Assembly: GCA_037576195.1 (NCBI GenBank)
Contig: CM075101.1
Span: forward strand, 25,544,001-25,608,000
Direction: 5' to 3'
DNA from: Phytoseiulus persimilis
Taxonomy: Eukaryota; Arthropoda; Arachnida; Mesostigmata; Phytoseiidae
Length of the DNA stretch: 64,000 nt
The translations under genes were made by a program, and so were the position numbers. Below the pieces are notes generated by a model that did not search any database, was not told the origin of the DNA, and worked only from the letters and a program-made list of their open reading frames with translations. How positions within the stretch are numbered: position 1 is the stretch's first letter; each line of letters begins with the position of its first letter. Positions 1 to 64,000 of this stretch are shown piece by piece.

Positions 1-1075
1 CCATTTCAGGCCAGGACTTGAATCGATTCGGACCGGGAAACTCGAGGAGAGGAAACTCCTCAGTTTGATGGAATGCAGCAGTGAAAATCATGGCTTCATC
101 CAAAAACACCTGCCAGCTTTAGCCGACGGCAAATTTTTCGCCTCAATGTGTGAACGTTCAGCGACCGCGAACATCCCAGAAAAGGTGAAGCGGATACCTT
201 GAGGGAGGAGTTTCGCGGTGAACACTTGATTGGAGGATCGTTTGACAGTCGTTCCTCCTGCACTCCACATGAAGAGAAGACACATATGTTTTCCCAGCTG
301 ATTGTCTCTAACAGTAGTTGAATGATGAGCCGAAAGGTTCGATGATTCTGCCTCCTCTGCGGAGTAATAACTCGTGAGCGGCTTCCGACAACCTCTTCGC
401 TCAGCTCGAGGCAACTCTTTATAAGCCTCGTTCCACTTTCCTACATCCAGCGAAAAGTCCCGTGGGAATCGATAGCTACTAGGCCGGGATTTCCTCCGTA
501 CGCCTCGCTATTAAAGGATTGGAAAGTCCGTGAGAAGGATAAGAGTGTAAATGCGCGTAGAGGCTCCTCTCGTTCCAACGAAAGGCGACTGCAGTGTCCT
601 ACCAGGTGTTCCAAACGAACAGGCCTCAGTGACTCTTGGAGTTGGCCCAGAGGCACTGATTCATGTTTGTAACTGTGATCTTACCCGGAGAATTAGGTAT
701 CCTCTTCAATTGTTGGGCGATCCTCGACGATTATCCAGAGGATGTTGGCCCATCAGAGGGCACTCAGCTGACGGAGCATAACCGTCAAATATTCTGACAT
801 ATGCGTTATAAGTGCCGGCTCCTTCGAGAAGACTCGATTGGTAGAGTATGCCCATTCATTTTTTTGAACGAGCAAGACAGTCTCGTGGCTTGCAACCCGG
901 CATGGCCAGTGAGAAATAGCACACGTGTGAGCTCTGGGAGCTGTTGAGAGTCGGTTCCTCATAATCGGGTTCATATGCGTCGTTCCCTCCCTAATCTCGT
1001 ACTACCGGAGTCTTCATTTATCCCTATCTCTCTCTAGGGAAAACTGGGGCGGAGTCTTCCTGACAGTTTTCACTA
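1..1075. other. No gene recognised
   Basis: Short open frames occur on both strands, the longest about 108 codons on the minus strand near 88-414. None resembles a family I know, and none links to neighbours through splice sites of matching phase. I see nothing supportable here. Confidence 0.5.
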
Positions 1076-2116
1076 ACAAGGGAACTATACGAAGTGTAAC
1101 ACCCAGATTCGAATGAGAAAATGTCCCTTTTGTGCCCCATGGTGGGTCATGTTCAGGCCCGCAGTGGATCGTCTCGAATGGGCCCTTGGTTTTTTTCTTG
1201 GGAGGTCCGGAATTCCGAGAAGAAGAGGTTCTCCTGCTTTCCAGCGCGGATTGACCCCCCCCCCCCCCCCCCCTGTTATTGATTGGTGACTCGAGTTGCG
1301 ACCCTGAATTAGTGACTGATGTGGGGAATACGCATTGAGACGGACTAGGCACTCACTTCTTCCCCCCTGGATCGTTTGCGACCGAGCGGCAGCACGATAT
1401 AACACCTCCTTGCGGTCATGATCGTGGATTAGCTCCTCGATCCACCCTGGTGATAGAATTGCGCACCATCCACTGCGCGTGCGTTAACTTGCTTCAGTAT
1501 AAGAGACGATCATAACTTTGTTGCCGGATTAGAAGTCATGAGATTCGAATTTAGCTACGAATGGAGGGCTCCACTATAAAGCCAGACAGGATACTAGTCT
1601 TGTTCGAAGAACGTCCCATGAGTATGGGTTTAGACGTCCTGAGGACGACGGAAGCAACTCCAAGAGAAACGACGCAAAAAAAAACAATCAATTACTAGCA
1701 AACATATTCTGTAGCATTGTTCTCCCAAGTTTTGTTGATGACACCTAGAGAAACTTTGCATGTGTGAGCGGCATGGTATGAAATGGGCTAAACACCTGTT
1801 GAAGACTACGCCTCATAGGTCACCCGGGATATTGCTTTCCGCTATGAGTTAGGTGAGACGAGATTCACTCGATCTCTCTGTATACCACCTAGTCCAGTCA
1901 CTGATTTAGATTCGAAAACTCTAGTCATCAGGTCATCAGAAATAGGGGAGTGAATCGGCCGGAAAACTTATTTTTTTCCGAATTTCGGGCTCCTCGAGAA
2001 AAAAATCACGGACCCATTCGAGACGATCGACTGCGGGCCCAAACATGGCCCAGCATAGACTACCAAAGGGCCCTTTCATTCAAATCTGGGTGTTAGACTT
2101 CGTATAGTTCCCTTGT
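1076..2116. repeat. Inverted-repeat (MITE-like) element
   Basis: About 1076-1215 reappears as the reverse complement at about 1975-2116. The outer ends match exactly for roughly 20 bases, beginning acaagggaactatacgaag, and further in the arms remain similar with small differences. One shared block contains the words gatcgtctcgaatggg and cgggcccgcagt-like sequence. The arms enclose about 760 bp with no open frame that looks like a transposase. This is the form of a non-autonomous DNA transposon or long terminal inverted repeat. I could not see a clean target-site duplication outside the arms. A short related stretch (gcagtggatcg context) occurs near 19750, suggesting a dispersed family. Confidence 0.7.
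1255..1273. repeat. Poly(C) run of 19
   Basis: An uninterrupted run of 19 C lies inside the inverted-repeat element. Runs like this are prone to length polymorphism and sequencing error. Confidence 0.95.
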
Positions 2117-2368
2117 AAGATGCAGGAACGATGAAGACCACAAACATCGAGCACTGTGTGCGGACCGAGGTTCTAGGTGAGAAGTGGGCGCGACCGCTTC
2201 GCCCACAGCTGCGCTTATGCACTTCTTCTGCTTTATCGATCACTTCAGAAACGTCTGTAACGCGTCGCTCCCCGACCGCATGCGACTCCACCAGAATATC
2301 CTTCTTCGACTCCGAGAAAGTGGACGTGCTCCTCGAGTGGGATAAAGAAATTTGTATGAGTTGAGAAC

Positions 2369-2381
2369 TTTATTATTTATT
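2369..2381 (-). terminator. ZPR1 polyadenylation signal overlapping the stop codon
   Basis: Read on the minus strand, two AATAAA hexamers fall in this stretch. One contains the ZPR1 stop codon TAA, and the second follows immediately. If used, the 3' UTR would be extremely short. Confidence 0.5.
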
Positions 2382-4421
2382 CTCTCTGTTTCGGTCGGTG
2401 CTGCGGATCGCCCAGCGTTTGATCTTCCCCGTATCCTTCCGTTTTCATATCGTTCAATCCAAGCTCCTCGTTCTGTTCGAATGTTCGCTCGTAGTGCTTA
2501 ATCGTCAACTGCGGATCCGAGTTCGGCGCCCGAAGGTTCTGCACGTAGGAGTTACCACACGGGTCGTCCAAAATGATTGTGCACCTGATCGAAGCGTCGG
2601 CCGTTAAAATAGGGGCTGAATCTGAATTCCTAGAGCTTAGACTTGGATATCGATTCGTTTGCATCGTCTTCTGTCCAAATAAAAGAAGCAGACTCACATT
2701 TCGTCACCGGATTTGATTCGCCGCAACCGTTCCAAGAATTTCTCCAGTTTCGATTTGCGATCATCCCCCGCGGAATCGCCATGCAGAAAAGGGTTATCCA
2801 TTCCCAGATTCGAGCACAAATCTTCGAGTAGACCTTCTACAGTGGTGAACTTGCCTGCGAGATGAGGATCGTACCGCTATTCACGTCCACCCATTTCGGT
2901 GACGAAAAGGAACGCAACGAGGAATGAACTCTATAGACCAGAGGTCGTCAAACTTTTCCGACATTGCTGGCCGCCGTGGCACCCTGGGGTGTCGCAACAC
3001 ACAGTTTGACGACCCCTGCTATAGATACAGGTAGCACTCACCTGCTATCAATGCTGAACCTCCGACAAAATCTAGTTCAGGAATCTCCAGCACACACGTC
3101 TCAGATTTCAATACGTCTCTGCACAAATCGTCCTTTCGCTCAAGGCGCAGCTCGATTTTTTTGCCCATGGGCTCGATTCCTCCACCCGATTTGATTTCGT
3201 TCGTTTTGTGCCCACAAGCCTCACACACGAGAGCCATTATGACAACCTGCAACCGCACATGAGAGCTACGTGACGACGGGGAAATCTTATTGCGAGGGTT
3301 TGGACATAGCCCTTGAACGTGATGAGCAGATTGGGTAGGCGCTACTCCCACGGATCGCTGTACAGGCCACGAATAGGACCCACCTCTTTGAAGTGAGGTA
3401 TGTCTGTGAGCTTCATCTTGGTTTCTGCAGGAGCACGGCACTCCGGACAAGGCGTTGGGAAACTGTGAACCTCATCTTTCAACTCCTCGCGTGCACCCGT
3501 TTCCGACTCGCCCGTCTCAGGAGCGAGGCCAAGAAGAGCGCTTTGCGAGGTAGTTCGTCGGAAATTAGTCACTACCAGCTGCAAATCTTTCTCTGGATGA
3601 TAAGGATTCTCGATGAAAGAATTTCCAGAACAGTCCTCCAGAATAAAATGGAATGGACGCTCCACTCGTTTTAGATCTTCCATCCTGGCTATGAAGTCTT
3701 TGAGTTTTTCCAAAGTTTCACAATCGAGGTCGGCCATCGTCAACGTCTGCGTGACACCTTGAATCGCTCGATCTATGAAACCCTCAATGGTGGTCACCAA
3801 GCCCGGTTGTGTCTTCTCGGCAACTTCGAATTCCACTTCAGGGATCGTCAGAGAAGCGAATTCTGTTTTCACCACCTGCCGATTGAGATCTCGCTTGTAC
3901 CTGAAGATCAAATGCACCTGATCGAATCGGTGTCGGGCGCAAAGTTCTTCGCCAGTATTCTCAGGCTGTTCGAAGGCTCACCTGACAGTCAAATCCAATT
4001 TTTGTCCTCTTTCTTGGAAAGTCGAAGCACTTTGCAGCTCATTATTCGACCAACCACAGTGATCACAGTGAAACGACATGATCACGACTTCTTTGTAGAA
4101 TGGAATTTTCGTCAGAAGCAGTCGCGTTTCCCCTTGCTCCCGGCAGTTCAAGCACAGGCTCTCGATTCTGGTCACCTGTACGAAGACACATCACAATCAT
4201 CTCCAGGATTGGTACGGTCACAGTTGGGGCCCATTCCGATAGAGTAGGAGGATGTTTGTGCTCGCTGCAGCCTTTCCGGATTGTTCTAATTCTAATATAA
4301 CCGAATCCCCCGATGAACTTCTTGGATAGAGTATGTTACAGACCTCATCTTCTACCTCGTCGGCATGAAGATCTTTGAAAATTTCCCCTCCGGCATCGAC
4401 AGACTTCGAATCATCAGCCAT
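2377..4421 (-). CDS. ZPR1: ZPR1 zinc finger protein
   Basis: ZPR1 is a conserved eukaryotic protein with two tandem ZPR1 modules. It binds eEF1A and growth-factor receptor tails and shuttles between cytoplasm and nucleus. I reconstruct six exons: 4421-4344, 4175-3982, 3900-3384, 3246-3042, 2854-2698 and 2584-2377, giving 452 aa (human about 459). The first C4 finger has CLNC and later FHCDHCGW. The second has CPEC, split by an intron from [11 protein letters not shown]. Each finger is followed by an alpha-beta domain carrying a DDPx[12 protein letters not shown]-type motif. The C-terminus keeps the family signature [14 protein letters not shown]. All introns are GT-AG with agreeing phases. 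The acceptor of the last exon is uncertain: 2584 gives the shortest product, while an upstream tag near 2636 stays in frame and adds about 17 residues. The gene diverges from dymeclin. Confidence 0.93.
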
Positions 4422-6458
4422 CTGAAAGTATTAGAAGCTCGGAGCTGTCAAATGCTCGAACTATACCGGCGAGTATGATCCTGCTCGATGACAGCTCACC
4501 GGTGAGCTTCAGAGACACGCGTAGCCCCCAGAGCTTTCTTTGAAACAAACCTTCCTCGAAAGTTGGCTCGCGCTGTCTTGATGGTGTCTTGTAGCGTAGA
4601 TGATACTGAACTCACATTCCTCTCCCAGCGGAGAACAAATTGAGACAATCTCTCTCTGACTTTTGTGTAACCGGCTCCACGGAGCGATATAGAACCTGGC
4701 GAAGGATAACGTTTGCGCCAGTTGCAGCACGTGCGTTTCTAATCGAACACAAATGAATTGTTTGCAGAGGTTTTCTTCAGAAGGCGCCAGATGGCGCCTC
4801 CAGCTTGGAGGCGTACCACGTACCGGCTGCGTCGCGCGATTGCGCCGCGCGAGCGGATTGAGCTGTGCTTATGCACAGTTTCCGAAGTTTCCAGACGAAT
4901 TATCAAAGGTTGAGAATCGTCAGTCTTCGTTCTGCAGTGAGTGCCCTGCGAAGCCGACTTTTCCCGAGGAGAATTACATGATCGTTTGGAGGAACCTGAG
5001 AACGACGCGGACAACACCGATAACTACGGTTATCCTGTGACTTCGCCGCACCGATTTTCGTTGTCGCCCACCGACGAGGTTTCTGATCGGGTGATCGGAT
5101 CCTCCCGATCGACGCCGTTTTCGCGCCAGTTGACGTCAAATTATTCGCCCCAAGGGAGCCTGAAGGTGAAGCCTATGACAGACAGCAATGTATTTGGGCG
5201 CGAGTTCCCGAGCATTCCGCTCGAGTTTTCCAACTTCCAACGAGAAACCTGCGAATACGGTTGCTAGTCAGCGAGCTCTGTTAGATTCGGTCTCGACCAT
5301 TCGACCCTCATCATAGTCATTCGAGGAGTGCTCTCTATCTATGCATATTCTGACGCGGGATGGCGAAATATCAGTGGAGATGGATTCGGGCTTGAACAAT
5401 TGGAGCATCGACCCTAGACACTGATGAGCACTCCGAGATTGCTCGAAGTGGAAGAGCAACACGAGAACAGTTCGCAATCATTTTCGGCCGTGCCCCACGC
5501 GGGCCGGAACGAATATACCAGGCCCCGATGAGGTAACTTGGAAGCCAGATCTCGGAGAGGAACTGCTCCTTCCGTCCCATGCTCAGCCCGCCTGCTAAAC
5601 GTTCACCTGCTGAGTTTCGTGATCTCACTTGGAATCCTCATTGAGCACATTCGGAAAAAATGAATACGAATAAAATATTCGATTCCTCATCGCCCGTCCC
5701 GTCATCGCTGATCGTGACGTCGGCGCTGGGACCTGGCCGTAGCGATGACACTCTTATAGCGACCAATCGGCAGCCGATGGAGATGCCGGGGGAGTATCTC
5801 CAAGAACGAACAAGTTATTCCGCAGCACTCCCGGCTTTTTCTCTCCCTAGGGCGTGTGTTCACAATCGTATGAGTTGTGTTCAGACTGTAAGCTCTTTTT
5901 CGGCCTCTCCAGATCTTCGACTGCATACAGCACAGATCATCGTTAACATCGCTCCAGGCCGTAGGCCATACCTATCGGTTTCTATCCCATTGCGGAGATT
6001 CCCTTCCTTTTTTCCAACGCTCCGAGAACGAAATGATACAGCGTTCACTAGTTCAACGGGACTATCACGTTCCGTTCGAGGGAATCCTGTGCTTTGGCGT
6101 GGACCCTCTCTGTATCGAGCATAGAGCGACAAGCCGAAAGCTGGACGAAAACCGTCGGAAACTGAAGAATGCTGAATGTTCCGCGTTTTAAGAGAAAAAC
6201 ACTGACCGACCGACGACTAAACACGTAGTGAGAGGGAACGGGAGATTCTTCCTCAAAACACAGTTTTCCATCGGTAACAGACGCGTCCACTAACGGTTCT
6301 CAGCTCTCGACTGAAACAGTGGCAGTGAAGAGTGCAACTCGAGCTCGGCAAGGAGCACCGTGGTTCATCATGTCATTCGTGTACTGAATTGATCTCTCTC
6401 ATCTGTCTTCTGACAGCTGACGTGGACTAGAATACGGCAGTGCCTGCCTTCACAAGCC
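4422..6458. other. Divergent intergenic region ZPR1/dymeclin
   Basis: About 2 kb separates the two start codons. It probably holds both promoters and the dymeclin 5' UTR. Open frames up to about 154 codons occur (for example 5660-6124 plus), but they are low-complexity or resemble no known protein, so I call none coding. Confidence 0.5.
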
Positions 6459-8447
6459 ATGGGTTCCGGCGTATCAAGTGTAGCGGAGCTGAGCACCAAC
6501 GAGAACCTCGCTCGGTTGGCTTCCGCAGAGAAAATATGTTCCAACGACCCATTCTGGAACGGTCTCATGTCCTACACTGTTTCGATACCCCGCACGAAGC
6601 GGGACGATGAGCTGCTAACAGCTGCGGTGCGCGGTCATCTGGATCGTTTTCTTCAGTTCAACCCGCAGTCGAACAACTTTTCGTCTTTGATCCAGGTATT
6701 CCTCGGTCGAGTCCGCGAAATCGTAGCTCTACCAACTTCTGAACAGAGCCCAGCTTTCCTTTGGCAAACTGAGCGGCTGTTGTTCGTGCTGCGATGCATT
6801 TCGAAAACTCTCATGGAAACCCTCACCGAGGACGCTCTTCTGAAGCAGTTGGTGTCGGCCGAGAAGCCGGACGAAGAGCCAGAAAAACTGCTGGATTACT
6901 TCCTGTTTTCGTTGATCGAAATCTTGGTCAAGGTCCCACTGAGCCGGAACTCGTACAGCCTGCATGTAGAGGCACTATGCACCCTCCTGATATTCATGTC
7001 GCAGCAAATGTTCTCCTCCAGAGCTTCGCACACGTCGATCATTTTCACTACGTTAATGTCTGGGCAGTGCAAGTTGCTCTCAGCGAGCCTCACGAAATAC
7101 CTTGTTGAAGCCTACATGGCCCAGATGAAGAACCCACCGAACTTTTATGATCAAAACGGATCTCAAGGCGGTAGTCTGATTGTCGACCTGGCCGTGGGCC
7201 TCTTCGGCGCTCTAGGAGTGTCGGTGGCCGAACCGACCCCCAGCGACCAACGACCGGAAGCCGTACTATCGCAAATCGCCTTAGTTTCCCTCCTAATCCT
7301 GACGAACCACTGTACGGACACCGGCCCCGATTCCGTGATGAATCCGTTCCGAAAACACTTGTTTGCGTTCGGTCTCGAAGCCGTCCAAGTGGAAGGCACC
7401 GGAGTGTGCAGCTTCGTCTGCAACGGCCACAGACTACTCGAAGTGATATGCGGCGATCTGAATGAGGCGCCGGCGATGCTCCTCCTCTACATGCTTCTGC
7501 ACAACAATCACACTTTCAAACTATTCGTTCTATCACGGACAAATATCGACTTCATGGTTCTCCCCATCTTACAAGTTCTCTACCAAGCGGAAAACCGAAG
7601 TTCCTATCATGTTTACATGGCTCTGATTGTGCTCCTTATCCTGTCCGAGGACGACCTCTTCTCGCAGACACTTCAAGACGTTACGCTCCATCATGTGGAT
7701 TGGTACACGGAGCGAAACGTCAGTGATGTCAACCTGGGCTCGCTGTTCATCCTGGTCGTCATTCGGACTATGCACTACAACATGACGCGTGCTCGTGACC
7801 GGTATCTACACACGAACTGTCTCGCAGCACTAGCCAATACCTCAGCCCACTTCAGTCGGATGCATCCGTACGCAGCTCAGCGAATGGTGTCTCTGTGTCA
7901 GATTCTAGGCAAGAGATACCATAGACTTCAAGAACAAATCGCTTCGATGGAAGAGGGAACGGAGCCCTATAATGAAGTCTCGCTCGATCTAGGAGTTTGC
8001 GAGGAGATGCTCCGCTTGATGCTGGAGATCATCAACTCTTGCCTTTCCCATCAGCTGAAACACAACCCGAATTTGGTGTACTGCCTCCTGTATAAAAGCG
8101 AGGTCTTCTCCCATATCGGCATGGAGGACGCCTTCATCGATGTCATAAAAAACATAGACACGGTGATCCAATTCTTTACGACGAAGCTCGACCAAGCCAC
8201 GCAAGGTCATCAACGGTCGGAGGCTCAAGTCACTCAACTGATTCAAGAAGCCTCGATGCTGTGGAGTTCTGATCGGTTGCGCAAGTTTCCCGAACTCAAG
8301 TTCCGCTACGTCGAAGAAACCCAGCCGGAGGAGTTCTTCGTTCCGTACATCTGGTCGCTGACGTTTTCGATCGCTCCGGTCTACTGGAAAACCAAGAATC
8401 TTATACTTTTCAGTCCTGGCGGCGAGCAATCCGGCGTTCTAGTCTAG
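6459..8447 (+). CDS. DYM: Dymeclin (single-exon)
   Basis: Dymeclin is a peripheral Golgi protein needed for Golgi organisation and trafficking; human loss causes Dyggve-Melchior-Clausen dysplasia. The reading frame runs 662 codons without interruption (human 669). It starts MGSG, an N-myristoylation signal as in other dymeclins, followed by NENL and NDPFWN motifs near residues 14-32. The strongest conserved blocks are VYMALIVLLILSEDD and LGSLFILVVIRTMHYNMTRA in the middle. C-terminal blocks include LEIINSCL, HNPNLVY, KFPELKF and PEEFFVPYIWSL. The protein is rich in leucine helices throughout, as expected. The start is the first ATG in the block and has a good context (gccATGG). The absence of any intron is unusual beside multi-exon neighbours. 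The gene converges on RRN3. Confidence 0.97.
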   Translation: MGSGVSSVAELSTNENLARLASAEKICSNDPFWNGLMSYTVSIPRTKRDDELLTAAVRGHLDRFLQFNPQSNNFSSLIQVFLGRVREIVALPTSEQSPAFLWQTERLLFVLRCISKTLMETLTEDALLKQLVSAEKPDEEPEKLLDYFLFSLIEILVKVPLSRNSYSLHVEALCTLLIFMSQQMFSSRASHTSIIFTTLMSGQCKLLSASLTKYLVEAYMAQMKNPPNFYDQNGSQGGSLIVDLAVGLFGALGVSVAEPTPSDQRPEAVLSQIALVSLLILTNHCTDTGPDSVMNPFRKHLFAFGLEAVQVEGTGVCSFVCNGHRLLEVICGDLNEAPAMLLLYMLLHNNHTFKLFVLSRTNIDFMVLPILQVLYQAENRSSYHVYMALIVLLILSEDDLFSQTLQDVTLHHVDWYTERNVSDVNLGSLFILVVIRTMHYNMTRARDRYLHTNCLAALANTSAHFSRMHPYAAQRMVSLCQILGKRYHRLQEQIASMEEGTEPYNEVSLDLGVCEEMLRLMLEIINSCLSHQLKHNPNLVYCLLYKSEVFSHIGMEDAFIDVIKNIDTVIQFFTTKLDQATQGHQRSEAQVTQLIQEASMLWSSDRLRKFPELKFRYVEETQPEEFFVPYIWSLTFSIAPVYWKTKNLILFSPGGEQSGVLV

Positions 8448-8763
8448 TCCGTTTCTACGCATCTGCAGCGAATTCTCAGAGAGAAAAAACGATTGCATCC
8501 ATTCGTAAGCGCGACAATTGATTCCTTCGCACCGACTCTGAAGCGGCGAGGGAGCCCGACGTGTTTCCGACGATGAAGATCAAAGCTATGAGCGATCGAG
8601 GGGATCAGAGGAAAGCGTCTTAATTCTTGTCCCCGAAATGGCTGAGGAAGAGAATTCGATGGAGGCAGCGTTGGTGTATCATGCGTTCCGTGCGCTCCGA
8701 GGTCACGCGTTAGCGGAATGCGAGTCAGTCGAGAGTATTTATCGTTGACGCGACGACAAAAAA

Positions 8764-8769
8764 AATAAA
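8764..8769 (+). terminator. Dymeclin poly(A) signal AATAAA
   Basis: AATAAA lies 317 bases after the dymeclin stop and is the first good signal on this strand. It is only 12 bases from the opposing RRN3 signal. Confidence 0.6.
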
Positions 8770-8781
8770 GAAGTTCATTCT

Positions 8782-8787
8782 TTTATT
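8782..8787 (-). terminator. RRN3 poly(A) signal AATAAA
   Basis: AATAAA on the minus strand lies about 260 bases beyond the RRN3 stop. It faces the dymeclin signal, so the two 3' UTRs likely abut or overlap. Confidence 0.55.
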
Positions 8788-9044
8788 TCGTAGAAACCCA
8801 GTCATCATTGCAGCAGCCTCATTGCAAAAGTCCCAGCGGGTCGGGTGTTCACGTTCTACCTCGTCTGTTCAACAGGGGGTAGGTTCTGGCGAAAATTGTT
8901 CTAGGACCGCTAGGATAATAAATACTCGTTGCTGACAAGCGACCTTATCCGTGAGCAGGGCCAGTCCGGAGCGTGTAACGTGTCTGAGACTGTACAGGGT
9001 ACCAAATTGATTCGCATAATTCGACTAAACAACTTCGACGCTTA

Positions 9045-10867
9045 TCAGTGAGCGAATCCAGGTGACACTGAGTAGGCAAACATTCTCTCCGCGTTAGATT
9101 TGACCGATGAGGAAACCATCTCCTCGTTCTCGTCATCGTCGTCATCACTCTCAGAGAGAGAGTTATGCTGCTCAGGATCCTCGTCATCTGTTGGTTTGAG
9201 GTGGTCAACGTACTCCCGGTAAACCGGATCGATGAAACGTTTCGATCGGACGAGGACATAAGGGTCGAAAGGGAAGTAAACATCCAGTTTCTGGTTCGTC
9301 TGGTTCGCCATCGGTAACGCACTCCTTTGGTTTCTCTCGAAGATCGTATAACAATAAACAACTTGATAATGCCGAGTCACGTTGGCGAAATGGATGCCCA
9401 CAGGGGGGGAAATCACCTGGAATTTCGGAATTTGATCGATGTCAAGGATTGCTGACAGGGTGAATGGAACAAAGCAATTGATCGTAATAATATAAAGCAA
9501 GAACGAACCTTCAATGGATTCAGAGGTGATGTGACGATCTGTTCCAAGTTCAATCTTTGGAGGAAACCCAGTCCGTCTTCGCTATCGACAAGCTCCTTGT
9601 GCCGGAAAGCGATACAATAGAATACAGATTGACAAACCGAGTAGAAGGTGCTGTGTTTGTTGAGATCCACAGACAAGCTTTGCGCAGAGCTGCTCTGGGC
9701 AACATAGCTGTGCAGAAAGCGAGTCATCAGCTGCAGACTGTCTTTCAAGGTTCCCACTCCGATGAAGGAGCATCTACAAAGCAGTGATCCCAGGTAATAA
9801 ACTGCAATTTGTCTGAAAACGACTGGGGTGTTCGGGTTTTGCACTTTGTGCCAAAGGAAGTCGATGAAGTGATCAGTTATCACAGGCCGTTTGGAGCAAA
9901 TGTAAAGGAGGAGAAACTGGATGTGGAGACATTTGTATGTTGAGAGGATGAACTTGTCAAATACAGCAAGAAACTTCCGGTATGTCCGTTTCAGGTCGTC
10001 CACATCGGCGACATGAGCGTCAATGTACTCGAAGAAAACTTCCATGAGCCTATCGAAGGTATTGCCCAATGGATGCTTCATTTCTTTGCTCCCTCGATCA
10101 TCCCCCGTTTCCATGTTAAACTGTGTGTCTTCGTCTTCGGCAAGCATCTCCTCCTTGGGACACTGGCAATCCAAGTCAATGATTTTGTGAACCAATCTCG
10201 ACAGAACTTCTAGCGAAAGCTCACTTGGTACATAGTCTGCGATTCGCAGCATATTTCGGTAGAAATGCACTTGCGACTGCCAGGGTTTGGTCATGAAGGG
10301 GAGGTTTTTACTGATTTGCTTCAGGAGACTCTCCGGGAATTGGGGCAGTTCCTTGATCATGGTCTGAATTGCTCCATGGACTAGCGTCACCTTCTCTTCT
10401 GGAGCCTCAACACTCTCGATCGTGCCCAAGGCTCTCAGAAGAAGGCGACAAACCTCAGTGTGGTAGAAACTGTTCGATCGAGCCATTTCGACGAGAAGCT
10501 TAAGGTAGCACGTCAATACAGCGCAGTCCAAGGAGAGTAAGTTGCATTTGAATAGTTCCGTCACAAGAATTTCGTTGTATCCGTCAAGAAGGCTGGTTAC
10601 TTTCGCGAGCTCAGTGAGTAGCGTGATGGGGGCGATCACATCGTTGGGTTTCACGCCTGTCACGACGAATTTCGCTGACGCCAATAGTAAACGAAAGCCT
10701 TCGTTAACAGTTTTCGTTGCTCTGGTTTCATTGAGGACAGCAACATAATTTATATCTGAGCTCTTGGTGGTGAGACTCCGCCGCGGAGCTTGCATTGACG
10801 GAATCAGAAACTCGCCCACCTTTGAGTCGGGCGGTTTCTTGTTCATAGCCATGACTGTTGTCGACAT
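9045..10867 (-). CDS. RRN3: RNA polymerase I initiation factor RRN3 (TIF-IA)
   Basis: RRN3 bridges RNA polymerase I to the promoter-bound selectivity factor and is the growth-regulated switch of rRNA synthesis in the nucleolus. There are two exons, 10867-9509 and 9416-9045, joined by a 92-bp GT-AG intron, for 576 aa (human 651). HEAT-like helices fill the protein. Family blocks include KYLKLLVEMAR-like sequence around residue 120, FYRNMLRIADYVPSELSLEV, NTFDRLMEVFFEYIDAHV and CSKRPVITDHFIDFLWHKVQ. Further on come FRQIAVYYLGSLLCR and, in the second exon, YQVVYCYTIFERNQR with FFPFDP-like YFPFDPYVL and RSKRFIDPVYREY. An acidic serine patch (SESDDDDDENEE) lies near the C-terminus. The start ATG is at 10867. 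The gene diverges from PIGS. Confidence 0.95.
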
Positions 10868-12457
10868 TATCTGAAAATTTGAGAGACCTCACAGTTACGC
10901 GTCTTGCAAGATTTGCACATCGTCGGGAATCGAGTCCGCAGTCCCCGCAAATCGTTCAAGGAGGAAGTACTGAAACACACAGATCTCGAATGTCTGCCTT
11001 CACTGGAGCGCGCGCAAACACTGATTGACCAGCGAGTACCGTTCGACCGCCTACATGGACATGTCTCGGCAAGACATCAAACATCGAGATTCCTCACACA
11101 GTGGAGTGCTCGTGTAGTATAGACCTGAGCCTTGTTCGAGTGAGTGTCAAGATCTCGTTGGAATCCTCTATCCCATAACATGGACCTATCGGAAGTGAAT
11201 ATAGCTCTCCGAGTCCCTCCCACCCCTGTACAGTCTTGCGTGGAAGCCGTCTCCGAGTATCCAAACGGAATCACACTTCGGTTAATTGTCGGTCTCTGCG
11301 TGTCACGCAAACTTACGTCGGCTGGTTCTCGGGATTGGGATCACCTCCTAGAAATTCTATGACGCGATTGATATCCTCGGTTTGGTATGCGCAAATGCGT
11401 TTGAGCAGCACTCACGGCCCGCACGTGCTTCCTCACAACACCCAGCCCGGACCACATTCAGAAGCGGAGTCGACCGCTGCCAGCTGTGGCGCTTTCCGGC
11501 GAGGGAAATTGAGAGAAGGCTAATGATTGTCTTTTGTTTACAAACGATTCCGGGTTTGAAACAAGGCGGGATGAATTTCCACGACTCCGGCTCAAGCCTC
11601 GCCGCCATGCTCATCCCCTATGGTCGTTGGAAAGAACTCCCCGTGATCCAGCTCGAAAGATTGGAAGCAGCAACGGGAGACATGAGTTCGCCAGTCAGTC
11701 AGACAACACCAAACAACCTGCGCAGTACGTCACTCTCGCGAAATCAAGCGTCCAAATCCATCCAAGCAAATCCATTTTCACAATGGATCCGAACGAGATG
11801 AGTACGACTTCACTCAGAGGGGATTCTCCGGAGAGATTCTGGCTGATCTCCCGGTGCTTGCCCCCTGGGCTTTCCTGCCCGGGATCCTTGCTCCCGGACT
11901 CATCGGCTCCTATCGGCTCAATAAGGATGCTTGACATCTCGTGTCCGTGGCTGTTCGAACTCAAACGTTCATCATCTTGCGAGAAGTTCCATATTCAATA
12001 CGTGTTGAGTGTTGTGAACGATGATCGCTGAAGGGCTCTTGTGAGAAGTTCTCACGGATCATCGTCATCATTTGCAGCTGCCCAACATCGAGTCCGCCGC
12101 AGCGCTTCGCTTAGGCTCGTCGGGCGCACTAGAAGAGACACCACTCCGGTGTCGAAGCAGAGCAACCATCGAAATAGAAAATCGGCAGTAGCAATAGCTT
12201 TCGATAGCCGAGAGTTATCGGCTTCAGTTCTTATTATGACCAATGCGGCTGAATCGACGGATATTCAAATTGTGAATAAAGCGAAACATGCGCACCAAGG
12301 TATGTTTACATGCACAATCAAAGTCACATGGGGAAGACGTTCCATTTATACTGCCATCTCGTACCTGTAACTCACAGGCTTCCATTTGGCTGCGAAAACG
12401 CTGCGGCACGTTGGGCACGTGTCGGAATTTTGAGGATGTGGTACCTCTGTGACAGAA
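10868..12457. other. Divergent intergenic region RRN3/PIGS
   Basis: About 1.6 kb lies between the two start codons. Open frames such as 11534-12031 plus show no family resemblance. It probably holds both promoters and 5' UTRs; I see no clear TATA box. Confidence 0.5.
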
Positions 12458-15002
12458 ATGACTCGATCGTTCCTTACTCATGACTCTGCAGATAAATACA
12501 CAGACATCACCACGGTCTATTATATCTTCGCTTTCCTCTTGGTCGGCGTACCCATCTGGTGGAAGTCCACCGCCATCCACCGAGCTTACATCCCTTTTGA
12601 TGAAATCGTCAATCTACACAAAAGCAATGTGAGTTTGACAGCTCATCGATTTCCTAGCTCCCTCGCCCTTTTTCAGCGTCACTCTAGCGCTCATTCCTTA
12701 CAGGTGTCCCAACTGATCCATGTTCTGCTCATGGTGGACGATGCTTCGATCGACATCGATCAACTATCAGCAACTATCTCTGAAGCGAACGCAATTAGGG
12801 ATTCCAACATGAATTCGGCGCATCTGCGATTCAGTTATGCCTGGAACATTCGTAGAGTTGGCAAGAGCGCAGAAGATGTTATCCTGAACTCTAAAAGTTT
12901 GTCATCCCTCGATGACAACTTCAAAACCGTTTTGGAAGGCGCTGCTGCAGATATTATCGTGGTTTTATCAAAATCTTTCTCACCGCACCCGCGCATAATC
13001 GTGGGCACTCACCGCACGGTTTTCGTTCCATCTGTGGAAAAGGATCTGAATATTCTAGCTCGTTATCTCGTGAGAAGTGTGGTGTACAACGTTGTTCGAG
13101 AAGACGTTCTCCGGAGTATATCGCAGCCATTTTCCAGCGAGGAACGAACACGGGTGAGGAAGTCCTTCGAGGAATTAAGCCTCAGGAGCGCTTCTCGCTC
13201 ATTCGTCGTTTGAATGGCTCGATGGTTCCCTAACTTGATATTCTTCTCTGAAGCCAACAAAAGAGCAGCAACGGTCACTGCACGCTTCGCCTTCCGTGGA
13301 TGTGGTGATCACCTGCGTCGTTCCTCAGCCCCAACTCATCGATGTAATTCTATACAGCGAACTTTTCTATAGAGTCTGAGGGGAGTTTCTGCCGTGCGCT
13401 CGCCTATAGGGAACGTATCTCATTGGAGTTTCGGATTCTTTGATTCAGGTGAGCTGGAACAGCGAAGAAGCTTATAAAGCGTACATGAAGCCGATCGTCA
13501 ACAGAATGAAACACGTGGTTCAGCTAAATCTCAAGACACAGGTAATGATTGTATGGTATGATCGGAAGTCCTTTCGTGTATCCAACATTAACATACATAT
13601 TTATTCAAACTTCGAGGATATTCCCGCAGTTCAAATTCGGTCATGCAATCAAGCTCAAGAGTGAGAAAGATCCGATATCCGGAGAAAACCACATTCATCA
13701 TGACAAGTTAGCCCTGCTGATAAACGAGGTATGCTCCTGTGAGGAAGGCAGAACTTCTTTATGAATTCCCGCGCCCAATGCACGCGCTCAGAATAGTGAA
13801 GCGCAGCTGACTTCCACAGCTTGAGAAGTTGTTGCCCGGCCAAGTTTCCCAGAACCCAGTTCTCAATTTCATCGTTTACACCGTGCCGAAGGAAATCTCG
13901 CCTCTGTATATCATTGATGAGCAAGGCAAGCGAATTCCTTCAAATAAAGACCGAGAATAATCCAGGTCGAGCAGCTTCGTAAAGTTTAATCGGAAAGTAT
14001 TCGCAGGAAAGAAACTCGACAGCAACGCTTTCATCTCTCCCCGGTGGGGAGGCGTGATGTTCTACAATGTTGACTTCGACGAAAAACCCGATTTGCCTCA
14101 GAAGGTGACGTTGAACTGCCATCGAATATACCAGGTACGATCGACAGATCTGAGAAATTTTCCGAAACTGTTGGGGCGAACGAAGATCTCGCTGTTGCCT
14201 CCCTACCACTGCTTCGGCTCGTAGTAGAATGTTTCTGGCTACCTGGAATCAGCTTCGTGGCTATCACTGATGCCTTGAGCGATTTTCAGGTTCTCCTTAC
14301 ACAGATTCGGCCCTTGATCGGCGTACCCGAGAAAAGCTCAGCTAAGGAGTTCGATACGCATTTCCGGCGCGACGGTGCCGTGTTTTCGGATTGGGAAATC
14401 GATTTCTTGATGCGAAGGAGGGCACATGACTATCTTAGTGCAACCGCTAGGACATTACATAGTTTAGCAGATCTCGTCAACAAAATTGGCAATATGGTCA
14501 TCAACGAGAACGTTGGACAACTGGTAGGTGGCTCATCCTGAAGCTTAGAGCGACGGATGATACTCGCGGATAGCTTCGATCGTCCTTCTCTTACAGACAG
14601 TGGCATCGGCAGCATCTGGAGGAAACGCGCTCCGACTCCTAGCTCAGGTAATCCTTTCCGCCGCACCCTAGCTGTACCTCGAGTCACTCGTTGCCACCCG
14701 TGAACGAAGCTCGGTATGCTCGCTGAAATTTCGCCGGAACCTCGAACGGTGGCAATCCTTCTTTCCAGGGGCACTTGGAGTCGGCTTTGGCATCGGCTGA
14801 GGACGCTTTCACAGCTTCTGAAAAAGCTTTCTTCGACCCCTCACTCTTGGGCCTCCTGTACTTCCCCGACGATCAGAAATACGCCATCTACGTTCCTCTA
14901 TTCGTGCCCACCCTGTATCCGATCATCTTCTCAACTGGTCTGATCGCGAGATACATGTACGCCTTATTCTTGAAGTGGCGTAAACCGAAGCAGACTGAGT
15001 GA
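12458..15002 (+). CDS. PIGS: GPI transamidase subunit PIG-S
   Basis: PIG-S is a subunit of the ER GPI-transamidase complex, which attaches GPI anchors to proteins. Ten exons sum to 551 aa (human 555): 12458-12628, 12704-13153, 13254-13343, 13449-13541, 13630-13728, 13820-13925, 14007-14134, 14290-14523, 14597-14647 and 14769-15002. An N-terminal membrane segment (residues about 18-35) ends GVPIWWK, as in human. The lumenal part includes PVLNFIVYTVPKEISPLYI and NAFISPRWGGVMFYNVD. The C-terminus has FFDPSLLGLLYFPDDQKYAI, then a second hydrophobic segment and a basic KWRKPKQTE tail. The intron after 13925 begins GC, not GT. Only this junction keeps the frame and yields the expected IDEQGKKLDSNAF sequence. 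The ATG at 12458 is the first in frame. Confidence 0.95.
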
Positions 15003-15127
15003 GCGTCAGCGATCCAGCACGAAATTGAGAGGTTGTACATACGTGTGTATATTTTGACATTTTAGACGGAATTGTGAAAAAAGGTGAATCGATTTTAACG
15101 AACGCTCGATACATGTTAAGTATTGTA

Positions 15128-15133
15128 AATAAA
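15128..15133 (+). terminator. PIGS poly(A) signal AATAAA
   Basis: AATAAA lies about 126 bases after the PIGS stop. Confidence 0.65.
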
Positions 15134-15457
15134 ATGACGCAAAGACTCGTTTAGATTCCCAACGACGTCCGCTGATACAGATCTTTTCAGACACTGACTG
15201 AGGATTTTTTTCTCTCCCGTCCATGACGGCTCAGTCACTTTCAGCGGCTCGAACCTGGGCCATCGAGCCCTCGAACGCGCAGTGGCCATTACTGCCATCG
15301 TTCCCTTCCCTCTTATTTTTGCGTCGACGCTAGTCCTTCCGCCATGCAACCAACATTGTGGGGTGCGCCCGAGAGGCAGCAGCTGCTGATAGAATGGGTT
15401 GGGAGCCGGGCCGCATCCAATCGATCGCTCGTAACTCAATGTCGATAAATTTCGATG

Positions 15458-15463
15458 TTTATT
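15458..15463 (-). terminator. AP2S1 poly(A) signal AATAAA
   Basis: A minus-strand AATAAA sits about 300 bases beyond the AP2S1 stop. Confidence 0.45.
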
Positions 15464-15475
15464 TTGCTTCTAATC

Positions 15476-15488
15476 GGGGGGGGGGGGG
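15476..15488. repeat. Poly(G) run of 13
   Basis: An uninterrupted run of 13 G lies in the PIGS/AP2S1 convergent spacer. Confidence 0.95.
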
Positions 15489-15765
15489 CATACTCTCTCC
15501 TCGGCACTGCTAACATCGTCTTATACGTTGAATTTCCACCGTTCACGAGGGAACATCGATATTTTCCAACGAAGGCATACACACTTGAACGAAAACCAAC
15601 ATTCGTATATCTGAGATCTTTCTCAAAGTCATCAAGCCAGACATGCTCTTGAGATATGTTCTGACTAAACGCAGGGCATAGGTTGATCCCTCTCTTCTCA
15701 CATTCCTAAAATCTACATTCGAAGATTCCACATCGATACGGGCTTCGTGCGCACTGAGAGCTCGT

Positions 15766-16477
15766 CTATTCAAGCGAGTTGTACACGAGCAATTGCTTGA
15801 GAACCTTCGTTTGACTCGTCTCGCGTATTTCGCCTGCGAGGAACATCTCGTCCACTACACTGTAGACCTACATGAACGGGAAACTCTTTAGTCCACAAGA
15901 CTGACAGTGTGACAAGCGAACTATGTTATATGCTCAACTCTTGGCGCCTCACCTTATAGAAGTTGAAGACGAGATCCAGTTCACAAACGCTATGGAAGTA
16001 CTCATTGAGCACTTCGACGAAATTGTGAATGGCCTCAAGGTAGGCAAGATTGTTCTCTTTGACATCAACACAGACACAAAAATAGAGGCCAGCGTACCGC
16101 CTGAGGAAAATTTCCAAAACTTAGGGAACCAGGTTGGTCCGACGAGCTCACAGAGCTACAAATCACTGCAGCTGAGTGCACCCTCAGTCAATCACATAAT
16201 GGTACCTGTATATTATTTTGAAGTTACGGAACTCCACGAAGTTCGTATGCTTGGCGTCTCGTACAGTGACGACGGCGTGTACCTGGAAGTTGACGAATGC
16301 ACGAACTTCATGAGACCCGCTCTCGACTGGATTTTTCACAATTTGCATGCATAGGCGGAAAGAGCGCTCTCCTACCTCTTCGATCAGCTTCTGCTTCTCA
16401 TCATCCTCCAGAGTCATGTACCACTTCGCCAGCCTAGTTTTCCCAGCGCGGTTCTGGATCAGTATGAAACGGATCAT
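15766..16477 (-). CDS. AP2S1: AP-2 complex subunit sigma
   Basis: This is the small sigma chain of the AP-2 adaptor. It helps form the core that binds acidic dileucine cargo at clathrin-coated pits on the plasma membrane. Four exons (16477-16376, 16282-16206, 16100-15953, 15867-15766) give 142 aa, exactly the animal length. The sequence is nearly invariant. It runs from [20 protein letters not shown] through [32 protein letters not shown] and [18 protein letters not shown] to [20 protein letters not shown]. Phases 0, 2 and 0 agree at the three GT-AG introns. The open frame of 143 codons on the opposite strand (15923-16354) is a shadow of these exons. The gene diverges from the C1orf50 homologue with a 664-bp spacer. 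Confidence 0.98.
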
Positions 16478-17141
16478 TTCGGAAGACAAACACGTTTATT
16501 TCCGCCCCGAGTATGGCTCTTCAGAGCTCCCCTCAGGTTTGCCGAAATCTTGATGGAAGGAACGAATATGAACGCTGCCCTTAGGGTTTCAACCTTCTCC
16601 TTGACTAGCAGGTTGGGCAAACGGTCCTCTTTGTTGGAGGAGGGTCGGCTGGAGTGACTGCTCTCGCGCACCCTTCACCAGAGGCAGGATTCCTTTGAAA
16701 ACGAATCAAGTTTCTTGTGGGGATTGTTCCATCTGGAGGAGTCATGTCGCCTCACAGCGGAAGCTACAAGAATAGGTACTCGGAGTGAAACCGTTCCTCG
16801 GAACTCATATTTCGAGAATACCCCAATACTTAATGAAGTCGGGCAGTCAAATCCAAGATGGCGACTCCCATTGTTTACGAGACCGGGGAAGCTCCGAGTG
16901 CGGTTCACCGAGTGTTCCAGGGTTCTTTTGCTCAACAAGAAGTGTTTCCTTGGCCCTTATCGCTCCCAATCACCATGGAGATCGATCAAGGTCGGTGGAC
17001 AGTCTTAGCCGTCTCTTTCAGCTATTGATTCCAAGGCGGACATCATGCGAACATCGAGTTTCGTGTCTTGTTCCCACAAAGCGTTTCGAATTCCTTGTGA
17101 CGATTTCAGATTGCGGTCTTACAGTCTGCCAGCGACGTCCC
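16478..17141. promoter_or_regulatory. Likely bidirectional promoter AP2S1/C1orf50
   Basis: A 664-bp spacer separates two divergent start codons, so promoters and 5' UTRs of both genes must lie here. I see no strong TATA box. The assignment rests on gene geometry only. Confidence 0.4.
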
Positions 17142-18195
17142 ATGGAGCTTTCCCCTCGAAGAGAACGACCTCCAAAAATGCCAAGGACGGATTTTATCGC
17201 TCTGGCGCAGCAAATCAACGAAGTCAGTCTCCTTGTTTGCTCTTCATGAATGATTTGTCGGTCAGACCAATCGGTATGATGAATTGCAATTGACGCATCA
17301 CGTTATCTTCCATCGACAGGCGGACAGTTTTGTCCACGCAAATCTGTGCAACAAGCTCAAACCCATCGCGGATCAAATGAAATTTCTCCGGCAACAAGCC
17401 TTCCAGGTAAACGAACCGTGATATAACTGAACTCTTGACTCCAGAACAAAACATTAACGCGAAGGTTCCACTCAGTGGTTGAGATCTGCTGACAATCTCC
17501 AAAACTTTCAGGTCCTTGAAACAGCTCAAAGGGACAACAGACTCCACCACATACAATGTAGCTTCAAGAAGGTAGTGGATCTCACTTGTATTTCGTGAAG
17601 CTGTGAGGTTGGTGGTCTGTGTCCGAGTTACGAATCCCGACGGGTGGATCCTATTGCAGGTACCCGGGCAAATATATCACCTCTATGAAAAACTTTCCGG
17701 CGAACAATACATGTCGATGCTTAGCCCAGATGTAAGTTGAACACGATCCCGAAATTGTCTACGAAATGTCAGAGAAGATAACATCGGAGTTTCGAAACTC
17801 ATCGATATTGCTTCTCGGGGAATTTCCCTCGGAGCATGGGCTTGTCTTGCAGCTCGTCAGAGCTCGTGTGAAAAGCGTGGTGAACATCGAGAGGCAACCC
17901 AGACGTTACTTTATCTGGGTTACGATCGGGATTTCTCTAGGACCCGACGGGGCGTGAGAGGGATGAGCCTACCGAGCTTCGCTCAGTGCCTCGGGTCGTA
18001 TGTAACGAAGTCATTTACCACGTCTCTCTCTCCCCACAGGAGTGGGCAGTTACCACGGGACCCGCACAAACTCATCTAGGATCTTTCAGGTTGGAAGCAG
18101 ATCAATCGTGGACTCCCGCAGAAGATGTGAGTTGGGAACATGATCATTATTCGTCAAACGCAGTATCAGTAAGCCGCCGCGCCAACTATAAATGA
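17142..18195 (+). CDS. C1orf50-like protein
   Basis: This matches the widespread eukaryotic family of human C1orf50, a DUF2452-type protein of unknown role. Five exons (17142-17222, 17320-17406, 17512-17571, 17660-17731, 18040-18195) give 151 aa; human is about 199, with the difference mostly terminal. Recognisable blocks are FIALAQQIN, ADSFVHANLCNKLKPIADQM, VLETAQRDNRLHHIQCSFKK, VPGQIYHLYEKLSGEQYMSM with LSPDEW, and HLGSFRLEADQSWTPAEDVS. All introns are GT-AG in phase 0. The start is uncertain: an ATG at 17142 and another 36 bases downstream are both in frame. Nothing here suggests a catalytic activity. Confidence 0.88.
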
Positions 18196-20390
18196 GGTTC
18201 CGAAATCACAGGTCACAGCTCGAGACAGTGAGATGCTCGCGTTCCGTCAGTTCATGCAAAGAGAAGATGCTCTCCCGGCGCTCATGGGAAACAAGCAACT
18301 ATTTTGAGCCTCGGTGATGGAATATGGCAGTCTTAACGTAATGTTTGAAGCGAACGAATCGAATCAGACGTCATGATGTTAAACAGTTGTGAAGCAACGA
18401 GTTTGCGCTTTGAGGAACTTCAGCGACCGGAGTTGAACTTGTAGTGGAAGTTTGTGAATGAAACTCATGTTTGCGACTCATTATCACGGCTGACTGCATG
18501 GAATATTGAGCCTTTGCCTCTGCTTCGCAAGGACCAATCAGCCGGAATCCGAAGAACTTAAGATAGAGAATCGAGCTATTCCATTGGAGTGGAATCGCGT
18601 CATGTGATATAAATCAACTCGTTTCGAGTGAAGCTGTAAAATAAAAATCGACGTTTTCGTAATTAGCCGCCTGGGAGTTCAAGTCGCATGAAGGGTCATT
18701 GAGTTGTAATGCTAATCGAGGCACTCGTTGTTCCTAGGAAACCGTTTTCCCGAAACTAGGTTTGGACTTCCCGAACCTAGAGAGAGGAGGTTGTTTACAC
18801 CTGTCTGGGAGCCGGGATTACAGTCAAACATCTCCGATGGGACCTTTTGGAAGGCCTTCTTCCAGGAGAATCTTGCATGCAATGGAAACGGGGTCGGGAG
18901 CACCAGATAGGAGGGGAGTTCCCGCACGGCGAAACTCGCCCGCTCTCGAAGACTGCTAACTCATGAATGGGGACCAATGGTCATAAATAGGCGTAAGAGT
19001 TTAGGCATCGATAATTCCATCAACCCCACGTAGCTAACGAACGTATGAAATCTCGGTGGCTCTCTTCTTCCCGGGATGGGAAGTAAGATTTCGCTCGCAC
19101 TTCGGTTTTTTCCGCGGATTGATGGCCGGTATCAACGGGTTCTCTTCTGCGATCATCCGCAGCAAATTGGTCCAATTCGTGGGCGCGTACCTCCAGGTTC
19201 CTAGGGTGTTCATTCCCTGTCGACCGCCTGGGGAAACGAAATTCTTCTGACAATTTCACTTCTGTAGTCTCCCATGGTGAGTCTTCAGTGACTGCTTCTG
19301 CCAGATCCCTTCTCAATAGAACGGCGCTCAACTTTCAAGATCTCGTTGCCAAACTAGTTAGAGTGCGTGTTAGAAGTCCGAATGCAAGTCTGCGCATGGC
19401 TGTTCGGACATCGGTTCGAAAGAGTTTCGCCCCGATAAACTTCATCTGGTCTGATCTTGTGCTGGAGGGTCGTTCCTATCCCAGTCTATCAGGCTATGGG
19501 CCCAACAACACGGAGAAATAAGATACCAATAGATGAGAAGAAGAGCCGCCACCCTAGGGGTTTGCTCTGGTGTTCAACGATAGTGGATGGATCATTCACC
19601 CCGCAGACGTTTCTCCATGCGTGTGCCGCTATTGGATCGCACTTGGACCGAAAGACAGAACATCAGGCGATGACGCATAATTCCGAGAAGTTACAGCATT
19701 AAAAGCTTGAATGAACTTTTCTGTTATACTGCCATGGTTCAGGCCTGCAGTGGATCGCAGGCAAACACTTTAGCAATTAACACCGGAACGAACATCCTGT
19801 ACTCATGTTCTTGTATCACTCATAGACGGGCCATTTCTCATCTGGTCGTGACTCTCGACAGCTGTGAGTGAAACGCCGAATCTGATGCTGGAGTTGACCA
19901 CATTCCCCAATGGTTCACGGTAACGAATCTCGAAACAAAAGCTCATCACAAAACTTCGGCTGATCGTCAATTTGACCTTCGCTCCAAATAGGGGATCGCG
20001 GACGCCTACCACGGGGGCCAAGCCTTCCGGTTGTAGAGGAGATGCTCAAGAGAGACCTCAGGGAACTGCGATCTATGGGGGACTTTACTTGGAGAGCGGG
20101 ACAGATTTCGGCCGTGTGGAGGACATCACTACCACGGACCGGAGGATATAGACAGAGTACGAGCTAGGATGAGGACGGCTGATTGAGCTGAGTTTTGAAT
20201 GGAAGTTCAGCATTGAGAGAGAGCTTCGAATGGTACATTGTTCATTCGGATCTTCAGGAAGTGTGAGGACTCTCACTCTGAACGCAGCTCACCAACCAGT
20301 GAATCAGTAACCCGGGCTCCTCAGCCCGGAATTCCATGATTCTCAAGTCGGGAAGCCGGCTGAAAACAGTGCTATCCGGTTTGTATCCGA
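18196..20390. other. Intergenic, no gene recognised
   Basis: About 2.2 kb follow the C1orf50 homologue. Open frames up to about 103 codons (19020-19331 minus) have no recognisable family. A possible poly(A) signal for the upstream gene is at 18640-18645. A short fragment near 19740-19765 resembles the arm of the element at 1076-2116. Confidence 0.5.
18640..18645 (+). terminator. Possible poly(A) signal for the C1orf50 homologue
   Basis: AATAAA lies about 445 bases after the stop at 18195. It is the first canonical hexamer that I noticed on this strand. Confidence 0.35.
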
Positions 20391-20394
20391 AACG

Positions 20395-20560
20395 TCGGAA
20401 AAACAACTATTCCGGCTGTAGCTGAATTTCGGAGTTTTGGGAGCGATTTTTCAAGAAGAACTGATCTGATCGGACTCATATTGCGTTCCTTTCCTGACGC
20501 CGTTACTCGGCCTTCAATGTCGTTCGCCTGAGACGGGAACGGAGTTACGTTCCTTTTCGA
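20395..20560 (-). repeat. Interspersed repeat copy 1 (inverted)
   Basis: Read on the minus strand, this matches the plus-strand sequence around 21390-21520. Shared words include gcgttccttt/gcgttccc near one end, gatcagactc-like sequence, tttgggagcgat and attccggctgt. The identity is imperfect, so this is an old family. Confidence 0.65.
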
Positions 20561-20589
20561 GACGACGGAAAAATTTATCACGCCAATCG

Positions 20590-20800
20590 AAGGATATCCT
20601 CCGAAACGTGATAAGCATAACTTATTCGAACAACGCTATGGCGGGGAAGAATTCAGAGAGACTCGCCGAAATCGCTCTAGAGGTTGCCGAATCGCGGCGT
20701 CCGGAGAGAAACGCGACATGAGTACGAACAGATCAGTGCTTTCTTGAAGATCACTCCCAAACTCCAGGATCCCCTGACTAACAGGAACGACGCGCACTCG
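20590..20800 (+). repeat. Interspersed repeat copy 2
   Basis: Shared words with the copy at 21260-21530 are cgccgaaatcgct, ggttgccgaa, agaaacgcgac, gatcagtgct, tcttgaagatc and ctcccaaa, in the same order. The minus-strand open frame 20636-20935 lies over it and is probably incidental. Confidence 0.6.
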
Positions 20801-21259
20801 GATGTTTGTGTATCCGCCGGCGTTTAGATAATCAAAGGACTGATTCCGTGGGGAGGCACTGGCATCATTCAGCCATAGGATGACTTCTCTTTCCGGCCGT
20901 TCAGGTTTCCCTCGTCTCGTAACGTACTCTGTCATCGACGGGACTCATTTCAGTGTATGGCGTTTTGTAGCCGTTTAGCGCGTGTACGAATCAATAGCCC
21001 GTCCCCATGGAAGTCACTTCGGGAATTCTGCTTCGACCAGTATTTCCGATGCGGCGACGTGCCCTTCATCAGATGCGCGCATTGCAAAAAGAGCCCGTGC
21101 CTCGCCCGGTCGTTCTGTTCTGAACATCATTTGGACTCTATACCATGATGATAATGCGTTTACTTCGTTTGCTGAAGAGTCTTCTGTCTCCGAGTATCCC
21201 TCTCCTCCACCGAAATCATTCACACAGTCAAGATTCGCTGAGATTTCCCTTGTTAAAAG

Positions 21260-21530
21260 TTTTAGGAAATGATGGAACTTCGTTCCCGTCTTGGACTTCC
21301 AGAAAACGCTCGATTGAACGATCGAAGACGGAAAAGATGCGTCTTTCCAACAGCTCACGGGCTCAAACGAGAAAAATCGCCAAAATCGCTTGGGACGGTG
21401 CCGAAAAGTGGCGTTCGGAAGGGAACGCGACGTGAGTCTGATGAGATCAGTGCTCTCTTGAAAATCGCTCCCAAAGCTTCAAAACCGAGCCACAGCCGGA
21501 ACTATTGTTTCTTTCCATACCTCTTCCAGG
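21260..21530 (+). repeat. Interspersed repeat copy 3
   Basis: This is the longest of three related copies within 1.2 kb. It contains aatcgccaaaatcgct, gtgccgaaaagtggcg, gggaacgcgacgtgag and gatcagtgctctcttg, which recur in order in copy 2 and inverted in copy 1. I found no transposase frame in it. Confidence 0.6.
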
Positions 21531-21544
21531 AACAAACCAGGTGA

Positions 21545-22464
21545 AACTATCTTGAACCGTCTAACGGACTGATCGTAAGCGAAGGTTCACTCAGTGGACA
21601 GAGTTCCTCATGGATGATTGGTGCCGCACAAAGGCCACGAGTCATCCCTATGACGGAACTACTCCTTCCTTTTCTCAGACTCTGCCGTTGATACTCCGGA
21701 CGGTCGATCAAGCTCACTGCCATTGGCAGACATCACAGGAATTCGGCAGTTTCCTCCGACTCTTCATCCAAGCTTGAGGAATCATTCATTCCATCCTGAT
21801 TGACTGTGGCAAACCGTGTCGAAGTCTCTCGGCGTGGTTTTGAGGACTCGCTGCTCTCCTGGGCTATATTCCTGATAAGAACTTCAGTTGCGACTTTACC
21901 CCAAGCAAACATCGTACAAATACCCAGTTTCGGGATGGATTCCCGTAAACTAAGCAAGCTGCCATTCTGACGTTTAAGAGTCCAATTCGCTTGACGCGTC
22001 TGATTCAACGGCTTCGGGACAACGATTTCAAAGTTGCTCCAACAGGGTGGAAATCGCGAACCCATGTCTTCACTTCGTAACCATCCGCTGGAAATCAGGG
22101 GCGGATTCAAGAGCGCTGGTGTATGAGGAGAGCGCAAAGCTTCCCAAAGACTCAGGAAACCTTTCGTCATTCGATCTTCCCCTTATTCCTTGTGGAAGGA
22201 TTGATTTATTGATACAAGCTCGATTGTTGTGACAAGAGATGTCAAGGTACTCGTTGTCGCTGCTCCTTCTGCTGCTTGCCCAGACTTATCAGCCGGCCTA
22301 ATAAATGTACACATCACTTTTTCAATCTGACACAGTAAAATTCTGCGTTTCAGATCTTAACTTGCTGTTCACATTGTTCCGGAGGCCTCTTAGGTTTCTT
22401 GATATCACGATGCCTCCGTATGGTACATGAACATGGCAAATATCGATTGTTAGGTTACTTCAAA
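21545..22464. other. 3' flank of the left KSR gene
   Basis: The minus-strand open frame 21733-22170 (145 codons) has no recognisable motif. A minus-strand AATAAA at about 22205-22210 could end the KSR transcript. Confidence 0.4.
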
Positions 22465-25400
22465 TTAAAACGTGGACTCGTTAGATCGAGTCGGGTTGGA
22501 AGGTTGAGATGGACATCGTGAAAGTTTCCGTTTGGGCAGTCGCTCCAGGTGCATTTGGAGTCGTACGAAATCCGGTCGATCATGTGCCTGATACGACCAA
22601 CAGAACATCAAGATATCTTTATAATCAACAATAGAATAGAGATTCGCCAAAGACGGCTTGATGCCCTTTGCCACTTGATAAATGATACTTTCTGGAGGTT
22701 GATCGCGGAACGGCCAGGTGCCGGTGAGCAGTTCGAAGAATACGGTTCCGAAAGCGTAAACGTCACTCCGAGTCGAAAACGAGAGATCCGGGTGCTCCAA
22801 CCCCGGCCGAAGATCTTTGAGAAGCTCCGGCGCCAAGTAATAGAGCCATCCCCGAGGAATAGTTAGGTAGTTTCCTCTACGCCCTTCTTGACATAGTTTC
22901 GCCACCGAGAACAGACCGAAATCGGTGATGACAATCTTGCCGTTCTCATAGAAGATATTCTTCGTTTTGAGGTCCTTGTGCAGGATACCTCTTGCGTGCA
23001 GATAGCCCATACCTGCAATGCGAATCCCGACCAATCGTAGGATAAGACCCAGCCCAATAGAAAGGATAGCACTCCATTATTCAATTCTGGCGCTGTCACT
23101 CACCCAAACAAATCTGCCGCGCTATACCCCCTATCCTGGTGTGGTTGAACTTGTCTTTCTGGTAGTGTAAATGCCGATAGAGAGTCAATCCTTTGCACAA
23201 CGATGTAACGATTGCCAAATTCGGTGGTTTGACGCATGCTCCCATGAATAACACAAGATTCTCATGCCGCGTTTTTCGAAATGTCGCGACCTCCTGCCTG
23301 AACGTTGCCATTATCTCGGAGCGCCTTTGGTTAGACGCGGATTCCATATTCAACATCTTCACCGCCACAGCACCATGCCAATTCCCCCTGCGGACGAGAA
23401 TGTAAAACTGCTGAGTTTTATTGGTAGAATTTCATCGAGAACCCGTCCCAGACTCGAATCTACAAAAGAAGTAAAGCTCCACAACTCCGATGTTCATACC
23501 TGTGTACGATCCCGAATTGACCCTCTCCCAATTTCTCCTCCAGGATCACCTCGTCCAGCGGAATGTCCCATTCTCGTGACGAGAGCTGTTTCGAAATGTT
23601 TGTATTAGTTCATGTCGATCGGTCCCACATTTCATGAAGTTCGTCCGGAGATCTTTCCAGCATGACAGTCGCAACAAACACTACAAGCAAAGTAACAGCC
23701 ACCGCATGAAACCCAGGCTAAGGAACTTTGAGGCGGGAACCCGAATGAACCGGTTGATATCCGTCAATTACGAAGAGTCAGAGAACGTGTGCTTCGTCGA
23801 TGACGTTCAGGGAAGGATCTGGGGATCATTTCAGGATTCGGGTGAGGGGAACTTTGAAAAAGGTGAGCGATGCTTTGCACAAATGAGAACAGTCCAACAT
23901 CGATGGTCCGAGAGCATAGTGCAAGGGTCAGAATAGGGTGTTCCAGGACAACAGAGATCCAATGAGCGGGACAGGGACTGACAGCCAATCAATAAATTGC
24001 TGAGGGTTAATATCAGATTGCATACACTGCTCTGTCTTGGCCAGATTTGATCCGGGCCATCGGCGTCGCCACCATCGTTTGACGCTTGTGAGTCCTGCGA
24101 GCCAATTCTATGTGCCAACGTCTTCTCACTGTCAGTCTGTGATTTGCATGAACAAGATTAGTGAGCTGGATTCGTGCCACGTTTCCATTCGGTCGACGAT
24201 ATCGATACTGAGATAGTTAAGTGTCAGAGTAGCAGCACGACCATCATGATAGATTCGTTACTTATTAACGTCCCCCGTAGCGCGGGAGTCTTCCTGCAGA
24301 CGTTGAAGTCGCTGTGGAGCTCCATTGCGCAGAAACTACTCATCCAAAGCATACTCACACTGACGCTCCCGGAGTTCGAGTTGCCTGAGACGACAGTTCG
24401 TTCAGAGTCAGTCATGGAGGCGTTTTTCGCTTCGCCGCCAACTGAGAGGTCTCCTGTGCTTTGTTGCTCTTTGCCGCCCCGCTTGAGATCATCTTGGACT
24501 GGGAATTTAAACTTCCTCCCTGTGGGGCCTACGACTTGAGGCGAGCCGGGAGCTGAGGAAGCGCAGGAAGACGTCGTACTGGAGGAATCTCCGGTGTGCT
24601 GCGAGGCGCCTCCTCTTGAGTTGCCTGCTGTCGCGTGCTTCGGCAACCTCATACCCGAGGGGGAATGGCTCCCGAGCGAACCGGTCAGGTTTTCAAAAGC
24701 ACCTTGCTGATATCTTTGTGCGAAGGCATCGAGAAGTTCGTTCGGAAGGCCGCAACTCGGGGGAACCTGGGGACAAGGTCCTCGTTGTCGGATAGAGCTT
24801 TCCTCATTCATTCATACGGCCTTTATCGCAGCACGTTAGCAAAAACGAACCTTATCAACGCAGTCCCTGTGGCAGCGGAACTTGCATTCTCTGCACTTAT
24901 ATCCGAAAAACATTGGTTTATCACATTGCTGACAGTTAGTCATCTTAACAAAGGCCGAGAATCGGTGACGGATTGCGTGGCTCATTCCCGGAAGTCGGGG
25001 CGAGCGAGGAACACTGTGGCTGGTAGGAGGAGGTGTGAACACATCGGCTGCGGGAATGAATTCATCCTTAACTAGGAAACTCCGAGTTGTTGTCGTGAAT
25101 CGCTCTCCCCTCGAGCTTCTGGATAATTATTGCCAGAGGGAGGGATTGCCATGGAAGCTAGGCTCAGACCTATGGAAATGCTCACATTGTGGTGTACGTT
25201 GGTGAGCTTGGCTGCTCATCACGGCCCGAATTTTCTCAGGATTGTCAGAGAAACACGCGTCTACAGCAGCGTCCGGCGAGGTCGCATACGAGGGACTCCT
25301 CGAAGGTGATAATCGCCCAGCCGTGCTAGGAGTGGGTTCGGTTTGGAGACGTCTACGAGTGAATCGATGGCCTTGTTCTCGATCGGATCTGAGTTGATCC

Positions 25401-27144
25401 AGCCGGGATTTCGGCACCGTCCCACTGCTCGTGATTTCTGGGAACCCTGTCGTCTTCCGCGGGATGGGAGGAGTTCTGAAAGATAAATGTTCAAGATGAC
25501 GGAGGACATCTGGTGGAGCTGCGTAGATATTGAGCAAGCGTTCGAAATCTCACTTGGTAGCACGAAGTAGTGTGGGTTTCGGGGGAATTTTCGGAGCCGT
25601 TGCGCGGTGCGGAGTTCCAGGCAGAGCCAACTGATACTCGGCTTTCCCCAGGTATTCCCAACTGAGGTCTTCATTGTAATCGATAAACTGTGGAATGATA
25701 ACACGCGTTGTTGAAGCCATCGAAAACTCAGAATAGAGCCCGATTCACATCGAAACACGGCCTCCCCTGAGAATCATTACCTTGCCCGCCGGATAGTCTG
25801 TGGTCAGATATCGATCGACGATCATCCGCAGATTTCGCAGGGCGACCACAAGATGCGCCCTGTCCTCGGCTTCACCATCACAGAGAGCGTCTGAAAAACC
25901 CAAATAAGAACTATCTCCCATCAAGCGCCACCACTCGACGAGTCGGCGAGGGACGTTAAAACCGAACTTGGGAACTCACCTTTTATCTGGTCCTCGGTAC
26001 GTTGGAACAATCGATCGAAATTTCCGCCTGTCACCTCCCTGATGCTGTTGACTCCGTTGTCGGTGAGACCTACGATTCTCAGCCAACAGTCTAATTGGGG
26101 GTATGCCTCAAGCTCGTCGTAATAGTCACCTTGTAGAAAAGCCTTCTTGCGGTGATAGATCTGCCGTGCAATATACTGAACGCAGACGGACTGAAAAGAA
26201 GGCGATGGAACGACATGAGTCAACTTCTGATTCGGCATCCGGCTATCAGGAAGAAACAATGAGCGTTCGATTCCCATTCCACTGAGGAGCACAGGCTGCG
26301 CTGCCTCGAGTGCAGAGAAAGGGTTCAGTGTCTGATCTAAAGCTAGACTTGGAACTGGCTCGGAGGACGTCGATGAGGAATGATTTTCGGGGAATATGCA
26401 GCGGACAGACGAGCACAACCGGATACCGATGCCCAAGAAGCTCGTGAGCTCACAGCGCGGAGCTGAAACGCCGCTCGAGGGTTCAAGCGCTCGAGTTCGT
26501 GAACATTCTTTTAGGAGCTCCAATAGTGAGAAGAATCGACGCTATCGACGAAGAATGAGGGAAGAACGGCTTCGAGGATGAGGTTTCGAGCCGATTCTTA
26601 TGCTATAAGATACGATTCTGGGAATGATGTCCATCAACAAGTTGTCGACTGCACTAGTCTAAGCTATTGTACCAGAACCGAGTGAATGAAGCTGACCGAA
26701 GCTATTCGGGAAGAAAGAGGGTATTACAAAAGCTTCCGCTACGCAGGAAAACTTCCTCTCTCTGTTCTCTTGGGTGTTCTGAGCGAGCTAGAACGAGAGA
26801 ATCCTGAATTTTCCAATAGAGGCTAATTTCCTTCGACAGTACGAACAGGAGCGACGTTCTCGCTTACACAAGAGCTTCACATACATACTCGCTCAGATGT
26901 CTTCCGCGATACTCGTATGGGAAAATAATGTTGCCGTACTAACGGAACTCACCTGAGCACAACGAATTTCTTTCCGCACGGTTTCGAACCTGGGACTCAG
27001 TTTGGTCTTGAAGCGCACCATCCGACAACACCAGAGATCGATGGAGAATTGGAGTAACTTGCAAACCTCGAGCGGGCTATACTCATAATCATACTTGATA
27101 TTGCAAGTGTTTTTTATCTCTTCTAAACGCTCTCGGTGGTCCAT
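22465..27144 (-). CDS. KSR: Kinase suppressor of Ras, copy A
   Basis: KSR scaffolds RAF, MEK and ERK in the Ras pathway. Eleven exons give 856 aa: 27144-26953, 26190-25980, 25890-25781, 25687-25554, 25475-25186, 25047-24851, 24766-24359, 24136-24026, 23585-23500, 23387-23104 and 23012-22465. In order come an N-terminal helical domain, a SAM-like region (YIARQIYHRKK ... ELEAYPQLDCWLRIVGLTD), an S/T/P-rich linker and an atypical C1 zinc domain (CQQCDKPMFFGYKC ... CHRDC). An ERK-docking FKFP motif lies near 464-467, followed by the kinase-like domain. That domain has GEGQFG, VAVK (K590), HKD instead of HRD (about 686-688), an intact DFG (about 705-707) and LAPELL. The exon 5 donor is one of two frame-compatible choices, and exon 8 is longer than in copy B. 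The frame is intact, with no sign of decay. Confidence 0.94.
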
Positions 27145-29627
27145 GGCTCATCCCTCACAGCAGGGCCGCGTACATCAGTCAGTCGCTCATTCGTCTGTCC
27201 ACCCACAGAATGGGCCCGAACACATGACACTATAAACGGACACAACAACTCGCAATCTCCTTCACATGGAGATCACTGATGTGGACGTTTCCGCAGTGAG
27301 GATGAAGGCACGTACATAAGTACGTCCAACTGTACCTTCGTTTCCGACTGCTTTCAAGCCAGTTAAGAGCCGCGGCGACGAGCGAACGGAGCTTCTAATA
27401 AATTCGTATCCGAAGTCGCAGCGCCACTGAACACGCTCATGCCTCTCTCGTCGATCACCCAATACGTCAAACTTTATTCCAGAACGGAGCTGTCTTAATG
27501 GTAGTGTTTCTCGACGCTTTCAGTTGTCGCTCATCTCGGAGCATACGGAGACTTCTTCGAAAGAATGCCAGACCCGGCGATTGGATTTTCGAGCTACTTC
27601 AGCGTCTATGAGCAAGTTCTTTCTCCTCGCCCGCTTTCTGTTCTTGCCTCTTTATCTCTCTCCACTAAGAGCTGTGCTAGAGTTCGAGTAAGATCGTGTG
27701 TTCAGACTGCTCCGCAGGAAACGTTCAGAAATTCCTCTGAAAACCGGAATTGGTTGGCAGAGAACTCGGGCATTCCTCTTATTTTTCGAGAGAGAACTCC
27801 GATATTTATTTTTCGCAGTGCGTAATCGACCACGATGAGGAACGGCTGAAGTACGCAGAATCTAAAGCTTCATTTTATAATCAGGCCATTCATTCGCTCA
27901 GAGTATTCCTTACTCTTGGGTGTCTGGTGTCGATTGTAGTCGTTATTTCGCCGATACTGGGCGCGTACGATTTTCCCTGAGCTGACGGACCGACTCAACC
28001 TCAGGGAGCTATGAAGATTTTCTCTCGGAAGCTGTAGAGGGATAACTGCCTGCATGTTGAATACACTGACGATACTTTGATATTGTACCACTCCGCTCAT
28101 CTTGTCAGTGAGCAGTGCCGCCGAGGGGTATTCCCTCAGTGGCTGGACAATCCACCTCAGCCCAGTGCAAGATTGTGGAGGGAAATTACAGTTGAGAACA
28201 TAGGTTCGCGGAGAGGACTAATGCGGTAAAGACAAATGGTATACGAGCTGATTCAGAACGCAAAGTAGAAATCAGGCGTCAACCTCTGTCTAAACTACTG
28301 ACCGAATGATGGAACCAGGCCGACGATTCCTCCGTATTGCATGAAATTCGAACTTCCCCACGGCGTTGAGACACAAGTTTTCGAAGCGAAGACCAGCGGA
28401 AAGGGAGCCACATCAGTTCAACCCCAAGAGCTCATGTGAAACGATCCCCCGAAAGGGATTGATGAACTTCAAACCTTGCCGCATGTGTAAATGTGTCGAG
28501 TTTGTTCGTTCAAAACCCTCATCTGGCGCGAAGTTGTTCCCGATGTACGACATGGAGGAGAGTGGACCAGAGCTTCTTTCCTAATCTCACTGGGCGCCCT
28601 CCAGTATGGGATCCTCGAGGCACTCCCAGCTCTGAATCCTGATTCTAAGCTCTATCAGCTGCCTGGAAGTTCTAGGATTCTGACTTCATCCGACCGTTCC
28701 CACATCCGCGTTCGCTACATCATCCTGGATAGAGGAATCCACATGAAACGATTGAACGTGGGAAACACGAGCTCTAAGTACCGTGGGAGAGTTCATTAAA
28801 AAATATCAGGCACCTGTCTCCATGGTGGAATCTCGGGAAGAAATTGTGTCTGATACCCTCCAGGAGCGACAAGCTTCACCGATTTCCTCCTATCGAGCAA
28901 TCGGAGCGCACCGCCATGCGGAGTGCGACCCATCCACGAGGGGCGAAGGCAGTTACGTTTGGGTCAGGGATCACATTCCCATTCCTTTGTGATTCGAGCA
29001 GCGATCATCACGTTGATTTGATCAGAAACTATGATTTTGCATCCACTAGATAGATATTATCCGTCCGAGGTCTATGCTACGAGACCGCGGGCTCCGTGTC
29101 AGTGAGCAGACGATTCCAAGGGGAAAGATGGTTCGAGCCTGGCCCCGGGGCTGTCGATCCATGAGTTGTTCCAATCCCGCTCCCTGGGATTGCAAAGCTC
29201 CGAAGCACCGGTATGCCCTGGATAGACGTGACGCCGGTGATGCTGTCAAACTCCATTTGGAATCGCTTGCCTCTTCTTCCCGTCCGTATACGAAAGCCAT
29301 CTTGATTAACAGACTTGTGGTCGCTCCCCGGCATTGGGAGGCTGCCCTTCTTCCGCGGATTAAGACATAGCTCTCTGATCCAAATATGACACAACATCCG
29401 AGCTGCTACGAGGGCATCAGCGCAGCGAAACCCACCCATATGACGATCCCCCCAGACTACCATACTTCGATTTTGTCATGGGCTCCCACTACGCCTACTC
29501 CCTTCATGTGAAGTGCGAGAGACATCTCTCTCCAAAGGAGCCCTCTCCCCGGGCAGTGACTGTCCCAGAGCCAGTTGGATAAGCGCGCAAGTGATGATCG
29601 CACTCCCGTGGGGCAGTAAATGTCGTC
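27145..29627. promoter_or_regulatory. Shared upstream region of the two KSR genes
   Basis: About 2.5 kb separates the divergent KSR start codons and must contain both promoters. I found no convincing gene. The minus-strand open frame 29077-29463 (128 codons) is rich in G, R and P and unrecognised. No extended palindrome is obvious around the midpoint, so the duplication breakpoint is not visible by eye. Confidence 0.45.
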
Positions 29628-32600
29628 ATGGACCATAGGAAACGTTTGCAGGAGCTGAGGAATTCCGACAATGTCAAGTTCGACTTCGAGTACAGCCCGC
29701 TCGAAGCGTGCAAGTTGCTCCAGTTCTCCATCGATCTGTGGTATAACCGTATGGTGCGTTTCAAAACAAAGCTAAGCTCGAGATACGAGCTCGTTCGAAA
29801 TGAAGTGCGATGTGCACAGGTGAGTGGATGCAAACAGTATGTATCTACCTCTGGGAGCGATTCCAGCGGCGGGATTCTTTGCCGGGTCTAATTCTGTTCG
29901 GGTGACGTACTCATTGACTTACGGATGAGTGCGAATCAATCACATGGTGCGTCTCTCGCACAGTTCCGCACTCGTCGACCGTTCCCGTGCGTGGAGACGA
30001 GGCTCCGGACCTTCGTTGAGTGGAAAAGGCGACGTTACTCATAGAATTGGGGAATAGGCAAGATCTGGGTTAACTGTCCTTTTTGAAAATCTGGAAGAGC
30101 GCAATCGACTTCTCTGGTCGGAACGTCATCTCTCGTTCTCCGTCTTCGACTCGGCGAGATTCAATGAAACTGCGTCCTTTAGTTTCGCGAGTATTCGTGA
30201 CATAGGAAACGAGCTAAGCGGCTAGTTCCATAGAGGCTAGCTCCTCATTCCCAACGAATCACAGAAGATGTGGAAAAATTCCTCTGCATGGAAACCTTCA
30301 TTACGAGTCATTGAAATGGGGAGAGAGCATGCTCACGGTCCGCCCCTCGGCTCGACACGGTGTCAACGCGGCCGTTCTGTCCCCGTGCCTCCTGATCGAG
30401 ACTTCTGAGTACAGTTCGGAAAAAATCCTGGATGTTAAAACACGGCCATTTGTGGAATGGAGGGAAAGAACAGAAACTTCACGGGGTAATATTGGTGCGT
30501 TTCCTTTCTTCACTAATCTACCGTCTGATCCGGGCTCGAGGGGGAAACCCCTCGCTCACAGCGTGCCCTGCACACGGGCTTCCATCTTCTCCATGACATA
30601 CCGTGCGCAGTGTCTTGAAACTTCAGCACATGTTTGAATCACATGAAGTGAACTATATGAATTTTAGCAATTCGTTTACCGGCTCGGCTGCGCGCGTCGT
30701 GGGAATCACCAACAGTTCTGCGGCATCCTCGAACCATTCGTCTCTCATTTGGGTCAGACGCCGCACGAGGGCTTGCGACAGGCTCGTACGGCTTGAGTCT
30801 CTTTGCTCGCGAGATCCCTGGGCAATCACCGCGGCTGTCGTCGAACTCCGACCAGAGTGAAGCTTCCGCGGTCATTGACCCAGCTCAGCGCTTCCCGACA
30901 GAATTGATTGGATAATCCCACTGTGTACTCATGCTGGATTTCGAGACAGCTGCTCAGAGCAGCCTATGTGAAGGTTCACTCCGAACGTCTCGTTTTCCTT
31001 CCGACTTCTCATCCTTTTTTCCTCATTTGAAAGATCAACCATCAGCACCCACTCCGGGTTTGTGCAGCTGCGGCTCCGGCCGTGCTACAGTTGGAGAACA
31101 GAGCAGCATTTTCCAATCCTTTCTCATCGGGTTCGGGTTGGAACACGACGAAGATCCTCTATCGATTCACGCGAGCTCCCCGATCAGAGGCACTGTTCTG
31201 CTCGGCGTTTCTGGCGACGTACATCAGACGTAATTTCCCCTCTCTTGCCATCTTTCAGTCAGTATGTGTTCAATACATCGCTCGGCAAATATATCATCGC
31301 AAGAGAGCTACCTCGCAAGGTACTCATCACGAAGATCTCGAGGCATATCCCGAGCTGGACTCCTGGTTGAGGATCGTCGGACTCACCGACAAGAGTGTTA
31401 CCAGTATACGAGAGATCGCGGGCGACAGTTTCGACCGTTTGTACCAACGCACCGACGACCAAATCAAAGGTGAGTCCACGAGGCAACTGTCATAATTGGC
31501 CATACTCGAACAAGCTGATGTCTTGGATTTCTGATTTCTGATTTTCTGCTGGCGGTCCGTGCTTCAACGTGCACACCATCGGCCTCCGACAGGCTTCACA
31601 AATCCTACTTCGGATCTCTCTCCGCCGCTGCTCACCCAAGGTCTCTTCTAGCCCGTGGCGCTGGGTTACAGTGCCGCGGCTTCGTTGACCAATGGGTTGA
31701 GGATGACTTGCGGCGTTTGCTCGCAGAGAATGGGAACCACACACACTGCTCTCGGGGTTTCCCGTTCGGCGATCTTCTTCTCGAGACAGCGTCGACGAGG
31801 CGGACTCGGTGAGCTGCGGCTCCTTGGAATCTGCTTGTACTCGTCATGGGCGAGGCGCCAAGTTGCCGCAGGTTGGTCATAGGTCGGAGGAATCACCTCC
31901 CGCTATGGCTCGTTGAAAATGGTAACCGAGGGATCATTCTCGGGATGGTAGTATAAGCGGACGAGCCTGCTGCTTGCGCTCTGACCTCCCGCCCAATACA
32001 GTGTCAACAAGGCTGCGCTAATCCGCACTCCTGGTACAGCCTTGGAACATCTGCAGCCATGTACTGTTGATCGAAATGAATGAGATTGGATCGTGATCTA
32101 GGCTGCGTCAGTTGGATCAGTTAACAGTGTGTTGTTAGGTTCCCAATCCATTTGAGATCTCAACAGTCTCAGTGTCCCCTAGGAGATCATTCTTGGACGT
32201 TGAAAGCCAACTCAGGACTCCTCTCCGTCCGTCCTCATCTGACCCGCATCTGGATACGACGGGAACCACTCGCCGTGATCTCTCGATTTCCGTAAACTCG
32301 GCTTAGTGCGAATCGCGCATCTCAAACAAAGCTCGATGGAGTACGCAGGGTTCTGACTGAAACTCATCATTGACGAGTTCAGCCATTCGCACGGAAGAGG
32401 AGTCGGAATGAGAGAAGAGGAACCAGAGTATTGTGCCGTGAAGAGATTGCATCCCATCTATAGTTTGATATGAGACACATTTTCCCAATTTCCAGATGCG
32501 CTCTGCGATGGTGACGCGGAGGATCGTTCGCATCTCGTTGTAGCAATGCGAAATCTGCGAAAAGTTGTGGAACGTTTCAGAACGACGGAGTACCCCCTAG

Positions 32601-35600
32601 GCAAGGTAGGGGAACATCTTGTAGCGAGCATCTTCGAACGAGCTGATTGTTCCCTGATTTAGCTATTTCATCTAGAGAGTGTTGCCTCCACAGTTCGTTG
32701 ACTATGATGAAGATCTCAGTTGGGAGTACGTGGGAAAAGCTGAGTTCCAAGCGGCACAACCCGTTACGCCTCTTCGCGCGGGCCCTCCGAAAAGCCAGAA
32801 GAAACCGATATTGCCTCGCCTCACTAAGTAGGTTGAGATCGGAGCACCACTTGCCTCCCTTAGTGCATCGAAGTGAGACTCTGACTTGCTCTTCCCGACA
32901 CAGAACTCCTCCGCATCAACGGAAGAACGCCGGATTCACGGACAACAGCTCCGGTGCATTCGTGGCGAAGTCTCGATCTGATCTGAGTCGATCAGACCAA
33001 GAGAAAGTTCCCCGGATCCCGCGCAGACGACTACAAACCGAGCCTACACCTAGCACAACAGGAAGTTTATCGCCGTCAAGAAGTCCCTCGTTCGCGACGT
33101 CACCCGACGCCTCTGTCGACGCTTGTTTTGTGGACCAGCCCGAAAAGTCCCGCGCAACCTCAAACGGTCAAGGTTCGTGTGAAACGTTCGTTGAAATGCA
33201 CGATAGGCTGGGTGACGATCGATTCCTCCCGTCCGCCCTGAATTCTCCAATCGCGACTTCAATAAAACCCTGACATCGCTCTCAGCCTCGTCGGGGAGCA
33301 ACACAGTTCCGAGATCTCCGCGATTGCCATGCATGAGCCACGCCATCCGTCACAGATTCGAGCACGGCGTTAAAGTGGCCAACTGTCAACAATGTAATAA
33401 GCCCATGTTTTTCGGGTACAAATGCAAGGAGTGCAAGTTTCGTTGTCACAGGGATTGCGCCGACAAGGTTGGTTTTCCTTTCCACTTTTCGCCTCCTTCT
33501 CGGGAACTGATTCTCTTGAAGGACGCCGGACGGCGTTGTTTCCTCGATCACAGCCAGGTTCGAAAGTCCGATGGGTGGCTAATGTTCGCTCTCATACCTC
33601 CAAGGTTCCACCGAGTTGCGGTCTGCCCAACGAGCTTCTGGATGTTTTCGCGCAACGATTTCAACAGCAAGGAGTGTACGGAAGCTTGTCGGTTTCACTC
33701 GGAAGCTACTCTCCGTGCGGTATCCCGAAGCATGCACTCGCTGGCAGCCTGCGTGGAGGGTTCTCGCACCACACAGGAGATTCTTCGAGCACAACGTCCT
33801 CCTGTACTTCCTCCGCGCCCGGCTCGCCTCATTTCACCAGCTCCACTGGGCTCTCGGGCTCGAACGGTGGCAAGAAGTTCCGTTTTCCGACTCAGGAAGA
33901 CTTCAAGCGAGGGAACAAGAAAAATCAAAGTTCTGCAGATCAGCTAACTGGCGGAAACAAAAAAACCAAATCTGTGACAGACTCTGAAAAGACCGTTGTT
34001 TCCGGCAACTCCAACTCCGGAAGCGTAAGCGTAAGTGAGGCCGGATCAGAGCTCCTCGAGAAAGCTACTTTTCCCCAAGAGCTCCTCATGTATCAATACT
34101 CCTCAATACTCATATTTCTAATCCGAAATTTCAGACAGACAGTGAGAAAACTATGGCACACAGAGTCAACTCACAGGATTCTCAGGTACAGACCTATTCC
34201 CATAAATCATCCCCAGAGTACTACAGTTCACATCGAAGACGAGTTTCCCTGCCTTTTCTCACTCGTCTGGTCATAGATTCGATACGAGAACTTACTCTAT
34301 CGCTAGTTATCATCTCGAGAATGGGACATTCCACTTGACGAGGTGAACCTTGAAGGAAAGCTAGGCGAGGGCCAGTTTGGAGTTGTCTATAGGTGAGTGC
34401 AGATTTTTTTCCGTTTCTCGCTCCCACGCCTCTGTCACTGGTCATGAGCTCTGAGTTATTCCGTTCCAGGGGGAATTGGCACGGTGCTGTAGCAGTTAAA
34501 ATGCTGAACATGGAATCGGCGTCACACAAGAGAAGATCTGAGATAATGGCAACATTCAAGCAGGAAGTCGCGATTTTCCGAAAGACGCGGCATGAGAATC
34601 TTGTGTTATTCATGGGAGCTTGCGTGAAACCCCCAAATTTAGCCATCGTTACTTCCTTATGCAAAGGAATCACCCTTTACCGTCACCTCCACCACCGAGG
34701 AGACAAATTCAATATCACCAAAATCGGAAGTATCGCGCTACAGATCTGTCTAGGTGAGTGCGTTCTTTAGTACATTTCGAATACTTCCCGAACACGAATT
34801 GGTCCCCATTCGCTCACCGAGGAGACTTGGTAGTCTGCTAAATGAACCGCCCCAAACTGGAGTGCGCTGGCTTCTCGATGTCTTGATGGGAAGTGTTCAG
34901 ATTCGACTCAAGTGGGAGCGGAACGATGTAGCGACCTATTTCGGTACGCTTCACCGTTCGGTTGAAGGACCATCTAAATCTGAGACAATTTTTCATTATC
35001 CAAACTGTCGTCAGTCAGAACGGGGTGGGCTTGTTGAGAAAAATCGAAAGAGTATGGCATCAGATTTCGGCGGGACCCCGACCGATCCTCTGGTTTTGCT
35101 CCGTTGTCCTGGAGTCGTGTGACACGAATTTATGTGGAGTTCCCGCCCCGAAGATGCGCATCGCTCAACGAATCACTTCCGCAGGTATGGGCTATTTGCA
35201 CGCAAGAGGCATCCTGCACAAGGATCTGAAGACAAAGAACATCTTCTACGAGAACGGCAAGATTGTCATCACGGATTTTGGCCTATTCTCTGTAGTGAAA
35301 CTTTGTCAAGACGGCCGCAAAGGAAATTATCTGACCATTCCTCACGGATGGCTCTGCTACCTGGCACCGGAGCTCCTCAAGGATCTTCGGCCAGGAGTCG
35401 AGCACCCAGATCTCTCATTTTCGACTCGGAGTGATGTCTATGCTTTTGGAACGGTATTCTTCGAACTGCTCACAGGCACTTGGCCTTTCCGTCGACAACC
35501 ACCCGAGAGTGTCATCTACCAAGTCTCGAAAGGCATAAAGCCATCTCTGGCGAATTTCCAATCGACGGTGGATTTCAAAGAGATTTTAATGTCGTGCTGG

Positions 35601-35732
35601 GCGTACCAAGCACACGATCGACCCGATTTCGTACGTCTACAAATGCACTTGCTGAGGCTTCCGAAACGTAAACTGTCACGCTGTCCATCTCAGCCATCCA
35701 ATCTAGCACGCTCCACCGAGTCTGTCTTATAA
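29628..35732 (+). CDS. KSR: Kinase suppressor of Ras, copy B
   Basis: This is a paralogue of copy A in the opposite orientation. Eleven exons give 830 aa: 29628-29819, 31259-31469, 32496-32605, 32694-32827, 32904-33172, 33286-33467, 33605-34030, 34135-34185, 34307-34392, 34470-34753 and 35185-35732. Seven exon lengths (1-4 and 9-11) equal those of copy A to the base, and all phases agree. The domains are the same: N-terminal helices, a SAM-like region (ELDSWLRIVGLTDKSV), an S/T/P linker with RRRLQTEPTPST and an atypical C1 domain (CQQCNKPMFFGYKC). Then come an FRFP ERK-docking motif (458-461) and a kinase-like domain with GEGQFGVV, VAVK (K564), HKDLKTKN (660-667) and DFG (679-681). Introns are longer than in A (intron 1 about 1.4 kb against 0.76 kb). 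Both genes look functional. Confidence 0.94.
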
Positions 35733-38700
35733 AACCACTCGAAGATTCCTGCCTGCGATCCGCCTTTCAAGCTGGGGAGCTTGAGTTCTTGTGATCGAAA
35801 CTTTGGAACAACCTAGTTCAACTGTCGCTAAGAAACGGGAGCGTGGCGCACCCGAATGTAGGAACAGTGATATTGACGGGCAAAAGTTTCGTGACGTGCT
35901 GGGCAGTCAGAAACAATTTCATGAAACAGTGAGAAAGTGACAGCTTATCAGCTTGACATCTTCTACCTGATACCGAGAAGCGATGGATCTCCCTTCTGTC
36001 GCCGAGACCCGGGTTTCTTGGACAGCTTCGCAGTGAGGAATTTACCAAGTAAACCTAATCGGCGACGAATCGATGTGTCGAGGTTAACAGGTGTTGGGGA
36101 GTGTCCGTTACTCGAGTCAAGTATAATATCGAGGGGAGACATGGGAGAAACTATTCCGGAGCTGACATGACTCATGAAACATGACCTGTAGGCGGTCGGT
36201 TCGGGTTGTTCCCCATACTGAACCTCACGGACTCACTCACGGGATGGTGGAAACAGCGATTACATGAAGTGTTCCGGAGTCAAGGGAGAAGCCGTGCTGC
36301 TTTGACAGTTACTCTCAGATCAGTGATTGGGAGAAGCCCTCCGAAAGGGAAAAATGGAGTCAAGGGGTACTTCTGAGAGGATTCGTCGTACAGCTAGCCC
36401 ATGGTGGACGAACAACGAAAGTGGTTTCTCCGACAGCCAGGAAGAATACTCAGGTTCAAAACTAGAATATATCCCAAATGTCGAAAGGAGATATCAACCG
36501 GAAAGAACTACTTGGGACCTTGGTCGAAAACTTTATTTTATGGGGCTCATCAAATTGACGGCTCCAGGCTGACTCGGAACGCCGAGGACGAGAAGCCATC
36601 TCGTGCTCTGGCAACCCAATGCACTCCAGTCTCGGGTCTAGAATATCCATGCAATAGCTGGAATCAAACGTTGCTAATCGTGCCTGTTTAGTTCAGAAGC
36701 TGAGACCTTCAGATACCATGCACCTATGGACTAGTCAGCAGTGTAAATGAGTCGACTATTCAAAATGTCTCAGTCTCTCTCTATCTCTCTGTCACGGATG
36801 GTTACAATGTGATCGCTTGTAAAGAGGGCCATCGGGAAAGAAGTTCACTCTCATGAGAGAAATAAACCAATGACTCGAGATTCTCATCCTCGGTGAAAAC
36901 ACCTCAAGTTTCCTCACCAAAAGTTGCCCGCCACATGATTTCATCGCTTGAGGGTCCTATAGATCAGCAAAAACGTAAAAGGTTCTCGGGAAGTCGGGGT
37001 TATTGAGGTAAGTACGATCCGCCACACCGCGCCGATGGAGACAAGCAGACTTGAACAGCTGGGTTTCTCAAGGTGGGCAGGATACTTCGTAGGTGTGGAT
37101 TGACCTATCCGTATTCGATTTTGAGGTATCGGGTCCAGTTCATGATACCGATTCCCTTGACTACGAGTTTCACATTTCCTTGGCGTAGTAGCGCTCAGAT
37201 AATCATTTCAGGAAAAAGCAAATGTACGAATCCGGGATTCGGCGACAACATGTGATTGCATAGATTTCAGCCTCAGCTTACGACAATTATTGTTTTCCGA
37301 TTGACGAAGCAGATCATGCTATACCGGGGTTCCGTGATTGAACTGTAATTTTTGCCGCATACTGGTGAATACATGATCAATACTCCTCTGGCTCCCCAGA
37401 GAGGTTCAGACGGCTTGACCCATCAATGAAACCGGGAATCAGATCGAGCGATGCGAGTTTTCAGCGAGCCTTCGAAGCTCCCCGGTGCCGCTGGTCACGG
37501 CAACTGGCTTCGATCGCGGTCCTTGATTCCCCGGAGCGCCACGCGGCCATGACATCCAACTCCGAGATCCTTCTCCATGGAGTCGAGCTTTCTTACATCA
37601 ATGCTAGATTTGATTCAAGCGTGGGAGACTGGATCGACGCAACTGGAAGCGAAAAGATATTCCCCGGAGGAGCTCGTGCTCGCTATCCCGAGCAGCACTG
37701 GGTACTCGGTTCGATCAACGGTGTCCTTAATGACAATGCTCAGAGTCTCGGTCCCGTACGACCTTCTGACACAACAGGAGACTTGATTCTCTCGCGGGCA
37801 GTGGCGTTGCAAAGGAGAAGTGACAACAAGGGAACGGCGTTCCTGAAGGGCAGCATTTCCATCGGCGTCGTCGTAATGCGCATTCTTAAATCGCGAAACT
37901 GATATCCGGAGAAGACACACTCGAAGGTTTATAGATGAAAAACTGATGAATAGCGTGTGACAACGTGTCACGAGTTGACGTTCACCCCCAGGAGGCTGCA
38001 TAATCGAGTTACGCCACAGTTGGATTTGGTTGAATTCCCTGAAATGTTCAAGCTCAAGCTCGATTGTGCCTCTGCCCCGTCACACCTCTGCCGCCAGAAT
38101 CGTCTTCGTGTCCATCAGCTCAATCCCGGTTCCCAGACAGAGAAGGATACCGTGATCGAATCGAGAGCCACCGATGATGGCTTCAGAGTACGTCTAATCA
38201 AGAGAAACCATTTGAGCGTTTTTGGAAGTCAGCATTACGCGACTAGGTGGTGAGGTCCCCGGTATATCGATACTTTTTCGCAGATGCGATTCATTTGTTC
38301 GATATGGACGATTCCAAGATGCTCACCCGGGGAATAGGACGCAGTCCTAAGCTCCTCCCCTGTTGGTGACAGCATTGGAATCGAAACTTTCGGAGCAGGT
38401 GTTAGAAGATATTAGGAGTTATGACCGATGAGCTGATCAGCGAAGGAAGCAGAGCGTCCGATGTTGCCTATGGAGCCCTCGACTATCGTCCAATGATTGT
38501 CGGTACGGGCCCTGGTAATCATCTCAATCGGCCCTCGGGTTTCAGTCCGAACAAGAACGAAAGAGATATTTCAGAGTCTGCTGGAGGGAGGCTCGTTGAC
38601 TGAAATGCGGGACTTCGGGTTTTCGAAATTATGCCGCGTTCGCGTTTGTTTACATGCGGCACTCTCTTCTTTTTCCCCTCCCACAACACATAAGAACTAT

Positions 38701-39045
38701 CGTTTCTACCAAGGCCCAACACCGCCAGTGGAATCACAGGCAGCGGCTACCAGCGGATTCATCGAACAGCAGCTGCGGCTTTTGAATTCGCATCGCTCCG
38801 GAGACTCTGAGAGTGAGGTTACTGTGGGGAGCTTTGCACGGCTGTACTGCACCGTTGGATCATTGAATCGCGTCGGGAACCGCGTAACTGTGTGAGGCTC
38901 GCGGCTGTGTCGTCGTAGATGCCTCTCTAAGGGAGTGCGGTTGGCATCTCTGGTGTACTCGCTCCACGGCCGGTGGCCGCATCGTTTCCGAGGAGCGATC
39001 AGTGCGAAAGAAGTGATTGGAGCTGGTCTCGTTCCATCGGCGACC
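35733..39045. other. Intergenic between KSR copy B and S6K
   Basis: About 3.3 kb contains open frames up to 158 codons (37426-37902 plus), with a competing minus frame over the same bases. Neither resembles a known protein and I could not link either to splice-compatible exons. It presumably includes the S6K promoter and 5' UTR. Confidence 0.45.
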
Positions 39046-43165
<4,120 letters not shown>

Positions 43166-45487
43166 CAATCGGACCACAGATTTCGTCAGTTGATAATCTA
43201 GTTCAAAACCAATACGTCCACCTCGTAGAAGTATACTGCCATCTTCAGCGGATCGGTTCATCTCCTTCCGCTTGGTAAAGATGGCGTAGGCCAAATAGGT
43301 GTTTCACAACAATTGAGTGGACGTTTCGACCACAGTTAATTGATGAAGGAATTGTTGAGTTTCCGATGATAGTTCTCCCGTCTGAGAAAATTGTTGCGAT
43401 GTCGCTGGTGCACGGACGGCGTGGAAGCTCTGTTACAAAGTACTTGGATGAGAGGCTCTCTGATACCATCGGTGCAACCCTTGGAATTCGAAGATGCGGC
43501 CACAGCTTCAACTGGGATGAATGAGTGGAGACACCGATCCAAACTGAGAGGAAGATCAGAAAAACTGGAAACGCCCTTGTTCCAATTTTCATATTTAATT
43601 CCGGAATCGGCCAATGGTTCGGCACATTGTGTTGGGACATCGTCCTCACCATAATTAACATAAAAGCTCCTCTTTTTTCTAATATGAGTGAATGTGAGTG
43701 CTTCTACCTCCATGCGAGGAGTGTTCCGTGAGATTTTCACTAGGTGTTGCCGGATTTTTGCGCATATTCTTTCGATGAACTCAACCTTGATGCCTTGATG
43801 TTTTTCCAAATCGGCTGTCATGTTGCAGAACAAGAGAGCGCAATAGGACACAATGGTAAAAAGTCAGTGGGAGTGAGTCGACTAAGAGCGTTGGAGTGCG
43901 CGCAAGACTCGGGAGGCGTTTCCGATCATTATTCCGCTGGAAGAACGGGCATGCGTCTGCTCATTCGCCTGAGTGTTTATGTGTGTGTCTATCCGTGTCT
44001 TGTGAGTCATCGTGGAGCTTCTTCGGAGATTATGGCCTTCCCCTTCGAATCTGAATTCCGCTGGGACGCATCAGTTACCACTCAACTTCACGCAGTGCTT
44101 GAGGAGATCGAGACGGGAGACAGTGAATTTGGAGAGTTAGCTGGCCGACCACTTTCTACGAAAGAATCGAAATGGGATTCGATGTACGCACGTTGACGTG
44201 CAATGATTGCCGCAGTAGAGGAAGAGATACACGACAAGCCGTTTGTTTCCCTCGATCTCCGGTCTTAGGGCCCTCGTAGAGGTATTTCTCGGCGGAGAAG
44301 CTGGCGGGTTCACTATGCGAGCAGTTCCAGAAATAGAGTGAGTGACCGAAAACAGTGAGCAAACTCGGCGCCACTCTCACCTTCCGACTACATCTTAGGA
44401 ATCGTCGACGTGTCCACAAGTATATATGAACGCCGGGGTTCGTACGCGGATCATTTCCTGGTACTATGGCCCAAAAACGCCCGAGAGAAGTGCGCTTCTT
44501 CGCTTGGCATTCCTCACGTACAGACGAATAAGGGAATCAATTCAAAACTTAGAGATAAGGAGAGATGACTCCAATTTGAGAAGCGCGACGGGCCCTCGAG
44601 CGACGAATACCGAATAATTCTTTTGGGATGCCGTGAATGGACGAGCCGCGCACACTCTGTCCGCGAATTAACTTCGTGGTAGGTTAGGAGAATTTATAAT
44701 ATTGAGACATATTACGATGAGGAGGTTGTCAGCACTCGACAAGGCACGGGAACGCGGATCGTTGGAAGCTGTCTTGTAGCAGAGTCGCTGGGGATTCTCG
44801 GTCGGCTTCTCCTGTGAGTTCTCCGATTAGGGATCGGAACACACGCCATTGGAGAGTGCTTTCGGGATCATCAGAGAGAAAAAATGAAGAAGTCTTCCCG
44901 TTTTTGACAGAAAAGAGGTGTGGCTGTCACACACGGATCGCTCCACGACATGAATCAAATGTACTTCGCATCGAGTCAATCAAAATAAAGCCTAATTTTC
45001 TGTACAATATTATTAAAAAGCTCGTCGTTCTTCCAACAAGCACGTGACCGAGCGGGCGGTCTTCTGATTAAAGCATGCGCACAGCTCTGTGAAGTTTCCT
45101 GAGATTCATCACTCTCCCTCATCGAGCAGGGGGCAGCGGAGGACCAGCGCTTCCTTGAAGTAGTTGTGATCACACACCATCGAAACTTTGAACTCGGTGC
45201 CGTGAACGCACGGTAAACATCATTGCTGTCACAGCATCATGACATCCATGCCCGAGGAAACTGTCAGTTGCCCGGTCTTAGAGGACCGCTGCTCAGCCGG
45301 GTTGCAGCGACAAAGCCTTGGAAGCGGAAGGGGCAATGCTTACATTTTCCCTCGCCAGTCGCCTGCTTTGTTCTCTCGCCCTTCAAATACCACAGCACCG
45401 CGATCAGCCGGTCACTTCACGAGAAGTTGGCTGATTTTGAGAGTGTTCGGAGGATAACGCGTACTGTAAACGCTGACACGGATAGCA
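43166..45487. other. Intergenic S6K/ALDH with doubtful minus-strand frames
   Basis: No gene can be called with confidence. Minus-strand frames between 43245 and 43851 include a helical stretch EKHQGIKVEFIERICAK. A stop-ended minus frame near 45108-45210 reads CDHNYFKEALVLRCPLLDEGE. I recognise neither and could not chain them. Confidence 0.4.
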
Positions 45488-48400
45488 ATGCATAAACTCG
45501 CCAAAGTTGCGACTTTTGCTCGCTTCTACAGCGCTCAAGCTGCTCAAGCCGCCGTACAACCGATCCGCAAGCCCGATATAAAGTACTCACAGGTGAGTTT
45601 TCTCCTGAAAAGTGAACTTTCAGTTTTCGTCATCGGCGATTCTTATCCCGGGAGGATGTCAACCTGGAACTCAAGGTGACGCAATGGGTTGCCAGGTGTC
45701 GTTGATTGTGTCTCTAGGTCCGCGTCTGGGTGGCCATGGAATCAAACGGTACTTTCTCTGTCGGCGATTTCGTTTCAGTGCTCGTCGAGCAAGTAGCCGG
45801 GAGTTCTCATTCCGGTCGATGGTGAAAAATGCATTGACCGGAGCGAAAAGCCTACGCTTCTCAGGACTTGTCGTCTTTGCGCTCGTTCCGAGTCTGTGAC
45901 GCGTTTTGTCGAGAAGTTTTTGCGATTCCGCTCCATGATCGAGGAACATGATCCCATTCATTTGAAGTGAAGTTCCAGAACCAAATCTAGGGATCTCCCA
46001 GAAAAAGGCGGAAGCAGTTAAAATTCCCGTCTTCAATTGATAACGTGGTGGTGCATCATCATTCGGCTTCCTAGCCGATGTATAGCGTCGCGGGTTACGG
46101 GTTGAGTTGTGTTTCCTCGCGCGGACTCTATCATCCGCCGCTGTGATAATCCGATAACGTTCATCTGCGCTTTTCGAAGGAGCTCCGATAGTTGAACCGA
46201 TCAATGCGTTGGTCGAGAAGCGAATGCCAGTGCAAGCAGCCACCAAATTCTGGAACCTGCGCTTGTCAGCCGTCGACTACTTATATCCGGTGCTCGGGAG
46301 CCCGTCGCCTGCTTACGTATAGAACGAGAATGATTTTTCAGCGTAACTAAATAACCCGCAACGAATCAGGTTTCCATGAATGGGACGCGAACTCGTGATT
46401 TCTTGAGTAATCGATCGCTCGTTCTTACAGCTCTTCATAAACAATGAGTTCGTGGACAGTGCCTCCGGGAAAAACTTTGACACACTGAATCCCGCAACCG
46501 GCGAAAAAATAGCCGAAGTTTCTGAAGCCGGTAAGCAGGACGTTGACAAAGCCGTAACGGCTGCCCAGGAAGCCTTCAAGTTGGGATCAGAATGGCGCCA
46601 AATGGATGCTTCCCAGAGAGGTGTTCTGATCAATCGCTTGGCCGACCTTATGGAACGCGACAGGACCTATCTGGCTTCGTTAGAGACGCTCGACAACGGG
46701 AAGCCTTTCAACGATGCGTTCAACATTGATCTCGAACTGTCGATACGCTGCCTCCGTTATTATGCTGGGTACGCCGACAAGAACCACGGGAAGGTTATTC
46801 CCATCGACGGGGAATACTTCGCATTCACGAAGCACGAACCTGTGGGAGTGTGTGGCCAAATCATTCCTTGGAATTTCCCGCTCTTGATGCAAGCCTGGAA
46901 ACTTGGACCCGCACTGGCAATGGGTGAGCTAGCTAACGACTCCAGTTCCAGTGGCTCCCGAAAATACGTATTTTCCTCCATATCCAAAATTCAGCGAAAT
47001 CCAGGAAACTTCCCCCCGACCATGGTCATAATGGGCACGATCCAGAGATCTGATACCCACGGCGTCGCGTATTCCAGGGAACACCGTGGTCATGAAACCC
47101 GCCGAACAAACTCCGTTGACTGCTTTATATGTGGGTCAGTTGATCAAGGAGTCCGGCTTCCCACCCGGGGTCGTAAATCTCGTCCCCGGAATGGGACCAA
47201 CTGCTGGTCATGCCATTTCTAGTCACCCCGCCGTGAACAAGGTCGCTTTCACTGGTGAGTGAAGTTCTCTATCCTGAGAGCCCCTTTGTTCTGACACCGA
47301 TCGCCGAAGAAAGTCGGGAAATTTCGAGCAGAGAGTTTGCTTCGACTGAATCGTGAGAACTGATGATCACCCTCCAGGCTCGACATCGGTCGGCCAGCTC
47401 GTGATGAAGGCTGCCGCCGAGTCCAACGTCAAGAGGGTTACACTGGAGCTCGGAGGCAAGAGCCCGAACATGGTGTTCGCGGATGCTGACATGGACCAGG
47501 CCATCGAGACCTCTCATTTCGGACTCTTCTTCAATCAAGGGCAATGCTGCTGCGCTGGCTCCAGACTATTCGTGGAGGTGATCACAGATAGCTCCATTCA
47601 TGATCAGCTGTATCCTTGTTTGGATCAGAACGAATGTTATGGAGCGCACTCACAAGCTAACTCCCTCGTGACAGGACAAAATCTACGACCAATTCGTGGA
47701 GCGAAGCGTTGAACTTGCGAAACAGAGAGTTGTCGGCGATCCCTTCTCACAAGAAACAACTCAAGGTCCTCAGGTTGACGAAACTCAGATGAATAAAATC
47801 CTCGAGCTAATTGACTCTGGCAAGAAGGACGGAGCGAAGCTGCTCACCGGAGGAGTGCGGGCCGGCGATAGGGGATACTTTATCCAGCCGACTGTATGTT
47901 GAAGAACTCAGAGCTCCTCGGATGATAGAAGAACGCATCCAAACAGATGTAGGCCTTAAAGAGCTGATGAGACGTTGTCCTCAGGTGTTCGGGGACGTCC
48001 AAGATCATATGCGTATCGCCAACGAAGAGATTTTCGGACCTGTGATGCAGATTTTGAGGTTCAAATCTATGGAAGAACTCGTCGCCAGGGCGAACAACTC
48101 GGAGTATGGCTTGGCAGCCGCTATTTTCACCAAGGATCTCGATAAAGCCATGTACATGAGCAACGCTCTGCAAGCTGGAACCGTTTGGGTGAGTGTCCCG
48201 CCTTTCAATGAAGCTGAGCCGACTGTGCCGATGAGCATAGATACAAATACCTCCGTCTTAAAATCGCTTTCTTCGCAGGTTAACTGTTACGACGCTCTGG
48301 CAGCTCAGGCTCCTTTCGGTGGTTTCAAGATGTCTGGTTTGGGGAGAGAGCTCGGGGAATACGGGCTTCAAGCTTACACTGAAGTGAAAACAGTAAGTCT

Positions 48401-48498
48401 GGGAAGAGTCCGTCTGGGTCTCCGGCGGAAATCAGTGCTCGCGCTCATGAAACTCAAAATTACAGGTCTGCATCAAGATCCCGCAAAAGAACAGCTGA
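45488..48498 (+). CDS. ALDH2: Mitochondrial aldehyde dehydrogenase (ALDH2/ALDH1B1 type)
   Basis: This NAD-dependent enzyme oxidises aldehydes, including acetaldehyde, to acids in the mitochondrial matrix. Eight exons (45488-45592, 46431-46923, 47078-47254, 47378-47577, 47675-47893, 47985-48188, 48279-48392, 48466-48498) give 514 aa (human ALDH2 517). The first exon encodes a basic, Ala/Ser-rich presequence ([20 protein letters not shown]). The Rossmann and catalytic parts show [41 protein letters not shown] with general base E282, and [11 protein letters not shown] with nucleophile C316. Further blocks are [33 protein letters not shown] and a C-terminal KIPQKNS. Every catalytic residue is present. 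All introns are GT-AG. Intron 1 (about 840 bp) contains a 191-codon minus-strand frame that I judge spurious. Confidence 0.97.
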
Positions 48499-48591
48499 GC
48501 TGCGATCCAATCACAGATGGGAAGCTGGAAAAGAAGGGTGGAAAAGCTGTCGGTGGGAGTCGTCTCTTGAAATACTCTCAACATGGATCAG

Positions 48592-48597
48592 AATAAA
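48592..48597 (+). terminator. ALDH poly(A) signal AATAAA
   Basis: AATAAA lies about 95 bases beyond the ALDH stop. Confidence 0.65.
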
Positions 48598-48598
48598 A

Positions 48599-49234
48599 CC
48601 ATATGCTACTCAGAAACCTCATCTTTCAAACTCCATGAAGGGAAACGAGTCGAACATAGAACGATGCGTCTCGATGTCATCCCGGAGAAACATGCCCAAT
48701 AGAAATCGAGAGCTAATATTGTTAAGTAAAGAGGGAAACGAGCTCGGTTCGCGGTGCTCAAAGCTCATTCTCTTCCGGGACATTTTCAAGAGAGAACACA
48801 TGCGACTCTTCTTTGGGAGCGGGGGAATATCCATCCGGATTCTCCGACGTGTTCCAGGGCGTTGATATATTTGAGAGTCCCGCACTCTGATACCTCTCTG
48901 GCACGCAGTTCTATCATCTCGACGTCTAGAGAGGAACTGGGCCGAGTCACCGATGTGATTCAGTTATTTATTCCCTAGAGTTGGAAAACTCTGACTTCGG
49001 TTCTCCCATCCTACCGAGTATGATTCGCTCAGTCAGTCTTCCGAAAAGTGAGGTGTTGCGAACGTTCGTGATTATCACATGAATGAATTTGAGAAAATAA
49101 GGGTATTCTTGTTGATTGAGGAGATTTATTAAGATCACTGAATCCCATATCATGATTCCGAAAATATCCAATTCCTCGATCGGGACTCATCGATAATCAT
49201 AGGAAGCTCTCGCGCCGGCGAGTTGCTCTCATTG
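48599..49234. other. Intergenic, nothing seen
   Basis: About 640 bp lie between the ALDH 3' end and the transposase-like fragments. There is no gene-like frame. Confidence 0.5.
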
Positions 49235-49492
49235 TCAGGCCATGGATGCATGTGCTCTAGATGAGTTCGTCTCTTGAATGTTCCGATTCATCGTTTGAAC
49301 GAGATTGAACACCGAGCTCGATCGCACGTAGGAGCATACGTGGGGTGGAAAGTAAATGGCAGCAGCTACATGAGAACAGCAGCCTACCGCGCAACCACCG
49401 TTTTCACACTCGCAATAGCGACGCCGGATTCCTCTGAATCCAAGGAAGTCCGGGACGTAGTAGATACAGCATCGGTATAGTTTCGCCCCCAC
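49235..49492 (-). pseudogene. Transposase-like SWIM zinc-finger fragment (minus)
   Basis: The minus-strand translation reads CIYYVPDFLGFRGIRR, then CECENGGCAVGCCSHVAAAI. The CxCx(n)CxH pattern is a SWIM-type finger of the sort found at the C-terminus of some DDE-transposase-derived proteins in invertebrate genomes. Only about 85 codons survive and no start or catalytic domain is attached. It lies back to back with a related fragment on the plus strand, so these are two insertions or a rearranged copy. The family name is inference. Confidence 0.5.
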
Positions 49493-49513
49493 ATGACGCG
49501 ACTGAACTAGGAG

Positions 49514-50182
49514 ATGGAGGATTTACTTATCATCCCTGTTCACGGCATCCTCAAGCAGGAGTACAAGATTTTGGCTCATAAAGTTGACAATAAGTTGCTC
49601 CCGAGAGTCGGAACGGTGTTCCGGATCGCATGTTACTTGAACAATCGCTCCGGGAAGCGTCTGACGTCCGATCAGAGAATGTTCCACGAAGTGTTGGAGC
49701 GCATGAAAGAGATGAGGAGCATCCCCAATTCTCTGGGAGATGAGGTTAAAGCGAAGAAATGGAATGCAGTCCGTCGACCATGGATGGGAGTCAACTTCAA
49801 CTCGATTGATGGCTTCCCGGCGCTGAATGAGTATGACCTGAAGATTTTGTTCACAGGCACTTATCAGCTGCCACAAGCAATCTCACTCATACCTAGCCGA
49901 TATGCTGGGTGCAGATGGCACGCTGACGCTGAAGTGTCGTCGCGACGACAACCGAACCCTCAAACTCCTAGTTCAGTCGCGTCATGGGGAGGCGAAACGA
50001 TGTCGATGCTTTATCGACTACGTCCCGAACACCAGTGTATACAGAGGAATCCAGCCTCACTATTGGGAGTGTTAAAACGGAGCTCACACGGTAGGCGGCT
50101 GTTCTCATGTCGCTGCCGCCAGTCACCATCTATCCTACGCGTGCTTGCTCGCTGAGAGCTTCAAACCGGCTGCAATACTGAG
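49514..50182 (+). pseudogene. Transposase-like SWIM zinc-finger remnant (plus)
   Basis: An open frame from 49514 (MEDLLIIPVHGILKQEYKIL) continues through WNAVRRPWMGVNFNSIDGFP and YDLKILFTGTYQLPQAIS. It then needs a frame change near 49885 to continue as LADMLGADGTLTLKCRRDDN, CRCFIDYVPNTSVYRGIQPH and YWEC. A stop codon at 50073-50075 interrupts the finger before NGAHTVGGCSHVAAA, and the frame ends about LSYACLLAESFKPAAILS. The RGIQPHYWEC ... CSHVAAA pattern matches SWIM-bearing proteins encoded by DNA transposons. At least one frameshift and one nonsense change make this a decayed copy. Confidence 0.6.
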
Positions 50183-50484
50183 CTCCCATTTCAACCGCTG
50201 CTGTGCCAGTAATTGGAGAGGTTTTTTTTCTGTCTTCTCTCGGGATCGGGGCTTCCTGGCGGAAAAACCTCAATAACGACTCGCAAACAGAAAAGGAGAA
50301 TACCAAATTGGTCGCGTTGGAATCGTAGGAGAACAAGGATCCCTTCGCTCAAGAGATTCAATCGTGGTTGTCATATTTTTTTTCTTTGGTTCTTGGTGGA
50401 CATAAGCTCACCCGACTGAAACCACAAGGTTTTGTAGGGTTTTCTCTTTTTGCGGGGTCCGTATTCTTCCTAAGTCTTCTTCCG

Positions 50485-50782
50485 CGTACCATCCGAACTT
50501 GGAAGGCGATCGAGATTTTCTAGGAGTGGTAATATGCTCCCTAAAACTCAAATATGGGAGCCTGGAACACCCCCTTAACCGGCTGAACCCTTTCATTTCC
50601 GAAAATGCTGTCGCTATAGAAAACCGAAATCCACGTACCATCCGAACTTGGAAGGCGATCCAGATTTTCTAGGAGTTGTAATATGCTCCCTAAAACTCAA
50701 ATATCGGAGCCTGGAACACTCCCTCAACCGGTTGAACCCTTTAATTGCCGGAAATGCTGTCGCTATAGAAAACCGGAATCCG
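50485..50782. repeat. Two tandem 149-bp repeats
   Basis: The block starting cgtaccatccgaacttggaa at 50485 recurs at 50634 with a period of 149 bp. Few substitutions separate the copies (for example gatcgag/gatccag and caaatatggg/caaatatcgg). Both copies end near gctatagaaaaccgaaat or its variant. The high identity suggests a recent duplication. Confidence 0.9.
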
Positions 50783-51473
50783 CGGAAGGAAGAAAATCCA
50801 TCCGAAACTCGCGGCCTCTTCGTTGGAGTGGAAATGATTCTCGAGTAATCGGAAGCCATTCAATGCTTTCACGTTTCACTGCTCGTGCTCGCGTTCTCCC
50901 GCTGGCTCAGGGCGAAGTTTATCTGGTGCACGCTAATGCTGAGATTTTCATGGAAACGGTCGCCTTCTTCGGCGCTTCTTCGTGCCAACACCGCGGCAAC
51001 GATTGTATCTCCATGCGCAGATCTCAGACCGACCCGAAAGCATCATAGTTTATCCCGGGGGAAGAATGTTAGGTGATCCGTTCAGCAGTGAGCCGTGATC
51101 AATCAATTTCGTATTTTTCTACGACTATCGCTTATTCTTCCGCGGGGCGACAGAGGATGATCTACAGGCGATTGCCCGAAGCATCAGAACTGAAAAAGGT
51201 AGCGATTCGTCGAAATGCCAAGGTTACTGGGCAAAGGAGCAATTCTGCCAGTCATCCGTCTTAATTATGCGAAAGTGGTAAGCCTCGTAGCGAGTCCGGA
51301 AGCGCCCGGAAGATTGACTTTTCCCCCAAACATCAGCTCTGAAATCGAGCGAGGACTTCAATCGAATCCTGGGTCTACTCGCAGGGCCCGGTATGGTCGT
51401 TTTGGCGCTCGGATAACTTTTGTCTTCCATTAGAATTATTCCATCTCCTCGGTATTGGATGTAAACAAGAGTA
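50783..51473. other. Upstream region of the EFHD gene
   Basis: No recognised gene. The region likely includes promoter, 5' UTR or unrecognised first exons of the EF-hand gene. Confidence 0.4.
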
Positions 51474-52896
51474 ATGCAGCTTATTGCTGACCTGCTCAAG
51501 CATGAACCTTCTCTCAGGAACAAGAAGTTGATGAGGCCGTCAGCTCACAAACGACATTTAGTAGAGGCAGACAGCTTCATTGTGAACGGCTCATTCCTCA
51601 CATCACGTTTGCACAGCATGGCGAAGAATCAGCCTCATCATGAACTCAAGATCCTACAACACTTCAACCCGTTCGAGGAATTCGACAATGAGGAGATCGA
51701 GAAATACAAGCATCAGTTCGACAAGTGAGTAAGACGGTTCTTTCCCCCTTCTCAAGAATTCGTTTCCATAACAGAGAGACCAGACAAAGGTCTGGAAACA
51801 GTGGCGTCACGTTATGTGTAGGAGCTGCATGGGGCAGATGCGGCTCCTGCTCCCGATTCGACTTCCCGATTTGACAAAGCTTCCCGATGTGACTACTGGC
51901 AGGAAAAGACCCAGGTCAACGTAATCACTCTTTCTGCTCACTCCTATCATACCGCCGGGGCGAACCGCCCCGCCTATACCCCTGTCGGTACGCCACTGCT
52001 TGCAGATAGTGCCTCGATTCTGCAGTCACACGTTCCAACCGCGTCTTGGCTCTCCAATTGTAATGATCGGCAACGATCTGTGCGAAAGCCAGAAATATTT
52101 AAGATTAACTTGGATGAGTGATTCGAAACCAGGTTCGATGTCAACGGTGATCACGTTCTGGATTTTATGGAGCTCAAGAGAATGATGGAAATCTTAGGCG
52201 CTCCGCAAACTCATGTCCAACTCAAGAACATGATCCAAGAAATCGACTCCGACTTCGATGGGATCATAAATTTCACCGAGGCAAGTTCGAACATTCGGAG
52301 AAATCGATTCCACTTCCTATGAGAAACGGGTATCAATATCTGGGCGTTTTCGACCGACTGGGGTGCACTTCCGATACCGAGGTTCGAGGTCTCTAGAAAT
52401 CATAAGTTCTCATGGTCCACAGTTCCTCCTGATTTTCAAAAAAGCCAGAGATGGGGAGCTCTCGTCGGACAGCGGACTGCTCACACTAGCTCGGATGACT
52501 TCGATAGACGTTTCTCAAGCCGGCGTTTCCGGAGCAAAAGACTTCTTCGAAGCCAAAGCCAAGGTGCTCACGGATTCCAATCTGGCTAGACGCGCAAGCA
52601 ACGCAGGCAGCACTGATACCAAACTCAGGGAAAAAGATAAAGTGCTTGATAGACCGAGGATCCAAGCGAAGGAGAAGGAGCAGGCGAAGGAGAAGGTGAA
52701 CGAGAAGGAGCAGGCGAAGGAGAAGGAGCAGGTGAAGGAGAAAGACAAGGAGCAGGTGAGGGAGAAGGTGAACGAGGAGGAAAAACAGCCGGAGCAAGAG
52801 AAACTCAATGCCGAGACTCCGGAGGAGAAAGCAGCGATTCTCGAAGAGGGAGAGCCTGCCGGAAACGGGGACGAAGCAGAGGTACCTGCAGAATAA
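51474..52896 (+). CDS. EFHD2: EF-hand domain protein EFHD/swiprosin
   Basis: Swiprosins are calcium-binding, actin-associated proteins. Three exons (51474-51724, 52133-52280, 52423-52896) give 290 aa. The conserved core starts FNPFEEFDNEEIEKYKHQFD, followed by EF-hand 1 (DKFDVNGDHVLDFMELK), the family signature LGAPQTHVQLKNMIQEID and EF-hand 2 (DSDFDGIINFTEF). Next come LLIFKKARDGELSSDSGLLT, LARM and SGAKDFFEAK. The intron after 52280 starts GC (GAG|GCAAGT). No GT donor keeps the frame into FLLIF. The C-terminus departs from the family: residues about 214-258 are a KEKEQ/EKVNEKEQ repeat, then a Glu/Pro-rich tail, where human EFHD2 has a short coiled coil. The N-terminal start is uncertain. 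Confidence 0.92.
52660..52800 (+). repeat. Purine-rich GAGAAGGAGCAGG minisatellite within EFHD
   Basis: Degenerate repeats of gagaaggagcaggcgaag encode the KEKEQ tract of the EFHD tail. The strand is almost purely purine plus occasional T and C. Such tracts expand and contract easily. Confidence 0.8.
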
Positions 52897-52986
52897 CTTT
52901 GTCGACAAAGCGTGAGCACGAGGTCAACTTATGATCATCCTCAATTTTTAAGGGTCAATTTGTTTGAGCTTCAACCTATTCCGTCT

Positions 52987-53790
52987 CTAATAAAGTGCAT
53001 TTTGGAATCGCAAATGAGGAGTCGAGTTTCAATCTTCGACTGCTCCAATAGTTCCCAGATGTTCTCCTCAGCGTTGTCGATTTGAACCTCCCGTTGGATC
53101 AGAACAGCGCTGGCGGACCTTCAGGCGCTCCAGTATTGATTCGCCTCCAGACAGCATCAATCCAAGCATAGCGCTCCCTGACAATGTACTGTCTCAGTCT
53201 AATGCAGCGCTTCTGATCACTTTCGCCACATTTACTACTCTTAGCCACCTGACTGCCTCTTGGATTCGACCGAAATCGTTGACCTCCAGAAACACACACG
53301 AGCGACCCCGACACAAAGTTCTCATGCATACAGCAGAGTGCATCCGGAAAAGCCTCGAATCGATCCAGAAATAAACTTGAGAACGAGCGGTTTCCGGTGA
53401 GTGCCCAAGAGGATCAGCTAAGCTGGAAATAAGGAGTTGCCCGGTCGAGGTATCGCTCCGAAGTGAGAATTCTACGATTGAAAGATTCATTGACCACTCA
53501 TCGCACATCCCGAAGGACATGTGAATCTTCTTCTCGGCACAGAGAAGCTTTTCTGTTGAGATTCAAGGCGAATGTCGAAGCTCATGTGTGTCGTTCCCAT
53601 CGTTCCCCCAAGGATCTACGATGATGGAACGTAGGAGCGTTTCGAAATCAAGGACGCATGAGAGACGCCAGCAGAACCGAACTTGCATCAATTCGAACTC
53701 GCGAGCGTATCGAGGAATTTGCCGGCGGATTTTCTCGGGCCTGAATGGCTTTGGTGCGGGCTCGATGAGACGAAGCTTTTCCGGAGTCAT
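52987..53790 (-). other. Possible unidentified minus-strand gene
   Basis: Three neighbouring frames read like protein. The first, from ATG at 53790, reads MTPEKLRLIEPAPKPFRPEK then RRQIPRYAREFELMQ. The second, about 53540-53300, reads LLCAEKKIHMSFGMCDEWSM. The third, near 53110-52990, reads IDNAEENIWELLEQSKIETR and ends DSKMHFIRDGIG before a stop. I could not join them through splice sites of agreeing phase, and I recognise no family. It is at best a real small gene between EFHD and V-ATPase H, and at worst chance. Confidence 0.25.
52989..52994 (+). terminator. EFHD poly(A) signal AATAAA
   Basis: AATAAA lies about 93 bases after the EFHD stop. Confidence 0.65.
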
Positions 53791-54464
53791 TGTAGCGTAG
53801 CGAGAACGACCTAAGATAGATGAGATCTGAGTTTCGCTCGCTTCAAGTAACGTTTATTCATCATACTTATGGTTTCGGTTCAGTCAGACAGTCATACGCA
53901 TTGCAACAGATATAACACAACGATTGCGATCTCGGCGATCGCTAATACTATCAATCGGTTGAATATTGAACTGAGGCGGGAGAACTAGGAACGGCCCCGT
54001 CTGCTTCGCTCGTGAGATGTACTCTTGCGTTACAAGTTCCCGAATCGGAGGAACGAGGATCTTGTGATGCACATTGCGACTTCAGCTTCCGATGGAGAAT
54101 GGTAAAATAGGAGCTGCGCAAAAAACAACGATTCCGACGATTTCTCCGCTCTGCGCAAATCTCAGGGTTCGGCCGAAGTCAAGACCGCAAGAAGCATCGG
54201 GTCGGGAGAAACCATTTAAGATGGGAATAGTTTCAAACAAACATGTGCGTACTCAAGACGGACTCAGGAAATCATCGATACGGGTGAACTAATCAAGCAA
54301 CAGCAATCGGAATCAATCGTTCCAAAAACCTCCAACGACGAACTCCATCCTCGGAATCTTTCTTCACGTTTCCTTTAATTCGATCTAGAATCACCTGAAC
54401 GTAGACCACATGAAGACACATCGGAGCTCGCAGGGCCAGCTGTGGTGTCAACTATTGATATAAC
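53791..54464. other. Intergenic, nothing seen
   Basis: About 670 bp 3' of V-ATPase subunit H. A minus-strand AATAAA near 53853 might serve its transcript, but it is distant from the stop. Confidence 0.4.
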
Positions 54465-57055
54465 TTAGTTGGCTCGAACCGCCGGTGTTTTCTTCACCAG
54501 CTGCTCGGATTGCATTTGTCGTCCCAGATATTCCCAGTTGTGTACCATGAGCTTCTGTACGCAGAGGAGCGCCTCGTAGCGCACGTTCGGGTCATTGTGG
54601 GACAGGAGCTGCATGACGCGGTGCTTCCCATTCAGTTTTTCAATAACCCTGGAATCGAGATGGCGCGTCAGCTGGTGCATTCCGAGTCAGGATTCGAAGG
54701 ACTCCTGATCGTGATCAGCGGGTTGCAGCAGACATTTTGGATAAGATTAGAAGAGGGAGACTCACTGTTTGCCTCGAGGGTAGTGGCGAACGTACTCGCC
54801 AAGGTCGTGAGCGGCAACGGTGACAATCAAGGGATCAACGCTTTCGAGGAGAGAAATCAACATCTTCAGCAGCTCGTAGTTCCTCTCGTTGAGCTTCTCG
54901 GAGTTCTCTCGCCAGAATTTCTCCGAGGTATGCACAGGAGACCACTCCAAACGCCCAGTCTTCACCTCATTCATGTACTCGTCGTACGATGACATGTCTT
55001 GTTCCTGCAAAACGGAGTTTCATGGTTACATCTCAAATCAGCGCAGTGAGTGACATGCCATTCGATGCTCCGGAACATCCGATCCACGTACCAGGAGCTG
55101 CAGCTTTTCAACGAGGTAGTCGATGTCCTCGACAACGTCCGGATCCTCCCGTGGGTTCTGCTGGAGGTTCACGAGGTTTTTCAACACTTTGCAGTGTATC
55201 ATGGCGATTGAATTCTCGCGCACGGTGGTAGGCTCTGTAGGTTTCTCCAAGAAGTTCTGTGGAGAATTATCTTTTGTCTAGCGGATCACGAGATCGTTCT
55301 TGAGTACCTCCACAGGAGCATTGGAGTAAAGAAGGAATCAGATGAGTAAAATGTACAAACCCTGAGAGTTGCGAGAACGATTCGAGTCACTTTCTCCTTC
55401 TGACTTTGAGTGAGAAGGTCCGACAGAACGGGGACGATATTGAGATAACTCATACGAGCGCAGAGAGTGGGGTTGAAAGCTAATACCCACAGGCAGAAAG
55501 TGCATTGATATTGCATCTGGAAATTCATGTTTCCCGCTCTGAGCACTTCCACAATGCTGAAAAGGAACACGCTGTGAGCACCATCGACTATTGGAACAGG
55601 ATCGAGCTTTGTCTCCATACGGGAACAGAGTGGATCGATAACCAAGTCAGCACGTTGCATTAATTCAGCTCGAATCAGAGCTAACTTGTACGATTCCTCA
55701 AATCGAAAAACCGGAATGATATTTGGGCAGCCAGGAAAATTTGTTCGACACTTACGTCTGAATTCCTTCGATCTGGTAGAAAGGTTCACGGTATTCGTCA
55801 ATCCTCAGCATCATCTGGAGACATCGAGCAGCAGACTGAACATATTCGTTATTCTGTAATGGGAGCACGATTAATGACTTTCCTCCGGTCATGTAAAGCC
55901 GATTTTGAGGAGAGTTCATCGAGCGAGTCTACATACGCTGAGCTTGAGTTGTTCTTTGAGCCAGGAGAGGTATTTCGTCAGCTCTGGCTCCTCCATTCGC
56001 GGCTTGGAGTTATACGCGATCTTAGCAACGATACGAGCCGCCATGTTCACAATGAACCGGTCCGGTCTCTGAAGGAGATTGAGGAACGGAGCGAAAACGG
56101 ACTCCTTCCTCTTACGAGTCCATTCTCGGAATATCTCCACGCGTTTCATGTCTTCTTCCAGCATATCGTCGATCATGATCAAGAGATATTGCACTGTTTG
56201 ATCTTTCGATACGTTCGCGAGCAGGATGCATAAAGTTTTGGCGCATTGTTGACCAACCTGTTAAAGACCATGATATAACTTTCGTTCAATGTCAAGATGC
56301 ATGTGATCCTCCGGGAGAGAATCGGAGAACTTCGACAGAGCATGCGAGAGAAAACTTGACTCGAGAGTCACGTCATGGAGAGTTTCTTCGGAGTCAGAGA
56401 AGGTCGCAGGAAACTCAATCGAACCTGCTCGTTGGCGAGAAGAGCTGTACGCTCTTCGAGTGAAGCAGCTGATTCATAAGCTTTGATGAACTGAAAGTCT
56501 TCCGGAGCGATGAAGTGCAACCTGAAAGATTTACATCTTCACTGAATTTGGCTCACCGAGCAGAGGAAGGAATGCTACGGCTAATATCATTGAGTAATCA
56601 TGAATTCGAAGCTTGGGAGCTCGTGAATCATCCGCTGGATCAACTGGGATACTCACTGCTCGTACGTGGTCCAGTTCACGCCCTGCAGCTTGATATCATG
56701 GGCTTTCTGGTGCAGGAGGCTGTTGGCCGTGACGACGCCTGAAAGAAAATTGTGAACACGACAATTATAGCGGGGTAGTCGAGTGCTGTTGATCGATGCC
56801 ATAACAGCAGCTAGATGCGGCTCTCCGGCGGACCGCCGTATTACTCTGTTGCAACCCACTACACTGCGAGGAAGTCGATCGTCAACAGCAGGTCGAGAAT
56901 GCGGGGCGCCAGCGAAAGCTCCAGAGAACTGAGCTGATCGTAAATGAGCGCCCTAACGTAGCTTCGAGGCAGCCGACAACGGGTGATTTACCTTTTTCGA
57001 TGTCCCTAGGCATAGAGGACAGCATTTGATCGAAACTTGGTTGACGAGCCGACAT
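54465..57055 (-). CDS. ATP6V1H: V-type proton ATPase subunit H
   Basis: Subunit H is the regulatory V1 subunit that couples V1 to Vo and silences ATP hydrolysis in free V1. Nine exons (57055-56992, 56738-56657, 56521-56425, 56257-55937, 55853-55756, 55556-55361, 55256-55092, 55004-54766, 54648-54465) give 481 aa (human 483). HEAT/armadillo-type helices run throughout. Family blocks include [72 protein letters not shown] and [12 protein letters not shown]. Later blocks are [10 protein letters not shown]-like [34 protein letters not shown], and [20 protein letters not shown] with [11 protein letters not shown]. All introns are GT-AG with consistent phases. The gene converges on EFHD. Confidence 0.96.
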
Positions 57056-57697
57056 TTTGCAGCAGCGTTTCTCACGGAGTTAGTTAGATCACGTGAATCT
57101 CGGAGCAACGTATACAAAGGAGGAAGGAATACTTCACGTGCACGACCGTTCAGGGCAGTACAGCTCTGTCGACTGATTGGAAGCCCAAACACGGAATCAG
57201 GATGCTCTCGAAGCTGCAGTTCGAAACAGCAAATGCGGACTCCGTTTCAGTCGATGTGTGAGAGTGAGGAGCTCAGCTTCGAGTGATGGAGCGTGAAGTC
57301 AGCTGACCTGTCGAGCAGCGTCACTGGGAGGCCTTTAAGCGTCGAGCGCCGAAACTTATCAGAGAATATCACCCTTCAACTTTGAGAGGCGACCACAATT
57401 CAAGGGAGGGACCACGCGAGAGTGAAAGTTTTTAACAGCGATCAAAGGATTGTCGGCTCTATGAGAGTTCCGCAGTACGAGGACGAGATAGGGCGTATCG
57501 AGCCCACCAGCATTACGATTCACGCTTTACAGTCAATTCAGATACGCGGATTCGCGGGAACACCTCGGTTTTAATGTGTTAACGGTCGATTGTTCGGAGG
57601 CTGATTTCCATTCCACAGCTGCTTCAGTCTCAAGAATGAAACTGAGCCAGACGAGCTGAGGTTTCCGCGAACAGCCCCGCCGTCAAGGAATGTTTTA
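57056..57697. other. Upstream region of V-ATPase H
   Basis: A 640-bp spacer between V-ATPase H and the next minus-strand gene model. It likely holds the V-ATPase H promoter; there is no gene-like frame. Confidence 0.4.
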
Positions 57698-59064
57698 TCA
57701 AAGTCGGCCGTCAACTTCCAGATCAAAAAGCGTGAAGCAAGACGGAGGTCCGCGCCCGTCGGGAGTCAAATCTCCGGTGTCGACGAGACTCAATCTCACA
57801 CGAAATAACTTCTTATCTATTCGTTCTGCAACCGTGGCGAGTGCTCGATGCATTCTCGCGTCGGCTCGGAGAACTGGAGGTTTTCTGGGAATCGCATCCA
57901 TTCCGAATTCGCAGATTTCATCGATGTGCAGTAAGATTTCGTTATCGGAACTATACGGAGGGTGGATTCGCTATGCACTGGGAAGACCATGCCCGCCGAG
58001 CACCGATTCCTGACTTGGGAATAGATTAATTGAACTCATAGGTACGAACAGTGAGTATTGAGCCCATGAGATGTTGCGAGGCCTTTGGGGTGTGCGTACC
58101 ATATGAGACCAGAATAACCGCGCACAGCAAGCAGTTTTAAGACTCAGGACTTGACTTCAATCCTCAGTCCATGAGAGCAGACTCTCTCACTAGTCGTGGG
58201 AAACGCCGTGCGAGCTCGCCATTCACTCATTTTACGTCGCGAAAAGGGGAAAAGAGCCAGCCGCTGCGGCACTCGAAATTCCGTCTCTTCCCTCGTAGCC
58301 GATCACGAGCTCGAGGGAGGCAGCGAATGAACACAAATCACTGCCCTCAGGAGATTTCTGCCCGAGACGGACCCTGCGCCCCGTTCCCCTCTCACTTTGC
58401 TACTGGTTTCTTTCTCGGATTCCAGACCAAGTGCGCCGACCTCTCCCCCATACCCTCATCACGCTCAGCATTCGCGACCAGTCTTCGTATTCGTACATCT
58501 CCCTAGCAATCCTCGTGTTCACAGTCAGAATCTCGACTTTGAACCTCTCTAGGGGCGAGTTATGAGATCGGTTGGAGCCCGTCTGTGATGTTCGCACATC
58601 AACCGCGTTCCCAGCTGCATGAGGGGAGCTTTCTCAATTTTAATTGAGTATGAGAGTGGAGTCCCATAGACCTCGACTCACCCATTCGGCTTTCGTTCAC
58701 GAATTCATCGACGATAGAAGTTCGCCGATTCGCCGTCGACAGCCTCCTATAGGTTTGAGCAGTTTCCATGAACTCCTGCAGCACCTATTTTCGTGAAAAT
58801 CGGGAGTTTATTGGAATGTCTGGAGTACTCATTGGAACGCTTCAGAGAGAAGTCATAAAGCCTTGGGATATTGAGATATCGTTTTTTTTTGGTGATTGCT
58901 GTCGTGAGTCACAAGGAATGACGCGCCGCTTGAGGATTCGATGGATCCTGGGAAATCCTCTCCAGAAACGATATCCTAAACTTTTCGGGACGCCCACGAT
59001 TCCGACGGAATAAACTCACCTGGTCATTCTGCTCCTCTTTGATGGCGTAGTTTGAAGTAGCCAT
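57698..59064 (-). CDS. Unidentified four-exon gene
   Basis: I do not recognise this protein. Four exons join with matching phases: 59064-59020, 58775-58682, 58548-58454 and 57970-57698, giving 168 aa. It starts MATSNYAIKEEQNDQ, then a strong GTGAGT donor. Exon 2 (EFMETAQTYRRLSTANRRTS ... NESRM) follows a ctgcag acceptor and ends at another GTGAGT. Exon 3 reads ERFKVEILTVNTRIAREMYE then YEDWSRMLSVMR. Exon 4 reads DEICEFGMDAIPRKPPVLRA, MHRALATVAERIDKKLFRVR and ends LFDLEVDGRL. The protein is soluble, mostly helical, and has no membrane segment or signal peptide. The last acceptor (tag at 57971-57973) is the weakest join. Exons 1 and 2 are the best supported, and the rest could belong to a different splice form. 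Confidence 0.45.
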
Positions 59065-62000
59065 GGTTCTTTTATTCTTCTGGAAGCGCAGGTTAGTACA
59101 TTATTGCGTTGCTCTGACGTTGTATTCATGCATCCACAAACTATGAGCGTCGCCTACCCGGTGGTCAGTTCTGCTAAAAACAGATCTGATCAATCAAATG
59201 TTCGCATGTGTCCTCGTGTACGTTCTTTTCTGTATTGTGCAGCGCAAGGATAATGGACAGGGATGGATCTCCGGGGTTCCTGTTTGTCTCTTGCGTTGAT
59301 GCAGAGTATTCGGAGAGGGCGTCATCGGAGTTTCCGGAACAGATCACGAATTCCGTCCGGGCGACACGAGTCGAACGAAAAAGGGAATTCCTAGTCCAGC
59401 GTTCAGAGCTCTCAGTATAGGCACTTTTCTTCCAGGGCGCTCTCGATAAAATGGGAGCTTGCTAGGGAGGACAGGACTCCCGCCGGGCCAACTGAGGAAC
59501 TGTGAATCGATGAAGTCGCTAACGGGTGCAGTTCACACCCGCCCGATTCGAGAACAAACTCAAAAGACAGATTATGATTCGCGGTGTTTCGTCAACCACA
59601 GCTGTTTACCGCTGGAGCTCGAGATCGTCACTGTCTGCATGCGATTTCCAACCTCAACTTCTCGCCGCGTACATGGAGCTCGATTTTACGAGAGAAAGTG
59701 AGTCACCAAGGAGGCGAATTGGTCCTAAAGGCTGACGTGCTCGTCTCAGTTTCGACATTCTCAAATTTTGACTCATTTCCGCTTACCCCCGGCTCTCTAC
59801 GTGGCGAATTTGATCGGCCAGCCATTGTTTTCCGAGTTCGGACCGGAATCACTCACTGTTAACATCGAACACTGAAAGACATTCCGGTGGCTGCCCAACG
59901 TGGATAGACGTGACGTGAGCCTGCACAGCACCTACGCTCTCGCTTCCGCACAGCTCTGGGTTATTGGCGCCAGTCCAAGCCACCCCTTCCCGTGGACCAT
60001 TTGAGCTTCGGTCGGCCTTGGGCTCCCCAATATGGTAAGCCAGGCAGTTGGCCTCTCTCGGCCGGCCGGTTCGACGGCCAGGTTGCCCCATGCCGTTATC
60101 CAGTCGCGCCCTCCCTGCGGACGCATCTGAGTTCAGCCCAGCGTACGGTAGTTTGAATATTCGAAGGCGATTCTCCGATGGACTCATTTGGTGACTGTTG
60201 TGCGACCCGACGCCGTGAAGCGGCTCACTCTGTAGCCGCCGTGATAATGCTGGGCGCGGACCGCATCCATAAAGCGAGCTCCGCACTGAGGGTGCCCGGG
60301 AACCGAGAAAGGAAAGGTTGAAGGCTAACTTTATGGAGAGCTGAGAGGAATGTGTTTTTCTCGCGAAAAATGAGTGTGCCTCCCTCCGCAGGTCACAAAA
60401 CACCTTCATGCTGCCTCTCCTCCTGCTCCACTCGCTACAGTCTCCTCGGCTATGGATGATTTCCGTAATTGGTGTCGGATTCGAGGTGGCCCGCCCTGAT
60501 TATCTTCACCTCTCAATTTCCTCGTCCATTCCCAGGGTTGTTCATAGCACAAGAACAGATAAAGGCTGTGTTTGATGACGAAGGAATCAAATCTGAGGGT
60601 AACAATAGCCTCTTGGAATCTTCCGTGCTCCCATTGCAGGCGATTCGAAGTACATCGGAAACCTGGTTTGTTCTCAGTGTTCTCAAGCCTCGCGCAGCTG
60701 ATATCGGTGTCGAGAATCTCCGGCGAGAGAGTGTCAAAAACAGAGAGATATTCCACGCCCGTTATCTTGTTGTCTGATGTGGCTGGTCCGCTCGATGATC
60801 AAACGGTCTAGGAATCGTCTGGCGCGAGCATGCTGAATGTCATTTTCCCTCTGGTCTTCGTCGATTGACGCTACGAAACACGTGATACGTTCACCGATGC
60901 AGTCGTGACATGAGATTTGAGGCACGCGCTGTGATTCCGGTGCCTCGGGGACACGAGTAGCTTCCCTCTACCAGTTCGGTGTGACTGGAGGGCACACGAC
61001 CTAATTCCATATTTGGCGGAGAATCTGTCCCCTCATGCTGTCTTTGGGAGTTATCGCTCGAGAGCTCGGAAACCTTCTAGACAATCGGAGTGAGCAGTAT
61101 TGTTTTGGAGAGTGTCGAGACTACCAACCGGCCTTCTAACGATTCTCTAGATTCCGGCAGTCAGTACTGAAGAGCGTAGAAGGGAGTGGGCACGAAGTAT
61201 CTCATGTTATGCATTTGAACATCAGTGTTTCACCCCTCAACTTCAGTTATCCGTTTTCCTCCAAAACTGTCTCGTTCGCGTTAGAGCGAGCGACTCTTGA
61301 TTTCACCGGGCTGATCCAGATTCCGTTCGGCCAAGATTATCCGCGAAATTCACCAGTTCGGATTCGGCAGAAACACGACACTTGAAATCTTACCTTTTCC
61401 CCCGGTTCTTTGCACACACTTACTCCAAAGGCTTCTATGCTCTGCTTGGGCGACGCAATGAGGAGTGCGGAGCACGCGACTAAGTCATATGACTCGGCTT
61501 GTGTAGTCCACCGGCAGCGGCGCTTTGTTGGCTGACGTTCCGCTGAAAGAGAGAACAACGCGCTACAGGCGGCTCAGCCTGACCAGCTGCAACACTTTCT
61601 GAGAGCAGGGATTCCGCTCCCGTATTTTAGTACCGCGATCGCCGTCTCTGTCGCTCCCGATGGAGATCGAAGACGGATTGAATGACACAAAAAAATTCAA
61701 ACTGAGAATCGGGAGCCAGGTCACACCGTTGCATTTGCGAGTATAGTATCCCCCTTCACACGCACAATGACAGGTGTTATGAGTGCACAATGCCTCAAGT
61801 TCATCTTCCACGGTGAGAAGGGCGGCCACCACAGGAAAATCTTATCAACGAAGTCCTTTCTTTTTGATTCGGACCGCGCTGCTTCTTCGGATCTACGTGC
61901 TCGTAGTGTGGACCCTTTTGAAAACGACCATCAAGATTTCAACTAAACTTCTAATTCGTAGATGTCAGAGCCTCGATCAGAGCCCCGGATGTATTTTCGA

Positions 62001-62144
62001 GAGCCCTTCGGCGGCAGAGACACTTCCATCGCCGTTTTCCTCTCAAGAAGACTCCCTGAACAGATGGGGCTCAAACGAAACTGGAAAATCCGAGCGCTTC
62101 TTGAGAACTCGGCCGCGATTTCAGGAAACGGGACGGCTAGGTTA
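59065..62144. other. Long stretch with no recognised gene
   Basis: About 3 kb. Open frames reach 186 codons (59849-60409 minus), but over both strands they are rich in R, S and P and lack motifs. The minus frame 61563-61832 has a cysteine-bearing stretch (EALCTHNTCHCACEGGYYTR) without splice partners. A short word (ggatagacgtgacg) near 59902 also occurs near 29220, perhaps from a repeat. Confidence 0.4.
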
Positions 62145-62150
62145 TTTATT
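62145..62150 (-). terminator. PEN-2 poly(A) signal AATAAA
   Basis: A minus-strand AATAAA lies 33 bases beyond the PEN-2 stop, implying a very short 3' UTR. Confidence 0.6.
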
Positions 62151-62182
62151 CAAAGTCGAACAATGTACAGCGTACTCCCAAG

Positions 62183-62917
62183 TCAGGGAATCCCACGTGG
62201 GATGATAACTGAAAGTCTGTCTCCCAGTTCACCCCATACGGGTCGTTTTAGTTGGAAAATGATGTTCCATATCACCAAGGCGATCAACCAAAAACCGGCT
62301 CCTATCGCTGATTTTATGACGTTGCCTCGGATTTTACTTTGGCCTGGGAACGATTCTTTGACGAAAGCGTCCTGGAACATGGAAATAAATTATTGGAATG
62401 CGAAAGACTGTCATGTTTCATCATGCGGCAGAATCATTGAACTCGGGAGATTTCACGCGCTTTCCTGCATAGAATTCGGCCTAATCTATGACGGATTGGC
62501 AATACGTCTTGTCTGTGGTCGTTCTTGAATCCAATTGGCATGATGATTCAAGAATGCGACAGCATGATACAAAAGTTCATCTTGTGGTTTTGGTCGCCAT
62601 GAATTGCCATCAGTGTTCGAGAGTACGAAAAGAGCTACAGGGTCATAGTGAGAGCACCAAAGCTCGATAATGTTTTGACAGTGCGTCACCAAAACGCCAA
62701 AACAAGGAAGGAATGCAGCTCAGCTTCACTGAATCTCGTTCGATGCGGGACAGCAAGGAACGCCAACGGTTCCATCGGATAACAGAGGATGCATACTCAC
62801 TTTGAAAAACCAAACGGCGTTGACCCCCCACAGAAAAGGCAGGAAAAAACAGCCGCCAAGGAAGTATTTGCGAGAGAGTTCAACCTTTTCTTGTATTTCC
62901 ATCCGCCGGAGATCCAT
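62183..62917 (-). CDS. PSENEN: Gamma-secretase subunit PEN-2
   Basis: PEN-2 is the smallest subunit of gamma-secretase and triggers presenilin endoproteolysis, so it acts in Notch processing. Two exons (62917-62801 and 62371-62183) give 101 aa, the same as human. The junction falls between WFFK and DAF, where human has WFFREAF. Conserved elements are EKVELSRKYFLGG, the hydrophobic LPFLWGVNAVWFF, then KSAIGAGFWLIALVIWNIIF. The C-terminal signature RPVWGELGDRLSVIIPRGIP matches the invariant DYLSF-type tail needed for function. The intron is GT-AG, phase 0, 429 bp. Confidence 0.96.
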
Positions 62918-64000
62918 ATTGAGCTTCCTGGGTTTCCTCCGCGTACCTCACGAACAGTCTTCTGTTACCCAGGGCTCACGGTACTAGGTGGAAGCTCGTG
63001 CAAACGCTCAACAACGCGTTTTCCTGCTTTTCATTAGCTGTCATGCGGGGATCCTGCTGAACCACCGCAGCAGTGGGTTGGCATCTACCGCCGAACATGA
63101 TTACCCGTGGGGGTTGGGGAGACGGGGACCACGACTGTCTTCGAGGAGTTTTTGTTTCTTCTAAAAACACGCGCAGGGGGATTCTCAGGGTTCCCCATCG
63201 CAATTCATGTGTGAAATTCCAGACCGCCAGGGTTGAAGTTTACCAGGTATCGGTTTGCTGGTTGCTGTCTGGGGTTTGCACACCTTGAGACGCGCGTAAA
63301 TTGAGTTCATATCGTGGGAAGTGAGCGAACTGACATCCTATGGAATACAAATCTTTCATGGAAGCATGTTTTTTTGAAAGACCTGTCTTCTCCTGAGGAT
63401 GCTCCATCGACAATGAGGCGGAGAATGAACATCGATCGTCCTCTGTGCGAAAGATTCGATGACAGTGCTGCGCATGCTGTCGTCAACCTCGGGATGCATA
63501 CGAACAGATTCCGTGCTCCGAATGCGGGCCTGGCCCGAGTATGTCTTGTTATTTGGGCGGGAAATCATCTTCCCAAGCGACGGGAACGCCTGACGAAGCT
63601 CGCTCCGATCTCCCAGGTGATGCCGATCCGCATCTACTGCCTGCCAAACCCGAGACTTCAAGAAGATCGGACGGGAGCCAGGGTTCAACACCCATCAGGA
63701 GTGTAGGAGTTGCATATCGGGACAGGGGAACTTGGGCCGGGATGGAGAACCACTCTCAGGTGGCTGCATCTTTGCCGAGCCGCAGCGCTGGACGGGGCAG
63801 GACCGCCCATACTTCCACTGATGGAGAAGAGCTGAGTCAATGTCTTTGTTCACACGAAGCCGGGGAGGCAGCATCCGGACACAGATCGCCGATGTTCCTG
63901 ATTTGGAAATACATAGATTCCGGAATAATTCCTGAGCATATGAAGAGCGGTGGTTCCGAGCAGATCAATATTTCGAATTTGGCTGATGACGCAATCCGGC
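62918..64000. other. Right edge of the window, no gene recognised
   Basis: The plus frame 63314-63706 (130 codons) and a minus frame over the same bases both lack recognisable motifs. A gene continuing past the edge cannot be excluded. The PEN-2 promoter should lie just right of 62917. Confidence 0.4.

Follow-up and report, generated by a model that had tools for sequence, protein, structure and literature searches.

The window analysed here, a stretch of 64,000 nt from the Phytoseiulus persimilis genome, carries two KSR genes in opposite orientation, which raises the question of whether they arose by duplication of one gene in place, how old such an event would be, and why both copies have been kept.

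Structure of the divergent gene pair

KSR-A (27144..22465, minus strand) and KSR-B (29628..35732, plus strand) are both complete and divergently oriented, and lie on a single 54.7 Mb contig with 2,483 nt between their start codons. The gene models, which were made by hand from splice signals and the comparison of A with B, agree with the original prediction of two full KSR genes in opposite orientation with starts about 2.5 kb apart. They also recover its 11 exons per gene, identical intron phases (0,1,0,2,1,0,0,0,2,1 in both) and seven equal exon lengths, namely 192, 211, 110, 134, 86, 284, and 548 nt for exons 1, 2, 3, 4, 9, 10, and 11. Exons 5, 6, 7, and 8 are unequal (290/197/408/111 nt in A, 269/182/426/51 nt in B), each difference being a multiple of 3; they had been described as linker exons, but exon 6 also carries the C1 domain. 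The features are as follows.

26953..27144, minus: KSR-A exon 1; start codon at 27144, GTGAGT donor at its end, phase 0
25980..26190, minus: KSR-A exon 2; SAM_KSR1 region begins
25781..25890, minus: KSR-A exon 3
25554..25687, minus: KSR-A exon 4
25186..25475, minus: KSR-A exon 5; linker, 290 nt versus 269 in B
24851..25047, minus: KSR-A exon 6; C1 domain
24359..24766, minus: KSR-A exon 7; linker, FKFP motif
24026..24136, minus: KSR-A exon 8; predicted, 60 nt longer than B exon 8
23500..23585, minus: KSR-A exon 9; P-loop
23104..23387, minus: KSR-A exon 10; kinase N-lobe, VAVK, TRHENLVLFMGA
22465..23012, minus: KSR-A exon 11; HKD, DFG, APE, C-lobe, stop
27145..29627, no strand: spacer between the start codons; 2,483 nt, GC 0.51
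29628..29819, plus: KSR-B exon 1; start codon at 29628
31259..31469, plus: KSR-B exon 2
32496..32605, plus: KSR-B exon 3
32694..32827, plus: KSR-B exon 4
32904..33172, plus: KSR-B exon 5; linker
33286..33467, plus: KSR-B exon 6; C1 domain
33605..34030, plus: KSR-B exon 7; linker, FRFP motif
34135..34185, plus: KSR-B exon 8
34307..34392, plus: KSR-B exon 9; P-loop
34470..34753, plus: KSR-B exon 10; kinase N-lobe
35185..35732, plus: KSR-B exon 11; kinase C-lobe, stop

In KSR-A exon 8, the position of B's donor reads CAA before and GCGTCA after the boundary, and the model takes a predicted GTATGC donor downstream. The FKFP and FRFP motifs of exon 7 have the form FxFP, known as an ERK-docking motif.

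Class of the two proteins and KSR complement of the genome

The predicted proteins, of 856 aa (KSR-A) and 830 aa (KSR-B), are identical at 632 of 822 aligned residues, which excludes chance likeness. Both match SAM_KSR1, the N-terminal CC-SAM (28.1 bits in A and 34.9 in B; cut-off 22.5), as well as the C1 cysteine-rich domain (36.9 and 34.0 bits; cut-off 26.5), followed by a kinase domain in which the alignment shows VAVK, HKD, and DFG to be kept in both, while no Ras-binding domain (RBD) was found in either at E <= 0.001. For KSR-B, the copy submitted to structure comparison, the best solved match is Drosophila KSR (8bw9), with KSR2 and KSR1 chains also matching. Kinase identity reaches 88% between A and B, compared with 57/56% to the fly protein and 48-49% to human KSR1/2, and of the 121 kinase positions that fly KSR and the two human KSRs have in common, A retains 102 and B 101.

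An alternative origin would make the pair one KSR1 and one KSR3, anciently separate and adjacent by chance. According to PMC10322840, most non-chordate phyla carry both KSR1 and KSR3, which favours this alternative and also corrects the earlier statement that most invertebrates have one or two KSR genes. KSR3, as in Rhipicephalus, Limulus, and sea urchin, shares the kinase superfamily with A and B. It differs in lacking the CC-SAM, the DFG, and the VAVK lysine, all three of which A and B possess, and SAM_KSR1, VAVK, HKD, and DFG, absent or remodelled in KSR3, are present in each copy. Together with the common intron phases, the high kinase identity, and a distinct KSR3-like gene elsewhere in the genome, this leaves the alternative a very slight probability; it is refuted by the KSR1 domains and motifs of both copies, which group together. 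Judged by sequence, KSR-A and KSR-B are both KSR1-type, and neither is KSR3.

In a genome search, A and B stood alone at the KSR level among the matches listed, followed by RAF and the KSR3-like gene; because the scoring covered the best candidates alone, the KSR1-type count is a lower bound of at least two. The KSR3-like gene, located apart from the pair at C1:37646900, lacks the VAVK lysine, HRD/HKD, and DFG, and gave no SAM match in its 485-aa frame and no N-terminal KSR match within 8.5 kb around it. A genome search with the SAM_KSR1 family missed even A and B and is therefore uninformative on copy number. On this sequence evidence, KSR1 is doubled here and one KSR3-like gene is retained. 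PMC10322840 lists KSR3 for the tick Rhipicephalus and for Limulus; the KSR3-like gene of this mite would widen its chelicerate range beyond tick and horseshoe crab.

Age and origin of the pair

The maximum-likelihood dS between A and B is 1.70, with omega 0.086, which indicates old paralogues under purifying selection. The original prediction had raised the possibility of an assembly artefact, in which two haplotypes are placed in inverted order. The inverted symmetry of A and B is all that speaks for it, and its probability is close to nil: the log-likelihood is about 8 units worse at dS 1.22 and 59 worse at 0.77, the introns of A and B are barely alignable, and both genes lie on one contig. 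Collapsed haplotypes are thus rejected by the dS.

Divergence extends over the non-coding sequence. Outside the exons, the A and B sides barely align, and all 12 blastn matches (E <= 0.01) in the 14-16 kb each way from the spacer midpoint fall on exons. The claim that all introns have diverged stands for eight of the ten pairs, whose scores deviate from those of 20 mononucleotide shuffles by no more than about two standard deviations, but not fully for intron 1 (score 223 versus 183 +- 9) and intron 8 (28 versus 13 +- 4), both above the shuffles.

A recent duplication whose likeness was maintained by gene conversion has also been considered. Fourfold sites differ somewhat less often in the kinase exons (61/112) than in exons 1-9 (123/185; Fisher p 0.048), and this lower divergence would fit old gene conversion. 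However, synonymous sites are near saturation along the whole gene, the longest identical run is 35 nt, and the longest run of identical codons is 10, a length that is not unusual (permutation P 0.16). Gene conversion is accordingly rejected as the main story, and we regard it as highly improbable.

Paralogy by duplication is also what the tree indicates, in which A and B together are split from fly and human KSR with 100 UFBoot. The kinase branch sum is 0.146 for A-B, against about 0.885 between A and fly KSR; human KSR1 and KSR2 are 0.409 apart, so the mite pair looks younger than the human one. Relative-rate counts with fly as outgroup (6 and 9) do not differ significantly, consistent with even rates. 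The proposal of a lineage-specific duplication is borne out relative to flies and vertebrates, its basis being the fly and human outgroups together with one KSR1 listed for the tick Rhipicephalus.

Since intron phases, the seven equal exons, domains, tree, dS, and genome search agree, the pair very probably derives from one inverted duplication of a single ancestral KSR1-type gene, earlier than the species and later than the split from insects, with both products being full pseudokinase scaffolds. Drosophila has one KSR gene, and the members of the vertebrate and worm KSR pairs lie on separate chromosomes, whereas the mite copies are head to head with 2.5 kb between them; both are full length. 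The ancestral KSR1 type was likewise duplicated in other lineages, giving vertebrate KSR1/KSR2 and C. elegans ksr-1/ksr-2 (PMC10322840), and the duplication described here is apparently independent of them.

Spacer, partner genes, and proposed function

The pair might have been kept by a shared bidirectional regulatory region driving both genes, and not by division of labour. The divergent orientation and the 2.48 kb between start codons are compatible with this, as are seven ten-mers shared by the spacer halves in the same plus sense (null from 200 shuffles: 1.6 +- 1.7, at most 7), four of which come from a single 13-nt direct repeat, with copies at 28103 and 29097, that contains TCAGT, an initiator-like word found 11 times in the spacer over both strands. 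In the sense expected of mirrored promoters, however, a single ten-mer is shared, with no excess over the null of 1.6; the spacer has no TATAWAWR word, and its CpG o/e is 0.98 versus 1.07 in the window. Moreover, head-to-head bidirectional pairs are usually defined by TSSs <1 kb apart, according to PMC7817982 and PMC4089025, so that start codons 2,483 nt apart would require long 5′ UTRs. A shared regulatory region as the reason for retention is therefore considered unlikely. Rfam gave no match in 20000-38000, and no tRNA was found in the window under bacterial settings.

Among other components of the ERK cascade, the loci recognised in the genome comprise two CNK, two MEK, four ERK, one RAF, and one HYP, and the only RBD match is the RAF gene on C3. 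The CNK loci are in tandem, one copy stopping before the PH domain, and their dS is saturated, which precludes a claim of equal age with the KSR pair. JNK also has two loci, so the extra loci are not ERK-specific. A Ras P-loop pattern had no match in the genome, which is uninformative, since an interrupting intron or an altered residue would mask Ras. At the CNK contact known from Drosophila KSR (8bw9), both mite copies retain K903 and Y925 and carry W896 to Y and M902 to I. The CNK-facing stretch (fly 902-925) differs between A and B at 7/24 positions, compared with 31/281 elsewhere (Fisher p 0.019); the excess is weak, because 62% of shuffles give some 24-residue window with seven differences and the real alignment has another with eight. 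It is conceivable, if distinctly doubtful, that the scaffold and kinase parts of the mite ERK cascade were doubled piecemeal (KSR x2, CNK x2, MEK1/2 x2, ERK1/2 x4) while sharing a single RAF and HYP, perhaps forming partly separate KSR-CNK-MEK-ERK assemblies in which A and B differ at the CNK/MEK face.

Kinase and scaffold features are retained in both copies, which, with the even relative-rate counts, gives no sign of the specialisation for which the original prediction saw room. Their functional steps can be proposed from established KSR biology. By analogy, each protein would be recruited through its CC-SAM and C1 regions, bind MEK via the C-lobe, dock ERK through FxFP, and form a side-by-side dimer with the one RAF, which it may switch on allosterically. 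Both copies were most likely retained because expression or dose was split between them, while the disordered linkers probably drifted. Searches of the open-licence literature returned nothing on topic for kinase suppressor of Ras in mites, KSR-Raf in Acari, or ERK gene duplication in Phytoseiidae. The pair adds another KSR1 duplication, an old one whose two products are intact and lie side by side in a compact genome with one RAF, and the extra CNK, MEK, and ERK copies offer an opportunity to examine whether members of a single signalling complex are duplicated jointly. With such copies at hand, a division of labour between KSR proteins becomes testable in an animal with a single RAF.

Structure and divergence of the KSR pair

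The models of the two head-to-head KSR genes, KSR-A and KSR-B, were rebuilt by hand from splice signals and copy-versus-copy comparison, and their exon structure is predicted. The original prediction of two full, inverted KSR genes is borne out by these models:

Predicted models of the KSR pair (window positions)
27144 to 22465, minus strand, KSR-A, 11 exons
29628 to 35732, plus strand, KSR-B, 11 exons

The start codons lie 2,483 nt apart. As had been claimed, the two copies share identical intron phases (0,1,0,2,1,0,0,0,2,1) and seven of the 11 exons have exactly the same length in both; the length differences in exons 5-8 are 21, 15, 18, and 60 nt, respectively, each a multiple of three. The exon 8 donor of KSR-B (CAG/GTACAG) corresponds in position to CAA/GCGTCA in KSR-A, where the open frame continues for 60 nt to a GTATGC donor, adding a predicted 20 residues.

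Protein alignment and dS, which had been named as checks on the duplication, agree with it: the proteins are identical at 632 of 822 aligned positions, and a codon model gives a whole-gene dS of 1.70 (omega 0.086), with the log-likelihood ~8 units lower at both 1.22 and 2.67. The corresponding values are dS 2.16 and omega 0.090 for the pre-kinase part, and dS 1.27 and omega 0.057 for the kinase part. By counting, the estimate saturates (pS 0.745), with differences at 184 of the 297 fourfold sites. The claimed divergence of all introns stands for eight of the ten pairs, whose alignment falls within about two standard deviations of shuffles; introns 1 and 8 score above them. Furthermore, all 12 blastn matches between the two sides lie on exons. 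Because of this saturated synonymous divergence, near-unalignable introns, and exon-restricted similarity, allelic copies are ruled out, as is any recent duplication.

Class, origin and predicted function of the copies

The SAM_KSR1, C1, and kinase domains all score above their Pfam cut-offs in both copies, and the top solved-structure matches of KSR-B, the copy submitted, are fly KSR and human KSR2/KSR1. KSR3, a separate KSR class, is defined by losses of CC-SAM, DFG, and the VAVK lysine (PMC10322840); these losses are absent from both copies, and KSR3 identity was rejected for each. A separate KSR3-like gene was assigned on features (C1-C4 denote large contigs of this genome):

C1:37646900-37647730, KSR3-like gene, open frame with kinase domain

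Its C1-domain match (24.0) lies just below the cut-off of 26.5, no SAM was found across the 485-aa frame, and no N-terminal KSR match was found in the surrounding 8.5 kb. In the alignment, the VAVK lysine, HRD/HKD, and DFG are all missing from its kinase domain. In an eight-sequence kinase tree, it sits beside the RAFs (89 UFBoot) with a very long branch of its own (1.84), and its KSR3 identity therefore owes more to features than to tree position. The chelicerates given with KSR3 in PMC10322840 are one tick and one horseshoe crab.

The same tree splits KSR-A and KSR-B from the remaining sequences (100 UFBoot), with branch sums of 0.146 between the copies, 0.885 between KSR-A and fly, and 0.409 between human KSR1 and KSR2. 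Scaled to the arthropod split ~550 My ago, the duplication would date very roughly to ~90 My, as an order of magnitude. No other KSR1-type gene appeared among the 60 matches of a whole-genome search that scores the best candidates, and PMC10322840 lists a single KSR1 and a single KSR3 for the tick Rhipicephalus. Given the tree split, the lack of a further KSR1-type match, and the single tick KSR1, an origin of the duplication within the mite lineage is most likely, as compared with fly, human, and the tick listing. The pair is an old duplication of a KSR1 gene in this lineage; the inverted duplication is real and its earlier reading was correct in outline.

Conserved kinase columns are kept in both KSR-A (102/121) and KSR-B (101/121), and copy-specific changes are even between them (6 vs 9 with fly as outgroup, 5 vs 7 with human KSR2, and 7 vs 6 with human KSR1), so nothing in the sequences indicates that either copy is dead. 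Both linkers carry an FxFP motif, a putative ERK docking site (FKFP in KSR-A, FRFP in KSR-B), and the stretch TRHENLVLFMGA does not differ between the copies. In flies, the KSR-MEK pair is bound by CNK-HYP, which promotes RAF-KSR dimers, and the KSR residues tested include K903, Y925, M902, W896, and R913 (PMC11257983). By alignment, both mite copies retain K903 and Y925 and share I in place of M902, Y in place of W896, and V in place of R913. Specialisation of the copies may be put forward as a hypothesis.

The spacer and its genomic setting

The spacer between the start codons (27145..29627) contains no TATAWAWR word, 11 TCAGT words on both strands together, and a CpG o/e of 0.98, compared with 1.07 across the window. 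When the spacer halves are compared as mirror images, the sense expected of a duplicated promoter, their common words do not exceed the null level. Compared in the opposite sense, they have seven ten-mers in common (null 1.6 +- 1.7, maximum 7 in 200 shuffles), four of which come from a single direct repeat:

28103 and 29097, plus strand, 13-nt direct repeat containing the initiator-like TCAGT

These spacer features are compatible with the presence as well as the absence of shared control, and co-regulation may likewise be hypothesised. Pfam identified the following window neighbours, and assigned no family to two more frames:

Window neighbours
3345-3977, minus strand, ZPR1
6414-8444, plus strand, dymeclin
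9416-10888, minus strand, RRN3
12434-13210, plus strand, PIG-S
46407-47219, plus strand, aldehyde dehydrogenase
55289-55804, minus strand, V-ATPase subunit H

The assembly totals 181 Mb over 127 contigs, of which four are large (54.7, 52.0, 38.9, and 28.1 Mb); some phytoseiids have four chromosomes. A homeobox survey gave 95 matches, with 25 distinct places inspected, three of them without a readable box. Among these places, Hox-type boxes are dispersed over three large contigs, which we take from signature residues to be pb-like on C2, Antp-like on C1, and Ubx-like on C4. Two Pax-type homeoboxes, presumably eyegone-like by signature, form another inverted gene pair ~15 kb apart, at C3:30750430(+) and C3:30765658(-), and differ at 3 of 63 residues. 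Hox genes are reported as scattered in Metaseiulus occidentalis and as clustered in Neoseiulus cucumeris (173 Mb genome), both with three chromosomes (PMC6902594).

Partners of the KSR scaffold

A genome family search gave two CNK matches:

C1:26713390 and C1:26716947, CNK family, ~1.1 Mb from the KSR pair

These genes are in tandem on one strand, each a single long open frame, within C1:26711302-26717453. The longer copy (866 aa) has SAM, CRIC, and PH, and its top solved match, as the copy submitted, is fly CNK. The shorter, upstream copy (550 aa) has SAM and CRIC, its frame stopping before PH; no PH match was found in the frame, nor by tblastx over ~1.3 kb past the stop. The first 400 residues share 316 of 395 aligned positions, and dS is saturated (omega 0.03). 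Fly CNK N82, Q84, and D195 matter for KSR-MEK binding (PMC11257983); in alignments read by eye, all three are present in both mite copies, with M197 as L and V198 as I. At least one HYP was recognised by eye among 23 SAM_1 loci, matching fly aveugle (3bs5, E 8e-15); frame picking missed the SAM frame at several loci, so this count is a lower bound and a second HYP is possible. RAF was found once in the genome.

MEK, ERK, p38, and JNK were counted from exact motifs, by which genes can be missed, and the MEK1/2 and ERK1/2 loci were read from motif-bearing exons:

Kinase loci found by motif
C2:10558670 and C2:46498843, MEK1/2-class, activation segments intact in the exons read
C1:3929586, C1:3937185, C1:3951382, and C3:25681694, ERK1/2-like
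C3:30021332 and C4:9699432, JNK-type

Both MEK1/2 places are nearer MEK1/2 than other MKKs. Three of the four ERK1/2-like loci lie within 22 kb on C1; the four share 88-97% pairwise identity over 98 residues, their synonymous sites are saturated or nearly so, and the one submitted has MAPK1/3 as its best match. Among the controls, the p38 motif occurs once, the JNK motif twice, and the other-MKK motif three times (untranslated). Because JNK is doubled too, extra gene copies are not peculiar to the ERK arm. The head-to-head arrangement alone is of modest interest; it is the duplicated KSR partners as a set that give reason for a second look.
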